Source: a virus. From it: 56,215 bases of DNA. Positions 1 to 56,215 of the stretch are shown here, one piece after another (position 1 is the first letter of the stretch; the number at the start of each line of letters is the position of its first letter). The notes beneath the pieces are model-generated. The model did not search any database and was not told the origin of the DNA. It was given only the letters and a program-made list of their open reading frames with translations. The position numbers were made by a program, and so were the translations under genes. Where the stretch lies: positions 1 through 56,215 of the IMG/VR virus record IMGVR_UViG_3300029998_000036. One strand, written 5' to 3'.

Positions 1-158
1 TTAATCAAGCTATGGCATTAAAGAAAGCTGAATTACAGTCTGAACCCGGATTCGCTCCTATTGTCAATATTAGCAATGAAGAAGGTAATAAAGCTGCTTT
101 ACTACAAGAACAAGGTATAAGGACAGTCGCAGCTTCAACGACAGTCAATAGAAAATCT
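1..158. repeat. Terminal overlap, left copy
   Basis: These 158 bases recur at 56058-56215. The only difference is T at 127 versus C at 56184, which changes a Val codon to Ala. The overlap joins the gene broken at the two ends into one reading frame, so the contig represents a circular or terminally redundant molecule. An assembler k-mer overlap would normally be exact, so the mismatch suggests strain variation or a true terminal repeat. Confidence 0.9.
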
Positions 159-1328
159 GCTGAAGCTGTTGCTAATGAAATGATAAATGTTCTACCTATA
201 TCAGAAAGTATGTCTAAACTTAAAGGTACTTCATCTCAAGATATTCAAGATAGAACTACTATCGGTATGCAAACAGCTAAAGATATTGTTGCCCCTTTGC
301 AAGACCTAGGAGAGGATAATATAGACAAACCTATGCAATCTATCACTACAGACAAATCATTGCCTTTAAATGAGCCTAATAAGTCTAAAACAGCTATTAC
401 AGCTAAAGCAGGTGCTGGAGAAAAAGCTAGTTTCTCGTTAGATTCAAGTGGCAAATGGCAAGGTGGAGAAGTTAAATATAAACCTACTATTACCACTATT
501 CAAGACAAAGGTATTAGTATAAAAGATGAAATGCCTTATACAATGGAATCGTTAATGGATAGTGCTGATTTATTACAAATAGGAGCTGGAGATAATTATA
601 ATGCCAACAATAATCCTTATTTAATGATGGCTAATCAAAGACAATCTTTTCTTAATGATTACGCTAAACAACAATCTGATAGAATACAGCAATCTGTTAA
701 ACAAGGTGAAGTTGAAGTTAAAGCTCCTACTGCAGATTATTCTAGCAAAGTATCTGAAGGAATGGGTACTAATATTTATTATGGCGGTTCTAAAATAGAC
801 ATGAGGTCTAGTGATAAAAAGGAAAAAATTCCTACTGCTACTGATGCTTCTGGACATGATATGGTAGCTACAGGACAAGAATTTAAATTCCAAAATATAT
901 CTTATCCTGAAAGAGCTAGTACAACAGTTGATGTAGCTCCAAGTCAAGTGACTTCTTCTGAATTTGCTTCTAATTGGATATTGTCAGATAGAGATGGTAA
1001 ATTACCTGCAAATTCTGTTTGGACATATAATTCCGGTACTGGTCAATCAGAGCCTAATCCTAAGATTAAAACAGTATTTGATTTACAACAGTTATTAAAA
1101 AATCCTCCTACTACAGGTGTTTCGTTTAAATCTAAATCTGGTCAAGACTTGATATATAGAAAACCTCAGCAAGATGCTAGTGGCAAACAAATGGGTTTGA
1201 ATCATAATCTTACAACTACTGATGGAAGTAATATTAGAGCTACAGGTGGACAGTTAAATACTTTAGGCGGTAGAGGTATCCAAGCCAATGCTCCTAAAGG
1301 TCAAAATCCATTACAATTAGGAGAATAA
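3..1328 (+). CDS. Probable ejection (internal virion) protein, C-terminal part; 5' end lies at 55832
   Basis: The frame is open from base 3, so the ATG at 12 is internal. Joined to the right-end fragment (55832-56057) it gives one protein of 517 residues. The visible part is polar and rich in Gln, Asn, Thr and Ser, with no membrane segment or enzyme motif that I recognise. It lies between two Gly/Ala-rich proteins (54532, 54960) and the giant protein at 2002. The next gene starts one base after its stop, which points to one operon. In Bacteroidota podoviruses this position usually holds ejection or internal virion proteins, and the role is inferred from that context only. Confidence 0.75.
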   Translation, partial: NQAMALKKAELQSEPGFAPIVNISNEEGNKAALLQEQGIRTVAASTTVNRKSAEAVANEMINVLPISESMSKLKGTSSQDIQDRTTIGMQTAKDIVAPLQDLGEDNIDKPMQSITTDKSLPLNEPNKSKTAITAKAGAGEKASFSLDSSGKWQGGEVKYKPTITTIQDKGISIKDEMPYTMESLMDSADLLQIGAGDNYNANNNPYLMMANQRQSFLNDYAKQQSDRIQQSVKQGEVEVKAPTADYSSKVSEGMGTNIYYGGSKIDMRSSDKKEKIPTATDASGHDMVATGQEFKFQNISYPERASTTVDVAPSQVTSSEFASNWILSDRDGKLPANSVWTYNSGTGQSEPNPKIKTVFDLQQLLKNPPTTGVSFKSKSGQDLIYRKPQQDASGKQMGLNHNLTTTDGSNIRATGGQLNTLGGRGIQANAPKGQNPLQLGE

Positions 1329-1329
1329 T

Positions 1330-1920
1330 ATGGATCCGAAAATTAAAGATATAATAGTTGATCAAGCTTATAAACGTAAAGCTAGTGGGCAACCAATATC
1401 GATGGAAGATTTAAACTATATTATACAGCAACAAGCTATTCCTATACCTCAAGATAAAATAGTAGAATCTCAAAGTGGTTCTGAAGAAACTATGCAAAAT
1501 CTACAAAAGGCTAAATCTGGTAACGTAGAATCTGGTACATGGAATAATTTTAGACGCGGTTTAGGTGGTGGAGAATCAGACGAAGAATTAAAAGCTAGAG
1601 CTATACAAGAAGCTGAACAGGCGGTAAGATCTAAGCAAACTGTTATACCTAATCCTAAGGCTATTGATAAAGAACAATTGCTTAGAGAAGTTAACGCTAA
1701 TAAGTTATCAATGGATACAGCGGATACTATGTATAAAGAACCTCCTAGAGATCAGTTTTGGAATAGTCCTGAAGGATTAGCTTTATCAGTTAGAGAAGCT
1801 CAAGCTAGTGGTGATCAACAAAGACTTGAACAGGCTAAGTATAAACAAGCTAATATCGAAAAGCTTAAACAAGAATGGTATGGTAAAGCTATATCAACTA
1901 AAAAGAAAAAAAAGAAATAA
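1330..1920 (+). CDS. Hypothetical protein with polylysine tail, probable ejection-module protein
   Basis: 196 residues, start ATG one base after the preceding stop. It is strongly hydrophilic, with helical stretches rich in Glu, Gln, Lys and Ala, notably around residues 75-110 and 135-180, and no membrane segment. The C-terminus is a run of six lysines (STKKKKKK) just before the stop. The giant protein downstream also ends in a lysine run. The family is not recognised. Its position between a 517-residue virion-like protein and the polymerase-like giant suggests a small DNA-associated internal virion protein, which is inference. Confidence 0.8.
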   Translation: MDPKIKDIIVDQAYKRKASGQPISMEDLNYIIQQQAIPIPQDKIVESQSGSEETMQNLQKAKSGNVESGTWNNFRRGLGGGESDEELKARAIQEAEQAVRSKQTVIPNPKAIDKEQLLREVNANKLSMDTADTMYKEPPRDQFWNSPEGLALSVREAQASGDQQRLEQAKYKQANIEKLKQEWYGKAISTKKKKKK

Positions 1921-1972
1921 ACATCGTACTAATTTAAACTAATTATAAGAGCTTATAATGGCTGACGAAATT

Positions 1973-1982
1973 AAAAAAAAAA
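1973..1982 (+). other. A10 homopolymer at the likely 5' end of the giant gene (possible slippage site or indel)
   Basis: An ATG at 1958 opens MADEIKKK and then meets ten A bases. In that frame translation stops soon after (TAA near 2011). Slipping back one base on the run (A AAA AAA type), or adding one A by polymerase slippage, joins it to the 4,167-residue frame and reads on as NEFVPFGVPLTD. The alternative start in the giant frame is GTG at 2002, which has no properly spaced ribosome-binding site. The run may be a programmed slip, a sequencing indel, or chance. Confidence 0.55.
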
Positions 1983-2001
1983 TGAATTTGTACCTTTTGG
2001 A

Positions 2002-5000
2002 GTGCCTTTAACCGATATACTCCAAGATATGGGTAAGACTGCGAGACAGTCTACTCAACCATTAACTACCGAACAACCAATGCAACCTGAAGCCATTATA
2101 GATAAAGCTCAGGTTGCTAAGGTTAAACCTAAACGTAAGACTTATCAAGAACTTCCTGAAAAAGAACAAACTTTAGTTGATAAAGAACAATCTGAACAAT
2201 ATCAAAGACAATTAGATAATGAAGCTAATCCTTTTAGATCATTAGATCAAAATGTCTTTATACCTACCACAGATGACCAAGGTAATACGAAATTGGTTTA
2301 TGATAACGATGAATACATGCGAGCTAAAAAGCAAGCTGATTCGATCTTATATGACCAATTTAATAATAATCCTTATCCTCAGTATCAAGAAGATTACTAT
2401 AATGCCTTTATATTAAAAAAGGACGGTAATCTATTTGACGCTACTAGAGGCTATGCCGGTTCTGCTAGGGTCGCATTAAAAGATATGTATGCAGATGCTA
2501 CTGGACAATCTGATCCTCAAAGAGAGAAAGCTAGAAAGTATTTTAGTGATATTATAGATAACTATACAGGTACTATAAAATCTATTGACGCTTCTAAGTA
2601 TTACGCTTTGGCTAAAGGAGGTTCTATTGATCCTAAAAGTATGATGCACGCTGAATCTAAACAATTTGGTTCTGATATATTCGGAGCCGCGGCTAAAGGA
2701 TTAGGTGGTATATTGTCTGGTCCGTTAGAAACTAACCAAGGGATTGATTTATTTAGTGGAGTTAAAAGCTTAACTGAAGCGGTATATCAACAAAATCTAG
2801 GCTGGATTGTAGATTCTAAACAACATGACGAATATGTTAAAGGACAAACTAAATTAGCTCAGAATGAAGGATTAGTTGGGCTATTAGGTTTAAAAGGAAA
2901 TATAGGTGGTTCAGAGATAAAAAATATAATCAAAAGTCAATTGCAAATGAGTATGGAGAAATACTCTAATCAATTAAAGGAAGATGGTTTATTTGATCCT
3001 AATGCTCCAGATCCTTTATTAGTTAAAATGCAAAATGACTTAAAAGCTATTGATGAAGAAGGTACTAATTTATTAGACTTTGCCGCTAGTACAGGAGTTA
3101 ATTTAACATCGCTTATAACCGATATATACTCTCCACTAGGAGCTTTTAATATAGGTGGTAAAGTTGCTAAGGGAGTTGAGAAAGTAAGCTTTAAGGTCAA
3201 AAGAAGCGTATCTATTGCCAAGGAAATGCAGTTAGGTAAAACATTTGGAGAAATGGATGTTCCTAAGCTTACTAAAGATGTCTTTAGTAACTTTAAAGTT
3301 AGCGAGAATACTTTAAATGAATTTAACCATGTCAATAAAATGACTAACGCAGTTAATATAAATAAGATACCAAATGTAAATTTAATATCTGAACATCCTA
3401 ACGTACAAGCTATTGTAGATTATCTTAAGCCATTCTTAAAGTCTGAAGGAGTTACTCTAGAAGGTAGTTTAATTGAACCGGCGCATAGTATTATTCCTAA
3501 TCTAACAACAGCTATTACTACTTCTTATTTGCAAACTATATTTGGAGATGTTACTCCTACATCAGATGAGATAGAAGCTGCTTCAAAGAATCTAGGTTTA
3601 ATGATGACTGCCGGTACAGTATTATTTAATGGATTACTACGCGGAACAATGATAGAAAATGGATTAGTTAAGAACTCTAAATTATTACAAAATATTGATC
3701 CTGATAAAGCTGAAAGATTAGTTGCTATGATTAACAATAAGAACATGTTTGTTAATGGACTTATGGATGTAGCCGCTGGTACTACACTTGAATTACCTAG
3801 TATTATGCAATTCTCAGCTCAAGATGATACTCATGGAGTAGGTAAAGCTATTGCTCAAAGTTTAATCACTCAATTAGCTATGATGGGACACGGTATAATC
3901 TCTAGTGGTAAAGGTTACTTAAGAGAATCTGATCATTTGAAACAAGAAAATGAATATTATAAATACGTAGACAAATTGACATTATATGACAAAATAGATA
4001 ATGTTGAAGTTCCTATTGGTAAAAGAGATGTTAATTTAGGAGAGTATGTTTATCAGAGAGCTAAACAGCAAAACATAGATGCTGACAATATGAAACTTAG
4101 CGATATGAAAAAGCTTTTAGATAAGACTAATTTAACTAAAGATCAATTAAAAATCATTGATAAGATAAATGATTTAGCTGGTGATGTTAGCGTTAATTTT
4201 TCTAGTACAGATATGCCTTATAACAGACCAGGCAAGTTCAATGCTAATGATAATGCTATTACAGTTAATACAAGCGTTGCTACCGATAGAACATTTAACT
4301 TAGATGGTACAATGGCTAACTTGATTATACATGAAGGTACTCATGCTTTAACCGCCGGTGAATATCGGAATAATCCTACATTTGCTAAGAATATTGATAA
4401 TATGTTTGATGATCTTATTACAAGTCCTTTGTTATCAGATACTCCAATACTTAATCAATTGTCCGGTCCTAATGGAAAAGATGAAATGATGGCTTTATTG
4501 GCTCAAGGTGATCCTAATATTATCAAGGCATTGAATCAATCAGACGTATCAGGACAATACGAGTATTACAAACGTAAAGTAGGTAAGTTGTTTGGTGGTA
4601 AAGAAACTTATGATAAATTCGTTGAAACTTTACAGAGCATACAATCGACTACTCCTTCAGAAGGTACTATGTATGGTTCTAATATATCTACTCTAAAAGC
4701 TATCGCCGGCGGGCCTGTTTATTCAATTAATAATCCTATGCCTTATGAAGTTAAAAATGATCTAAATGATGGCAAAGGAAATATTAGATTAGCTGAATTG
4801 AGTAAAGGTAAAATTTACATTAATACTGATTTTACTCCTGATTACTTTTGGAAGTATTTAATCGGCGAAGTACCTAGTGAAACATCTAAACAAAAGCAAG
4901 CTATGTTAGCTAGAATGGCTAAGGTAGATGGTTATAGCTTAGATAAGGTGAAATCTATTTTAACTCAGCCTCAAGACTTTATAGACTTTTTACATTTACA

Positions 5001-8000
5001 CGAACAATCGCATATTGATAATAACGATTCCGGAAAATATTCTGATTACTTCAAGAAGTATGGTAAACTTGATTACATGTCTGCTGATTTAATCAATGCA
5101 GAGAAACGTGCTACATTAGATGCTTTAAAGATTATAGAGAAACGTAAAGCTACCCAACCTGAAGCTGTTAGGCAAGAAGTGGAATCAATTATATCTATGA
5201 CTGCTAAAGACCCTACTTCTTTTGACCGTACAGAGGTTAATAAGACACAATTGATAGAAACATACGGCAGAGAGTTAATAGAGCGTTCTAAGCCAACGGA
5301 TATAGGTTTCTTTAGGAATCTAGGGTTCATGGATAAGTATAATGGATTTGAAGATATAGCTTCTAAGGATATTGACAAGATTACTAATCTTTATGTTGAT
5401 TACTATAATAGGGTAGAAGGACAATCTGACGATCCTAAAATACAGGAACAAAGATTAAATAAATCTTTATTACAAGCTATGAAACTAAAGAATCAAGTAC
5501 GTAAACCTGAGTATACTATATCTTTTGGTATGAGAGATAAACAAGCTATATTAGATAATGTATCTTTAAATAATACTCCAAAATATCCTGACGGAGAATC
5601 ATTAGATCCTTTCAGAACTAAAATGGATAATTTTAATGATAGATATTCTAAACAACTAGATAGATTTAATAGTGTAAATTTAAATGAATCTGAGAAAGCT
5701 ACATTAGATATTTTAAAAGGATATGATCATGTAACTGTTAATGGATATATCAACGATAAAGATACTGGTCACGATTCTGGTACTATTATAGCTAGAAATC
5801 CTGAATTAGCTAATCAATTAGCTGAGAAAGGTTTTGTCTATCTACCTAAAGCAACCGGTGGTAAAGTTATTAAACTAAATTTTAATGGCAAAGATCCTGC
5901 TATAATCGCTCAAGACTTGATGCAAATGGACTTGAAATATTTTCTATCGTCTGATGGAACTTATGGTCGCTATGGAGCCGGAAAGGCTATTGGTAATGAT
6001 CCTGTTATACTTAGTTTATTAGACTGGAATAAAATCAACAAAGGGATATTAACTAAGGATTATTTTATTGATAGCCCCAATATAGAACCTAAGGATTTAG
6101 AGAAATTACAACCTATATTTCAAGAAGTAAATAATGCTATTGATAATTATCTTAGAGGACCTAATGGCGAGCATATCTATAAAGATTCTAAACCTTCTTT
6201 GATAGATGCTTTTACTTCTCATTACCTTAATGTAATTGATGAATCTGCACAAACCAAAGGTACTAGATTAATTAAAGATAATTTAGGTAATACTCAAATA
6301 GCTGATAAAAAGATACCAAATAAGTATAATGCTCCTTTAGTTGATTCAGATACATTCTCGTACAAAGGAGAACAAGGTATAACAGTATTTGAAAAAATTA
6401 CTGGATTGGGAAGTGATATATCTTATTCTGATGCTAGACGTAGTGGTATAGATAAAGATAGTAAAGGTATATTTAGATCTACTGCTATAATTGATCCTGA
6501 TTGGCTTAAACCTAATACTGGATTATTTCCTAATGAAATGTTATATCGTTTTATGAAGGAAAAGGAAAATGATGGTGGGCAGAACTATCTTAATAGAGAA
6601 TCAGCTTTAATAGATTCTAGAGCTTTAGGTAAAGGAGATGAAATACCTGCATTAAGTAAGCAAGGTAATGGTTCTAGTGGCACTATAAATAAGTCTGCTA
6701 TGCACTATCAAGTATTCGATGAGTATAATGATTTGCATGAATCTGAATTAACTTCATTTAAAAAGAAATTACAATATGCCGGTATATCTGATGTAAGTAA
6801 TAGTTCATGTTTCAAAATGCCTAATTCATTTGAGTATATAAAGAAACCCGGACTTATTGATGGCACTACATTAGTAATGGACGGCGGTACTAATCTATTA
6901 CAGGTATTAGATAAAAATGGTAAAGTAGATAAAGACTTAAAAGATGAAACTATAAAAATCTATTTACATCAATTGTTCAATGAAGGTAATACTCCTGAAC
7001 AGTTTAAACATAAAACTTATTTAGCCGGTGAAAATCCTTCTAATTATATGTTTGGTTCTCATGTTTACGAAGATCATAAATTGAATACTGGAGCTGGTAC
7101 TTTAGGGATAAACAAAACTCCTAACTTTAGCCGTACTTCTAGGTTCTTTGAAGGAGAACTAGGACAAAAGACTTATGAAGCTACTAAAGATACTGAAAGA
7201 CTTATTGAGAATAGTTCTAAACAGCAAGACAATGATATATGTTTCTTAGAAGCTACTCATAGAAAATATGCTGATTTATTAAATAGTGCGATAGATAAAA
7301 ATGGATTAGCTGATTTTAATATAAATCCTGAAGATGCTACAAGACTTATTCGTGGTATGAAAACTATGATCAATAGTCTTAGAGAATCAGAAGTTAAGAA
7401 TGACTATATTAACGTAGATTACGCCGAATTAGCCTCTAAAATGATTGAAGATAGGTACAAGTATGCCTTAGACAATAATGAACCTATAAACGATTCTATT
7501 AAAGATATTTTCACATTGTATCATCAAATGGTAGGTTCAAGAGCTGGTGAAACATATAATCAAAAAGCTGGTCAATTTACCGTATATTCTGAAGCTAGAT
7601 CTAGAATAGCTGAAAAGGCTTATCAAGGATATACAGCTGGTATGAGCGTTAAACTTGGTACTTCTAATGAGGGTATAGCTTCTTATCATAGAGGATTAGA
7701 TGGATTTGCTAATATGGAATTAAGGCGTCAATTTGATAATCTAGTTAAACAAGGATTTACAAATAAACCTAGCGAAGAATCTACTTTATTGCATAATAAG
7801 ATAGAGGAATTCGGAGGTGACATTGAATCTGTTTATAGTGAATGGTCTAAATTACATATTGATAAAATTAAAGAAGGTTTGCTAAATACAACAGCTGAAC
7901 TATTACCTGAAATATTTGATGAAACTGGTTGGTGGAAAGAAAATGCTAAATTATCTGGTATAGTGTTAAGTGCTAAGGATATTGAACAATTAAACAAAAT

Positions 8001-11000
8001 ATCTGCTGAACCAATTACTTTGGGTAGTAAGATACTTGTTACTAGAGTTCCATTGGATAACGAAGCTTCTATGATGCCTGCTGTTGTCATTGGACTAGAG
8101 AATCATAATGGAGGCGTTGTAAGAGGCAATAAAGAACTAATAGCTCACTTTACTGGAGCTGATGATGATGGTGATGGTATATCATTACGTCCGGCTGATA
8201 AATTCAATTTCCCTAAAAAGAACTTCGACCCTATTTGGGAGCATTGGAAAGAACAAATGTCTTATATGAATAATGTTAAAAAGGGAGCTAGTGATTTAGA
8301 AGCTCAGGAAAAGATATTACAAAATGGTACTCGTAAAGTTTATAATACTTTGAAACAATATATTCCTAATTTACAGGCTAACGAATTAATCCAAAAGTCT
8401 AATCAACCCGGAATATTTAATAGAGCTATGCAAGCTGATAAATCAATGGACGTAACAGCTCGTAATGCTACTGCATTGCATGTAGCTAAAAACGGTTTAT
8501 CACCTGAATTAAGGAATATGGAAATTGATATTGGTGGTAAAATGTACCCTGCATTTGATGTTATTACAGCTTATCTTAATCCTAAATCAGTTGATATGTT
8601 TAATCCTCAGGTAGTTGATAATAAGAACGCAGTCGCTAATCTAATGGGTTATTCTGATTTAGATTCAATGCTAACTGAAGTAGGTGGTAAAGGTCGTAGC
8701 GCATTAAAGAAATTCAAAGAGCTGGGTTATAATGAAGCTAGTGAGAAATTAGCTTCTACAGTTTCAGATGAAGGTGGTCCGTTGAATAGAGTTGCTAAGT
8801 TTCTAAATGACAATACAATGGAACATGGTTTAAACAAAGACCATACTTCTATATTTGCCGCTCACAATAAGATGCAGTCTAATATGGCAGATCAGATTAT
8901 GTCTAAGGTGACTGATACAGTCAATAATATGTCTTTCCAAAATGAAGATGGTAGCCTTAATAGAACTAAGCTATTGTTTACGCCGGTGATTAATACTGCT
9001 CATGGTAAAAAAGTATCGTTAGGAGACTTAGCAATAGCTTTAAATCAATCTAAAGGTCAAGAGTTTTATGATGTAGTCCAACGTATATTTGGTATTGATT
9101 ATCCTACTATCGATAAGATATTAAAAGGCAACCAAAGAGTTAATGTTAAGTTAGATGGTAACGATTACAACATATCTCCTAATATTAAACAATTAGCAGG
9201 TATACATACTAAGAATGTTTTAAATAGTCTAGTATTAGGTCCGGGCAATATTAAGACTATTGAACTCAATAAACAGCTTGGTACTTCAATGACTATATAT
9301 CCTGATAGAACTATTAAATTGCCTGATGGTACTATCAAACCTATACATCAATTATTTGAACGTGATGGTAATGTTAAAGCATTTAAAACTCCTTATGAAA
9401 ATAACCAATTTATATATGCAGTGCAAAAAGCTATTAAAACTTCTGGTAATAAACAAGGACTTGTATTTGATAATAGCCAAGAATCTATTAAGATGCGTAA
9501 TAAGGAATATATCAATTCAATTGCAGATGCTTTCTCTAATGGAACTGAAGACGCTTCATTAATGACGACAGCTATTGCTTACCATCCTACAAGTCCCGAT
9601 GGCACGACTTTACTAAACAATGGTACAAATGAACCAAGTTCTATTTGGGCGCAGTCTAATGGTCCACAAATGCGTAATGACCTTATTAAAAACTATATGT
9701 CGCAAGGTATTGATAAAAAGACAGCTGAATACTTATCTAAAAAGAAATTAACAGCTGGATATGTTGATTTGCTTAATTTAACTGGATTACCTTTAAAAGT
9801 AGACAAAGGTACAAGCTTAGTAGATTTCACATTACAAAAGCAAACTGATATGTTGTATCCTAATAATAATGATTTAGGAACTACTGAACGATTTGACAAT
9901 CCATTTTACAGTTCAGTACAATCATTAAAGAATGAACCAACTAGAAAATTGTTTGAAATGAGAAAAGGTGATATAGCCGACTACGTTATGAAAGTAGATA
10001 AGAGAGCCGGTAGATTAATGAGACAAGGATTAGCAGGAAAGGCACTTTCTAGCCTTTCTAACGAACAATATCACGGTATAATTAAAGATATACTTAAGCC
10101 TGCTATTGAATCCAATATAGTCAAAGTATCGAGTAAACAGAAATGGAACGAAGCTCACACTAAAGAAGTATTAGACAACTTAGAATCTGTATTGGAATCT
10201 AATAATATAGATAATGCTGAGAAGTCTTGGCAAGATTCATTCGGTAGTAAAATAGGTTCTACTTTGTTTAGAGCTAATTATATAGCAGGATTGTTTAAAG
10301 ACTTAGCTAATGCTAATAAAACTTATAATAATAGGTCTACTCAATTTGCTTTATTCAATACTAGAACTCCTGAAGGTATCATTGACAGGGTATCTGTATA
10401 TAAGAATTTTTATGATGCTAGCCATGAGTATATTAAGTTCTTCACTAATACTGGCGATGTATCAAACGAACATCCCGGACTTGTCAAAGATATATTAGAG
10501 AAAACAAGTGGTAATGTATTAGCCGCTACCTACATGTCTAAAGCTCTAGTTGAAATAGTTAAACCATTGGACTTCTACAATAACATTAAAGATTCAATGA
10601 AATCCCAAATTACTCAATTCCATTTAGACAAAAACTTAACTGGTCATTTACAAGATTTTAAGCCTGAAGAATTGACTAATATATTCAAAGACGATGATTT
10701 GTCCAATATACTTAGTAATACTAATTTTAGTTCTATTACTGGCATAGAAACTATAAAGCAAGCTCTTTGTAATTATGGTGGAGTATCAGGTGATCTTAAT
10801 AATACTGAACTAATAGCTAAACAGATTGCTAAAAGCTGGAAAGAGACTAAACTAAATCCAATAGATTATTACCATGAGGATATAGAGACCGGTGGAGAGT
10901 ATAAAACTGCTATACCTAAACATTTAGTCGAATCAGTTCCTCCAGAGGTTTTAGCGGATTATAACGCATGGAGTTTAAGCCAAGGTTATCAAGAGAAAGT

Positions 11001-14000
11001 TGGAGAATTACATAAAGAGTTAGATCTTAAATCTAATCAAATTGAGAAAGCTGTTAATTCGTTTCTAAAGTATAAGACTTTCTACAATGCAATTGGTGAT
11101 CAAGCATTAAACTTAGCTAAAAGTTTTGATGATTTTATAATTAAACAAAAGTTTGATGTTAATGATCCTTCATCATTCGGACCATTAGGATTAGCTACTA
11201 GAGCTGTTAATAATTTAACTGAATTATCTAATGACTTAAAATCTATGGATAGCAAACGGTTCTTAAGTTCTATATCTACTACTGAAGCCGGTGATTTGGC
11301 TTTTGCTAGCGAACTCAATACTAAGCTGATTCAACCTACTTTAAAAGAAGAAGGCATATTACAAGAAACTAGAGAGGAGCTTAATACTAAATTCGATTAT
11401 AAGAACCAATCTGGCGTCCCTATGATGCGTATGATGCTTAATGCAATAGAAGCTACTGGTCATGGTCCAATAAATGATATAGGGACTAGAAAGTTCTTTA
11501 CCGATATGCTTAGAGAACAATCCAATGAAATGTACAATAGAAACTTATTCGGACAAAAACCTAATATTCCTATTGATATATCTCAAACCGCTTTACCAAT
11601 AGATGATATTATTGGTTCTGCTATTGAGTACCATAATCTTAATAACCAAGATAAGATGTGGTATGATCAAATGCAAAAGTTAGGAGTTCCTGAGTTCCAA
11701 GACGCTTGGTCTAATTTAGATCATATATCTAAAAGAGATCTATCTGAAGTCGCTAGACAAGTTATTAGTTCTAAAGTATCTGGAGCTATTAATAAAGCTA
11801 AAGGTGATATGGTTATACAAGAATTTTGGGACGATAATGGTTTATCGTTTGATCCGGCAAGACCTAAAAAACTTGAAGATGGTTCTTATGGTTATATTGG
11901 AATTGACGTTAATGGTATCAAAAAGAATATTGACTTAATTGACTTATATAATTTATTAGACAAAAGCGATCGTTCTTATAAGACTATATATGATCCTAGT
12001 AGGTTATCAGGTAAAGTTAATAGCCAAGTACAAGTAGCGTTACTCAATATGCAAGAAGTAGCTAGACAATCTTATGGTAGATATGGTGACGACAATCCTT
12101 ATGCCGCTGGATTAATTACTGAAAAGTTATCTCAAGGTATTAATGGTAAATATAGATTTATGCACGACCACGATGTTAGTATGTGGGCTTCTCAATTAGA
12201 TGATAAAGATTCATCTCAACCATTTGATGCTGGTAGTCCAATGAGTATTATAGCTAACGTCAATGGAGAATCAAGACAATTGGTAGGTTATGGCATTACT
12301 ATAATGAATCGATCTGTTGATGTAAAGAATAGCGATAAAATGAAAGCTATTAATAAATTAGAAGCTAGTGGTTATCATGCAGACTTAGCTCCAGATCAAA
12401 AAGCTATGATGACTAATGGTCGTAAAATACCTTCATTGATTATGGTAGATTCATTTGGTGGTAAAGATCCCGTTATATACTCAATACCTCTTTCTAGCGT
12501 TCAAAATGCTACAAGTGGAGATTGTTATGGCTGGACTAGTAATCGTCAATTAGAACGTCTTAAAAAGGCTTCTAATGGTATTGTAGATGGAATTGTTTCT
12601 AGCTTAAAGAATCCTAGAATAGTAGAGAATGATTTCAAAGCTTATCCTGATGCTAAGTATGTAATGGATAGAGAAGGATTTTATCAAGACTATAATTATA
12701 AAGCAGATAATACTAAAGGCAATTTACAAGTAAGACAAAAGCTATTAACTTTAGCCGGCGGTTTACCTAATTCAGAGTTTAGACAATATGCCGTTGCAAT
12801 GTCAAAAGATGCTATTGGAACTGATCTAATTAAACTAATGGCAGATGGTTATAATTCGTATCAAGGTAAGATGAAATACTGGGGAGGTTCGTATGTTGTT
12901 ACTACTGCAGCTGCTGGATTAATAGCAACTGGAGCAGCTTTAACTGGCAATATACCATTAGCTGGTTTAATGGCTGGTACTGCATTGAAATCTGTTGCTG
13001 GGTTTACTAAAAATATATTATGGCGTAAAGTAATTGCCAATAGAGCAACTACTGGTCAATGGGCATTACGTAATTATATACCTGACTTAGATAAAAATAA
13101 AGATCTTACTATTTCAGATAGTTTCGCTTCTTATATCTGGAGACCTTTAACTGAGGTATATAAATCATTAGGAGAGGTTAAATCATTATCTGAATCAGAT
13201 CTATCAATGGCAGCTGGTAAAATAGCTAGATTAACATTTGGAGAGCATTTAACTACTGAAGGTTCTAACTATGGTTTAGATATTCAAACTAAAGACGTAT
13301 CATTACAAAAGAAGATATATAAAGAGAGACTAGATATATTAGAAAAAACTAATAAAATGATTGAGAATGCAGGTCGTACCGACTTAGATGTTACTAAAGC
13401 TCAGTATCTATTAGAAGATTTATTGTCTAGTTCTAAATTCAATAAAGATGTTAAAGGATTAGTATATAAAGACCAATCTGGTTCATTCTCTACAATAGCC
13501 GGATTAACTAAAGAGGATATAACAGTTGCTAAAGATGAATTAGGTTCTTGGTTAAGTTCTACTGCATACGCCCAGTTCCTAGCTAATCAAGAAAAGAATA
13601 GCGCTATGAACACTACCAAGGTTGGTTTAAAGCATTCTATTAATATGCAGGAACAGCTTAAAAAAGCATTTGGCAATAGAGAGATATTCCAAGATGGGGC
13701 TGTTAACCAAACTGCATGGGACGATGTATTGACTATGAATACATTAAGTTATATTAGTCAAAGAACTATTGGTAACTTTGAAAAAATAGGTTCTGCTGCT
13801 ACTCCATTTGGTAGATGGGCATTAATGTTCTCACAGTTCTTACATGAGAATATATATGATACTACAATTGGTTCGGCTAATAGACGCAAACTATACAGAG
13901 CCTTAGAAAATGAAATTAACTTATTGCCTAAAGATGATGTTGCTAGAAAGGTAATGACTAAGTACGGTATCTTGGTAGGTGATAAATTATTCCATACTCC

Positions 14001-14505
14001 AAAGACTGAGACTAAAGCTATATTAGGTTCATTAACAGGTAATATGTTATTATCCTTAGTTGGCTTAGCTACATTACAGACTATGAATAACAATCTAGGT
14101 AAAGATGTAACTGAGATTACTGATGATGCTTTAAAGATGATAGCTGAACCTATGAATCTATCAGGACCGGTACAGAATAATTTAGTACGTGGAGTTGTTG
14201 GACTAGGATTTGATCTATTTGCTAATAAGCCTACATCTCAAAGTATTGTTAGTAATGCTTCTTATGGACAACAAGATTTACAATCTACATTAGGATTAGG
14301 TGTTGGACAATCTCAAGTATTAAAGCCTGAAGTAGTTATTGGATATGTAGCTTTACGTCATATATTAGAGGAAGCTAGAATAGTTCATAAAGTAACTGAT
14401 CATAAGCAAATGGAAGCTTTATTAGATAATACAATGATTGAAATGACTAATGAACTTGGCTTAGGTAATATAACTAGAACGTTATTAAAGAAAAAGAAAA
14501 AATAA
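2002..14505 (+). CDS. Giant multidomain virion protein: putative RNA polymerase (DxDGD) with two zincin motifs
   Basis: 4,167 residues from the GTG at 2002; the true start may be ATG 1958 via the A10 slip. Visible motifs: HEGTH at about 777-781 and HEQSH at about 1000-1004, both zinc-metallopeptidase HExxH patterns. Around 2010-2060 comes VTRVPL, then SMMP, then HFTGADDDGDG (acidic residues 2054, 2056, 2058). This resembles the double-psi beta-barrel catalytic DxDGD site of multisubunit-type RNA polymerases and its upstream R-x-P context, as known from giant proteins of crAss-like phages. Hydrophobic segments lie near 530-550, 3631-3672 and 4005-4028. The tail is LLKKKKK. It is the last gene of the late operon after ejection-type genes, so packaging and injection with the DNA is likely. 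The polymerase role is inferred from motif and context, not proven. Confidence 0.8.
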   Translation: MPLTDILQDMGKTARQSTQPLTTEQPMQPEAIIDKAQVAKVKPKRKTYQELPEKEQTLVDKEQSEQYQRQLDNEANPFRSLDQNVFIPTTDDQGNTKLVYDNDEYMRAKKQADSILYDQFNNNPYPQYQEDYYNAFILKKDGNLFDATRGYAGSARVALKDMYADATGQSDPQREKARKYFSDIIDNYTGTIKSIDASKYYALAKGGSIDPKSMMHAESKQFGSDIFGAAAKGLGGILSGPLETNQGIDLFSGVKSLTEAVYQQNLGWIVDSKQHDEYVKGQTKLAQNEGLVGLLGLKGNIGGSEIKNIIKSQLQMSMEKYSNQLKEDGLFDPNAPDPLLVKMQNDLKAIDEEGTNLLDFAASTGVNLTSLITDIYSPLGAFNIGGKVAKGVEKVSFKVKRSVSIAKEMQLGKTFGEMDVPKLTKDVFSNFKVSENTLNEFNHVNKMTNAVNINKIPNVNLISEHPNVQAIVDYLKPFLKSEGVTLEGSLIEPAHSIIPNLTTAITTSYLQTIFGDVTPTSDEIEAASKNLGLMMTAGTVLFNGLLRGTMIENGLVKNSKLLQNIDPDKAERLVAMINNKNMFVNGLMDVAAGTTLELPSIMQFSAQDDTHGVGKAIAQSLITQLAMMGHGIISSGKGYLRESDHLKQENEYYKYVDKLTLYDKIDNVEVPIGKRDVNLGEYVYQRAKQQNIDADNMKLSDMKKLLDKTNLTKDQLKIIDKINDLAGDVSVNFSSTDMPYNRPGKFNANDNAITVNTSVATDRTFNLDGTMANLIIHEGTHALTAGEYRNNPTFAKNIDNMFDDLITSPLLSDTPILNQLSGPNGKDEMMALLAQGDPNIIKALNQSDVSGQYEYYKRKVGKLFGGKETYDKFVETLQSIQSTTPSEGTMYGSNISTLKAIAGGPVYSINNPMPYEVKNDLNDGKGNIRLAELSKGKIYINTDFTPDYFWKYLIGEVPSETSKQKQAMLARMAKVDGYSLDKVKSILTQPQDFIDFLHLHEQSHIDNNDSGKYSDYFKKYGKLDYMSADLINAEKRATLDALKIIEKRKATQPEAVRQEVESIISMTAKDPTSFDRTEVNKTQLIETYGRELIERSKPTDIGFFRNLGFMDKYNGFEDIASKDIDKITNLYVDYYNRVEGQSDDPKIQEQRLNKSLLQAMKLKNQVRKPEYTISFGMRDKQAILDNVSLNNTPKYPDGESLDPFRTKMDNFNDRYSKQLDRFNSVNLNESEKATLDILKGYDHVTVNGYINDKDTGHDSGTIIARNPELANQLAEKGFVYLPKATGGKVIKLNFNGKDPAIIAQDLMQMDLKYFLSSDGTYGRYGAGKAIGNDPVILSLLDWNKINKGILTKDYFIDSPNIEPKDLEKLQPIFQEVNNAIDNYLRGPNGEHIYKDSKPSLIDAFTSHYLNVIDESAQTKGTRLIKDNLGNTQIADKKIPNKYNAPLVDSDTFSYKGEQGITVFEKITGLGSDISYSDARRSGIDKDSKGIFRSTAIIDPDWLKPNTGLFPNEMLYRFMKEKENDGGQNYLNRESALIDSRALGKGDEIPALSKQGNGSSGTINKSAMHYQVFDEYNDLHESELTSFKKKLQYAGISDVSNSSCFKMPNSFEYIKKPGLIDGTTLVMDGGTNLLQVLDKNGKVDKDLKDETIKIYLHQLFNEGNTPEQFKHKTYLAGENPSNYMFGSHVYEDHKLNTGAGTLGINKTPNFSRTSRFFEGELGQKTYEATKDTERLIENSSKQQDNDICFLEATHRKYADLLNSAIDKNGLADFNINPEDATRLIRGMKTMINSLRESEVKNDYINVDYAELASKMIEDRYKYALDNNEPINDSIKDIFTLYHQMVGSRAGETYNQKAGQFTVYSEARSRIAEKAYQGYTAGMSVKLGTSNEGIASYHRGLDGFANMELRRQFDNLVKQGFTNKPSEESTLLHNKIEEFGGDIESVYSEWSKLHIDKIKEGLLNTTAELLPEIFDETGWWKENAKLSGIVLSAKDIEQLNKISAEPITLGSKILVTRVPLDNEASMMPAVVIGLENHNGGVVRGNKELIAHFTGADDDGDGISLRPADKFNFPKKNFDPIWEHWKEQMSYMNNVKKGASDLEAQEKILQNGTRKVYNTLKQYIPNLQANELIQKSNQPGIFNRAMQADKSMDVTARNATALHVAKNGLSPELRNMEIDIGGKMYPAFDVITAYLNPKSVDMFNPQVVDNKNAVANLMGYSDLDSMLTEVGGKGRSALKKFKELGYNEASEKLASTVSDEGGPLNRVAKFLNDNTMEHGLNKDHTSIFAAHNKMQSNMADQIMSKVTDTVNNMSFQNEDGSLNRTKLLFTPVINTAHGKKVSLGDLAIALNQSKGQEFYDVVQRIFGIDYPTIDKILKGNQRVNVKLDGNDYNISPNIKQLAGIHTKNVLNSLVLGPGNIKTIELNKQLGTSMTIYPDRTIKLPDGTIKPIHQLFERDGNVKAFKTPYENNQFIYAVQKAIKTSGNKQGLVFDNSQESIKMRNKEYINSIADAFSNGTEDASLMTTAIAYHPTSPDGTTLLNNGTNEPSSIWAQSNGPQMRNDLIKNYMSQGIDKKTAEYLSKKKLTAGYVDLLNLTGLPLKVDKGTSLVDFTLQKQTDMLYPNNNDLGTTERFDNPFYSSVQSLKNEPTRKLFEMRKGDIADYVMKVDKRAGRLMRQGLAGKALSSLSNEQYHGIIKDILKPAIESNIVKVSSKQKWNEAHTKEVLDNLESVLESNNIDNAEKSWQDSFGSKIGSTLFRANYIAGLFKDLANANKTYNNRSTQFALFNTRTPEGIIDRVSVYKNFYDASHEYIKFFTNTGDVSNEHPGLVKDILEKTSGNVLAATYMSKALVEIVKPLDFYNNIKDSMKSQITQFHLDKNLTGHLQDFKPEELTNIFKDDDLSNILSNTNFSSITGIETIKQALCNYGGVSGDLNNTELIAKQIAKSWKETKLNPIDYYHEDIETGGEYKTAIPKHLVESVPPEVLADYNAWSLSQGYQEKVGELHKELDLKSNQIEKAVNSFLKYKTFYNAIGDQALNLAKSFDDFIIKQKFDVNDPSSFGPLGLATRAVNNLTELSNDLKSMDSKRFLSSISTTEAGDLAFASELNTKLIQPTLKEEGILQETREELNTKFDYKNQSGVPMMRMMLNAIEATGHGPINDIGTRKFFTDMLREQSNEMYNRNLFGQKPNIPIDISQTALPIDDIIGSAIEYHNLNNQDKMWYDQMQKLGVPEFQDAWSNLDHISKRDLSEVARQVISSKVSGAINKAKGDMVIQEFWDDNGLSFDPARPKKLEDGSYGYIGIDVNGIKKNIDLIDLYNLLDKSDRSYKTIYDPSRLSGKVNSQVQVALLNMQEVARQSYGRYGDDNPYAAGLITEKLSQGINGKYRFMHDHDVSMWASQLDDKDSSQPFDAGSPMSIIANVNGESRQLVGYGITIMNRSVDVKNSDKMKAINKLEASGYHADLAPDQKAMMTNGRKIPSLIMVDSFGGKDPVIYSIPLSSVQNATSGDCYGWTSNRQLERLKKASNGIVDGIVSSLKNPRIVENDFKAYPDAKYVMDREGFYQDYNYKADNTKGNLQVRQKLLTLAGGLPNSEFRQYAVAMSKDAIGTDLIKLMADGYNSYQGKMKYWGGSYVVTTAAAGLIATGAALTGNIPLAGLMAGTALKSVAGFTKNILWRKVIANRATTGQWALRNYIPDLDKNKDLTISDSFASYIWRPLTEVYKSLGEVKSLSESDLSMAAGKIARLTFGEHLTTEGSNYGLDIQTKDVSLQKKIYKERLDILEKTNKMIENAGRTDLDVTKAQYLLEDLLSSSKFNKDVKGLVYKDQSGSFSTIAGLTKEDITVAKDELGSWLSSTAYAQFLANQEKNSAMNTTKVGLKHSINMQEQLKKAFGNREIFQDGAVNQTAWDDVLTMNTLSYISQRTIGNFEKIGSAATPFGRWALMFSQFLHENIYDTTIGSANRRKLYRALENEINLLPKDDVARKVMTKYGILVGDKLFHTPKTETKAILGSLTGNMLLSLVGLATLQTMNNNLGKDVTEITDDALKMIAEPMNLSGPVQNNLVRGVVGLGFDLFANKPTSQSIVSNASYGQQDLQSTLGLGVGQSQVLKPEVVIGYVALRHILEEARIVHKVTDHKQMEALLDNTMIEMTNELGLGNITRTLLKKKKK

Positions 14506-14536
14506 TTTGTTAATTGATTGATTTTGTTTATATTTG
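14506..14536 (+). promoter_or_regulatory. Bacteroidota-type promoter before the terminase module
   Basis: TTTG at 14506-14509 and TATATTTG at 14529-14536 are separated by 19 bases. This matches the Bacteroidota primary-sigma pattern (TTTG at -33, TAnnTTTG at -7). The downstream bases GCAAT are shared with the promoter at 38190. The first ATG with a ribosome-binding site is 14567. Confidence 0.65.
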
Positions 14537-14566
14537 CAATGTATTAATACACATATAGGAAAGAAC

Positions 14567-14872
14567 ATGCGAGAATTTTATGTGAAGTCGTTAGACGAAA
14601 AGCGTACAGTTAAGGAAGGAAACTGTTATTTAGGAGTTAATACTCTTGTTATCAATGGAGAGCTTAAATTATTGGTAATAGATGACAAGAAAAATATGTT
14701 TCCTTTGAATTACCATAGAGTAGAGTTTTTGGGATTCTTAGCCGAAGGAGATTTAATCTACAAGCCTGAGAATACTATCGTAGCTACTGTTGTTGCTGGT
14801 ACTACTCCAGAGGATTTGGATAAAGCTATTAATGCTTCTTTATCAACTAAAAAACAAAAGGATATAGTATAA
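14567..14872 (+). CDS. Hypothetical protein
   Basis: 101 residues. A longer frame opens with TTG at 14534 but would overlap the promoter -7 box; ATG 14567 follows AGGAAAG at a good distance and is preferred. The protein begins MREFYVKSLDEKRTV, has several short beta-type stretches (LVINGELKLLVIDD) and a Lys-rich end. No family is recognised. It is the first gene of a four-gene unit running into the terminase. Its stop overlaps a 12-codon mini-ORF. Confidence 0.75.
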   Translation: MREFYVKSLDEKRTVKEGNCYLGVNTLVINGELKLLVIDDKKNMFPLNYHRVEFLGFLAEGDLIYKPENTIVATVVAGTTPEDLDKAINASLSTKKQKDIV

Positions 14873-14910
14873 TGGCTAAGCCTAAAGGACCAAAGAAACC
14901 CGGTTGTTAA
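14872..14910 (+). CDS. Possible 12-residue mini-ORF MAKPKGPKKPGC
   Basis: ATG overlaps the preceding stop (TAATG) and the frame closes one base before the next ATG at 14912, so the junctions are as tight as between real genes here. The peptide is basic and ends in Pro-Gly-Cys. It could be a small protein, a translation-coupling leader, or an accident of spacing. Confidence 0.3.
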   Translation: MAKPKGPKKPGC

Positions 14911-14911
14911 T

Positions 14912-15370
14912 ATGGTAGATATTATACCACCGGATAGAGAATATATTGCTAAAGTTAATGCCGACCAATTGTCATTAGAACGCTCAGAAGCTAAAGCTAA
15001 GGCATTAAAGGATCGTGAAGCAATAGATTCTATGACTGCCAATCTAGAGGCTCAATACAGAGCCTCTATTGAGGTAAAAGAACAACCTAGTATTTGGAGT
15101 ATAGCTTGGTTTATCATAACTAACTCTCCAAAGTTATTAGTATTAATTTATCAATTCTTAAAGGTTATAACAATGAATGAAGACAAGAAGACTACAGTTA
15201 TGGCTACTGCTAAAATAGTATGTGGTATCATTGCCTTAGGATTAAGTATATTTCATATTGACTTATCTGCCGGTATGCAAGAAACATTAGTTGGTTTAGC
15301 TGGTTCAGGTTATTTAGTATTCTCTTGGTTACAAGGACTATTCACCAATAAAAAGACTGAAGCAAAATAA
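14912..15370 (+). CDS. Holin-like membrane protein, possible second start at 15173
   Basis: 152 residues. The N-terminal 50 are charged and helical. A hydrophobic segment lies at about 65-85 (IWSIAWFIITN onward), and two more are separated by a short turn in the last 65 residues (IVCGIIALGLSIF and ETLVGLAGSGYLVFSWL). An in-frame ATG at 15173, preceded by AAAGG, would yield a 65-residue protein with two membrane segments and a charged C-terminus, the size and shape of a holin. The gene ends overlapping the terminase start. A lysis function is inferred from topology; no holin family is recognised with certainty. Confidence 0.6.
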   Translation: MVDIIPPDREYIAKVNADQLSLERSEAKAKALKDREAIDSMTANLEAQYRASIEVKEQPSIWSIAWFIITNSPKLLVLIYQFLKVITMNEDKKTTVMATAKIVCGIIALGLSIFHIDLSAGMQETLVGLAGSGYLVFSWLQGLFTNKKTEAK

Positions 15371-17220
15371 TGGATGAACAATTCCTATTAAGCTTACTAG
15401 ACAATACTGCGCCTAGGTCCCAATTACAGGATCTAGGCATTTTAAAATTTGCTAAAACTTTCTTTCCTAAAAGATTTGAATACGATTTCGCTGATGTTCA
15501 TTATGATATGATTATGCTATTGTTCATGTTACTTGATCCTCAATACGAATATCAAACTGAACGTCAAGCATACTTCCTAGTGCATAGAGAAGCCGCTAAG
15601 ACTACTTTAGGTACATTCTTATTCCCAATGTATCTTATCTATATGAAAGGTCTTAAAATCAATGCTAGGCTCTATAATCGTAGCTGGAAAGGTAGAGGTG
15701 ATGATGAGAATTATAGACTAGGACAAATAGAGATTAATGAGAATTTTATATTAATAGCTTCTGAAACTGCTAGAGCTTCTGAGAATTTTGTTGTTTCATT
15801 AAGAGATGAGATTACTAGACGTTCTGATATGTCTATGATATTTGGAGAGAAAGATCCTAAAGAGATTATCATTGAAGATGAAAGAGAACGTAAGACTGAT
15901 AATACATGGCGTAAAGCCGCATTCAAGACAGCCGATAATACTGTTGTTATTGGACTAGGAGCTGGACAACAATCACGTGGTACTAATATTGATGGCTCAC
16001 GTCCTACCTTAGTTATCGTAGACGATATGTATTCACATAAGAATATAACAACTGAGGAGTCACGTGAAAAGATACGTTATTGGTTCGATTCAGAGCTTAC
16101 AAACTCATTAGATTCACGTAAAGGTAAAATACTATGGTCTGGTACTTTATTGCATCCTGATACGGTTGTAAAGGACTTTGATAAAGAAGACTGGTTCGGT
16201 ATATCAAGACCGCTTATCAATGTAGAGGAATTAACTGAAGTTATCAAAGGTTGTTCTAATAGTGGTTCATTTGTTATGCCTTCTAAGGAATGGTGCATTA
16301 GGAAACAACCTACATTAAAATCATTATCTTGGACTAGCCGGCATGATCTATATTCGATCATGTTACGTTATCGTAAAGCCTTGGATAAAGGTAAACTAAA
16401 TAACTTCTATCAGGAGTTTATGAATGAATACTTAGCTCCTGAAACTAAAATGATTCATAAAGATTCTTTTCTACCTTGTAAGCTTAATATATTTAAACAG
16501 CAAGGTATGCAAATGGTAGAGTTTAAACATGAGAACATTGACTGGTATGGTACTTGCTCTTTGTCAATCGGTTTTGATATTGCTAGTTCTACTTCTAACA
16601 ATACTGATGATACCGTTATTATGGTTGCTGGTTATGCTAGATGTTATCCTAAGATACAAGGTTTAGACTGGCAATCACAACAATCAACTATGCCTATGGG
16701 TAGAGTATTCCCTATCATAGCTCATATTGAAGGTGGTAAGTATTCTATCCATAACTATCAGAATACTAAAGGTCAATTAGAATCAATAGAAGCCTTATGT
16801 AGACGCTACGTAATAGACCGTGTTAAGATGGAGGCTAATGGACAACAGGCTTTAATAGAAAGAGAGCTTAGAAGTCATTTACAAGAGAATAATATACATG
16901 TTAGTGTTTGGGCTGAGTATACTAGTCAAAACAAAGCTGATCGTATATTGTCAGTAGTATTGCCTGTTATCCAAAAGTATACTAATATCTTATGTGAACC
17001 TAGTTCTTTAATTGAAAAACTATACTTTCAAACATTAACAGTTGGTATGAGTGATCATGATGATTATGCAGATGCCTATTCAATTGCAATGAAAGCTTCT
17101 AAACCTCCATTAAGAGTATTTGGACTTCAAACACATTTAGATACATCTGTAACGCAAACTAAGACGCGATGGGATCAATTAGTTGATGCGTACGGCAATG
17201 ATGCCTATTTATATTTATAG
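15370..17220 (+). CDS. terL: Terminase large subunit (packaging ATPase and nuclease)
   Basis: 616 residues, normal for TerL. The ATPase part has an atypical Walker A HREAAKTT (about 72-79), as is common in phage terminases, and Walker B LVIVDD (about 214-219). The C-terminal RNase H-like nuclease shows its acidic residues in GFDIAS (D403), VKMEANG (E488) and SDHDDYADAY (about 561-570). The protein pumps DNA into proheads through the portal (38270) and cuts concatemers. Its ATG overlaps the stop of the holin-like gene and the small-subunit candidate follows after eight bases. A GC-rich hairpin lies about 41 bases inside the gene (15411-15438). Confidence 0.95.
   Translation: MDEQFLLSLLDNTAPRSQLQDLGILKFAKTFFPKRFEYDFADVHYDMIMLLFMLLDPQYEYQTERQAYFLVHREAAKTTLGTFLFPMYLIYMKGLKINARLYNRSWKGRGDDENYRLGQIEINENFILIASETARASENFVVSLRDEITRRSDMSMIFGEKDPKEIIIEDERERKTDNTWRKAAFKTADNTVVIGLGAGQQSRGTNIDGSRPTLVIVDDMYSHKNITTEESREKIRYWFDSELTNSLDSRKGKILWSGTLLHPDTVVKDFDKEDWFGISRPLINVEELTEVIKGCSNSGSFVMPSKEWCIRKQPTLKSLSWTSRHDLYSIMLRYRKALDKGKLNNFYQEFMNEYLAPETKMIHKDSFLPCKLNIFKQQGMQMVEFKHENIDWYGTCSLSIGFDIASSTSNNTDDTVIMVAGYARCYPKIQGLDWQSQQSTMPMGRVFPIIAHIEGGKYSIHNYQNTKGQLESIEALCRRYVIDRVKMEANGQQALIERELRSHLQENNIHVSVWAEYTSQNKADRILSVVLPVIQKYTNILCEPSSLIEKLYFQTLTVGMSDHDDYADAYSIAMKASKPPLRVFGLQTHLDTSVTQTKTRWDQLVDAYGNDAYLYL
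15411..15438 (+). other. GC-rich hairpin inside the terL start region
   Basis: GCCTAGGTCC (15411-15420) can pair with GGATCTAGGC (15429-15438): ten base pairs including one G-U, loop CAATTACA, followed by ATTTT. It lies in codons 14-23 of terL. It resembles a weak terminator or a processing stem; similar hairpins occur near the starts of other late genes. Confidence 0.5.
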
Positions 17221-17228
17221 GAGCTTAA

Positions 17229-17717
17229 ATGGGACGTAGGTTAGCAAATAGACAACCGGAGAATAAGAACCCTAGACTATTTAATCTTAATCATAGAGAT
17301 ATAGCTATTATTAGTCTAATTGGTAATGGAGTACAATATGATGATGCTATTAATACTTTTTATAAAGATAAACAGGCTATCAATAGAAGGCAGGATTTAA
17401 AACGTAATCCAATATTTCTATTTGCCTTAGCCAAGGAGCTTAGAGTGGTTAATGAATTTAAAGATGCCGGCTTAGATGAAACATGGTTAGCTAAACAATT
17501 GATGTCATTAGTAGAGGATAAAACAGAGAATCAATCAATGCGTAGCCAAGCTCTTACCATGATCAAAGATACTTTTACTCAACAGAATAAACAAAAAGGC
17601 GGTATGATAAGTGGTTTGATGCAACAGCAGCAATCTAGCCAATCATTGCCTGATAGTCAAGGAATGATAAGAAGAATATCTGAGACTACTACAAAGACTA
17701 TCGAAGATCTTATTTAA
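17229..17717 (+). CDS. Probable terminase small subunit
   Basis: 162 residues, starting ATG after an AGGAG eight bases downstream of terL. Residues 22-60 (HRDIAIISLIGNGVQYDDAI onward) read as a helix-turn-helix region, typical of DNA-recognising small terminase subunits. This is followed by a helical stretch (LDETWLAKQLMSLVED) seen in the same family and a Gln-rich tail. The order large-then-small is inverted relative to many phages. Assignment rests on adjacency, size and fold pattern, not on a diagnostic motif. It is the last gene before a strong hairpin terminator. Confidence 0.55.
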   Translation: MGRRLANRQPENKNPRLFNLNHRDIAIISLIGNGVQYDDAINTFYKDKQAINRRQDLKRNPIFLFALAKELRVVNEFKDAGLDETWLAKQLMSLVEDKTENQSMRSQALTMIKDTFTQQNKQKGGMISGLMQQQQSSQSLPDSQGMIRRISETTTKTIEDLI

Positions 17718-17728
17718 ACTATTAAAAA

Positions 17729-17761
17729 AATCCCTATATATCGTATTGATATATAGGGATT
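17729..17761. terminator. Bidirectional terminator between convergent genes
   Basis: A perfect 13-bp stem AATCCCTATATAT / ATATATAGGGATT (17729-17741 and 17749-17761) with a seven-base loop. On the minus strand it is followed by seven T bases; on the plus strand by a weaker AATTGTTTT. It ends the terminase operon and the opposing minus-strand operon. Confidence 0.85.
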
Positions 17762-17768
17762 AATTGTT

Positions 17769-17948
17769 TTAAGATTTAAACTGTTTTTGGTACTCTTCTG
17801 CTTTACTGAACATACTATCAACAATAGATTCTAGTTTTGCTTTATCTATTGTATTGTTAGATTCTATTAATGTTCCTATCTCTATATATCCATCTAATAG
17901 TATATCTAATATTTCCTGTAAATAGATTATCGTATCAGTTATTTTCAT
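17769..17948 (-). CDS. Small hypothetical protein
   Basis: 59 residues beginning MKITDTIIYLQEILDILLDG. It is predicted helical and acidic, without Cys or membrane segments. Last gene of the minus-strand accessory operon, one base after the neighbouring gene's stop (17950) and immediately before the bidirectional terminator. No family recognised. Confidence 0.6.
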   Translation of the reverse strand: MKITDTIIYLQEILDILLDGYIEIGTLIESNNTIDKAKLESIVDSMFSKAEEYQKQFKS

Positions 17949-17949
17949 A

Positions 17950-18174
17950 TTAACCTCTATTACTTTCTATCGAATCATCCATTGCATTGCATAGTAATTT
18001 ACAATCAGGACAATATAGTCTTTGAGCGTATTCTAACGAAGCTTTTAATCCTTCATCTGTATCATGCATATTTGATTGACTAACTATTGAGTTAATTCTA
18101 GCTTTACATACATGGCACTCTGGTATCTTAGTTGTCCAGTTATTCAATGCTACTATTAATTTACTTTTTGTCAT
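17950..18174 (-). CDS. Small zinc-ribbon-like protein
   Basis: 74 residues with paired cysteines CHVC (about 20-23) and CPDC plus a further Cys (about 54-61), spaced as in a four-Cys zinc-binding knuckle. Its ATG overlaps the stop of the upstream gene (ATGA type). Role unknown; such small zinc-ribbon proteins in phage early regions often bind nucleic acid or a host protein, but nothing here shows which. Confidence 0.65.
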   Translation of the reverse strand: MTKSKLIVALNNWTTKIPECHVCKARINSIVSQSNMHDTDEGLKASLEYAQRLYCPDCKLLCNAMDDSIESNRG

Positions 18175-18383
18175 TTTGTTTCTTCTTGTTTAATTATATT
18201 ATTAATTTGAAGTTCTATTCTATTCAATTCTGTTCTAATATTTGACTCGTTTTCTATTATATCGGGTATTGGTGCTAGATATACTTTCGATTGATTGTTG
18301 TTTACAACCCAATAGTCTTTCAAATATATTTTTATATCTGCAATAGAATTAAGTATTATTTGAATATCGTTATTCTTTGTCAT
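18171..18383 (-). CDS. Small hypothetical protein
   Basis: 70 residues starting MTKNNDIQIILNSIADIKIY. Predicted mostly helical with a Glu/Lys-rich end (IIKQEETK). Overlaps the next gene by four bases, indicating translational coupling in the minus-strand operon. Family not recognised. Confidence 0.6.
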   Translation of the reverse strand: MTKNNDIQIILNSIADIKIYLKDYWVVNNNQSKVYLAPIPDIIENESNIRTELNRIELQINNIIKQEETK

Positions 18384-18394
18384 TTTATTATTCC

Positions 18395-18580
18395 TTATTT
18401 TGGTTGAGAATCTAATATTTGTTTTACTAAGTGTCTTATATCTTTTAATGCTTTAATACAATTTGCTATGTCGTTGTTACGAAAAGTTACTATTGTATCT
18501 GATTTCGCTCTCCATTGAGATTTTAATGTATCTCCAATTGAATAAGCCATATTCTGTATTCCATATAATTCTTTAAGCAT
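18395..18580 (-). CDS. Small hypothetical protein
   Basis: 61 residues starting MLKELYGIQNMAYSIGDTL, followed by a Trp and an Arg/Lys-rich middle. No motif recognised. It lies between the terminator-like hairpin at 18604 and the 18171 gene, so it depends on read-through or on a promoter that I do not see. Confidence 0.55.
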   Translation of the reverse strand: MLKELYGIQNMAYSIGDTLKSQWRAKSDTIVTFRNNDIANCIKALKDIRHLVKQILDSQPK

Positions 18581-18603
18581 AACTATTATTCCTTAAACTA
18601 AAT

Positions 18604-18628
18604 AAAAAAAAGCCCTATCTCTAGGGCT
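18604..18628 (-). terminator. Terminator of the 18637 gene
   Basis: AGCCCTA (18611-18617) and TAGGGCT (18622-18628) form a 7-bp stem with loop TCTC. On the minus strand it is followed by eight T bases (complement of the A run 18604-18611). It separates the first minus-strand gene from the smaller genes downstream and may allow partial read-through. Confidence 0.75.
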
Positions 18629-18636
18629 AATTAATA

Positions 18637-19008
18637 TTACATTGTTATACATAAATTCTTGATAATAGTCTTTTGATCTTTGCTAACTGAAGCTTTACTC
18701 GACATCCAAATAGAATGACCTTCGACTACAATTGGTTCGTTAAAGCTAGTATTAGTATAATCTATTCCTTTAGATTCAAAGAACTTCTTTAACTCTACTG
18801 CTGTCAATGTATTGTTAAACGTCTTAAAGCATACGAAATGGACTGTAGGATCATATTTAGATACAATGACTGCTGAAGTATCTACCTTAGATAATATCTG
18901 TCCTAATGACATCGTAAGAGCTTCTGGAGTAGTTACTGTTTGTTGTACTGGAATGTTTGTAGGATCGAATGAGTTTGCTGTTGCTGTTGTTTGGTTAGTT
19001 GTTTCCAT
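18637..19008 (-). CDS. Hypothetical protein, first gene of the minus-strand unit
   Basis: 123 residues from ATG 19008, which follows GGAG with six to seven bases spacing; a GTG at 19020 in frame is less likely. The N-terminus is Thr/Asn-rich (TTNQTTATANS) and the rest is a compact mixed alpha/beta sequence (SAVIVSKYDPTVHFVCFKTF). No family recognised. Its own terminator follows the stop. It lies directly downstream of the tRNA-like element and a phage-type promoter motif, so it is probably the best expressed gene of this arm. Confidence 0.7.
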   Translation of the reverse strand: METTNQTTATANSFDPTNIPVQQTVTTPEALTMSLGQILSKVDTSAVIVSKYDPTVHFVCFKTFNNTLTAVELKKFFESKGIDYTNTSFNEPIVVEGHSIWMSSKASVSKDQKTIIKNLCITM

Positions 19009-19065
19009 GATAATCTCCACGAGAGAAGAGTAGTATTTGCATCACTCTTAAGCCACTCTGAATAT

Positions 19066-19167
19066 CAATTGTTTTTGGAAAAGAACTAAGGAATCGAACC
19101 TTGGGCTCCAATATACGTTAGGAGGAATAGATCCAGCTATTCATGCACTCCTCTCCAAAAACAATTG
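19066..19167. repeat. 14-bp inverted repeat enclosing the tRNA-like element
   Basis: CAATTGTTTTTGGA (19066-19079) and TCCAAAAACAATTG (19154-19167) are perfectly complementary arms. In minus-strand RNA they extend the acceptor-like stem to about 18 pairs with two G-U pairs, forming a long closed stem around three inner hairpins. Confidence 0.85.
19076..19154 (-). tRNA. tRNA-like cloverleaf, anticodon uncertain (degenerate tRNA or tRNA mimic)
   Basis: Reading the minus strand, a T-arm CAAGG-TTCGATT-CCTTA has the canonical seven-base T-loop. It is followed by seven bases and TCCA, which is exact tRNA 3' geometry. Upstream hairpins are GAATAG-CTGGAT-CTATTC (D-arm position) and a CTCC/GGAG stem around TAACGTATATT (anticodon position); if the loop is ACGTATA, the anticodon would be GTA with an unusual C33. 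The D-arm is irregular and the acceptor pairs mainly through G-U. It lies in the leader of the minus-strand operon. A functional tRNA is possible, but a mimic or processing signal fits as well. Confidence 0.45.
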
Positions 19168-19208
19168 ATTAAAGAGAAACTCTCATAATAAGTTGTATAA
19201 TTGTTAAT

Positions 19209-19228
19209 CAAAATAAAACGAAAATTAA
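19209..19228 (-). promoter_or_regulatory. Phage early promoter/operator motif, copy 1
   Basis: The minus strand reads TTAATTTTCGTTTTATTTTG, matching the motif found at 19531, 20365 and 29444. It points toward the tRNA-like element and the gene at 19008. Promoter function is inferred from repeated placement before operons and from the TAnnTTTG-like end. Confidence 0.55.
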
Positions 19229-19230
19229 AT

Positions 19231-19250
19231 ATTATCTAATAATAGATAAT
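19231..19250. repeat. Perfect 8-bp palindrome, possible operator or weak terminator
   Basis: ATTATCTA and TAGATAAT (19231-19238, 19243-19250) flank ATAA. It sits between the stop of the 19253 gene and the promoter motif at 19209, and is followed on the minus strand by an AT-rich, T-containing stretch. It could end the upstream transcript or bind a regulator. Confidence 0.45.
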
Positions 19251-19252
19251 AA

Positions 19253-19513
19253 TTAAATTAAAGAAGTAATTAAATCATTTGCTTCTTTACCAAATGTCCT
19301 AGTTATAAAGTCCGATTGGCTACCATCAATATCTATGTTATAACCAAAATTAGATACTAAGTAATCATCAAACTTAACTATATCAAAGAATATATCTCCT
19401 ATCATTGTAGACAACATTGGATCCACATACTCTTTTAATGAAGTATGGAAAGTCTTAAGAAACAAAGAAGAAATTGAATTGATTTGATTGAAAGGTATAA
19501 TGGCAATACTCAA
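19253..19513 (-). CDS. Hypothetical protein with TTG start
   Basis: 86 residues if TTG 19513 is used; no ATG occurs until about residue 33. No Shine-Dalgarno sequence is visible, but the region upstream is A/T-rich, as is common for Bacteroidota. The protein is acidic at the C-terminal half (SQSDFITRTFGKEANDLI), with no motif recognised. It is the first gene leftward of the control region, 17 bases from a copy of the early motif. Confidence 0.5.
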   Translation of the reverse strand: MSIAIIPFNQINSISSLFLKTFHTSLKEYVDPMLSTMIGDIFFDIVKFDDYLVSNFGYNIDIDGSQSDFITRTFGKEANDLITSLI

Positions 19514-19530
19514 TAATAGTTATTAATAAT

Positions 19531-19550
19531 CAATATATAACGAAAATTAA
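19531..19550 (-). promoter_or_regulatory. Phage early promoter/operator motif, copy 2
   Basis: The minus strand reads TTAATTTTCGTTATATATTG, 17 bases upstream of the TTG start at 19513. It shares 16 or more positions with the copies at 20365 and 29444. Confidence 0.55.
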
Positions 19551-19867
19551 ACACAACTTACTATAAGAAGATATATAGTATAAGAGATAATATATTAACT
19601 AATATATATAATAGTATAATATATATATAATAATATATAGTAACTAATAATAATAAATAGAGTATAATAAAGAATAGTAATATATAGTATTATATAATAT
19701 ATATATCCTATAATGAATAGATTCAAGTGTAATGCAGAATAAGAAGAATAGAAGTAAAAGCTGACACGTAAGCTTTGTGGAGTGTCTTACGATTTCTTAT
19801 TGTACGACGAATGCCAATTCGAGTTATTGTGAGCTATTTTAACTTTGTTGAAAATAATTACAATGTG

Positions 19868-19907
19868 CGCGCTTTAGTGTGCTCTGCGTAGCGACGCACA
19901 CAGCGCG
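19868..19907. repeat. GC-rich bulged hairpin inside an AT desert
   Basis: CGCGCT-TTA-GTGTGC (19868-19882) pairs with GCACAC-AGCGCG (19896-19907): 12 pairs, a three-base bulge and a 13-base loop (19883-19895). It stands out strongly against the flanking TATA-type tracts. It may be an origin hairpin, a protein-binding site or part of a structured RNA. Confidence 0.65.
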
Positions 19908-20071
19908 TAACTATATATAGATATATATACTATATAGTATAATATAGTTACTATAATATATATTAATATATATAGTATAATATATAATAGACTATATAAT
20001 ATAATAACTAATAGTAATATAACTATAAGTATCTACGATAATCTATAGTACTCTATATATAGCAGGACACT

Positions 20072-20157
20072 ATTCAATGACACTCCCCCACCCCCAGTAC
20101 AACCATAGGGGGAGCCTTGGATTCAATGAGCATATTCATGCGGGGAGATGTACTCCC
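20072..20157. repeat. G/C-box hairpins with ATTCAATGA direct repeats
   Basis: ATTCAATGA occurs at 20072-20080 and again at 20121-20129. Between and after the copies are two hairpins: CTCCCCC (20083-20089) with GGGGGAG (20108-20114), and GGGAG (20143-20147) with CTCCC (20153-20157). The complement of CCCCCACCCCC is a G-run pair that could form a quadruplex. The set looks like an iterated binding region in the putative origin. Confidence 0.5.
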
Positions 20158-20364
20158 ATACGTTAATGTTAAAATTTTATAATATATTTTTTACTACCTG
20201 ATATCGTTAATACCGATAGTAGGTTATTACTCTCATACATCATTAATAAATTTTACTATATATTTTTATTTATTATTTTTGTAATTAATAGATTTTCGAT
20301 TACACTTTCTAAAAAAATATTTTCTAAATTTTTTGGTGTAGAATTTAGGTAATAGGATAAGCAA

Positions 20365-20384
20365 TTAATTTTCGTTATATTTCG
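20365..20384 (+). promoter_or_regulatory. Phage early promoter/operator motif, copy 3 (rightward early operon)
   Basis: TTAATTTTCGTTATATTTCG, the reference copy of the motif, 56 bases before the first rightward early gene (20440). Part of it (AATTTTCGTT, 20367-20376) is repeated in inverted orientation as AACGAAAATT at 20405-20414, so the site could also be bound by a dimeric regulator. Confidence 0.6.
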
Positions 20385-20439
20385 ATAACAACAATTATCT
20401 TTTAAACGAAAATTTATTTATTATATACCGGAGGAGGAT

Positions 20440-20640
20440 ATGAAGAAAGTATTGTTTTCTATTTTGGTTATTACAGGTATATTCATGCTTGTATATTTAT
20501 TATTTATTTTCCTAATATTCTTTTTCACGCTAGTATGGCGTACAGATATATTGAATTGGGAAGTTCCTTTGAAATTGATATATCTACTAATATCTAGTTT
20601 GCTAAGCGGTATATCATTAATTGAAGTATATCATTATTAA
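20440..20640 (+). CDS. Small membrane protein
   Basis: 66 residues with a strong GGAGGAGG ribosome-binding site upstream. Two hydrophobic segments are separated by a short polar stretch (about 5-34, and about 45-60 including LIYLLISSLLSGISLI); the N-terminus is positively charged (MKK). It is the first gene of the rightward early operon. Early phage inner-membrane proteins of this size often act on the host envelope, but no family is recognised. Confidence 0.7.
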   Translation: MKKVLFSILVITGIFMLVYLLFIFLIFFFTLVWRTDILNWEVPLKLIYLLISSLLSGISLIEVYHY

Positions 20641-20667
20641 ATTTATTTATTATTAAACGGATTAGTT

Positions 20668-20889
20668 ATGAAAGTTTATATGGTTATAACCCAATCATTC
20701 CCTGATATGGTAGCCGGTTCTATCATTAGAGAAGATGGTCTTGTATTAGGAGTACATTTATCTAGCAATTTAGACTATTTGAAAAGAGATTTATCTCGTA
20801 AAGTAGAACGTGAAGAATACGAGTTAATAGATTGTTTAGATGGCAATACCCCTGAATTTTTAAAGCACTCTATAATTGTAGAAGGTTAG
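20668..20889 (+). CDS. Small hypothetical protein
   Basis: 73 residues. N-terminal beta-type stretch (MKVYMVITQSFPDMVAG), then charged helical segment (LDYLKRDLSRKVEREEYELI). No catalytic motif. Early operon gene; two bases separate its stop from the next ATG. Confidence 0.65.
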   Translation: MKVYMVITQSFPDMVAGSIIREDGLVLGVHLSSNLDYLKRDLSRKVEREEYELIDCLDGNTPEFLKHSIIVEG

Positions 20890-20891
20890 TT

Positions 20892-21266
20892 ATGAAAGAA
20901 AGTAAAGTAGCATCACAGGTTCAGTATGACAAAGCTATTAGAATATTTAATAAGACAACTGAGAACAGGACAATATATCTATGCAGCGATATAATCAAGT
21001 CATTTGAACAAGATATAGCTATAGACTACGATACAATCAAAAAGTTTAACGATTTATATGAAGGTAATTTTGACAAACCTAAGACTTTAGAGGAAGTATT
21101 CTACAAACATGCTTCAGTATGTTTAGAGGATTTAGATAGTGAAGAATATCCTCCAATGCCTAACGACGCCATGTTGTTTGATGATTTTAGAAAAGCAGTA
21201 GAAGAACATGTTAGATTAATTAGAACTAATCTAGAATATTGCAATTCAGTTGTAGAGGTTAAATAA
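20892..21266 (+). CDS. Hypothetical acidic protein
   Basis: 124 residues, acidic, predicted helical, with a Pro-rich centre (EEYPPMPNDAMLFDDF). The start follows the preceding stop by two bases and the stop overlaps the next ATG, so it is translationally coupled within the early operon. No family recognised. Confidence 0.65.
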   Translation: MKESKVASQVQYDKAIRIFNKTTENRTIYLCSDIIKSFEQDIAIDYDTIKKFNDLYEGNFDKPKTLEEVFYKHASVCLEDLDSEEYPPMPNDAMLFDDFRKAVEEHVRLIRTNLEYCNSVVEVK

Positions 21267-21577
21267 TGAAAGGTTATAAGTTCTATTTAGAGTATCCTAG
21301 TAATAAGGATAAACGTAAAGGTAAAATAAATGACTTAGGCAATCACAGCGGCAATGTATGCGCTATTATATTGGACACGCGTAGATATGGACAAGTAATG
21401 GGACATCCGATAGAGATAACGTACGACGCTATATCGGGATTAACGAATAATCCTAATAGTGAAGTATGTTCCTCTGAAGTATCTCAAAGTTGGTTATCGG
21501 GACGTTGTAAAGATATACAAGAAAGGATAGCTAGAATGATTCATCCGGCGTTGTTTAGGAGACTAGATGGAGAGTAA
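21266..21577 (+). CDS. Hypothetical protein
   Basis: 103 residues, N-terminal basic segment (NKDKRKGKIND), then a beta-rich region with two Cys, and a basic C-terminal helix (CKDIQERIARMIHPALFRRL). ATG overlaps the upstream stop (TAATG). No family recognised. Confidence 0.65.
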   Translation: MKGYKFYLEYPSNKDKRKGKINDLGNHSGNVCAIILDTRRYGQVMGHPIEITYDAISGLTNNPNSEVCSSEVSQSWLSGRCKDIQERIARMIHPALFRRLDGE

Positions 21578-21752
21578 AATCTATAAACTAGAACTAGAGG
21601 ATACAGAAGGAGTTTATCATGTGATGGGCTTCTTTCCTCATAGTAAAGCAGTCTATTTAGGTAGACGTCAAATGAGAACTCAAGATAATATCGTAGACTA
21701 TCAATTAACATTAAAGGAAAATAATAATGTCACAGAAAGCATTCAGAATTAA
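21567..21752 (+). CDS. Small hypothetical protein
   Basis: 61 residues; the ATG lies inside the last codons of the 21266 gene and its own end overlaps the next gene by 26 bases. Begins MESKIYKLELEDTEGVYHV, then a short basic stretch (LGRRQMR). Double overlap supports a real but coupled small gene; function unknown. Confidence 0.55.
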   Translation: MESKIYKLELEDTEGVYHVMGFFPHSKAVYLGRRQMRTQDNIVDYQLTLKENNNVTESIQN

Positions 21753-22038
21753 AGAAATCATATTAGAAGATACTCCTGTATCTTATCTTAGGAGCGATGT
21801 ATTATACACTTTAAACGTCGTAGACGGACTTGACCAATATGGTAATGGAATTGTCGTAATAGTAAAAGAAAACGTCTTAGAATCTATTGAAAAGGCTAAA
21901 GAAGCCAAGATAGATATAGTTAGAGAATCGCGTGGATCGCAGGAATTAAGGAAGCAGATAAAGTTAATAGACGAGCTTCAAGAATTCTTAAAAGCATTCA
22001 AAGAAGATGAGACTGAATACGAATGTATAGTAGGTTAG
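21727..22038 (+). CDS. Hypothetical protein
   Basis: 103 residues from ATG 21727, preceded by AAAGGA. Starts MSQKAFRIKEIILEDTPVSY; the N-terminal half is beta-type (DVLYTLNVVDGLDQYGNGIVV), the second half a charged helix (RKQIKLIDELQEFLKAFKED). One base separates it from the next gene. No family recognised. Confidence 0.65.
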   Translation: MSQKAFRIKEIILEDTPVSYLRSDVLYTLNVVDGLDQYGNGIVVIVKENVLESIEKAKEAKIDIVRESRGSQELRKQIKLIDELQEFLKAFKEDETEYECIVG

Positions 22039-22039
22039 T

Positions 22040-22243
22040 ATGGTTAATCAATTATTAATTACAGCCATAATAATACTAAGTATAACTAATATATTAGTTT
22101 ACGTATTTATGGTAATTACAGATTATAAAATAAGGAACAAAGCAAATGTACACGATGTCAAAAAACGAAATAGCGAACGGAATTCCATTACCTCGCACAT
22201 TAAACGGATTAAAGAATTTAAACCCAAGCACAGAAAATTCTAG
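22040..22243 (+). CDS. Small single-pass membrane protein
   Basis: 67 residues; one N-terminal membrane segment (LLITAIIILSITNILVYVFM) followed by a strongly basic cytoplasmic-type tail. It overlaps the next gene by 98 bases in another frame, which is long for this genome, so the tail sequence may be constrained by the neighbour. Function unknown. Confidence 0.5.
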   Translation: MVNQLLITAIIILSITNILVYVFMVITDYKIRNKANVHDVKKRNSERNSITSHIKRIKEFKPKHRKF

Positions 22244-22715
22244 TTATACTAAATCCGAATTAAAAATTCTATTAAAAGATTTTAAGTTATCTCTAGAAAA
22301 CAAAGGATACGATCTATCTACTGTAGCTAATTTAGAAGAATCTTTTTTAGATAGTCTTAAAACTACAAAAATAGAAAATTCTAAACCTACTTTAGACGAA
22401 CGTATTCAAGATTGGGTACATAATAAAAGTAATAAAGCTGATCGTCATAATAAAGGTAAACTACAATGGCACCTAGTCAATATGAAGGCATTAGAACCTC
22501 TCGTTAAGGTCATGGAGTCGGGTGCAATTAAGTATGGAGAGGATAATTGGATGAAAGGCTTAGAACGCAAGGAAATCCTTAATTCAATGCAACGTCATAT
22601 GAACGCTTTAAGAGAAGGAGAATTATTTGATAGTGAATCAGGATTACATCATTGTGGTCATATATTAGCGAATGCAATGTTTCTATCGAATTTTAGTAAA
22701 GAGGAGTGGGAGTAA
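22146..22715 (+). CDS. DUF5664-type dATP/dGTP diphosphohydrolase-like protein
   Basis: 189 residues, start ATG 22146 after TAAGGAAC. Residues about 98-185 carry the pattern of the phage dATP/dGTP diphosphohydrolase N-terminal family: DRHNKGKLQW, then GAIKYGEDNW, RHMNALREGE, and DSESGLHHCGHILANAMFL. The His/Asp/Glu residues there are candidate metal ligands. Such proteins alter host nucleotide pools or modify purine nucleotides in phages. The first 85 residues are polar and of unknown role. Family match is by motif order from memory. Confidence 0.75.
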   Translation: MYTMSKNEIANGIPLPRTLNGLKNLNPSTENSSYTKSELKILLKDFKLSLENKGYDLSTVANLEESFLDSLKTTKIENSKPTLDERIQDWVHNKSNKADRHNKGKLQWHLVNMKALEPLVKVMESGAIKYGEDNWMKGLERKEILNSMQRHMNALREGELFDSESGLHHCGHILANAMFLSNFSKEEWE

Positions 22716-22849
22716 TGAGTAAATTTTCAGAAAGAATGGGACCATTTATCCCTATGCTAGAGTTTTTATTGTCTGCGTCTAGAAAAAATTATTACAGAAG
22801 TCAAATGTTTCAATGGCGTTATAATATTATACAGGATGATTGGGAATGA
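22715..22849 (+). CDS. Micro-protein
   Basis: 44 residues (MSKFSERMGPFIPMLEFLLS start), aromatic- and basic-rich end. Its ATG overlaps the upstream stop (TAATG) and its stop overlaps the next ATG (ATGA), and GAGGAG lies just upstream. The junctions argue for a real gene. Function unknown. Confidence 0.55.
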   Translation: MSKFSERMGPFIPMLEFLLSASRKNYYRSQMFQWRYNIIQDDWE

Positions 22850-22977
22850 CATATCCACTATTTGAATCGTTATCAATAGTTATATTGTTCTTACTGTGTA
22901 TAGCGACAATACTTGTATTGATAGTTGGTATAGGCGTACTTATTGGTTTAATAATAAATTGGTGGAGAACAAGATGA
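22846..22977 (+). CDS. Small membrane protein
   Basis: 43 residues, almost entirely hydrophobic in the middle (IVILFLLCIATILVLIVGIG) and ending WWRTR. Probable single membrane segment. Overlaps both neighbours by four bases (ATGA), in a tightly coupled run of early genes. Confidence 0.6.
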   Translation: MTYPLFESLSIVILFLLCIATILVLIVGIGVLIGLIINWWRTR

Positions 22978-23417
22978 CATCTCAACAAAAGGGTAAACGT
23001 AACGAAAAGAAAACTAAAGATTATTTTGAGAAAATATATGCGTGTAGAGTTGAAAACACCAAATCATCATCGTCATACCGTAGTGTCGATGGTAAAGTCC
23101 AGTTTAGGCGTACTAATAATGATTTCTTCGGTCTGTGGGATCATGTATGCATTAGTACAACTTATACTTCTATTCCTATTAATGGTCATATAGGGTTAGA
23201 TGGTAAACTAGTGCAGTATAATGACGATACCGTTCCTACTCAAGATGTAGATATTGGGAAAGGTTTGACTTTCTACGCTCAGACAAAAAGCAACGAATTA
23301 CCTAATTACTTTGCTAAAGCGTATCGTCAAGAATTAGTAGACTTTCCAGCTGATATTAAATTATTTATAGTCTGGAAAGATAGAGTTAAGAAACCATTGA
23401 TTTATTTAATCCATTAG
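22974..23417 (+). CDS. Putative PD-(D/E)XK nuclease (Holliday-junction-resolvase-like)
   Basis: 147 residues from ATG 22974, which overlaps the upstream stop; a longer frame from 22896 lacks a good start and covers the neighbour. Order of possible catalytic elements: RNE (E11) in the first helix, then RRTNNDFFGLWD (D50 or D56), then FYAQTKS (Q103 and K105), followed by a helix. This E...D...(E/Q)xK arrangement is that of PD-(D/E)XK nucleases such as archaeal-type resolvases and VRR-NUC proteins. The Q in the last motif is a known variant. Activity is inferred. Confidence 0.55.
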   Translation: MTSQQKGKRNEKKTKDYFEKIYACRVENTKSSSSYRSVDGKVQFRRTNNDFFGLWDHVCISTTYTSIPINGHIGLDGKLVQYNDDTVPTQDVDIGKGLTFYAQTKSNELPNYFAKAYRQELVDFPADIKLFIVWKDRVKKPLIYLIH

Positions 23418-23486
23418 AAACGATTTAAGCATGTTAAACTACATAGACGACACTTACTATGAAAAAGTAATTCAACCTTAACCTTG

Positions 23487-23529
23487 CGCTTATATGCCCC
23501 TATAAAATAGAATTAAAAAGATATAAGCG
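23487..23529 (+). repeat. 9-bp inverted repeat downstream of the nuclease gene
   Basis: CGCTTATAT (23487-23495) and ATATAAGCG (23521-23529) are complementary across 25 bases. With the terminator-like hairpin at 23551 it fills the only sizeable gap in the early operon (23418-23603). Role unknown; possibly RNA structure or a regulator site. Confidence 0.4.
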
Positions 23530-23550
23530 TTACGATTTGATTACAAGTAT

Positions 23551-23588
23551 GGATTAGGTATTGTTAGCTATCTAGTCCTGTTTATTTT
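23551..23588 (+). terminator. Probable intrinsic terminator in the early operon
   Basis: GGATTAGGTA (23551-23560) pairs with TATCTAGTCC (23569-23578), ten pairs including two G-U, loop TTGTTAGC, followed by TGTTTATTTT. The next gene has its own AAAGGA ribosome-binding site. It may split the early operon in two or attenuate it. Confidence 0.6.
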
Positions 23589-23603
23589 AAAGGAACAAAA
23601 ATA

Positions 23604-23840
23604 ATGATAGTCAAAGAACTTAAACAATATCTAGATAACGTTGATGAAAATATTGACGTAGTTATTGTTAACGAACATCGTAGTATACGTTATACTTCTC
23701 CAATTGACAAAGTAAGAGTAAGAGCATTTAGAGAGGAACCAAAAGCAGGTTATCATGAAATCATACAGTTTGTTATTAGTCCCGACACATCCATAGGTTC
23801 AGAAATTAAATCAACTGATATATGGATTAAATTACATTAA
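23604..23840 (+). CDS. Small hypothetical protein
   Basis: 78 residues, start after AAAGGAAC. Begins MIVKELKQYLDNVDENIDVV, a pattern seen in many small phage proteins in which a helix (here VKELKQYLD) is followed by a beta strand. Ends with WIKLH. No enzymatic motif. First gene after the terminator at 23551. Confidence 0.6.
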   Translation: MIVKELKQYLDNVDENIDVVIVNEHRSIRYTSPIDKVRVRAFREEPKAGYHEIIQFVISPDTSIGSEIKSTDIWIKLH

Positions 23841-23857
23841 TAACTATAGGTATCACT

Positions 23858-24004
23858 ATGAAAGAATTACAATTATGTAAGTATAGAAATGAATGGTCTT
23901 TGTATGATCCTAATAGTAGAACTTATTGGTTTACTAATGCAAAGTCTACTTATCAAAGAATAAAAAAACTTAAACAAATTATGAAAGAGGATAGAGGTAA
24001 ATAG
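23858..24004 (+). CDS. Micro-protein
   Basis: 48 residues (MKELQLCKYRNEWSLYDPN start), aromatic-rich then Lys-rich (YQRIKKLKQIMKEDRGK). ATG is preceded by TATAGG. Fits the run of closely spaced small early genes; function unknown. Confidence 0.5.
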   Translation: MKELQLCKYRNEWSLYDPNSRTYWFTNAKSTYQRIKKLKQIMKEDRGK

Positions 24005-24005
24005 T

Positions 24006-24122
24006 ATGACAGAAATGCAAGCACACGTTGTTAATATGCTACAATTACAATCAATATGTTATTGTATCTGTTCATTTGCATTGATTATCATTGCAATAAA
24101 TTCTTTTAATAAAAAGAAGTAA
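24006..24122 (+). CDS. Micro membrane protein
   Basis: 38 residues with one hydrophobic helix (SICYCICSFALIIIAINSF) and a terminal KKK. One base separates it from the preceding stop. Probable single-pass membrane peptide. Confidence 0.5.
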   Translation: MTEMQAHVVNMLQLQSICYCICSFALIIIAINSFNKKK

Positions 24123-24154
24123 TTAGATTTTTTAAATAAATTTGAGAATAAAAA

Positions 24155-24322
24155 ATGAAAATCGAGACAAGATATATAGACACTATTTTAGGATATTCAG
24201 ATGCAAGCGAAAATATTCTTTTTATGTACTTCGACAATAGAAATTTTTTAAAATGCTCCCAAGACCTTAAATTTATCGATGTAAAAACTGGTAAAACCTC
24301 ATATTTTGGAGTAATAGAATGA
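24155..24322 (+). CDS. Micro-protein
   Basis: 55 residues, beta-rich (MKIETRYIDTILGYSDAS start; KFIDVKTGKTSYFGVIE end). Start is preceded only by an A-rich stretch, typical for Bacteroidota. The stop overlaps the next ATG (ATGA). Function unknown. Confidence 0.5.
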   Translation: MKIETRYIDTILGYSDASENILFMYFDNRNFLKCSQDLKFIDVKTGKTSYFGVIE

Positions 24323-24468
24323 AAAAGTTAAATCCATTATTCGCGGGTATGCTTCTTATGGCTACATCTGAGGTTTTATCCGAAAAGAAAAAGCGTAAAT
24401 TTAATTGCAAAATACCAAGAGACCCAAATATTACTCGAATACTTAAACAATTAGAAAGAGGTAAATAA
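24319..24468 (+). CDS. Micro-protein, basic
   Basis: 49 residues; a short hydrophobic start (LFAGMLLMA), then Lys/Arg-rich (SEKKKRKF). Overlaps neighbours at both ends (ATGA, TAATG), so translation is coupled. Function unknown. Confidence 0.5.
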   Translation: MKKLNPLFAGMLLMATSEVLSEKKKRKFNCKIPRDPNITRILKQLERGK

Positions 24469-24866
24469 TGGCTAATCAAACAATGGAAGTATTAAGCTTT
24501 ATAGAATTAACACAATTAGCAACAAAAGAAAATTGGGAATTTACAAATAATATTTTTCCTTTGATAAATAACGTTAAAAAAGTAAACAGCTTAGGAATAG
24601 AAGTCGACGGCAATGTTAGCGATTTTTACTCCCAAAAATTTAAGCCGGAATTAATTCCGGAATTGTTTGAAGGGTGGGTATTTGAACAGCAATGCTTTAT
24701 TAATGGTTTTAACGATATTGCTTTTAATAATAAAACTTATTTAATTAGTGTTAGAAATAGATGTTTGTTTTCTCATTACTATCCCCATACTCTTGACGAT
24801 TTTATAAACGATACTTCTAGAGCCAGTATTAAATTAACTTGGAAAATTAATTTTAAGGAAAATTAA
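24468..24866 (+). CDS. Hypothetical protein
   Basis: 132 residues, AGAGG ribosome-binding site within the upstream gene. Aromatic-rich and neutral, with segments NWEFTNNIFPLINNVKKV and HYYPHTLDDFINDTSRAS. No motif recognised; soluble by appearance. Codon use matches the neighbours. Confidence 0.65.
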   Translation: MANQTMEVLSFIELTQLATKENWEFTNNIFPLINNVKKVNSLGIEVDGNVSDFYSQKFKPELIPELFEGWVFEQQCFINGFNDIAFNNKTYLISVRNRCLFSHYYPHTLDDFINDTSRASIKLTWKINFKEN

Positions 24867-24867
24867 A

Positions 24868-25014
24868 ATGCAAATAGTAATAAAAATTATTGACGGAGAA
24901 AATGAATTGTTTACATCAATAAGCGAAGAAACTTACGAACAAATGGCATTAAAAATTGAAAGCCCATTAGATAATATTTATAAAAGTTTAAAAGAATTAT
25001 TTGGGAAGGACTAA
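24868..25014 (+). CDS. Micro-protein
   Basis: 48 residues (MQIVIKIIDGENELFTSI start), a strand-then-helix pattern and acidic. Preceded by AAGGAAAATTAAA. Part of the early small-gene array; function unknown. Confidence 0.5.
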   Translation: MQIVIKIIDGENELFTSISEETYEQMALKIESPLDNIYKSLKELFGKD

Positions 25015-25018
25015 AAAT

Positions 25019-25186
25019 ATGAGTTTATCAGTAAAAGAATTAATAAAAGAATTGCAAAAAATTTTAGATTCAAATTCAGACGTACAGGATTACGTAGTAT
25101 GTATGGACTGCGGCGATTATAATTTATTAGAAGCCGATTGTATCTCGATGTCAAATTCACAACAGACTTTAACAATTAATTCATAA
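25019..25186 (+). CDS. Small hypothetical protein
   Basis: 55 residues from ATG 25019 (a TTG at 25001 lies upstream but inside the neighbour, and GGAAGGA is correctly spaced for 25019). Begins MSLSVKELIKELQKIL, similar in plan to the 23604 protein: a leading helix, then strands with CMDC. Confidence 0.55.
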   Translation: MSLSVKELIKELQKILDSNSDVQDYVVCMDCGDYNLLEADCISMSNSQQTLTINS

Positions 25187-25194
25187 GGTTTAAA

Positions 25195-25455
25195 ATGACA
25201 CCGCAAGAAATAGAAGAAGTATGGCATAAATATTCAATTAGAATCGGTAGCTACCATGCTAAATTTATTAGAAAGATAGATTTTACCAAAGCCGCCAACG
25301 AATTAATACCTAGCGAGATGGATCGGCTTAAAATAGAATTAGCAAATTTGCAAATAGAATTTGAGGATAATGGCTGTAGTTATCAATATTATACGTCTTA
25401 TAAAAAAGATAAAATCAATAGAATTAAAGAATTAGAGGCGAAAAATGAAAGTTAA
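25195..25455 (+). CDS. Small coiled-coil protein
   Basis: 86 residues; the second half (MDRLKIELANLQIEFEDNG and KDKINRIKELEAKNES) has heptad-like spacing typical of a coiled coil. It overlaps the next gene by 11 bases. Function unknown. Confidence 0.6.
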   Translation: MTPQEIEEVWHKYSIRIGSYHAKFIRKIDFTKAANELIPSEMDRLKIELANLQIEFEDNGCSYQYYTSYKKDKINRIKELEAKNES

Positions 25456-25591
25456 AATATGCCATTGTAAGCAGTGCCGATATAGCAAACGTAATAAACG
25501 AACTAACGTTAAAAAGCTATTCAAAAGACTAACTAATAAAAAGCGACGCAAAGATACCGATTTAAAAATTTATTCTTTTATGTGGAGTTAA
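25445..25591 (+). CDS. Basic micro-protein with Cys cluster
   Basis: 48 residues with CHCKQC near the start and a dense Lys/Arg stretch (RNKRTNVKKLFKRLTNKKRR). The composition suggests nucleic-acid binding, possibly with a metal on the cysteines and histidine. Overlaps the upstream gene; the stop is two bases before the next ATG. Confidence 0.5.
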   Translation: MKVKICHCKQCRYSKRNKRTNVKKLFKRLTNKKRRKDTDLKIYSFMWS

Positions 25592-25593
25592 AA

Positions 25594-25809
25594 ATGAAAA
25601 AGAAAATACTGCAATTAGTAACAAGAATATCAATAGTTTTATTGTCGGTTTTTATTGTATTTTATACGGCATTCTCTATATTTGAATCGAATATTAATAT
25701 TTTTGAATGGAGTGGTAATGGTCAGAAATTACTCCCTATAAATATAATTATTTGGACTTATATTTTAGTTTTAAATACATTTAAGGAATTTAAGAATGAA
25801 AAATTTTAA
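25594..25809 (+). CDS. Small two-pass membrane protein
   Basis: 71 residues from ATG 25594, which follows GGAG at good spacing; an upstream GTG at 25582 is less likely. Two hydrophobic helices (ISIVLLSVFIVFYTAFSIF and LLPINIIIWTYILVLNTF). Ends overlapping the YopX-like gene. Confidence 0.6.
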   Translation: MKKKILQLVTRISIVLLSVFIVFYTAFSIFESNINIFEWSGNGQKLLPINIIIWTYILVLNTFKEFKNEKF

Positions 25810-26191
25810 ATCCTACCTACCCGACAAAAATACAATTGTCGATGTGGTCCAGATGAATTGGCTTAACGGTAAATTGTATTCAATTCATTATTACCATAGA
25901 GGTGAATTTATACCAACTGTTAACTTCCAAATCATGCGCCCTACTGGATTGAATGATAAAAATGGAACGCCAATTTATAGTGATTATTTGCTAAAAGATA
26001 TAAGAAGTGGTATTATATTTCGAGTGTATGATGTCGTTGGAGGGTGCGTTATGAAAGAATCTAAATGGAAAGAAGATATAAAAGATTGGCACGTGGCAGA
26101 TTATTTAGTTTGTCATTCTTTTTCAGATCCGCAATTAATTGCTTATGCGAGTGAATCGTTTGAAATTATCGGAACTATTTACGAGGTGTAA
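25796..26191 (+). CDS. YopX-like protein
   Basis: 131 residues. Residues about 48-66 read RPTGLNDKNGTPIYSDYLL, close to the YopX family core (TGLkDknGkeIYegD), and the C-terminus FEIIGTIYEV resembles the family's typical GNiyEN ending. YopX proteins are common in phages and prophages; their biochemical role is unknown. Start ATG follows AAGGAATTTAAGA inside the upstream gene. Confidence 0.7.
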   Translation: MKNFKSYLPDKNTIVDVVQMNWLNGKLYSIHYYHRGEFIPTVNFQIMRPTGLNDKNGTPIYSDYLLKDIRSGIIFRVYDVVGGCVMKESKWKEDIKDWHVADYLVCHSFSDPQLIAYASESFEIIGTIYEV

Positions 26192-26192
26192 A

Positions 26193-26363
26193 ATGAAAAA
26201 ACTTTATAAATCGCAGACGCAAAGGGAAAGGCGAGAGATAATGAGAATAGTTTTATCTTTTAAAAAACCAAAAAATAAAAAAGATAAAAATCGTTACTTT
26301 ATTTACAAACATCGCATACGGTTTGCAATTAATTACGTAAGGGTAAACAATTATGAAAAATAA
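26193..26363 (+). CDS. Small highly basic protein
   Basis: 56 residues from ATG 26193 (an ATG at 26139 lies within the YopX-like gene and is less likely). Very rich in Lys and Arg (TQRERREIM; KKPKNKKDKNR), suggesting nucleic-acid binding. Overlaps the next start by 11 bases. Confidence 0.55.
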   Translation: MKKLYKSQTQRERREIMRIVLSFKKPKNKKDKNRYFIYKHRIRFAINYVRVNNYEK

Positions 26364-26718
26364 CGAAAAAGCTTTAAAAATAGCAGTTGCTGAGTGTTGG
26401 CATTCTCAAGGAAGCCATGACGGAATAACCAAATATTCCAAAGAAGTCAATAACAAATGGCAGTTTGTAGAGCAGAGTAAAATTATTGAGTTATTTTCTT
26501 CTTGTAACGGCTTAATGCCAATAATAGAAAGGATAAATAAAGATAACAGCCAAAATAGTATAGAGATATTCGATTATAGTGTTTACTGCCATTGCGAAAA
26601 ATTAACAGTTGTTAATGGTTTTAATTACGTAGATACTTTGCTTATCGAAGCCCTCCAAGACGCAATTTTATTTTATCACGATAATCAATCAATGAATTGT
26701 TCTAATAACAAATCTTGA
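26353..26718 (+). CDS. Hypothetical protein, last early gene
   Basis: 121 residues, soluble by appearance, with several Cys (CWH, CNG, CHCEK). No family recognised. It converges with and overlaps by 34 bases the minus-strand HTH gene, without a visible terminator in the overlap. Confidence 0.6.
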   Translation: MKNNEKALKIAVAECWHSQGSHDGITKYSKEVNNKWQFVEQSKIIELFSSCNGLMPIIERINKDNSQNSIEIFDYSVYCHCEKLTVVNGFNYVDTLLIEALQDAILFYHDNQSMNCSNNKS

Positions 26719-26957
26719 TTTTCTCTAATAAATCTAAGACATCTCTGGAATAAACAATAATTACAATACTCTTCAGCTTTCTGTCTAGTACGATAATAAG
26801 TCTTTGGACTAATATTTAATTTATTGCAAATATCCTCTACAAACAATTTCTCTTTTGATTCAAATGCTAAAAATGAGATAATAGCAGTTCTGACTAATAC
26901 GTTCTTTTGCCCTTGCTTCGTTTCGGTGGCTAATGCCATTAATTGTTCTATATTCAT
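26685..26957 (-). CDS. Helix-turn-helix DNA-binding regulator
   Basis: 90 residues. Residues about 40-62 (VEDICNKLNISPKTYYRTR) form a clear helix-turn-helix, followed by a Cys- and Arg-containing helix. It has its own host-type promoter at 26977, unlike the neighbouring clusters, so it may be expressed throughout infection and control the phage-type motif sites. Its targets are not known. It overlaps the end of the rightward early operon. Confidence 0.65.
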   Translation of the reverse strand: MNIEQLMALATETKQGQKNVLVRTAIISFLAFESKEKLFVEDICNKLNISPKTYYRTRQKAEEYCNYCLFQRCLRFIRENQDLLLEQFID

Positions 26958-26976
26958 ATTGACTTCTCGTATTACA

Positions 26977-27008
26977 CAAATTTAATGTTTATTAATCGTT
27001 TTAACAAG
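26977..27008 (-). promoter_or_regulatory. Bacteroidota-type promoter of the HTH gene
   Basis: On the minus strand, TTG at 27007-27005 and TAAATTTG at 26984-26977 are separated by 20 bases, fitting the -33/-7 pattern. The predicted start of transcription is about 12 bases before the ATG. Confidence 0.5.
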
Positions 27009-27055
27009 CTCTATAACGTTTTTATTGTTATAAGCATAGATTTGTACCAAATAGT

Positions 27056-27088
27056 AAAAAGCCCTCTTAAATCACTTTAAAAGGGCTT
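27056..27088 (-). terminator. Terminator of the minus-strand structural-like operon
   Basis: AAGCCCTCTTAAA and TTTAAAAGGGCTT pair (one C-A mismatch) around TCAC. On the minus strand the stem is followed by TTTTT. It lies just after the stop of the 27093 gene. Confidence 0.75.
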
Positions 27089-27092
27089 ACGT

Positions 27093-27392
27093 TTAAACGT
27101 TTACGGTACTCATTGCTGCAATAGAACTAGTGCCTCCTATTGCTATACCAACAAATCCTGCAATTGTATCTATTCGCAATACTCCACCTTTACCGTCATT
27201 AGCCGCTGTTCCTGCGGATAATACATAATCATAATTAGTTATTGACGGAGTTGGTATGAATTGTGCGTTTGGACTTACCTTTAGTAAGTATATTGGGAAC
27301 GTCCCTACGTTCTGGAGGAATAACGTATTCCTGCGTCTGTTCGACGTCACTATCAACGTCGGTGTCACTGCTACCGTTATAGGACTGGGCAT
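27093..27392 (-). CDS. Small beta-rich protein, possible virion decoration protein
   Basis: 99 residues with a strong GGGAGG ribosome-binding site seven bases before the ATG. Mostly beta-type sequence (TPTLIVTSNRRRNTLFLQNV; LRIDTIAGFVGIAIGG), few Cys or charges at the end, like small capsid-surface or tail proteins. It is co-transcribed with the Gly-rich 27405 gene, away from the main late operon. The structural role is inferred from composition. Confidence 0.6.
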   Translation of the reverse strand: MPSPITVAVTPTLIVTSNRRRNTLFLQNVGTFPIYLLKVSPNAQFIPTPSITNYDYVLSAGTAANDGKGGVLRIDTIAGFVGIAIGGTSSIAAMSTVNV

Positions 27393-27404
27393 TGTATACC
27401 TCCC

Positions 27405-28238
27405 TTATATTACGGTAGACGTTGTAGAAAAAGGGCGCAAATGTTGTAAAATCGTACTTGTTTGCAAAGCGTTATTAGCTTCTAAAGCATTTGTCTGCAT
27501 CAATATAGTATTACTTGTTTTAGCATCATTTAATTGAGCTTGTAAATCAGCAATTCTATTTGATGTAATTAAACCTGTAATATCTTGAGTACTTTGTGCA
27601 ATAGCTCCTTTTATAGCGCAGCAACATTCAGCCATAGCTTGAGCATTAGCAGTACCCTGTGCAATAATCTGGTTAGTAGAGTTTTGCATTTGCATTGCGT
27701 TGCTATTAAAACCTTGCAATGTAGTAGTAGCTAAATTATTAAAACTATTTAATTGTGCTAAAGCATTCTGATTAGCTTGAGCAGTCACGTCTCTACCTAA
27801 ACCATTAATAGAGTTTAACGTTGTAAAGCTACCTGTTGCAATTGCTGTACTTATACCGGCTTGACCAAGTTGCAAATCGCGTGTAGTGCTGTTAATAGTA
27901 TTATTAATATTATTGCCACTATTAGCTAATTGCATTGAAACGCCAGAAATAGCTTCAGTAATATCAGAAGCTGACATAGATGCTTGTAAATTAGAGATCT
28001 GATTTTGCATTGCAGTTAAAGTTGGATTAATAGCAATTTCACTTGCTAAGCCTGAACGAGCTGCTCCACCATCCATACCGTAACCATTACGACCACCAAT
28101 ACCACCGCCAAAGAGACCTCCACCAAGCAGAGCACCAATTAATATACCGCCCAAACCTCCACCCCCTAAAAAACCATCGTTACCGTTACCGCCTGCTATT
28201 AAAGTAGGCATCGTTTGAGTTTGCATTCCTGCTAACAT
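27405..28238 (-). CDS. Gly-rich, Asn/Ala-rich structural-like protein
   Basis: 277 residues. The N-terminal 60 are glycine-rich (GGLGGILIGALLGGGLFGGG); then long Asn/Gln/Ala/Ser/Thr stretches with helical repeats. AECCCAIKGA at about 200 carries a triple Cys. Proteins with a Gly-rich head and an ECCC-type motif are seen in several phage virion regions, generally without known function. A ribosome-binding site (AGGTGA) precedes the ATG. Possibly a fibre or internal structural protein; not certain. Confidence 0.6.
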   Translation of the reverse strand: MLAGMQTQTMPTLIAGGNGNDGFLGGGGLGGILIGALLGGGLFGGGIGGRNGYGMDGGAARSGLASEIAINPTLTAMQNQISNLQASMSASDITEAISGVSMQLANSGNNINNTINSTTRDLQLGQAGISTAIATGSFTTLNSINGLGRDVTAQANQNALAQLNSFNNLATTTLQGFNSNAMQMQNSTNQIIAQGTANAQAMAECCCAIKGAIAQSTQDITGLITSNRIADLQAQLNDAKTSNTILMQTNALEANNALQTSTILQHLRPFSTTSTVI

Positions 28239-28277
28239 AAATCACCTGTTCATAATTTTAATAAAATTGCATTATTG

Positions 28278-28285
28278 CAAATGCA
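28278..28285 (-). promoter_or_regulatory. Weak candidate -7 box before the 28238 gene
   Basis: The minus strand reads TGCATTTGCAAT, similar to the TATATTTGCAAT boxes at 14529 and 38215, but with a G instead of A and no clear -33 element. It could start a transcript for the Gly-rich protein. Confidence 0.3.
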
Positions 28286-28347
28286 AATTATTAATCTTAT
28301 AAAAGGTACTTTGAGAAATTGGTTGTCAAAGAACGATACTAATTACG

Positions 28348-28797
28348 TCATTGAACTTTAGACAATATCTCAATCGCCATTTGAGTAGCAGCTATTTTAT
28401 CTTTTAATGAAATTGCAAAATCATGTAATTCTTTATATCTTAAACGTATTTCTTGTTTAGTAAACTCACGTCCCATTTTACGTTCTTGATTATAGATTTG
28501 TATTTTTAATTGCTCATTCATTTCTGGATTACGATGTTGTTTAGATTCTCCATGTTTAATATACCATGTATCTAATTCGCATAATAATCCTTCCTGATAA
28601 TCGTTGCTTAATAATATATTTAATCTTTCCTTTAAGGTAGCAATTGGAAATGCCATAATACTATTAGCGATTATATCTTCTTTTCTAGGATATAGCAAAC
28701 TAGGTGGAGGTTGCAAACTTTCTAAGGTAGGTATGTTATCGAATTGTGATACAGGCGGTTCACCCGCCTGCTCCATCACATTAATATTTGTGTTCAT
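28348..28797 (-). CDS. Hypothetical protein
   Basis: 149 residues. Pro-rich N-terminal part (EQAGEPPVSQF; LQPPPSLLYPRK) followed by helical, charged sequence (RKMGREFTKQEIRLRYKEL; LKDKIAATQMAIEIL). No membrane segment or catalytic motif. The third gene of the minus-strand structural-like group; about 110 bases separate it from the Gly-rich gene. Confidence 0.6.
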   Translation of the reverse strand: MNTNINVMEQAGEPPVSQFDNIPTLESLQPPPSLLYPRKEDIIANSIMAFPIATLKERLNILLSNDYQEGLLCELDTWYIKHGESKQHRNPEMNEQLKIQIYNQERKMGREFTKQEIRLRYKELHDFAISLKDKIAATQMAIEILSKVQ

Positions 28798-28840
28798 CTA
28801 TTTACCTGACATAATTCTATAAATGGTTTTATTAGCCAAC

Positions 28841-29338
28841 CTATGCTACGTTTTTTGTTAGCATACTATTTTTCCAAGCTAATACTTTTAACTTTTTATC
28901 GTGTCGTTCATTTTCTTCATCTATTAATTGTCTAAGACCTTCTGGAGTTTCAGCTAATAACTTTTTAGCTTTTTTAGCGGCTTTCTTTTCAGCTTTACGT
29001 ACTATTTTAGCTTTTACGTATTTCATTAATTCATCGAATAATGCTTCTGTTGTGTCCCAACCATTAACAAGGCATTCTTCTGGATTACAATAAGCATCCG
29101 TGAAATGTTCTTTACTTAATAGTAAGCGTTCTTCTGAAGTATCAAGATCAATAAAATCATTATGATCTAATTGACTAAGAATTTGTTCGAACTCTGCTTT
29201 TGATAATGGATAAATTTTGCAATCCTCATCGTACATCTCGTAATCGTGAGATGGCAACATAACTGATTTAACAGCTACGATATGGCGATTGCAAATGATA
29301 CCCTTTTCGGTAGCTGATTCCCAAATGATTTTACTCAT
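28841..29338 (-). CDS. Hypothetical Lys/Ala-rich protein
   Basis: 165 residues. The N-terminal 90 are acidic and mixed alpha/beta; residues about 105-130 are a Lys/Ala helix (IVRKAEKKAAKKAKKLL) of the DNA-associated type. Ribosome-binding site AAGGA precedes the ATG. First gene of the minus-strand group, divergent from the recombination operon. No family recognised. Confidence 0.6.
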   Translation of the reverse strand: MSKIIWESATEKGIICNRHIVAVKSVMLPSHDYEMYDEDCKIYPLSKAEFEQILSQLDHNDFIDLDTSEERLLLSKEHFTDAYCNPEECLVNGWDTTEALFDELMKYVKAKIVRKAEKKAAKKAKKLLAETPEGLRQLIDEENERHDKKLKVLAWKNSMLTKNVA

Positions 29339-29443
29339 TTTTATATATTCCTTAAATAATTTATAAGCAAATTAAAATATTCTATTTACCACTATTCGGG
29401 TAAATACGAGAAAATTATGACATAGATTATAAGACTAAGGATT

Positions 29444-29463
29444 TTAATTTTCGTTATATTTTA
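29444..29463 (+). promoter_or_regulatory. Phage early promoter/operator motif, copy 4 (recombination operon)
   Basis: TTAATTTTCGTTATATTTTA, identical to the 20365 copy over the first 18 bases. It lies 43 bases before the first gene of the recombination/replication operon, in the divergent gap 29339-29505. Confidence 0.6.
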
Positions 29464-29505
29464 CGTAAATTTATATTTTCACTTAATACTTAAACGAGGT
29501 TTATT

Positions 29506-29625
29506 ATGCCTGAAAACAGAACTTGTTTTTGCGATCCAGACGTATTTGAAGACGACGATTGTAAATGTCTTTGCGAACAATATATCGAATGCTCGGAGGC
29601 GATAAATGAACAATCTAGCGAATAG
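29506..29625 (+). CDS. Cys-rich acidic micro-protein
   Basis: 39 residues with six cysteines (CFC, CKCLC and one more) and many Asp/Glu. ATG is preceded by GAGG. It overlaps the Rad52-like gene by 20 bases. It could bind zinc; function unknown. As first gene of the operon it would be strongly expressed. Confidence 0.55.
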   Translation: MPENRTCFCDPDVFEDDDCKCLCEQYIECSEAINEQSSE

Positions 29626-30259
29626 AGACGATACTAATTTGTTCTTTGAGGAACATGCTCAAGATCTAATCAAAAAGAGATTCGATGATGCTAAGAAAAC
29701 TAATATTGACAATCGTTTCGAGAAAACTAACGAAGCATCAATTAAGATTAGAGAGGGCAAAGGAGGGCAACGTTGGCGTTATATATCACGTATTGATGCT
29801 TTACAGTGGTTGGATAAACACTTCCCTCTATGGTCTTGGAATACCGATCCAAACTCATTTAGAGAATATGCCGGCTATGTACAATGCGTTGGTACGTTAG
29901 AAGTCAAAACAGAACAGTTAGTAACTAGATCTATTACTACTTATGGATCTGTAGAGATTAGAATAAATAGCACTACTGGACAACCGGTAATGATGACTTA
30001 TGCAAAGAATTGCGACACAGATGCTCTTAAAAGAGCTGTATTCACTCTAGGAGGCTTCTCTGATATATATAGCGATATAGACGATGAAACCGACTTTGAA
30101 ATGCCTACAAGCAACGATATAATGTGGTACTTCGATAAAGTAATACCACTAGTCCGTAATGATATGGACGGACGCAAACTAGCTGATAAATTTATGAAAT
30201 TCTTAGCTGGTACAATTACAAAAGAAATTATTGTAGAGAAATTAGGAATTAGAGGATGA
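29606..30259 (+). CDS. Rad52-like single-strand annealing protein
   Basis: 217 residues, typical for phage Rad52/Sak-type recombinases. Residues 56-80 (RWRYISRIDALQWLDKHFP) followed by a beta strand (GYVQCVGTLEV) and the DTDALKRAVFTLGGF stretch at 137-151 match the Rad52 core plan, in which an ALKRA helix lies after the beta sheet. These proteins anneal complementary strands during recombination and replication. Neighbours include a RecB/Cas4-like nuclease and a helicase. The match is by motif pattern. Confidence 0.7.
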   Translation: MNNLANRDDTNLFFEEHAQDLIKKRFDDAKKTNIDNRFEKTNEASIKIREGKGGQRWRYISRIDALQWLDKHFPLWSWNTDPNSFREYAGYVQCVGTLEVKTEQLVTRSITTYGSVEIRINSTTGQPVMMTYAKNCDTDALKRAVFTLGGFSDIYSDIDDETDFEMPTSNDIMWYFDKVIPLVRNDMDGRKLADKFMKFLAGTITKEIIVEKLGIRG

Positions 30260-30453
30260 CAAAATATAAAATAAAATCTACAATAAATAATGATGGTGTC
30301 ATTGGATATAAAATTTACGAACGAGTTTTCTTTGTATTTTGGAAATGCATCAATCCTAATAAATATATCAAAGAAATGAACATTTGGTTCACAGCTACTT
30401 ATTCCAAAGAACAAGCATTATCTATTGTAAAAGAATTGGAGGATAAAATATAA
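30256..30453 (+). CDS. Small hypothetical protein
   Basis: 65 residues, coupled to the upstream gene (ATGA overlap). Begins MTKYKIKSTINNDGVIGYKI; aromatic and basic, ending in a short helix (YSKEQALSIVKELEDKI). No family recognised; probably an accessory of the recombination operon. Confidence 0.6.
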   Translation: MTKYKIKSTINNDGVIGYKIYERVFFVFWKCINPNKYIKEMNIWFTATYSKEQALSIVKELEDKI

Positions 30454-30737
30454 TGCCAACACTAAAAGTATTACTTGATGAAGCTGATCATCATCAATTC
30501 TATATTGCTACTTATTATATAGAATCATCTGCAGAGGTAGAATATTTAAATCAAGATTTATCTTATTATAATCTTAGATTAATTAAAGAAAATGTATCTA
30601 ATGATCATTCTAAAGAATATCAATTACAATCAGTTATAGATAATAATAATTTTAGCTTAGTATTAGCTAATGAATTATTATACGCGCAACAACATCCAAT
30701 AAAATTTATGTTTAAACAATTATTTAAAAAGGCTTAA
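30453..30737 (+). CDS. Small hypothetical protein
   Basis: 94 residues starting MPTLKVLLDEADHHQFYIA. A beta-alpha pattern with Asn/Tyr-rich middle and a basic end (FMFKQLFKKA). ATG overlaps the previous stop (TAATG). No family recognised. Confidence 0.6.
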   Translation: MPTLKVLLDEADHHQFYIATYYIESSAEVEYLNQDLSYYNLRLIKENVSNDHSKEYQLQSVIDNNNFSLVLANELLYAQQHPIKFMFKQLFKKA

Positions 30738-30741
30738 TGTT

Positions 30742-31689
30742 ATGAGTAACTCACCTTATGGCTGGACTGCTCCAGTAAGAGATTCTTTCGTATTATCAGA
30801 AAACGATTTACAAACTGGAGAGATCGTTAACGTATTAATTTTAGGTATGGACTTTCCTGTTACATTCAAAAAAGACGTAGATCCCTCTCAATTAAGTTTT
30901 AAGGAACACGGAATATCTTTACAGTTAGCTATTACATTACGAGATAGATTGCAAAATCAGAACAATCCGGGTACTCCTTATCCTCCGGTAGAAAAATGTT
31001 TCTTAAAGGACGATAACGGTAATCCAATTGAACCTAAGTTCACAGTCTTTACAACATTCAATGCTTATCCTCCAAGACTTGTAGCTAGTAAATATAAGAT
31101 ACCTGCTAGAGGTGGTCAGGAAACTCCTATTGTACGTATAGATGGTTCTATAGTGCCTACTATATCAGAACTACTACCTAATGCTTTTGAGGAAAAAGAT
31201 AAAGAAACTGGTAAATTAGCGTCCGATATATTCGGAGAGGATATTGCAAAATATTCTTATTTACTAGCTAGAGAAAATAAACGTCGTAAAGATTGGGATA
31301 ATATTTTTGCTATGTGGGAACATCTTGACAATGACCAATGTTGTAGTGCGTTAATGAATACTTTATCAAGACAATTACTACTTTGTAAATATAACGAAGG
31401 AACTAAGAAATTTGAGTTCGTTGACCCTAAAGTTGGCATGTTGTTTAGATCAAGAATTAAACGTAATGACAAAACTCCTAAATATTTTGAATTACAGTCT
31501 AACGCTTGGAATAGTCAAGCTAAACGATTTGAAATATACTCCTCCTTAGATACTACAAAAGAGGTTGCTCCTGAATATGCTGCAACTGCTATCAAATTAC
31601 TTCAATTGAGAGATACTAATATTGCCGCTCGTATGGCAAGTAAAACAATAACTGAAGCTTATTCCACTCCAGAAGGCGATAAATTCTAA
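30742..31689 (+). CDS. Hypothetical replication/recombination-associated protein
   Basis: 315 residues between the annealing protein and the helicase, with the helicase ATG overlapping its stop. The N-terminal half is beta-rich (EIVNVLILGMDFPVTFKKDV; PKFTVFTTFNAYPPRLVA), the C-terminal half charged. No motif is diagnostic. Position suggests a single-strand-DNA-binding or helicase-loading role, which is inference only. Confidence 0.65.
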   Translation: MSNSPYGWTAPVRDSFVLSENDLQTGEIVNVLILGMDFPVTFKKDVDPSQLSFKEHGISLQLAITLRDRLQNQNNPGTPYPPVEKCFLKDDNGNPIEPKFTVFTTFNAYPPRLVASKYKIPARGGQETPIVRIDGSIVPTISELLPNAFEEKDKETGKLASDIFGEDIAKYSYLLARENKRRKDWDNIFAMWEHLDNDQCCSALMNTLSRQLLLCKYNEGTKKFEFVDPKVGMLFRSRIKRNDKTPKYFELQSNAWNSQAKRFEIYSSLDTTKEVAPEYAATAIKLLQLRDTNIAARMASKTITEAYSTPEGDKF

Positions 31690-33017
31690 TGAATCCAGAT
31701 TATCTTAGTATGTTTATAGTCGCTTATGTATTGCATAATCGCAGAGAACTACAAGAGATAGATGTGGAGTTATTAACTCATCAAGGCTTAAAGAATATAT
31801 TAACTAAAGCTAAAAGCCTAACAATTAAGTCGGACGAAATAACCAGAGGATTGCTCGTATCTGTTATTAGTCCGACGGATATTGCTACAATGGAAAGAGT
31901 TTATAATCTTTGGGAAAAAGATCTATCTAAACGCGATATAGAGACTATAAAATCAGAATTACATGAAATCAAATTACAATTAAAAGAACATCATAAAAAG
32001 AAGGCTTTTGTTGATTACTTACGACATTTGGCTGATTTAGCGGAACAGGGAGAATTACATAAAGTTAATAGAGAACTAAATGTATTGCATTATTCCAATA
32101 CTACTGAAGTTGATTTAACTGTTAATTACATGGTTGATTCTATACGCGATACGAATGGATTTAAGACCGGTATATACGATATTGATACAAGTATGGGCGG
32201 ACTGCATAAAGGCAATATCATGGGTATCTTTGGAGACACAGGCAGTATGAAAACAATGGCTTCCTTTTGGATGATGATTAAAATATTAGAAACAAACCCT
32301 ACGTTCATAGCTGTCTACTTTGAAAAGGAAATGCCTATTAAAGATTTAGCTCGTAGATTAGTTTCATACTGTATGGGAGTAGATACTCATGCTATTATGC
32401 AATTAGAAACCGATGAAGATAAATCTATATTCGGAGATCAAATATTAGAGTTCTTCCATGAGAATAAATCTAAGCATGATCTTATGAAACGCTTCCATTT
32501 AGTACCAAGAAATATGTTTAGTACGTCCGCTGATATGGTAGAATACGTTAAATATTACAAAGCTGATATTTGGTGTTTGGATTTTATGACTATGCTATTT
32601 GAGAGCAATGAAGGTCTAAATGAAAATACATTTATCATTAAAGAGATGGGTATATTAAAAGATCTAGTTGATAGAACTAACACGTTAGGTATTATATTAG
32701 GTCAATTAAAACAAGATACTGTTGAAATGCGTAATAATAAGATTCCTAAAATGAGCGATATGGAATGGGGTAAACAATTGAAACAATATGCGGCTTATAT
32801 GTTTGCAACTTTCTATCCTTCTAATTATTATGATAGAGCAGTACCTGATGAATTTTTCTATTTAATTGGGACTAAAACTCGTAATGGTAAAAAGATGACA
32901 ATACCATTAGAAGCTAAACCCGGATTATGTAGATTTGAAGAGGCTGAATTTAACACACGTAAACCAATGTTAGATTGGTTATCAAGTTATAAATCAAATA
33001 ATGGAATAAAACAATGA
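31689..33017 (+). CDS. DnaB-like replicative helicase (RecA-fold ATPase)
   Basis: 442 residues. Walker A GDTGSMKT at 182-189 after the typical lead GIYDIDTSMGGLHKGNIMGI. ATPase Glu-containing segment AVYFEKEM (about 208-215), Walker B IWCLDF (D298) and ILGQLKQD (about 339-346) follow in the order of DnaB/KaiC-type ATPases. The N-terminal 150 residues are helical and poorly conserved. It unwinds DNA at the fork. No primase domain is present in it or nearby. Confidence 0.85.
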   Translation: MNPDYLSMFIVAYVLHNRRELQEIDVELLTHQGLKNILTKAKSLTIKSDEITRGLLVSVISPTDIATMERVYNLWEKDLSKRDIETIKSELHEIKLQLKEHHKKKAFVDYLRHLADLAEQGELHKVNRELNVLHYSNTTEVDLTVNYMVDSIRDTNGFKTGIYDIDTSMGGLHKGNIMGIFGDTGSMKTMASFWMMIKILETNPTFIAVYFEKEMPIKDLARRLVSYCMGVDTHAIMQLETDEDKSIFGDQILEFFHENKSKHDLMKRFHLVPRNMFSTSADMVEYVKYYKADIWCLDFMTMLFESNEGLNENTFIIKEMGILKDLVDRTNTLGIILGQLKQDTVEMRNNKIPKMSDMEWGKQLKQYAAYMFATFYPSNYYDRAVPDEFFYLIGTKTRNGKKMTIPLEAKPGLCRFEEAEFNTRKPMLDWLSSYKSNNGIKQ

Positions 33018-33340
33018 CAAACGAACAATTACAGATTATTCGATCTATTCTCAAACAATTAGAGATTAAAGAAAATGACTCCGATAGAATTAAAAATTTA
33101 ATCGGAGATAAATGTTGGTCTTTTAATAAATTTAATACTAGAACAGCTTTATCCGATATTGGGTATTTACTTAATGCTGAGCGTCAAGATAAACTTGTTA
33201 ATTCCATATTAATTCTTTTAGAAGAACAACAAATCGAGAACGATTTATATGTATCTCAATATAGTCCATTAATGTTAGCGATGGAGGTAGATCAAGTAGA
33301 ATCTTCTAAATTTGATTCGTATGGAGTACCAAAACAATGA
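33014..33340 (+). CDS. Small hypothetical protein
   Basis: 108 residues coupled to the helicase (ATGA). Helical, polar (LQIIRSILKQLEIKENDSDR; LVNSILILLEEQQIENDLYV). It might assist the helicase, but only proximity suggests that. Confidence 0.6.
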   Translation: MTNEQLQIIRSILKQLEIKENDSDRIKNLIGDKCWSFNKFNTRTALSDIGYLLNAERQDKLVNSILILLEEQQIENDLYVSQYSPLMLAMEVDQVESSKFDSYGVPKQ

Positions 33341-33504
33341 CAAGAAAAGAATTAAAAGACATGGTATGGATAATCATACAAAATAGATATAGCGGACAAC
33401 TTTCAGTAGAAGAATCAGTTAGAATAGTTGCAGAACGTCATACTCCTAATTTTAATAGAGAACTTTGGGAAAAAGAACTGGCTAAACAAACTGAGGAGTA
33501 TTAA
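33337..33504 (+). CDS. Micro-protein
   Basis: 55 residues (MTRKELKDMVWIIIQNRYSG start), charged and helical. ATG overlaps the previous stop; stop abuts the next ATG. Function unknown. Confidence 0.55.
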   Translation: MTRKELKDMVWIIIQNRYSGQLSVEESVRIVAERHTPNFNRELWEKELAKQTEEY

Positions 33505-33627
33505 ATGTTAGAGGAAATAGAACGACTTATTAAATTAGAAATTCGAGAGAATCAAGTTATAAATGAATTTAATAATCAATTTGAACAATTCTTAAAGGAG
33601 AATCGCAATGAAAAAGTACCAAGCTAA
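33505..33627 (+). CDS. Micro-protein
   Basis: 40 residues, almost wholly a charged helix (LEEIERLIKLEIRENQVINE). Starts directly after the preceding stop with GAGG upstream and overlaps the next gene by 20 bases. Function unknown. Confidence 0.5.
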   Translation: MLEEIERLIKLEIRENQVINEFNNQFEQFLKENRNEKVPS

Positions 33628-33856
33628 AAGATTTATTGAAGCTATCCAATATTTAGGAGACGAAAAAACTTATAATGAATTACTCGAAAATAAAGTTCCG
33701 ATAATGGATAGAGAACACTGTATTGCCGTTGATACAATGTATGGATCAATAGTAACTCTTAGTAAAGGCGACTACGTATTAAAGCATCCTAACGATGGTT
33801 ATACTGTATGCGATGCAGAAACTTTTGATCAGTATTACGAAGAGGTTAAGCAATGA
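33608..33856 (+). CDS. Small phage protein of the common 'KPVxIEA/GDYxxK' type
   Basis: 82 residues. The layout MKKYQAKRFIEAIQYLG then LSKGDYVLKHPNDGYTVCDA then FDQYYEE follows a widespread small phage protein (start KxxxxEAIQ, middle GDYIIKG.GEFYPC, end FxxTYE) of unknown function. ATG follows AAAGGAG. Coupled to the next gene (ATGA). Confidence 0.65.
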   Translation: MKKYQAKRFIEAIQYLGDEKTYNELLENKVPIMDREHCIAVDTMYGSIVTLSKGDYVLKHPNDGYTVCDAETFDQYYEEVKQ

Positions 33857-34854
33857 AAATAATTAATGATATGAACTTCCCTGAACCGTTTATGAAGGCT
33901 ATTGAGAATGATGACTATGATATGTTAGACGCTACTAAAGTTAGTGTTACTACGTTGATTGATTCGCCTTATATATGGCATTTAAAGAATAAACATAAAG
34001 ACGAAATTACTGTCAAAGCGTCTCAAAAAGTACGTACTTTATTTGGTTCGTCAGTTCATTACATGCTAGAGAGAGTTGGTTCGTCATGCGTTAACGAGTT
34101 ACGATTAGAACAAGAATTTAACGGTATGACTATAAGCGGCAAATTAGATTTGTGGGACCCTAAAGATCATACTTTATGGGATTACAAGACTGCCGGCGTT
34201 GATACCTATTGTTATAATAAAGACGGTAAACAAGAGTGGATTCAACAATTGAATATTAATAAATGGTTAATGGATTCAAAAGGTATACCAGTAACTTCAT
34301 TAAAAGTATTAGTATTCTTTATTGATTGGAAAGCTAGTAAACTATATGAATCTAATTATCCACCGGCTCCAATTATTGTATTAGATGTTCCAATTTGGGA
34401 TTGGAATTATCTAACTAAATTTTTACGATTACGTACTGAAGCACATAAAGCAACTAGAAATGGTATTCTAACTCCTTGCGACGATAGAGAGCGTTGGCAA
34501 AAGAAACCTAAATTCGCATGTAATAAACCCGGAGCGACTAGAGCTACTAGAGTATTCGATACTCAAAATGAAGCTTTGTTATTCTGTCAAGCTAATCCGG
34601 CGAATGAAGTAACTTATCGTCAAGGTTCGTATACTAGATGCGAAGGTTATTGTGATCTTAAACCATTCTGTTCTTATTACGCTTCAGAAGGTTCTACTAT
34701 TAGTTTAGAGCAATCTGTTGCTAAAGTTGAGAGTACATTTACTCATGTTGTTGAAGTACCTTTTGAAATAGTAGAATCGTTTCCACCTTCAGAAGATTAT
34801 ATAGACTTATCTAAAATGGAAACGAAAACAAATAATATAATTGATTTATTTTAA
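33853..34854 (+). CDS. Cas4/RecB-like PD-(D/E)XK nuclease
   Basis: 333 residues. Nuclease elements in order: FGSSVHYMLE (H69, E73), GKLDLW (D99), DYKT (D110, K112) and QLNINKWLM (about 131-139). The Cys cluster RCEGYCDLKPFC (C262, C266, C272) with an earlier Cys (C222 or C208) could hold an iron-sulphur cluster, as in Cas4 and AddB. These enzymes resect DNA ends to make single strands for annealing proteins, which fits the Rad52-like gene in the same operon. No Cas1/Cas2 or CRISPR array is present, so this is a phage recombination nuclease. Confidence 0.8.
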   Translation: MKIINDMNFPEPFMKAIENDDYDMLDATKVSVTTLIDSPYIWHLKNKHKDEITVKASQKVRTLFGSSVHYMLERVGSSCVNELRLEQEFNGMTISGKLDLWDPKDHTLWDYKTAGVDTYCYNKDGKQEWIQQLNINKWLMDSKGIPVTSLKVLVFFIDWKASKLYESNYPPAPIIVLDVPIWDWNYLTKFLRLRTEAHKATRNGILTPCDDRERWQKKPKFACNKPGATRATRVFDTQNEALLFCQANPANEVTYRQGSYTRCEGYCDLKPFCSYYASEGSTISLEQSVAKVESTFTHVVEVPFEIVESFPPSEDYIDLSKMETKTNNIIDLF

Positions 34855-34862
34855 GGAATAAT

Positions 34863-35084
34863 ATGTCTGAAGAAATTAGAGATGGATATACTGAAGTATT
34901 GCTTGTAAAGTATAACGAAGAAACAAAAACTATGATATTTGATGTTAATTTGCCTAATATTGAAACATCTTATCAAGTAATAAAAATAATGTTTAAAACT
35001 ATGCTAGAAAATGGAATATCAGATCAAGCTATATTTGCTAGACTTGTAACTGATTTCCCCGCTAATGGAGTACAAAATGGATAA
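34863..35084 (+). CDS. Small acidic hypothetical protein
   Basis: 73 residues beginning MSEEIRDGYTEVLLVKYNEE; strands followed by a helix. AAGGAA precedes the ATG. Overlaps the next ATG by eight bases. No family recognised. Confidence 0.6.
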   Translation: MSEEIRDGYTEVLLVKYNEETKTMIFDVNLPNIETSYQVIKIMFKTMLENGISDQAIFARLVTDFPANGVQNG

Positions 35085-35301
35085 AGAAATATTAGAAGAA
35101 CTTTCTGATATACATAGAAATCTAACTCTTACGTTACTTCAAGAAAATACTGAGAGCGAAAAGGATTTAATATTAATCTCTAAACTTGAAGAAGAATTAA
35201 GTTTTCTTAATACCATTCTTGGAATGGCTTTACAAATTTATAATTTACACGTTGGGAAATACGATGAACAAAATTCACAATATAACGATTCACAATCTTA
35301 A
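35077..35301 (+). CDS. Small coiled-coil protein
   Basis: 74 residues from ATG 35077, which has GGAG at correct spacing; ATG 35065 lies upstream in frame but within the neighbour. Heptad-like Leu/Ile pattern (LTLLQENTESEKDLILISK; LEEELSFLNTIL). Overlaps the SbcC-like gene start by 38 bases, so it may be its partner (inference). Confidence 0.55.
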   Translation: MDKEILEELSDIHRNLTLTLLQENTESEKDLILISKLEEELSFLNTILGMALQIYNLHVGKYDEQNSQYNDSQS

Positions 35302-36532
35302 ATCAGTATCTGATTATAATGCTACATTCAATGGTTGTTCTGTAATCGTAACAGCTGGGAACAACAAAGGTAAATCTACCTTATTAAAGACGTTCCCAGA
35401 CCGTTTAAGAGGCGAAAAGCCTGAATTGATAGTAAGGGAAGGAGAGAACAATGGAATCGCTACAATGGAGCTTACAACCGGAGAAAAGTTTATTTGGAAC
35501 TTCTCTAAAGATGGTAAAGAACAATTGAAATTTATTACTCGTGAAGGTATTAAAACTAATTGTACTAAAGAGATTAGAGATAGATTCTTTCCTCCATTAT
35601 TTGATATTGACGACTTCCTTAATTCAACTCCTAAAGATCAAATATTAATGTTGCAGAAATTAGTCAAAGTAGATTTTACTGCTATTGATGAACGTTATAA
35701 AATTGCTTATGCTGATAGAACTTATCGTAATAGACAATTTGAGGAATCTAAATCTAAACAATTACCATTCGATAGCGCATTACCTGAAATTGAAACTGAC
35801 TATACTGATCTTATCAAAGAAGTAGGTAATATTGATTCTCATAATAAACTACATGAATCTAAAACTACACAGTATGAAAGTATCATTGCTTCTAGAGATG
35901 AGTATTTAAAACAAGCTAATGAATTATTAGAACGCGCTAAATTATTAGAAATACAAATGGCTCAACTACAGGACTGGTTTATGGATTCAGAGAATTCACC
36001 TAAAAATGACGATGGAGAATTAAGTTCTAAAATAGCTAATATTAGTTTAGATAACGAGAAAATACGTAACAACAATATAGCTCGCCGGCAAGTAGACGAA
36101 TTAAAGCAATTAGAAATTACTGCTTATAATGCTGATAATACTGTTAAGTCTATTGAGAAAGAACGCAAAGATTTATTATCTCAAGCTAAATTGCCTGAAG
36201 GATTTGAGATCTCTTTAAATGGCATTCTAGTCGATAATTTGCCTTTAAACAAGAAACAGTTATCAACTAGTAAGTTATATATTAGTGCGCTTAAATTAGC
36301 CGCATTGCAGTTAGGAGAGGTTAAGACTTTACATTTTGACGCTAGTCCTTTAGATAAGAATTCATTACATGATATTATAAATTGGGCTAATCAAAACGAC
36401 TTGCAATTACTTATTGAGAAACCTGATTTTAATAATGGAGAGATCGAATATCATATAATCGATAATTCCGTTATGGATAGTTTAGATACTGTCGTACCAA
36501 CTATTAATCAACCAGTAGTAGATTTAATCTAG
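35264..36532 (+). CDS. SbcC/RecF-like ABC-type DNA repair ATPase
   Basis: 422 residues from ATG 35264 (GGGAAA upstream; an ATG at 35219 is less likely). Walker A GNNKGKST at 32-39 after HNLKSV, as in SMC/RecF/SbcC proteins. A coiled-coil-like middle (about 185-300), LSTSKL resembling the ABC signature near 335, and LHFDASPL as Walker B follow. It is shorter than bacterial SbcC, so it may be a compact phage version acting with the RecB-like nuclease at 33853. No SbcD-type phosphoesterase is seen in the window. Confidence 0.75.
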   Translation: MNKIHNITIHNLKSVSDYNATFNGCSVIVTAGNNKGKSTLLKTFPDRLRGEKPELIVREGENNGIATMELTTGEKFIWNFSKDGKEQLKFITREGIKTNCTKEIRDRFFPPLFDIDDFLNSTPKDQILMLQKLVKVDFTAIDERYKIAYADRTYRNRQFEESKSKQLPFDSALPEIETDYTDLIKEVGNIDSHNKLHESKTTQYESIIASRDEYLKQANELLERAKLLEIQMAQLQDWFMDSENSPKNDDGELSSKIANISLDNEKIRNNNIARRQVDELKQLEITAYNADNTVKSIEKERKDLLSQAKLPEGFEISLNGILVDNLPLNKKQLSTSKLYISALKLAALQLGEVKTLHFDASPLDKNSLHDIINWANQNDLQLLIEKPDFNNGEIEYHIIDNSVMDSLDTVVPTINQPVVDLI

Positions 36533-36540
36533 GAGTATAT

Positions 36541-36693
36541 ATGATTATAACCGATACGTTAATTTCTTGGTTGCTTATTCTAACATTTTTTATTATTGGA
36601 TATAGTATATTTGTATACGGTAAACTTTTAGACTTAGAATGCCAAATACTTAGATTACGTAGACAAATATTAGAAGATTCTTTAAATAAATAA
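36541..36693 (+). CDS. Small single-pass membrane protein
   Basis: 50 residues; hydrophobic segment LISWLLILTFFIIGYSIFVY, then a charged helix (LECQILRLRRQILEDSLNK). Between the ATPase and 36708 genes, AGGAG upstream. Function unknown. Confidence 0.55.
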   Translation: MIITDTLISWLLILTFFIIGYSIFVYGKLLDLECQILRLRRQILEDSLNK

Positions 36694-36707
36694 CTAAAGG
36701 AACTTAT

Positions 36708-36989
36708 ATGCAAAATGGTTTGCATGCTCAAGATGATTATTTATCACTATCAAAACGTCTTCCTCCTAAATACTGGAACGAAGACGTTTTGGGTAGTATA
36801 ATAAATAATCTTAGAGTACATTTAATAACGACTGTTCAAAAATGGCAGGTATCATACTGGAACAATCGTTGCTGGAGTAGAATTGATCAATTTGATGGAA
36901 AGGAATTAGCTGTTGATTTTGCAGGTAATTTCCAAATTAACGATTATCAATTCACATTTCACAAATTACCTAAAAAGAGAAGGGTATGA
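36708..36989 (+). CDS. Small hypothetical protein, possibly DUF551-like
   Basis: 93 residues from ATG 36708 after AAAGGAAC. It contains LSKRLPPKYWNEDVLG, VSYWNNRCWSRID and FTFHKLPKKR, recalling the DUF551 plan (eRLPe...VLvy...W...vTHWmplP) found in many phages. The match is partial. Function unknown. Four-base overlap with the next gene. Confidence 0.55.
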   Translation: MQNGLHAQDDYLSLSKRLPPKYWNEDVLGSIINNLRVHLITTVQKWQVSYWNNRCWSRIDQFDGKELAVDFAGNFQINDYQFTFHKLPKKRRV

Positions 36990-37579
36990 ACGTATATCAA
37001 GATATAGATAAATTCAAAAAACCATTTGATGAATTTATAACTAAACTTAGAGAGACTAATGATAGTAGTTATGATTTTAGAAAAGATGAAACTAAACTAC
37101 AATTAGTTATGTTAGTAGGAGAACAGTTAGGAAGCGAATGTCTTGATGATATGTACAATATTTACGAACATGGTATTGGTGGAGGTTATCATGGATTTAT
37201 ATATTATACTGAGACTAGCGACTTCTTCGATAATAATCAAGAGTTAATCGTAGACTACTTAACTGATTTAGCGCAAGATTGTTATGGTAAAGACGAAACA
37301 ATGTTTACTGTGTTTGGTAAAGAATCTTTAACAATGGCACACTTTAAAAATAATTGTGCTTGGGCTATTGGAGAAGAAATATCACGTTATATATGCGATA
37401 TGGATTCAGATGACTTTGAAGAACTATTAGCAAATTATGATATTGCTACTCCAGAAGACGATGTAGAAGAAGAAATTGATGATTCTGATGAACGTGACGA
37501 ACAGGAGCGTCAATGGCGTACTGATAGAAAAGAAGATGATGAACGTGACGAATATAAGTTACAGTCTGATTACAAGTAA
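36986..37579 (+). CDS. Conserved phage protein with acidic tail (DUF7222-like)
   Basis: 197 residues. The central part (GGYHGFIYYTETSDFFDNN; YLTDLAQDCYG; FKNNCAWAIGEEISRYI) resembles a phage family of unknown function, which I recall as DUF7222. The last 45 residues are Asp/Glu/Arg-rich (PEDDVEEEIDDSDERDEQER) and probably disordered. It is the last gene of the recombination operon; a terminator follows. Confidence 0.6.
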   Translation: MNVYQDIDKFKKPFDEFITKLRETNDSSYDFRKDETKLQLVMLVGEQLGSECLDDMYNIYEHGIGGGYHGFIYYTETSDFFDNNQELIVDYLTDLAQDCYGKDETMFTVFGKESLTMAHFKNNCAWAIGEEISRYICDMDSDDFEELLANYDIATPEDDVEEEIDDSDERDEQERQWRTDRKEDDERDEYKLQSDYK

Positions 37580-37646
37580 AGTTTTTCTGTAATAAAATAA
37601 TTAATTAACATATTCGTTAATCAATCCATAATAAGTTGTTTCCTCT

Positions 37647-37680
37647 ACCTGTATGTCATGCTGAGATATACAGGTTTTTT
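37647..37680 (+). terminator. Terminator of the recombination/replication operon
   Basis: ACCTGTAT (37647-37654) and ATACAGGT (37668-37675) form an 8-bp stem followed by six T bases. It lies 67 bases after the stop of the 36986 gene. Confidence 0.8.
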
Positions 37681-37700
37681 ATTTATATATAGGAGTTCGT

Positions 37701-38138
37701 ATGGAACCGTTAAGTCCTAGACTGATAAAATCAATATTTAAATATGCTTGTAGTACAGCATTAATAAATAATTTCAAATTAAATGTTTTTACTTTTGAAG
37801 ACTATTGTGTAGCAATGGAATATATACATATTACTAAAGATATAAATACTAAAAAAGATAAAGAAATTAGATCTGAGATATTGCAACTGTTTAAAACAAA
37901 TGGTATAGTACCAAAACATAGTAATTTATTTTATTCTAAGAAAAAGAAAATTAGACGTAAACTAAATGATTATTTCTTTATTGATTTTATTATATTCATA
38001 GAAATATTGGAAGAACTAAATATTCCAAAAAAATCAAAAAAACTCAAACAGAAAGAAGCATATGATAATTTACAAACTGTTTTCGATAAAGAAACTATTA
38101 TTAAACCCGGAAGATCTAAAGATGTTTATATCCATTAG
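37701..38138 (+). CDS. Hypothetical basic protein, isolated between terminators
   Basis: 145 residues, ribosome-binding site AGGAG. Basic, with a Lys-rich centre (SKKKKIRRKLNDYFFIDF) and end (KKSKKLKQKEAYDN). Helical pattern suggests DNA or RNA binding. Bounded by terminators at 37647 and 38141, it must have its own promoter in the 20-base AT-rich gap, which I cannot identify. No family recognised. Confidence 0.65.
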   Translation: MEPLSPRLIKSIFKYACSTALINNFKLNVFTFEDYCVAMEYIHITKDINTKKDKEIRSEILQLFKTNGIVPKHSNLFYSKKKKIRRKLNDYFFIDFIIFIEILEELNIPKKSKKLKQKEAYDNLQTVFDKETIIKPGRSKDVYIH

Positions 38139-38140
38139 TC

Positions 38141-38172
38141 AAACCCTATCCTTAAAAGATAGGGTTTTTTTT
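38141..38172 (+). terminator. Strong intrinsic terminator before the late operon
   Basis: AAACCCTATC and GATAGGGTTT (38141-38150, 38158-38167) form a perfect 10-bp stem, loop CTTAAAA, followed by five more T bases. It insulates the late promoter from the gene upstream. Confidence 0.9.
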
Positions 38173-38189
38173 ATAAGTTTATAAAAGTA

Positions 38190-38222
38190 TTTGCTTTATA
38201 AACTATTTTTTATTTATATTTG
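38190..38222 (+). promoter_or_regulatory. Bacteroidota-type late promoter
   Basis: TTTG at 38190-38193 and TATATTTG at 38215-38222, 21 bases apart, followed by CAAT as at 14529. It is the only visible promoter before the portal-capsid-tail genes, and the operon can run through the circular junction to 14505. Confidence 0.65.
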
Positions 38223-38269
38223 CAATCAACGAAATTGTCAGAATATGACAAAATACAGGAGTTTCTAAA

Positions 38270-40537
38270 TTGGCTAAAAGTAATGACAAAGTAAAGACTT
38301 ATAATGCTTGGACTAATAGAGCTTCTAGCGCATCTTCAATTGCTTTTAGATATAAAAAGCAATGTGAGGAATTTTACTATTCTGACGTAAATGATACTAA
38401 AACTCAATTTACTGAAAATCAACAAGATAAGATTATTAATACTTATAACATTCCAATAAGTACAAAAATATCTTATGCTATTATAGAACAATTACTTTCC
38501 TTCCTGACCGGTTCAAAACCATTTCCTAGATTAATAGCTGGAGATGACAGCGTATCAGACTTCATAGAATCTTTATCAAAAGGTTATCATGGAGTGTGGT
38601 ATGAATCACGTGCCGATAGAGAGCTTAAAAACGCTCTTAGAGACGCTTTAAATACTGGAGATGGATTCTTACAGGTTAGAGAGAATAACTTCTATAACGA
38701 GACCGCATTCAATGTTATGATTGAACATAAACCATGGAAACATTGGTTCATTGATCCTGATTCTCGTAAGTGTGATTTTAGCGATGCAGAGTTTATTATA
38801 TTCGCTGATATGATACCAGCCAAAAAAGCTGAAAATGAATATGGCATAACAATAGATAAAGAGACTTTAAAGTCAATGCCTGACGGTATTAATGCCTTAG
38901 TAGGTGTTAATATGTCAATACCTGATTATACTTCTTCTTGGGGTTCTGAGGACGTTAAAGTTAAATATGTGCTGTTACGTAAGATTTGGTTTAAAGAAGA
39001 AATTAATGTTTATATGTCAGATGATGGTTTTGTATCAACTCAACGTCCTATCCCAATTGATATACCTAATGAAACTAAACAGCAATTATTATCAGAGATA
39101 CAAAATAATCAAAGTCAAATAGCCCAAGGTTCTCAAACTCAAACTCAAGGTATGCAGTTAGCTGAGAATACTGATCCTTTGATTCAAGCAGATACTGATA
39201 CTCAATTCCAAGAGCAGGTTTCACAGCAAATGGATAATCAAAAAGGTCTTGGACAAACAGATCAAGTATTAGCTCAATTGCAAAATGAGAATCAAGTTAA
39301 AATGAAAGAAGCTTCTCAAATGCCTGATCTAATACCCGGATTTGAATTTACATCTGATTCCGACGGTACTAAAAGACAAATACAATCATTTACCAAAATT
39401 AGACGCAAAAGAATTAAATGCGCTATTATGGTAGGTGATAAGATATTAGAAGAAGATTACTTACCAATAGAACGTTATCCAATAGTTCACTTTACATTCT
39501 CACATAATGGTTCTCCAAATAAGACTTATGGTATAATTCATTATATCATGGACTTGGTTAAAGCTATGAATAAGTTTTGGGCATTGCTAATATATGACAT
39601 GCAATCAAATGGTATGCGTAAAGTATTGGCTCCTAGAACTTCTATTGTGCAAGTTAAGCAATTTGAACAATCATGGAGTACACCGGGTTCATTAAACTTA
39701 TATGAACCTGATCCTTCATTACCAAACAACGGACAACCTATTGTCGTAGATCCGTCACCTATGAATCAAAATATATCTTATATTCTACAAGCGTTCTTAC
39801 AGTTAGTAGAGTACATAACAGGTATTAATTCTATTATGCAGGGCGATGCCGCCGGCGCACCTCAAACAATGGGCGGTATACAGTCCTTACAGTCATTTGG
39901 TACTCAAAGGGTAAAGATGTTCGCTAGAGATATTGAAACGGCTCTAGAGGACTTATCGGTGGCTACAATTGGATTTCTACAAGCTTATGCTCCTAGAGAT
40001 AAATGGATTCAATACTTTGATGCAGAGGATAAACCACAATCAGTTCAATTTCTAGATATGCCAGATGACTTATCATTCAAAGTAAGAGTAGATATTGTTA
40101 ATTCAATGCCTACATATAAACAAATGTTCGCTCAATTACTAGGCTCTATATCAGGTCAAACTAAGAATCCTTATGTAGCAGATGCTTTAACTAAAACAAT
40201 GCTTAAATTAATAGATGCTCCAGAATCAAGACAATTAGCTGAAGATATTGACACAATCAAAATGATGGAAGGACAGATACAAAGTAAGGATAAAGAGACC
40301 AAGGATTTGCAAAATAGAATCAACATGCTAGAGAACAATTTATATCAAGCTGAATTAGCTAATAGAATTGATACAGCTTCTTTAAAGGCTGAAGGCGATA
40401 TTAAAGCTGTTAAAGCTAAACAACAAGCTGAAGCATTAGGGACTGCTGGCGCACCTCACATGAGCGAGATAGAAGCATTAAAACCTAATACTGAACAATT
40501 AGCAAATACTTTTTCACAAATTCCGGTACAAGAATAA
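38270..40537 (+). CDS. Portal protein
   Basis: 755 residues. The start is TTG, supported by AGGAG eight bases upstream and by the lack of an ATG near it. Portal features: N-terminal SYAIIEQLLSFLTGSKP, WFIDPDSRKCDFSDAEFI and LIYDMQSNGMRK, followed by a long helical region. A Gln/Asn-rich insertion lies at about 275-355 (NNQSQIAQGSQTQTQGMQ) and a coiled coil near the C-terminus (about 660-725). The dodecameric portal is the DNA entry channel and docks the terminase. Position directly before scaffold and capsid genes supports this. Confidence 0.85.
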   Translation: MAKSNDKVKTYNAWTNRASSASSIAFRYKKQCEEFYYSDVNDTKTQFTENQQDKIINTYNIPISTKISYAIIEQLLSFLTGSKPFPRLIAGDDSVSDFIESLSKGYHGVWYESRADRELKNALRDALNTGDGFLQVRENNFYNETAFNVMIEHKPWKHWFIDPDSRKCDFSDAEFIIFADMIPAKKAENEYGITIDKETLKSMPDGINALVGVNMSIPDYTSSWGSEDVKVKYVLLRKIWFKEEINVYMSDDGFVSTQRPIPIDIPNETKQQLLSEIQNNQSQIAQGSQTQTQGMQLAENTDPLIQADTDTQFQEQVSQQMDNQKGLGQTDQVLAQLQNENQVKMKEASQMPDLIPGFEFTSDSDGTKRQIQSFTKIRRKRIKCAIMVGDKILEEDYLPIERYPIVHFTFSHNGSPNKTYGIIHYIMDLVKAMNKFWALLIYDMQSNGMRKVLAPRTSIVQVKQFEQSWSTPGSLNLYEPDPSLPNNGQPIVVDPSPMNQNISYILQAFLQLVEYITGINSIMQGDAAGAPQTMGGIQSLQSFGTQRVKMFARDIETALEDLSVATIGFLQAYAPRDKWIQYFDAEDKPQSVQFLDMPDDLSFKVRVDIVNSMPTYKQMFAQLLGSISGQTKNPYVADALTKTMLKLIDAPESRQLAEDIDTIKMMEGQIQSKDKETKDLQNRINMLENNLYQAELANRIDTASLKAEGDIKAVKAKQQAEALGTAGAPHMSEIEALKPNTEQLANTFSQIPVQE

Positions 40538-41523
40538 TGGATTTAACTAGCGAAATAGAAGCCGTAAACGCCTTCTGGGGAGACAATACTCAATCAGTCG
40601 ATGAAAGTATCCAAGAAGATATTACAACAGCTACTACGCCTTTAGAAAGCGAAACAGATACATCTGAAGAAGTTGTTGATAATAATATAGAATCTGAAGT
40701 GATAGAAGAAGATTATCCTTCTTTTATTCCTGATGAATATAAGCCTAAGACTTTTAAAGATGAAAAAGAGGAAGTTGAATTCTATCGTCAAAACTATCGT
40801 AAAGCTCTTAATCATTACAAGTCAGAAGAATTTAGCAAGACGTTAAAAGAGCAATATAAAGATTCTCTATTAAAAGAAGAAGAGGATTACGAAACGTTAA
40901 AAAAGATCCATACTTCATTTAAAGATGATCCTGAATTAATGTTTAAATTGTACTATCCAGAGAATTTAGCTAAACGCGGTATTGATGTCCAATTTTCTCC
41001 AGAAGAACAAAATAAAGTAATTAATAGAGTTCTATCAGATTCATTTGGTTCTAACTATAAAGATAAGTATGATCCAAATGAAGCATTAGACGATCCTAGT
41101 TCAATGTCTGCTAAGATGCTAGATAAACAACGTGAAGTTAAACAAGCATTACAAGAAGCTCAAACTAAAGCTGAAGCTAGTATACCTGATCCTAAAGCGT
41201 TAGAAAAGACTATTGTAGAACAACGACAAAAATACTTTAAAAATATTCCTGAAGATGAATTTAACTCATTTATAAAAGAAGTAGAGACATGGCAACCAAC
41301 ACTGCTAGACATCCACCGTGCTAAAAACTTTGATACATACGCTGAACAAGCCTATCAATTAGGTTTAGTTAAAGGTAGAGAAGCCAACGCTCAAGAATTT
41401 AAAAAGGCTGGCAAAACGATCAAACCAAGTAGTCCTGAAGTTAAACCAGAGGAAAAGAGAATGGATAATTATTTCCATGCTTTTTCAAACAGTAACAACG
41501 GATTACCAGATTTTAATTATTAA
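40537..41523 (+). CDS. Scaffold-like protein
   Basis: 328 residues, strongly acidic N-terminal 70, then charged coiled-coil helices (KEEVEFYRQNYRKALNHYK; EALQEAQTKAEA inside 205-225) and a short polar C-terminus. The ATG overlaps the portal stop. Position between portal and capsid, acidity and helical content match phage scaffolding proteins that guide prohead assembly. No protease signature seen. Confidence 0.65.
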   Translation: MDLTSEIEAVNAFWGDNTQSVDESIQEDITTATTPLESETDTSEEVVDNNIESEVIEEDYPSFIPDEYKPKTFKDEKEEVEFYRQNYRKALNHYKSEEFSKTLKEQYKDSLLKEEEDYETLKKIHTSFKDDPELMFKLYYPENLAKRGIDVQFSPEEQNKVINRVLSDSFGSNYKDKYDPNEALDDPSSMSAKMLDKQREVKQALQEAQTKAEASIPDPKALEKTIVEQRQKYFKNIPEDEFNSFIKEVETWQPTLLDIHRAKNFDTYAEQAYQLGLVKGREANAQEFKKAGKTIKPSSPEVKPEEKRMDNYFHAFSNSNNGLPDFNY

Positions 41524-41543
41524 TTAAGTTAAAAGGAAAACAA

Positions 41544-43049
41544 ATGGAAGTTCCTCAAGTCAGAGTAGAAGGCGATATATGGTCAGGGTTTTCTGCTACC
41601 GGTACCATACCGGAAAGATTTACTTCTCGTGGTCTAGATAGATTAGGCGAGTTAGCCTTTATTACAAAAGGTACTAACAAGTTTATGTTTTCAGTCCATA
41701 CACGTTTTGGTAAAGCTAAAAGCGTACCTAATCGTGAACACATGGTTACTGAATTGGCAGAACTAGATCGTAGATTTTTTGTAACCGGTACATCAGATTC
41801 TGTTAATGGTAGAATCCATAATAGAATACCAATATCCAATTTACAAGCCGCTCAGTTGCAGTTAAATGATATGCTTATCAATACTAAGCTATATGCTTAC
41901 GTAAAAGGCGTACCTACCGGAGCTACGCAAATGTCACAAACATCTGTTAATAGCAATGGTACGTACAATTCAAATCCAGTCAATATCGGACCAGCGTTAG
42001 GCTATACAACAGGTTATATGCCAACATCAGTAGCGTTCTCTCGTTTATGGGGTAAAGGAGCTAGCAATGAATATTTCGTTGACTACGAACCAATGAAAGT
42101 AGTTCATATCTCTGAGCCAAATGCTATTAGTAGTGGAATAAGTTATATCGTTGTTAATAGATGCTATACCGGACCTCACTCTAGAGATATGGGTGGTTCA
42201 ATGATACCAACAGATATTATCGATACTTCTATTACAGCAGATTTAACTAACGGCGTAATCAAAGAAGGCGATATGTTGTTACGTATGCTACCTGTATTTA
42301 AAGAGGGTACTGGTGCACCTAATGGATTACACAAAAATCCAGTTATCGATAATAACTTTACTCAAGAGTTTAAGTACGCAGTTGAGAAAACAGCTGAATC
42401 TGATATTAACAAAAACTTGTTAAGTAAAACTCCTTTCGAGATCAATAAGATGCTTACAACTAGACGTATGAATATGGATATTGAAAGAACATATCTATTC
42501 GGACGTAAAGGTAAGTCGATGGATCAAAACGGTAAAGTTGAGTATTTGATGGGTGGAGTAGTAGAATCTATTATCAAAGATGATGCTCACATTATCGAAT
42601 ACAAACAACCTGCTTTAACATACCAAGGTTTATTAGATTTAGGACGTCCTATCTTTGAGTTAGGCGGTTCTCAAGAGCGTGATATGTTTGTAGGTTATTC
42701 TCTATATACTGAGTTGAAAAAAGCATTCTATGCTTCCGGTTATTTGAGAACTGATGCTTCTGCTTCTGCTAACTTTGATATTGAGATTGAATCTATTATT
42801 ACCGCCGGCGGTAAGTTAAACATTATTCCTCTATCGACAATGGAAGAGGCCGGTTGGGGTATGAGAGCTTTATGCTTAGATATGTCAGTACCTGCTTTTA
42901 CTCCTGTTACACATGACGGTTGGGATATGCGTTATGAACCTGATATTCAAGAGAAAGGTACTAATATGAAAAAAGATCAAATTATCGGTATCAAAGGTTT
43001 GGAACGTAAATACTTAGAATATCAATCTATCGTTAATTTTGATTTATAG
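41544..43049 (+). CDS. Major capsid protein
   Basis: 501 residues with AAAAGGA upstream. After portal and scaffold genes, a protein of this size with mixed alpha/beta content (GELAFITKGTNKFMFSVHTR; IERTYLFGRKGKSM; LKNPVIDNNF-type segments) is the expected HK97-fold coat protein. It includes YSLYTELKKAFYASGYLRTD and a conserved-looking C-terminal DQIIGIKGLERKYLEYQS. Assignment rests on order, size and similarity of pattern to coat proteins of Bacteroidota podoviruses. A GC hairpin lies near the gene start (41599-41613). Confidence 0.8.
   Translation: MEVPQVRVEGDIWSGFSATGTIPERFTSRGLDRLGELAFITKGTNKFMFSVHTRFGKAKSVPNREHMVTELAELDRRFFVTGTSDSVNGRIHNRIPISNLQAAQLQLNDMLINTKLYAYVKGVPTGATQMSQTSVNSNGTYNSNPVNIGPALGYTTGYMPTSVAFSRLWGKGASNEYFVDYEPMKVVHISEPNAISSGISYIVVNRCYTGPHSRDMGGSMIPTDIIDTSITADLTNGVIKEGDMLLRMLPVFKEGTGAPNGLHKNPVIDNNFTQEFKYAVEKTAESDINKNLLSKTPFEINKMLTTRRMNMDIERTYLFGRKGKSMDQNGKVEYLMGGVVESIIKDDAHIIEYKQPALTYQGLLDLGRPIFELGGSQERDMFVGYSLYTELKKAFYASGYLRTDASASANFDIEIESIITAGGKLNIIPLSTMEEAGWGMRALCLDMSVPAFTPVTHDGWDMRYEPDIQEKGTNMKKDQIIGIKGLERKYLEYQSIVNFDL
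41599..41613 (+). other. GC-rich hairpin near the start of the capsid gene
   Basis: CCGGTA and TACCGG (41599-41604, 41608-41613) with a three-base loop, 55 bases inside the gene. One of several short GC stems near late gene starts. Confidence 0.4.
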
Positions 43050-43058
43050 GAGTTATAA

Positions 43059-43577
43059 ATGAAAAAACTTATCTTATTGGTTATAGCATTATTGTCATTT
43101 ACAGTAATCTCTCAAGCTCAATATACAAGTCCTAAATTACTAGAAGAAATTGGTAGATATAGTTTCGGTAAAATGGACACAGTTTCAACTACTTATACTA
43201 TCACTTCAGACGCCTTTGGATTAGATGTAAAAGATTCTATTGCCTTTGCAGTTGAGTATCAAATTATAGATTCGACTACTCGTACAATTTGGGAAATTGA
43301 TTCTATTATGGTTAATATCTCTGATACATTGAAATTTGCTCCATTACCATTTAGCGCAGTTAGACGAGCTTCTACATATACGACTATAGCTAATTTAACT
43401 ACTGGATGGGTAGCTGGAGTATCACCTGAAGGATGTCATGTTACTAAAGGTATGACAATGAATTATGGATACTTGAAAGGAGGTTGCCAGATTGTTATAG
43501 TTCCTAAATCTGGTAAATTCCCTGTTAAATGGCGTAATAGAACGTTGAGAGTAATTTTATATAAAATATCACGATAG
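43059..43577 (+). CDS. Protein with N-terminal signal peptide, next to the capsid gene
   Basis: 172 residues. MKK, a hydrophobic core (LILLVIALLSFTVIS) and SQA-Q at 18-21 make a textbook Sec signal with signal peptidase I site; no lipobox Cys follows. The rest is beta-rich (DSIAFAVEYQIIDSTTRTIW). Exported proteins are unusual inside a capsid gene block. It may be a decoration protein with a hydrophobic start, or a protein sent to the periplasm or cell surface. AGGAG precedes the ATG. Confidence 0.7.
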   Translation: MKKLILLVIALLSFTVISQAQYTSPKLLEEIGRYSFGKMDTVSTTYTITSDAFGLDVKDSIAFAVEYQIIDSTTRTIWEIDSIMVNISDTLKFAPLPFSAVRRASTYTTIANLTTGWVAGVSPEGCHVTKGMTMNYGYLKGGCQIVIVPKSGKFPVKWRNRTLRVILYKISR

Positions 43578-43585
43578 GAGATAAA

Positions 43586-43864
43586 ATGTTAGGAGAAGTA
43601 TTTCAATTAAGAAATTATGAAAGAACTTGGGGTGAAGGTCCCGGCGACAAATTAATATTTGTACGCGAAGTAACCTTAGTTGCTGGAACTGCTTCAATTG
43701 ATATGAGTATGACACTTCGTAAAGGAGCAACAGTTGATTATATATTAGCTAAACAAGTTACTATAGATAAAACTGCTGGTACAATAGCAATTAGTAATGT
43801 AGCAATTACAGATACAGCTACTGTTAAAGTTCTTATAATTGCTAATGCGGCGGATTTAGCATGA
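43586..43864 (+). CDS. Small structural-like protein
   Basis: 92 residues, beta-rich and low in charge (LVAGTASIDMSMTLRKGATV; GTIAISNVAITDTATVKVLI). Sits between the signal-peptide protein and the first connector, overlapping the latter by four bases. Likely a capsid decoration or head protein; family not recognised. Confidence 0.65.
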   Translation: MLGEVFQLRNYERTWGEGPGDKLIFVREVTLVAGTASIDMSMTLRKGATVDYILAKQVTIDKTAGTIAISNVAITDTATVKVLIIANAADLA

Positions 43865-44607
43865 TAACAAGACTAGATGCACACTTAAGTCTAGCCAACT
43901 CATTAGGGGACTCCGTAAGGAGTCCTTTATTGAGTGAGGTTGATATTCCTAATGGAGCCAGATATTCTACAAAGGAAAGAGATAGTTATTTGTATAGAGC
44001 TATGTTAGCTACACTTGACGAAGTTCTAGCGGCAGTACAATCATTAGAACGTAAAGACGCTAATATAGCTTTGTCCAGACTTATACCTTCTCATATCACT
44101 ACGACTGGAGCCACATACAGTAAAGTTGATCGTAAGGTTGATTTGCCTAGCGATGTTAAAATAGCTTGGATATTACAAGTATCTGCTGAATCTAATTTTA
44201 CTAATGCTAATAGCGATAATAAAATACCTATTCATATAATTAGTGATCCTTCTAAAGTTGCTAATGCTAGATTGTCTTTACGTCCAGATGCTTATGGTTA
44301 TTACTATCAGTTCTCGCAGAAAATAGATATATCAGATGAACATTTGGAAATTAAGGATGGTGGTATAGTAGAAGTTAGATATATACCTTATCCGGCTAAT
44401 CCAGCTAAACAAGCTTTAGATGCTATTGCAGGTAATGAGAAACCTTGGTTAGTTGAAATACAATTTGAGAATAGATACTTCCCTAGAGTATTACAATTAG
44501 CTTCTATGTATGCTTGGCAGGATTCAGAGGATTTAGAGAATGCTCAATTAATGGGACAAACAATTAAACCTATCGGAGTAAATAACAATGCCAATAGCCA
44601 GCGTTAA
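43861..44607 (+). CDS. Probable head-tail connector protein
   Basis: 248 residues. N-terminal ITRLDAHLSLANSLGDSV, helical segment (DSYLYRAMLATLDEVLAAVQ), a beta domain and a C-terminal helix (QFENRYFPRVLQLASMYAWQ). Three consecutive proteins of about 250-290 residues with a beta-core and helical end (43861, 44588, 46132) fit the ring of adaptors below the portal. Starts with ATGA coupling. Inferred from position and shape. Confidence 0.55.
   Translation: MITRLDAHLSLANSLGDSVRSPLLSEVDIPNGARYSTKERDSYLYRAMLATLDEVLAAVQSLERKDANIALSRLIPSHITTTGATYSKVDRKVDLPSDVKIAWILQVSAESNFTNANSDNKIPIHIISDPSKVANARLSLRPDAYGYYYQFSQKIDISDEHLEIKDGGIVEVRYIPYPANPAKQALDAIAGNEKPWLVEIQFENRYFPRVLQLASMYAWQDSEDLENAQLMGQTIKPIGVNNNANSQR
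43908..43925 (+). other. 7-bp hairpin with GUAA (GNRA) tetraloop in the connector gene
   Basis: GGACTCC and GGAGTCC (43908-43914, 43919-43925) around GTAA, followed by TTTATT, 47 bases inside the 43861 gene. A perfect stem with a stable tetraloop and T-rich tail resembles an attenuator or processing stem. Confidence 0.6.
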
Positions 44608-45454
44608 TCAGAATAATACTATTCAACCATTATCTAAAGTTTGGACACATCAAAGACTTGTATCTGAAGCTATGGTTATTACTGGAACAGCTGATCATGA
44701 ATACGTCCACATGGATCATGTAAGAGCGCACGCTAACTTAGCTATATCTAATATAGCTGATATGCTAAATACTAATTCTTATCCATGGTACGGTGTTACA
44801 TTTAAAGCTACATTTGAGAACCAATTGCATTCATCTGGATTAGAGTATGTTGATTTAACTTCTACTACCGTTGGTATAGATTCGATTACTAGAGTTAGTA
44901 TTGTAAAGGCATTAGATACTACAGGTAATCCAATATCATTTGCCGGCAATGTTATTAAAAAAGATATATCTGAATTAACTCAATTAGACACTTATCATAA
45001 TAGCGGTTGGAGACACTCAGTTGCTTGGACACATCATGGAGACGATTTAGTATTCTTTGTAGGTCCTAGTATAACAACAACTAATCGTGCTACATTACTA
45101 GCTCCATTCTATACTAGCAATATGTACAGAGCAGATTATCAGATTGTAGGTACTGATCCTTATATTAGTATCTGGGCATATAGACAACCTCAATTAGACA
45201 ATGGCTTACCACCATTAGCAGTTGGTACTGGATTTACTATGTTTGTAGATCTACCTGATAAGTTTATGAGATTGTGTTTGCAGATGGTTCAAAAGATGAT
45301 ATTAGAACAATTGAACCAACAGGTACCTGCTCAGTTAGAACAATTGATAGATCAATCAATACAACAGTTAAATCAAAAGGTAGGTCAGGAAGTACAATTC
45401 GAGAAATCTGAAAGAGAGAAAACTAGATACGGTAACCAACAATCAAGAGGATAA
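44588..45454 (+). CDS. Probable head-tail connector protein
   Basis: 288 residues; overlaps the preceding gene by 20 bases. Contains RAHANLAISNIADMLNTNSY, a beta-rich middle (GIDSITRVSIVKALD) and a C-terminal helix (RLCLQMVQKMILEQLNQQV) ending in polar repeats. Same architecture as 43861 and 46132. Role inferred from position. Confidence 0.55.
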   Translation: MPIASVNQNNTIQPLSKVWTHQRLVSEAMVITGTADHEYVHMDHVRAHANLAISNIADMLNTNSYPWYGVTFKATFENQLHSSGLEYVDLTSTTVGIDSITRVSIVKALDTTGNPISFAGNVIKKDISELTQLDTYHNSGWRHSVAWTHHGDDLVFFVGPSITTTNRATLLAPFYTSNMYRADYQIVGTDPYISIWAYRQPQLDNGLPPLAVGTGFTMFVDLPDKFMRLCLQMVQKMILEQLNQQVPAQLEQLIDQSIQQLNQKVGQEVQFEKSEREKTRYGNQQSRG

Positions 45455-45455
45455 A

Positions 45456-45605
45456 ATGACTAAGTGTAAATTGAAGCAAGGCGACTTTTGTATGAATCGC
45501 GGTAGACAATTTAAGTTATATAATGGCAAGATACCAAAAAAGGTTTGCAAAGAAGGAATTTTAACTAAAGACGATATTTGTAAAAATTGTTTAGAGAAAG
45601 TATAA
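45456..45605 (+). CDS. Cys-rich micro-protein before the lysin
   Basis: 49 residues with six cysteines, including CKLKQGDFC and CKNC; basic. The ATG lies one base past the connector stop and the stop overlaps the lysin ATG (TAATG). It may bind zinc; function unknown. Confidence 0.55.
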   Translation: MTKCKLKQGDFCMNRGRQFKLYNGKIPKKVCKEGILTKDDICKNCLEKV

Positions 45606-46132
45606 TGACAAAAGAACAATTATTAGGAAATTTAGTATTTCAAGTAGCTAACAGTTATGTTGGTCAAAAAGAAGTTGGTAATAACGCTGGTTGGGTAGAT
45701 AAAAAGTTTGAAGCTAAAATGGTAGCAATGGGATGGCAAATTGGTTGGTCATGGTGTGCTATATTCTACAAGCTATGCCTCAAAGAAGCCCTAGAGCAAT
45801 ACTATTCAATGCCACATGACAATTCTATCGTTAAAGATATTTTAAAGGTTTATACGCCCTCTGTGTTACGTACAGTAGCTAATAGAAAAGAAGATTTAAG
45901 TTTGACTGATTTTACAGTTGGTTCTGCAGTATGTTGGCAAACTGGTAATTCGACTGGTCATGTAGGTATACTTATGACAGCTCCTAATAACGATGGCATA
46001 TTCTGGACTATCGAAGGTAATACCTCTGACCATAACAATAGCAATGGCGATATGGTAATGTCACGTAAACGTAGTTTGAAGAGTACGGATAAATTTAAAT
46101 TACTTGGATTTATTAAACCTAGAGTAATCTAA
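45605..46132 (+). CDS. CHAP-domain peptidoglycan hydrolase (endolysin or virion lysin)
   Basis: 175 residues from ATG 45605 (a longer frame from 45587 would overlap the Cys-rich gene). CHAP residues: Cys51 in GWSWCAIFYK, His119 in STGHVGILM, and E137/N139 in TIEGNTSD. Such enzymes cut amide or peptide bonds in peptidoglycan. No signal peptide or cell-wall binding domain, so release for lysis would need a holin such as the 14912 protein, or it may act in the virion at entry, as its place among connectors also allows. Confidence 0.8.
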   Translation: MTKEQLLGNLVFQVANSYVGQKEVGNNAGWVDKKFEAKMVAMGWQIGWSWCAIFYKLCLKEALEQYYSMPHDNSIVKDILKVYTPSVLRTVANRKEDLSLTDFTVGSAVCWQTGNSTGHVGILMTAPNNDGIFWTIEGNTSDHNNSNGDMVMSRKRSLKSTDKFKLLGFIKPRVI

Positions 46133-46941
46133 TGCCTAAATTAGTAATAAATGTATTAAGCGATGTACAATCTGATATTGGCGATCTAGCTAAAGAGATA
46201 ATTCAAAATGGTGAATATTTAGATTTACTTAATTTAACTATCAATGATGTAGCTAGAGAAACTGAAACTTGGGTTGCTAGATGGACAGGTACTCCTGTAA
46301 CTGTTACAGGCTCTACTCCAGTCTTTTCAGTATTTGTTCCATACAAGAATGCGGCTAATGAAGTTATCGCTCCATATCGCATTCTAAGAGCTATTAGGAC
46401 TAATGGATTACAGACACTTGAAACTAGAGAATATTCTATACAGACTATACAATCTACTGGAGCCGGTAATCTTTCGTTTAGTGGTAATACAAGTATAGTA
46501 CCAATGTCAGCGTTTGCTACACAAAGAGATTCTACTGATGGCTTTGTATTAACATTTCCTTCTGCTATCTTATTAGATGAAACTATTGTAATTGACTTTA
46601 TCACTTCTCAACCTTATGATCTAGAGGTTTGGGACGCTTCATTAATAAGTGGTAAAGTAACATCAAATGTATCATTAGCAGTTAAGCAAGACTTTGCTAA
46701 TCAAAATCAAGCAATTCAAAGTATAGTACCTGATTTTATTTATCCTACTATAAGATACGGTTTATTATTTAGGATATTAGAGAGAATGTTTATGCAAGGT
46801 AATATGAATATTCAAGCTCAGTTAGGATATGCCAAAAATGCTTATGATAAAGAAATGAGAAAATCTAAGTTTCATGCTCAAATGCCAAAAGACAATCAGT
46901 CAAGTATTCAACATCAAGCACATAATTTCTTACCGGAATAA
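46132..46941 (+). CDS. Probable head-tail connector or tail adaptor protein
   Basis: 269 residues, ATG overlapping the lysin stop. N-terminal EYLDLLNLTINDVARETETW, a beta domain (ILLDETIVIDFITSQPYDLE) and a helical C-terminus (IRYGLLFRILERMFMQGNMN; YAKNAYDKEMRKSK). Helical end with an internal beta core fits an adaptor between portal and tail. The large tail-hub gene follows after two bases. Confidence 0.55.
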   Translation: MPKLVINVLSDVQSDIGDLAKEIIQNGEYLDLLNLTINDVARETETWVARWTGTPVTVTGSTPVFSVFVPYKNAANEVIAPYRILRAIRTNGLQTLETREYSIQTIQSTGAGNLSFSGNTSIVPMSAFATQRDSTDGFVLTFPSAILLDETIVIDFITSQPYDLEVWDASLISGKVTSNVSLAVKQDFANQNQAIQSIVPDFIYPTIRYGLLFRILERMFMQGNMNIQAQLGYAKNAYDKEMRKSKFHAQMPKDNQSSIQHQAHNFLPE

Positions 46942-46943
46942 AA

Positions 46944-49900
46944 ATGAGTAAAATAGTAAAATATATCACTATAACATTTGAACGTGGAATTGTAGAAAAT
47001 TTCAAACAAAGTGATTTGGATAATGAAGGAGTATTTCAATCAGTTCTATTTATGAATAACTGGAATCCTAATTTAGAGTCCAAGTCACTTGTTAAGAGAT
47101 ATATTGAAACTTATGATACTTCAATAGATAATTGGACAATTCAAGGAAATAAGACCTATTCTGTAGGTTCTATGAATATGAGCCAACCAATTGCCTATAA
47201 AATGCCATTTGCGGTAGTTCAAAAAGATGGAGTACGTTTCTATGCCTTTTGCAGTCGATTTACGGCTGGTAATCCTTTAGGCAATAAAGTAATCGAGACC
47301 GAATGGTTTAACGCCTTAGACGACGTTTCTGACGTCCGTTTTAAAGGTTACTTGCCAATTGGAGAATTAGCAGACTATTGTAGATATGGAGAGGCTTTAT
47401 ATTTTGTAAATACCGTTAGTTATCCTAATACTGAGAAAGTTTATCCAGTTTATAAATTTGCATATTGGGATAAAACTAAAATAAGAGCAAATGGTAATGT
47501 TTGGTTAAATGGAGTTGGTAATTTAGAAGGATTAACATTTACTCAAAATTATTTACCTTATGGCGATCTATCATGTTTAAAAGTATTTGAACCTAATAGA
47601 AGTTTAGTAAATAAATTTAAAGTTATATTCAAAGATAATTCAGTTCCAATTACAGACACTAGAACATTAGATGAATGTATTACTTTCCATGTATGGGAGA
47701 AACTATCTGAAATTGGAGATAGTAAAATACATAACAAATTACATGCTTACGTAGTTACTCCTGAATTACCTGATAATAAAGAAATAGTTGATGATGTAAA
47801 AAATTCTTGGCATTATCACAAACCAAGAAGATATACTGAATCAATATCTTCTATATTACACAATTCAACAGATATTGATTTTGCGCATCCAGATCAGGGT
47901 ACATTAACTTATGAAGAACTATATGATGATTTTGATAGTAATTCTAGAATAGTTTATAATAACAGTTCAAATAAAATATATAATTGTCTAAGTCCAGTAT
48001 TAAATAATAATATGGATTATAGTAATCCAGAAGATAGATTTTATACTTTGGATAAAGATTTTGTACAAAGTAATAAACTGATTACTTTTGCTATACCAAA
48101 TTATATTTCTAATAAAATGCCTAGAAATTGGTTTCCAGATGAAAAAATAACTTTTCTTATTACTATAGTAGAAAATAATATTGAAACAGTTTTAGGCCAA
48201 TATACTCATAATATAACAAGAGATGGCTATTATCCTTCATCGGTTACAAATCAAGACGATTCTACATATTTGATGGCACAACATTGTCCTATAAAAATAG
48301 ATTATGCTGAACATGAATTAATTAAACAAACTTCTATTTCTACTAAGTCATGGACATTTACTAATACTGATAGAGGCGACTGGAAATTATCTGGTGGTCA
48401 AACATCTGATGCTACTGAAGGTAGACATTCATGGAATGGTACTGTTTTTCAAAGATTAGAATATGCCAATTATCCATGGACACATATTAAACCTAAATAT
48501 TTATGTTTTACAGTTTCTATTGGACATGATTGTATATCAGATCTATTGAGCCATAATATATCAGCTATAAAAGTATATGTAGTACAACCTGATTTAACTC
48601 AAAAAGGTTTGTTAAAATCTATTACTTCTCAAGCTATTGAACCACCTACTACCTTATATTCTAAACCTAAAGATATTCAGTTAACATCTTCCGGCGAACA
48701 AGATTATTCAGTTTATTCTTTAATCAAAGAATTTAGAATAGTTGGAGATGGTAACAAAATAGAATCATGGCAGACTTACGATAAACGATTTAATGTATCT
48801 AATGCTTGGAAAGACGATTCAAATAATAAGTGTATTTGGGCAGTTGGTACAGATGAGAATAGCTTTGGTACTTTAAATGGCATTCCTGCCTTAGATAAAC
48901 TTCCACATGAGACTTATACTGAGATAACAGGTGTTACTATGCCTTTTGATGCTAGCGATCCTCTGACGTCATTAACGCCTGATTTTTGTGTTTGGGATTA
49001 CCCTACCGATAGTCCGGTATTAAATTTAGGCTTCTCCGGTAAAGTATGGAAAGGTACTGGAGCAGGATTGATAGTTGTTTCTAATGGAGTTGTTTATATT
49101 GGTAAATGTTTAGATGAATTTGGTAATATAGAACCTGCAGTATGGAGATGGTGTTTAATTCAAAATGGTAAACCAGCTTGGGATATTTTTCCAGAGGAAA
49201 ATCAGATTACGTTTGGACAGGAAAATCATACTGCGGGTATTGTTTATAGAGAACAGTTGGTAGCATTTACAAAAGATGAGTTCTTTAGAATGAGTGTTGC
49301 TCAAGCTTATACAGCTGAACAATGGGAAGTGTTAGATTCGGTACAAGGTCATGGTACATTTAGTCAAAAGACTGTATGCGTATGCCCAGATGGCTTTGTA
49401 TTCTGTGATAGCAATGGTATATGGATAAGCGATGGTAGACTACCTATGTCATTGACTAATAACCCTGAAAGAGGTTTAGCTATTACAAGTTTATATCAAT
49501 CTTTGATGATAGGTAATAACTATACTTTCATGGCTCACAATCAATCGTTTGTTCTGCCGGCTAATTCTATTATAAATGGCTATAATAACTATGCAGAGCT
49601 TCTATACGACGAGATTAATAATGAATTGATACTTTCATCGCCTGTTGTATTAAATAGTCTTAAAACGTCTTTAAACCTTATATATTCATTTACGTTTAAT
49701 AATTGGAGAATAGAATCATATCTTAGAAATGAGAAATTGTCATATTCTGTCAATCATAGATATTTATTTGCTAAACCTGATTTACAAACTCCTTTGATTG
49801 AAGATGGAGTGTTAAAGTTTTCTAAAATAGATACTCAAAACTCTGGCAACAAAGATCTTATATTTACTAATGATATTAATACATCTTTGAGATCACATGA

Positions 49901-50291
49901 GCTAGGTGATTCAGTAGACGATAATATACTTCATTCAGCGTTCTTAGCAGTCGAACCTATATCTAATGCTCCTGCCTATGATAACGTTGAACCTACGTTC
50001 TCTATTGCTTATAGAAGTAGTATCAATAATACTGTTGATCCAATTAACGATATGATTAAATTGAATATGGATCCGGTTATGGAACCTTCAAATCCTTTAT
50101 CAGCTTATAAGCAATTACAAACTCCTATTGATATAAGTTATGGAGATGATAATATAGTATCTAATGAATCTATTAAGTTAATGCTACCATTGAGAAGTAA
50201 GTTTCGTAGAGCGACGTTCCAATATATATCTAAACATACTATTAAAATAAAAGCTATTATTGTTAGAATAGTTTCAATGAAACGGAAATAA
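46944..50291 (+). CDS. Large tail-hub/stabilisation protein with beta-propeller-like repeats
   Basis: 1,115 residues. The first third has short beta segments (MPFAVVQKDGVRFYAFCSRF). Later parts carry propeller-like phrases: GKVWKGTGAGLIVVSNGVVY, AGIVYREQLVAFTKDEFFRM and DGFVFCDSNGIWISDGR. This resembles tail tubular/DNA-stabilisation proteins of podoviruses (P22 gp10/T7 gp12 type), which close the portal and anchor fibres. No peptidoglycan hydrolase motif is seen. Function from pattern and position. Confidence 0.6.
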   Translation: MSKIVKYITITFERGIVENFKQSDLDNEGVFQSVLFMNNWNPNLESKSLVKRYIETYDTSIDNWTIQGNKTYSVGSMNMSQPIAYKMPFAVVQKDGVRFYAFCSRFTAGNPLGNKVIETEWFNALDDVSDVRFKGYLPIGELADYCRYGEALYFVNTVSYPNTEKVYPVYKFAYWDKTKIRANGNVWLNGVGNLEGLTFTQNYLPYGDLSCLKVFEPNRSLVNKFKVIFKDNSVPITDTRTLDECITFHVWEKLSEIGDSKIHNKLHAYVVTPELPDNKEIVDDVKNSWHYHKPRRYTESISSILHNSTDIDFAHPDQGTLTYEELYDDFDSNSRIVYNNSSNKIYNCLSPVLNNNMDYSNPEDRFYTLDKDFVQSNKLITFAIPNYISNKMPRNWFPDEKITFLITIVENNIETVLGQYTHNITRDGYYPSSVTNQDDSTYLMAQHCPIKIDYAEHELIKQTSISTKSWTFTNTDRGDWKLSGGQTSDATEGRHSWNGTVFQRLEYANYPWTHIKPKYLCFTVSIGHDCISDLLSHNISAIKVYVVQPDLTQKGLLKSITSQAIEPPTTLYSKPKDIQLTSSGEQDYSVYSLIKEFRIVGDGNKIESWQTYDKRFNVSNAWKDDSNNKCIWAVGTDENSFGTLNGIPALDKLPHETYTEITGVTMPFDASDPLTSLTPDFCVWDYPTDSPVLNLGFSGKVWKGTGAGLIVVSNGVVYIGKCLDEFGNIEPAVWRWCLIQNGKPAWDIFPEENQITFGQENHTAGIVYREQLVAFTKDEFFRMSVAQAYTAEQWEVLDSVQGHGTFSQKTVCVCPDGFVFCDSNGIWISDGRLPMSLTNNPERGLAITSLYQSLMIGNNYTFMAHNQSFVLPANSIINGYNNYAELLYDEINNELILSSPVVLNSLKTSLNLIYSFTFNNWRIESYLRNEKLSYSVNHRYLFAKPDLQTPLIEDGVLKFSKIDTQNSGNKDLIFTNDINTSLRSHELGDSVDDNILHSAFLAVEPISNAPAYDNVEPTFSIAYRSSINNTVDPINDMIKLNMDPVMEPSNPLSAYKQLQTPIDISYGDDNIVSNESIKLMLPLRSKFRRATFQYISKHTIKIKAIIVRIVSMKRK

Positions 50292-50293
50292 TA

Positions 50294-51052
50294 ATGCCTA
50301 TACGTACAACAGCTGCAACAGGATGGAGACATGATAATCTCGAAACTCAAAAAGAGTTTGAACGAATTGGTAAACAATTGTCTCAAGCTACCAAATCAAC
50401 CACCGACGCTAAAATTGTCGGTAGTCCCTTTGGTCAGGTGGGGACTGAAACTAGTCCAGATACTCAAGGACAAACTTTTGAACAAGATTTAAGTGTTAAA
50501 CATAATAGTAGCATAGTAAGTGAAAAGATAGTTAAGACTTTAAATTTTATAGATACTAGGCTTAACTATATAGAAGGCGTATTTATTGTACCAACAGTTG
50601 TAGAACTAAACGAAACTAGAGAGAATGCCAGTAGATCTGAAGTTAGTATAAAAATAAATGCTCATTTAAGTAAAATGGCTTTATTGAAATATCTTAAAAC
50701 TAATGGGTTATTTTCTAGTTTCAATATGCCAATAACTATAATTGATAATGAAACTAATTACGACATTACTGATTATAGTTTTCCAATAGGCGGTATAACT
50801 TATGATACGGTTGAGTATGTATCTAAAGCTGGATTCATTAATTCCTGTATAAGTAATAATAGAGTAGTTAATTTTGTTATTAATGGAATTAACTATCGAA
50901 TAGGTTTTACTGGCATGGGATTTCCGGCTAAATTAGAAAAGACTTGGAATAGCGACGGTAGAGAAATATTTACTTTGATATGGCAATTTACAAAAGCTAA
51001 TGGTGGATTTGATTTATTAGCTAAATACAAAACTCATATAGAAATATCTTAA
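50294..51052 (+). CDS. Tail protein
   Basis: 252 residues starting MPIRTTAATGWRHDNLETQK; a helical N-terminus (about 10-40) then a beta-rich remainder (GGITYDTVEYVSKAGFINS; REIFTLIWQFTKANGG). Lies between the tail hub and the fibre genes and overlaps the next ATG. Probably a tail or fibre-anchor protein. Two short GC hairpins lie in its 5' part (50402-50446). Confidence 0.55.
   Translation: MPIRTTAATGWRHDNLETQKEFERIGKQLSQATKSTTDAKIVGSPFGQVGTETSPDTQGQTFEQDLSVKHNSSIVSEKIVKTLNFIDTRLNYIEGVFIVPTVVELNETRENASRSEVSIKINAHLSKMALLKYLKTNGLFSSFNMPITIIDNETNYDITDYSFPIGGITYDTVEYVSKAGFINSCISNNRVVNFVINGINYRIGFTGMGFPAKLEKTWNSDGREIFTLIWQFTKANGGFDLLAKYKTHIEIS
50402..50446 (+). other. Two adjacent hairpins inside the 50294 gene
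   Basis: ACCGAC/GTCGGT (50402-50407, 50417-50422) and AGTCCC/GGGACT (50423-50428, 50441-50446) follow each other with no gap, about 110 bases after the ATG. Rare GC-rich structure in an AT-rich gene. Confidence 0.45.
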
Positions 51053-51606
51053 TGATACTAAATCAATCTAGTTTAATATCTCCTACTCAAATAGATATAG
51101 AGGCTTTAAAAGAATTATTAACTACTACGGTTACTACTGGAGTTAATAAACAAATAGTCGAAAATCTAAATGGAGCTATTGATGATTATAACCAAACATT
51201 TACTACCGGATATGATTTTATACCTTATACAACAAGTGTGTTCTATAATGGTATAAAACAAAGACGTGGTTTTGATTATTCAGAGTTGAACAATAGAACA
51301 ATTGTTGTATCCTTTATACCTTCTAGAACAGGTATAGTAGATGACTTGCAAATAATCTATGAACAAGATAGTACCGCTACTGGTACTGTTATAAGAGAAC
51401 AATTACATGGAGTAGTTAATAATGTTAATCAAGTGTTTATAACTACTTATTCTTATCAAACAGGTTCATTAGCTATATTCTGTAATGGTATGTTATTAGC
51501 TAAATCTAATTATTCAGAATCTGCTGATAAGGAAATAACATTAACCTTCGCTCCTTCGACAATAGGAATGTATGACGATTTGTATATTATTTATAATAAA
51601 TTCTAA
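51052..51606 (+). CDS. Tail fibre-associated protein with two tandem beta repeats
   Basis: 184 residues. Two copies of one domain: about 43-107 (SVFYNGIKQRRGFDY ... DDLQIIYEQ) and about 118-184 (LAIFCNGMLLAKSNY ... DDLYIIYNKF). Each has the VxxNG...DY...LxIxY plan. A third copy closes the 51617 fibre (EEVFVNGILMDAG ... DKLVVTYWK). Such domains are common at fibre ends and often bind sugars or trimerise. Start overlaps the previous stop. Confidence 0.65.
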   Translation: MILNQSSLISPTQIDIEALKELLTTTVTTGVNKQIVENLNGAIDDYNQTFTTGYDFIPYTTSVFYNGIKQRRGFDYSELNNRTIVVSFIPSRTGIVDDLQIIYEQDSTATGTVIREQLHGVVNNVNQVFITTYSYQTGSLAIFCNGMLLAKSNYSESADKEITLTFAPSTIGMYDDLYIIYNKF

Positions 51607-51616
51607 GTGAGGGAAA

Positions 51617-52765
51617 ATGTCTACGACACAAATTAGAGCCTCTAGACAATTCTATGCTGATGCAGATGTACCGTTCAATAGTTATAAGATTACAGGCTTA
51701 GCTAATGGTACCAATAATACTGACGCAATCAATAAATCGCAGTTAGATACTGCAATAGCTGGAGTAGTTAGCGGTACTGCTTTAAAGGGCGGTATAGACT
51801 GTTCTACGAACCCTAATTATCCGGCTGGTACTGTTGGTGATGTTTATAGAGTTACAGTCGCTGGCAAGATAGGTGGAGCTTCAGGACTTAATGTAGAGGT
51901 CGGTGATAGAATAGAATGTTATGTTACAAGTGTAACTGGAACTCAAGCAGCTGTTGGAGCTAATTGGTTAGTAACTCAAGCTAATATTGATGGAGCTGTT
52001 ATTACAACAGATACAACTGGAGTATCAACATCTATTATTACACAAAGTGCTAGTGGAGCTAGAACACATGTTCAAAGTTTAGCTAAAATAACATCTGGTG
52101 GTAGTGTTAATATACCGACTGGACAGACTTATCAAGTTAATGGAGTATCATTAACAGCTTCAATGATTGGAGCAGAACCTACTGTTACTAAAGGTAATCT
52201 TGATGAAACCAATTCTAATGTATTAGTTTTTAATGGTGGAGCTGGTTCAGTAAATTCATTGTTTTACCATACCACAATAGAAGTTAAAGTAGCTAGTAGT
52301 GGTAGTGGCGGTTATTTATCAGCTGCTGATTGGATTACATTTAATACTAAAGAACCAGCTGTTACTAAAGGTTCATTGTCAGAACTTACATCTAGTGTAT
52401 TAACTATAGCAGGTGGAGCTGGAGCAGTAATTGGATCTGGGGCTACAATAACCGTTAAACAAGCTAACACTTCTCAAAGTGGTTATTTAAGTTCTACAGA
52501 CTGGAATACATTTAATACTAAAATAAGTAAAGCAACTTTGTTAGCAGATCTTATTGTTAGAGAAGTTCCGACTGGTTCTAAGAATGGCTCTAACACTACA
52601 TTCACATTAGCTAATACTCCTGTATCAGGTAAAGAAGAAGTATTTGTCAATGGTATATTGATGGATGCTGGAGCCGGCAATGATTATACTATATCAGGCG
52701 CTACAATAACAATGCTTACAGCTCCTTTATCAACAGATAAATTAGTAGTCACATACTGGAAATAA
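51617..52765 (+). CDS. Tail fibre protein with repeated modules
   Basis: 382 residues. N-terminal FNSYKITGLANGTNNTDAIN is a typical collagen-free fibre start. Two tandem repeats of 59 residues run at about 187-245 and 246-303 (VTKGxLxE, GGAGxV, GYLSxxDWxTFNTK). A C-terminal domain from about 315 (EEVFVNGILMDAG) shares its plan with the repeats of the 51052 protein. Expected to bind the host surface. Low in charge, rich in Thr, Ser, Gly. Confidence 0.75.
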   Translation: MSTTQIRASRQFYADADVPFNSYKITGLANGTNNTDAINKSQLDTAIAGVVSGTALKGGIDCSTNPNYPAGTVGDVYRVTVAGKIGGASGLNVEVGDRIECYVTSVTGTQAAVGANWLVTQANIDGAVITTDTTGVSTSIITQSASGARTHVQSLAKITSGGSVNIPTGQTYQVNGVSLTASMIGAEPTVTKGNLDETNSNVLVFNGGAGSVNSLFYHTTIEVKVASSGSGGYLSAADWITFNTKEPAVTKGSLSELTSSVLTIAGGAGAVIGSGATITVKQANTSQSGYLSSTDWNTFNTKISKATLLADLIVREVPTGSKNGSNTTFTLANTPVSGKEEVFVNGILMDAGAGNDYTISGATITMLTAPLSTDKLVVTYWK

Positions 52766-52768
52766 ATA

Positions 52769-53716
52769 ATGGCTGCAACTCAAATTCCGGGTACTCAAAT
52801 AAAAGATTCATCTGTAACTGAAATAGATTTAAGTTTTAGCGATGTTACTACAAATAATGCAGATACTACAAAACATGGTTTAATGCCTAAGTTTCCGGGT
52901 ACTTCTAATCAACATTTAAGCGGCTTAGGTACTTTTGTAGCTGATTATTTAGCTAATAGTCCTGAAGTAATACAATATAGGACTTATTCTACGACTGGAG
53001 AAATATTTACAGCTATTCAGTCATTTATAGATTATAATATATTATATATTGATTATACTGGTGCTGCAACAATAGACTTAACTGCTTTAGGAGAACCTTC
53101 TCAAATAGTAGATAAAGTTCATTTTATTATTATTCGTAATATAGGTGGTAGTACAGTAACAGTTAATTTACCAGTATCCAATACTACCTATAGACTTGTA
53201 TCATGCCCTATAACAACGTTTACTTTAGCAAATAATGAATCTAAAATGATAACAATAGTTCATATTAGGAGTACAGCGTTTCCTAGCGGTTATGTTGGTA
53301 AACCTATAATGGGCATATCGGTTAATCAATCATCTAGTTTACCAACTGGAACAGCTGGATCTACGTTAAAGTTTAATGCTTCTAGCGTATTGGAAGCAAC
53401 ATTCGCAGATGTATATTATAATAATATTGGAGCTAGTTCTGGTACAATAACATTTGATTGTGTATATTACAATTACTTTGATATTACCTGTGCTACTCCA
53501 ATTAGTGTGGCTATATCTAATTTAGCTAGTAATAGATATGCAGTTATATATATTAAAAATACTGCTGCTGCCCCAATAGCTGTTTCATTACCTTCTGGAA
53601 GTATAGCAGCTAGCAATTCATTCAATATAAATTCTAATTTAGCTAGAGAGTTTTCGGTAATTAAAGTTAATAATGTTTTAAGATGGCAAGTATCTGGCGA
53701 ATTAAATACAATTTAA
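52769..53716 (+). CDS. Tail fibre protein
   Basis: 315 residues. The stretch NADTTKHGLMPKFPG then HLSGLGTF is a fibre-family signature found near N-termini of many tail fibres. The rest is beta-rich (TTFTLANNE, SLPTGTAGSTLKFNASSVLE), Ser/Thr/Asn-rich and without enzyme motifs. Starts two bases after the upstream fibre stop. Probably forms the distal or side fibre. Confidence 0.7.
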   Translation: MAATQIPGTQIKDSSVTEIDLSFSDVTTNNADTTKHGLMPKFPGTSNQHLSGLGTFVADYLANSPEVIQYRTYSTTGEIFTAIQSFIDYNILYIDYTGAATIDLTALGEPSQIVDKVHFIIIRNIGGSTVTVNLPVSNTTYRLVSCPITTFTLANNESKMITIVHIRSTAFPSGYVGKPIMGISVNQSSSLPTGTAGSTLKFNASSVLEATFADVYYNNIGASSGTITFDCVYYNYFDITCATPISVAISNLASNRYAVIYIKNTAAAPIAVSLPSGSIAASNSFNINSNLAREFSVIKVNNVLRWQVSGELNTI

Positions 53717-53735
53717 GAATATAAATTAAAATAAA

Positions 53736-54164
53736 ATGAGACAAGCATATTTAGATACAGTAGATAAGAATCCTAACAGACCAACAGTACAAGCTACTTT
53801 AAGTTATGTAACAAGAACTGCTACAAATTTAGTATTAAATTTATCATCAATAGGCAATGGAGATAATTGTCTTATAATAGGTTTCTACAAAGGATATGGT
53901 GATAATATATTGTTGACGCCTCCAATTCCATTATCTACATTCCCAATTGATGGAACTAATTATACTGCTAATACAATATTTGGATCAGGTAGTTCAATAG
54001 GAAATGGATTTGCAGTTTATAAAGGGAATACAAATAACAATATTACAATTTCTGGCCTTTCACGTGGTAGTACTTATACTTTTTATGCTTTATCATTTGA
54101 TAGCGTAACTAATACTTATTTAACAGATCCATCGGCTATTCAAAATAGAAATACACAAAGGTAA
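53736..54164 (+). CDS. Fibronectin-III-like tail protein
   Basis: 142 residues. ITISGLSRGSTYTFYALSFD matches the strand-turn of an fnIII domain (L.pgt.Y.f.v.a.d), with Trp-less beta-rich context. These domains often decorate phage fibres. No close ribosome-binding site, only A-rich sequence. Follows the fibre genes. Confidence 0.6.
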   Translation: MRQAYLDTVDKNPNRPTVQATLSYVTRTATNLVLNLSSIGNGDNCLIIGFYKGYGDNILLTPPIPLSTFPIDGTNYTANTIFGSGSSIGNGFAVYKGNTNNNITISGLSRGSTYTFYALSFDSVTNTYLTDPSAIQNRNTQR

Positions 54165-54167
54165 AAC

Positions 54168-54530
54168 ATGGAATCACCTGATTTAATGAAAACAATATTA
54201 ACTGTATTGTTATTTATATCCACCACTACTTTAGGTATTGTTGGTTGGTTTATCAAAAACACTTATGGACAAGTTATTAAGTCCGTAGATGAGTTTAAAA
54301 AAGATGTTAAAGAATCTATTGATGTTTTACAAAAAAGCGTCAATGTAATTAAAGATGCTATGGAAGAAAGACGTATAAATGAAACTAAGTTTGAAGGTAG
54401 AGTTAGTCAAACTGAAAAAGATATTGTAGAATTGTATGCTTCCATGGAAGTAGTAAAAAATAAAATAGAAGAACATTCGACAAAACAAGTTATATTTGCA
54501 AGTAAATGTAAAGATTGCAATAGGGTATAA
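54168..54530 (+). CDS. Membrane-anchored coiled-coil protein, possible lysis/spanin-like
   Basis: 120 residues: one N-terminal membrane helix (ILTVLLFISTTTLGIVGWFI) and a long charged coiled coil (about 40-108). It ends SKCKDCNRV. The layout resembles small phage holin/spanin-class or DUF1043-like proteins. Position after fibres is also where some podoviruses carry lysis accessories. Function not proven. Confidence 0.55.
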   Translation: MESPDLMKTILTVLLFISTTTLGIVGWFIKNTYGQVIKSVDEFKKDVKESIDVLQKSVNVIKDAMEERRINETKFEGRVSQTEKDIVELYASMEVVKNKIEEHSTKQVIFASKCKDCNRV

Positions 54531-54531
54531 A

Positions 54532-54960
54532 ATGATAGACTTTGCTTCTATATTAGGTAAGCAACAACAAAAGCCTCAAACAAGCGATTCTAGCACTAAT
54601 AGTAGCGTAGCCGATAACTTTATCGGCTTACCTACTAATAGTGTCTCTAATGCCATTAATGGAGCTGTTAATGGTGATACTAGTCAAATTACATCTGCTG
54701 GATTATCTACTATTGGCAATTTGTTATTACCCGGAGTTGGTGGTATGATAGGAGGAGCATTTGGTGGTATGATAGGTGGTGGTAAATCTGATGAACAAAA
54801 GAAAGCCGAGCAATTACAAAAGGCTAAAGAAATTGCTAATCAATCATTATCCGTTGAAGCAGGACAATTGCAATCGATGTCAAGTATAGATCAAGATAGA
54901 AAAGAACAATTAGCTAAATTACAACCTCCTAATAACTTTATGGAAACAAGGAGAATATAA
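54532..54960 (+). CDS. Gly-rich membrane-active ejection-type protein
   Basis: 142 residues from ATG 54532 (GGGTATAAA before it; a TTG/GTG at 54496 is less likely). Centre is Gly-rich and hydrophobic (LLLPGVGGMIGGAFGGMIGG), flanked by polar Gln/Asn-rich ends. This is the profile of internal virion proteins that cross the membrane during DNA entry. The stop overlaps the next ATG. A GC hairpin (54609-54628) lies near the start. Confidence 0.6.
   Translation: MIDFASILGKQQQKPQTSDSSTNSSVADNFIGLPTNSVSNAINGAVNGDTSQITSAGLSTIGNLLLPGVGGMIGGAFGGMIGGGKSDEQKKAEQLQKAKEIANQSLSVEAGQLQSMSSIDQDRKEQLAKLQPPNNFMETRRI
54609..54628 (+). other. 8-bp hairpin near the start of the 54532 gene
   Basis: AGCCGATA and TATCGGCT (54609-54616, 54621-54628) around ACTT, 77 bases inside the gene. 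Part of the set of short stems near late gene starts. Confidence 0.45.
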
Positions 54961-55832
54961 TGATCGGTAATCCATATTATAAGTCTAATAGAATAGAAGA
55001 TGCTTTAAGTAGAGTAAAGAAACGTTATCCTGTACTAGATCAACAACAACCAATTACTCCAATAGATCCTAACGCACCTGATATTGGCGATATAAACCAA
55101 TATTCATCTGTTGATCCTAAGCAAGGTTCTAATCAAGGTGATACTGGACAAATGACTACTATATCTAATCAACCTGTTAATTTACAACAGCGTATTGAAA
55201 CTGCCCCTACTGCTATTCCTATTCCACAAGGGAATACTGGAACTGATATAGTACAAGACGATACTACCACCGGTGGAGCTTATGCTGGATTAGCTGGAGC
55301 TTTAGGCGGTGGTTTATTGTCTATGCTTAACAATGGTGGTAATGAAAAGAAATATTGGGAAGGTAGAACTGCTCAAGCTCAAAATACTGCTAATAGAGAA
55401 TTGAATTTAGCCACAGATCCTGAAGCTAATAGACGTGCTTCTCAATTGGCGTTAGAAACTGCTAAATCAGGTGCAGTACAACAAGCTTCTAATATTGGAG
55501 CAACAGCAGCAACAGCAGGTGGGTTAGGCGGTGATGTATCATCTGCTCAATTGCAAGGTATTAAAGCTGCTGCTCCTGTTATGCAAACTAGTGGGCAATA
55601 TGATACTGCTATTGCCGGATTACAAGGTCAGAAAGCTCAAGAAGAATCTGGTAAATTACAACAACTTATGGCAGGTACCCAACAACGATTTGCTATCGAT
55701 GATTCTGCTAATTATGTGCAAAAGCCTAGTAAGTATTCTGGTCTATTATCTATGATACAGGCTGGAGCTAATACAGGTAATATACTTAATGAGATTGGCA
55801 GTCAAAAGAATAAAAAATTGGAGAAGAAATAA
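54960..55832 (+). CDS. Probable ejection protein
   Basis: 290 residues: N-terminal Pro/Gln/Asp-rich disordered part, a Gly/Ala-rich hydrophobic stretch (YAGLAGALGGGLLSMLNNGG at about 107-126), then Ala/Gln-rich helices (NTANRELNLATDPEANRRAS) and a Lys-rich end (QKNKKLEKK). Similar in layout to the 54532 protein. ATG overlaps the upstream stop and the stop overlaps the next ATG. Inferred to be an internal virion protein delivered with the genome. Confidence 0.6.
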   Translation: MIGNPYYKSNRIEDALSRVKKRYPVLDQQQPITPIDPNAPDIGDINQYSSVDPKQGSNQGDTGQMTTISNQPVNLQQRIETAPTAIPIPQGNTGTDIVQDDTTTGGAYAGLAGALGGGLLSMLNNGGNEKKYWEGRTAQAQNTANRELNLATDPEANRRASQLALETAKSGAVQQASNIGATAATAGGLGGDVSSAQLQGIKAAAPVMQTSGQYDTAIAGLQGQKAQEESGKLQQLMAGTQQRFAIDDSANYVQKPSKYSGLLSMIQAGANTGNILNEIGSQKNKKLEKK

Positions 55833-56215
55833 TGCCACAGGTAACTCAATTACAAGGTGATAATAGTAATCTACAAGACGCTCAAATAGCTACACAAACG
55901 CTAGGTGAAACAATGCGTAATATTCGTAAAAAGGAAAGAGAACAATCTAGCGCATTAAATCAACTTAGAGTAAAGCTATTAGCTAAACCTGATAAATTCC
56001 AAACCGGTACTGCCGTATCTGCCAATGTAGACGGTACTATTGTTGGCAATGATATATTTAATCAAGCTATGGCATTAAAGAAAGCTGAATTACAGTCTGA
56101 ACCCGGATTCGCTCCTATTGTCAATATTAGCAATGAAGAAGGTAATAAAGCTGCTTTACTACAAGAACAAGGTATAAGGACAGCCGCAGCTTCAACGACA
56201 GTCAATAGAAAATCT
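55832..56215 (+). CDS. Probable ejection protein, N-terminal part; continues at base 1
   Basis: Starts MPQVTQLQGDNSNLQDAQIA at ATG 55832, overlapping the previous stop. The first 79 residues (up to 56068) precede the sequence repeated at the left end; after 56057 it is identical to bases 1-158 except T127/C56184. Together with 3-1328 it forms a 517-residue protein. The window cuts this gene, so the fragment has no stop. Confidence 0.8.
   Translation, partial: MPQVTQLQGDNSNLQDAQIATQTLGETMRNIRKKEREQSSALNQLRVKLLAKPDKFQTGTAVSANVDGTIVGNDIFNQAMALKKAELQSEPGFAPIVNISNEEGNKAALLQEQGIRTAAASTTVNRKS
56058..56215. repeat. Terminal overlap, right copy
   Basis: Counterpart of bases 1-158 with one substitution (C56184 versus T127). 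It supports joining the ends into a circle of about 56,057 bases, or a terminally redundant molecule. Confidence 0.9.

Follow-up and report, generated by a model that had tools for sequence, protein, structure and literature searches.

A giant protein with a predicted two-barrel RNA polymerase core in an uncultured 56-kb bacterial virus with an N4-type terminase

The largest protein of an uncultured 56-kb bacterial virus (4,167 residues) appears to be an ejection-type protein that contains a giant single-chain two-barrel RNA polymerase (RNAP) and that is injected and transcribes the first viral genes, a reading to which we assign a probability of about 0.8. The two-barrel RNAP core is well supported. 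Its catalytic barrel (DPBB-A) is supported by conservation in a family of giant proteins, by profile matches, and by fold prediction.

Results

Genome and giant gene

At its two termini, the window (i.e., the whole stretch of DNA analyzed; 56,215 nt) has a direct repeat of 158 bp (positions 1 to 158 and 56058 to 56215), and the contig is either circularly closed or terminally repeated. One gene (55832 to 56057 joined to 1 to 1328) crosses the junction as a single 517-aa frame. Because of the end repeat and of this gene reading across the junction, we consider the genome probably complete.

The giant gene is a frame of 4,167 codons without an internal stop (Table 1); the exact start codon is uncertain, and a GTG was taken. 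It occupies 12,504 of the 56,215 nt (22%), shares its strand with the head and tail genes, and adjoins the gene for the terminase large subunit (TerL). The sequence-only reading, which described a 4,167-residue protein filling about 22% of the genome and containing a DxDGD motif, was correct on these points (unbroken frame; DDDGD at residues 2054 to 2058). Neither the whole giant protein nor six family cores gave any meaningful match in Pfam or PHROG. A tblastn search of 50,697 phage records in GenBank with the giant-protein core and one relative containing DFDGD gave no match, and a scan of viral contigs with the giant-protein core alone found no viral relative. No further RNAP gene was recognized among the scanned open reading frames of the genome.

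No ejection-protein homology was recognized in the genes upstream of the giant gene. The 196-aa protein had no family match, the 517-aa protein did not significantly match N4 gp51/gp52 or crAss gp45, and neither the 517-aa nor the 1,115-aa protein showed similarity to N4 or crAss ejection/tail proteins.

Terminase and placement of the phage

The terminase family profile matched N4 gp68 (hhalign, 98.4%; P 5e-15) and not crAss001 TerL (0.3%). The best phage matches of the terminase (about 22 to 24% identity) include JA-1, VCO139, JSF3, and EcP1, which we take to be N4-like phages. The sequence-only reading had framed the giant protein by reference to crAss-like phages, and this framing needs correction insofar as the terminase, judged by its sequence, is of N4 type and not of crAss type. 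The portal and major capsid proteins were not found to be of N4 type (hhalign against N4, 3.0% and 0.6%, respectively), and the comparison with crAss001 revealed no relatedness for these two proteins either (2.3% and 0.2%). With neither protein significantly resembling its N4 or crAss counterpart, we place the phage in neither Schitoviridae nor Crassvirales. Going around the circle, the terminase is followed by early and replication genes, then by the portal and capsid genes and further late genes; two smaller genes precede the giant gene. The terminase profile found no relative in bacterial genomes and therefore gave no clue to the host.

Table 1. Positions of genes, protein regions, and repeated elements in the window
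Feature	Position (nt)	Strand	Basis
3' part of 517-aa protein	12..1328	+	start at 55832, spans circular junction
196-aa protein directly upstream of giant gene	1330..1920	+	candidate ejection protein, position only
Giant protein gene, 4,167 aa	2002..14505	+	uninterrupted open reading frame; homologous giant frames in 10 related contigs
HEGTH, zincin-type HExxH, residues 777-781	4330..4344	+	H777, E778, and H781 invariant in five giants compared
HEQSH, second HExxH, residues 1000-1004	4999..5013	+	4,167-aa protein only
Conserved polymerase region, residues about 1275-2340	5824..9021	+	conservation profile, alignment
Candidate DPBB-B, residues about 1520-1690 (D1524-G1525, K1564, K1605)	6559..7071	+	inferred
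Predicted catalytic barrel DPBB-A, residues about 1976-2085	7927..8256	+	hhalign, AF2 pLDDT, Foldseek
DDDGD, predicted metal-binding triad D2054/D2056/D2058	8161..8175	+	three Asp invariant in 10/10 aligned sequences
YLNPKSVDMFN-type stretch with invariant D2198, candidate bridge-helix/trigger region	8569..8601	+	by position
Terminase large subunit, N4 type	15370..17220	+	phrog_38, E 2e-44
Candidate early promoter TTAATTTTCGTTATAT, 1 mismatch	19213..19228	-	repeat search
Candidate early promoter TTAATTTTCGTTATAT, exact	19535..19550	-	repeat search
Candidate early promoter TTAATTTTCGTTATAT, exact, upstream of gene at 20440	20365..20380	+	repeat search
Candidate early promoter TTAATTTTCGTTATAT, exact, upstream of replication block	29444..29459	+	repeat search
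Portal protein (P22_portal)	38270..40537	+	Pfam, E 9e-36
Major capsid protein (SU10_MCP)	41544..43049	+	Pfam, E 2e-16

Conservation of the DxDxD motif in a family of giant proteins

The sequence HFTGADDDGDG (residues 2049 to 2059), preceded by VTRVPL at residue 2013 and SMMP at residue 2023, contains the sole DxDxD of the giant protein. With an Asp content of 7.4%, 1.7 DxDxD and 0.12 DxDGD motifs are expected by chance, and they occurred in 79% and 11% of shuffled versions of the protein, respectively. Because of this expectation in an Asp-rich protein of such length, a DxDxD alone is no evidence, and we dropped the motif as stand-alone proof of a polymerase. As far as the sequence goes, the evidential weight rests on the conservation of the motif.

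Relatives were reached through portal and terminase profiles and not through the giant protein's own sequence. Homologous giant frames were present in 10 related phage contigs (G004, G005, G006, G009, G011, G014, G015, G016, G017, and G018), most of them encoding 3.7k to 5.3k aa and one being split over the contig end. The giants of the first five contigs were approximately 18% identical to the 4,167-aa protein in a global alignment. When the 4,167-aa protein and these five giants were aligned blindly over their full lengths, all DxDxD motifs fell in one column. Invariant columns, counted over five of the six aligned giants, numbered 52 of 4,167 and included H777/E778/H781, D1524-G1525, K1564, K1605, P2017, G2031, G2052, D2054, D2056, and D2058. 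Across ten sequences (the 4,167-aa protein and nine relatives), the triad, G2008, P2017, G2031, and D2198 were invariant.

The DDDGD form had been noted as unusual, and the relatives bear this out. The second position of the motif (x) is Asp only in the 4,167-aa protein and is Phe or Tyr in the nine relatives read, whose motifs are DFDGD, DYDGD, DFDKD, or DYDKD.

Two further observations concern individual relatives. In G011 (L019 and L033), the giant gene and the terminase gene are apparently on opposite strands, unlike in the 56,215-nt genome. Relatives have domains inserted after the polymerase motif; the insert in L065 (L065:2-2434, residues 742 to 811) resembles proteins encoded by jumbo phage Phabio and by Achromobacter phages of 74 kb (47 to 50% identity), and a similar stretch occurs in L043.

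Sequence and fold matches of barrel A

A family profile of the motif region was compared with 177,635 PDB sequences and matched 8f72, 8h2n, 8h2m, and 8f5m (E 0.019 to 0.064), the next match being one hemoglobin (E 0.93). Ten-sequence barrel profiles matched the same four entries and nothing else at an E of ≤10. These entries are P23-45 gp64, P74-26 gp62, and P23-45 gp96 (PMC10770324). The matches of the P23-45/P74-26 RNAPs to the family profile (E 0.02 to 0.3 overall) were aligned on the catalytic motif. Although each of these sequence matches is weak, it is not a weak finding that every one of them is a two-barrel RNAP and aligns on the motif.

Profile comparison by hhalign, a check of the kind that the sequence-only reading had proposed, pointed in the same direction. 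Residues 1970 to 2085 matched P23-45 gp96 at 86% (P 5e-6) and phi14:2 gp66 at 51% (P 1.5e-4), while shuffled controls reached ≤0.4%. Wider regions gave 65 to 79% with gp96 and 20 to 32% with gp66, compared with ≤1.7% for unrelated phage proteins and shuffles. Thus, the earlier suggestion of a catalytic barrel like that of the RNAPs in crAss-like giants stood as far as an RNAP barrel A is concerned (by conservation, profiles, and fold); the nearest enzymes by profile are the P23-45 RNAPs, and not crAss gp66.

Structure prediction, also proposed as a means of telling a barrel from a surface calcium loop, yielded a barrel with moderate model confidence. The AF2 model of residues 1955 to 2260 (306 residues; ten sequences) had a pLDDT of 62.7 and a pTM of 0.57, with a pLDDT of mostly 75 to 89 in the barrel part (residues 1964 to 2109). 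In a Foldseek search of the PDB, RNAP chains accounted for 47 of the 50 best matches, several of them at 2.7 to 3.0 Å over 72 to 84 columns. The remainder were two p97 entries and a V-ATPase; a double-psi barrel is present in the N-domain of p97. The best fold match in the PDB was weak (E 0.045), and at strict cutoffs neither this nor any single PDB sequence match was significant. The best matches in a viral library had an E of about 2e-4, and the named ones were crAss-like proteins, followed by giant-virus RNAP subunits and baculovirus LEF-9. An AF2 model of the full core (1,066 residues; six sequences) had a pLDDT of 37 and, taken alone, is not counted as evidence; the 50 best Foldseek matches of this model were all RNAP chains, but with TM values of 0.05 to 0.07.

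Other parts of the giant protein

In two-barrel enzymes, two basic residues come from barrel B (PMC7824862). Candidates in the giant protein are K1564, present in all nine sequences that reach it, and K1605, present in 9 of 10; D1524-G1525 is present in all eight sequences that reach it. These residues lie N-terminal to barrel A, on the side where single-chain enzymes keep barrel B. Since residues 1520 to 1690 alone gave no significant match in a profile comparison with gp96/gp66, we infer barrel B from these features, and a barrel B with Lys1564 and Lys1605 is plausible. Barrel A is followed by D2198 and long predicted helices; the bridge-helix part on its own had no significant profile match.

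Outside the polymerase region, HEGTH is a zincin-like, putative peptidase motif that is kept in the family, while the second HExxH (HEQSH) is absent from the relatives compared. No strong hydrophobic stretch suggesting a membrane segment was detected in the giant protein.

Candidate early promoters and noncoding elements

A 16-base AT-rich element (TTAATTTTCGTTATAT) occurs in three exact copies and one copy with a single mismatch. The copies sit outside recognized long genes and are directed into the replication block and the divergent units of small genes. No other sequence in the genome supplies a 14-mer that occurs three times, and five simulated genomes contained no such 14-mer. We sought a counterpart of these repeats in seven relatives and found no clear one. 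The element is a fair candidate for the promoter of the giant protein's polymerase and could equally serve the host polymerase.

Three other noncoding features lie in this part of the genome. Just downstream of a candidate promoter, a 113-nt stretch (19060 to 19172, minus strand) folds strongly (-38.8 kcal/mol; z, -5.7) and contains a T-arm-like AAGG-TTCGATT-CCTT; it gave no tRNA call and no Rfam match. A long AT-rich intergenic stretch (19580 to 20060) with TATATA palindromes and a palindrome at 19926 to 20003 is possibly an origin or control region. A terminator-like hairpin (TTAGCCCTAGAGATAGGGCTTTTT; 18607 to 18643, minus strand) had a weak Rfam match to SpF51, below the gathering score.

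Discussion

The conserved triad, the giant family, and the sequence and fold match of barrel A are direct observations. From these, we propose a three-part giant protein, in which the N-terminal part carries the zincin-like HExxH, the polymerase lies in the center (residues ~1275 to 2340), and a long C-terminal part follows. Barrel A would hold the Mg2+-binding Asp2054, Asp2056, and Asp2058, and barrel B would probably provide Lys1564 and Lys1605. The giant protein would be built into the virion and enter the cell together with the phage DNA; the central polymerase would then make RNA and transcribe the first viral genes in the cell, perhaps from the repeated TTAATTTTCGTTATAT element. Because an RNAP barrel sits in a virus with an N4-type packaging enzyme, the protein is probably injected to switch on these genes.

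The closest known protein by profile, P23-45 gp96 (PMC10770324; PDB 8H2M/8H2N), is a giant (5,002-aa) virion RNAP of a Thermus phage, fused to a tail tape measure. The two share giant size, a two-barrel RNAP (predicted in the protein described here), a metallopeptidase/HExxH module, and the motif context (GxDFDGD in gp96). However, the RNAP of gp96 is N-terminal (DFDGD at 779), whereas that of the giant protein is central and preceded by HExxH; gp96 has membrane domains and belongs to a long-tailed phage, whereas the phage described here has a P22-like portal. The gp96-type plan, i.e., an N-terminal RNAP on a tape measure with membrane domains, was thus not found in the giant protein. The phi14:2 gp66 of crAss-like phages (PDB 6VR4; 2,180 aa; DFDID at 1361) is a large virion protein that contains a two-barrel RNAP on a single chain, as proposed for the giant protein. 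Nevertheless, crAss-like phages have a transcription block of several large proteins in ~100-kb genomes, whereas here there is one 4.2k-residue protein in 56 kb, and the terminase is not detectably crAss-like.

N4 gp50, the virion RNAP (vRNAP) of Schitoviridae (PMC12633501), is a giant protein that is ejected and has an HExxH domain and a polymerase in its center, a plan like that proposed here. The terminases are homologous, and the cyclic order TerL-portal-MCP-giant is common to both phages; in N4, the direction of transcription leads from the terminase through the tail genes, the portal, the capsid, and then gp55 to gp51 to the giant vRNAP. However, the N4 polymerase is T7-like (palm fold) and unrelated to the two-barrel core, which showed no similarity to the N-terminal 2,675 residues of gp50 (hhalign, 0.1%), and HExxH follows the polymerase in N4 but precedes it here. 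In N4 vRNAP, P23-45 gp96, and the present family alike, a polymerase and an HExxH/metallopeptidase module occur within a giant protein, and gp96, gp66, and N4 vRNAP are all virion proteins (PMC10770324, PMC7886860, and PMC12633501). YonO of SPbeta (PMC5467207), likened to the giant protein by description and not by sequence, is a single-chain two-barrel DNA-dependent RNAP of about 100 kDa without a giant-protein fusion; it needs its Asp triad, and the 3D>3N change is inactive.

Among the alternatives, a genuine polymerase that is not part of the virion and is synthesized in the infected cell to serve middle or late genes, like P23-45 gp64, seems unlikely. The non-virion enzymes gp64 and gp62 are indeed the best PDB sequence matches of the ten-sequence profile, but gp64 is small (617 residues) and stands alone, whereas a 4,167-residue HExxH fusion beside the terminase in a head/tail block is the arrangement of virion polymerases (gp96, N4 vRNAP, and the crAss block).

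The Asp at x, unlike in all relatives read, could disturb the site, and the barrel might then have been inherited in a catalytically weakened or dead state, with the giant protein kept for ejection. This substitution (codon GAT here; TTT, TTC, or TAT in relatives) is accompanied by a departure from the family at position 1875. Nevertheless, the protein retains all three metal ligands, the two candidate lysines, D2198, and the pattern around them, 12.5 kb are free of stops and frameshifts, and the fourth position beside the triad already varies (G or K) in relatives, so that a weakened or dead barrel appears highly improbable. There is hardly any room for a DxDxDG calcium-binding loop in a structural protein with coincidental RNAP likeness: the string DDDGDG fits and a DxDxD is expected by chance, but several relatives (DFDGDD, DFDKDS, and DFDKDA) have lost the sixth-position Gly and have Phe or Tyr at x yet retain all three Asp together with the Gly/Pro pattern upstream, and the PDB sequence and fold matches of the barrel region are RNAPs, with no calcium protein among them.

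The injected two-barrel polymerase may also characterize a wider group. We regard it as an even bet that an unrecognized lineage of roughly 52- to 57-kb phages with N4-type terminases carries a two-barrel giant at the place of N4's T7-like vRNAP, with the same injected-polymerase strategy, the core exchanged, and, in the present phage, an Asp inside the triad.

Two-barrel RNAPs are the class that includes all cellular RNAPs, and highly divergent single-chain members, few of which are known to our knowledge, bear on the origin of this class. An RNAP barrel of the cellular kind has so far been seen in crAss-like and Thermus phages, and two-barrel giant phage RNAPs are already known as a kind; what is new is the variant. 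The giant family adds an independent lineage in small genomes, one whose 4,167-aa member has no Pfam, PHROG, or GenBank phage match, and the giant-polymerase plan with an HExxH module is now seen in a virus with an N4-type terminase. DDDGD would represent a natural variant of a motif that has a bulky second residue in all the relatives read.
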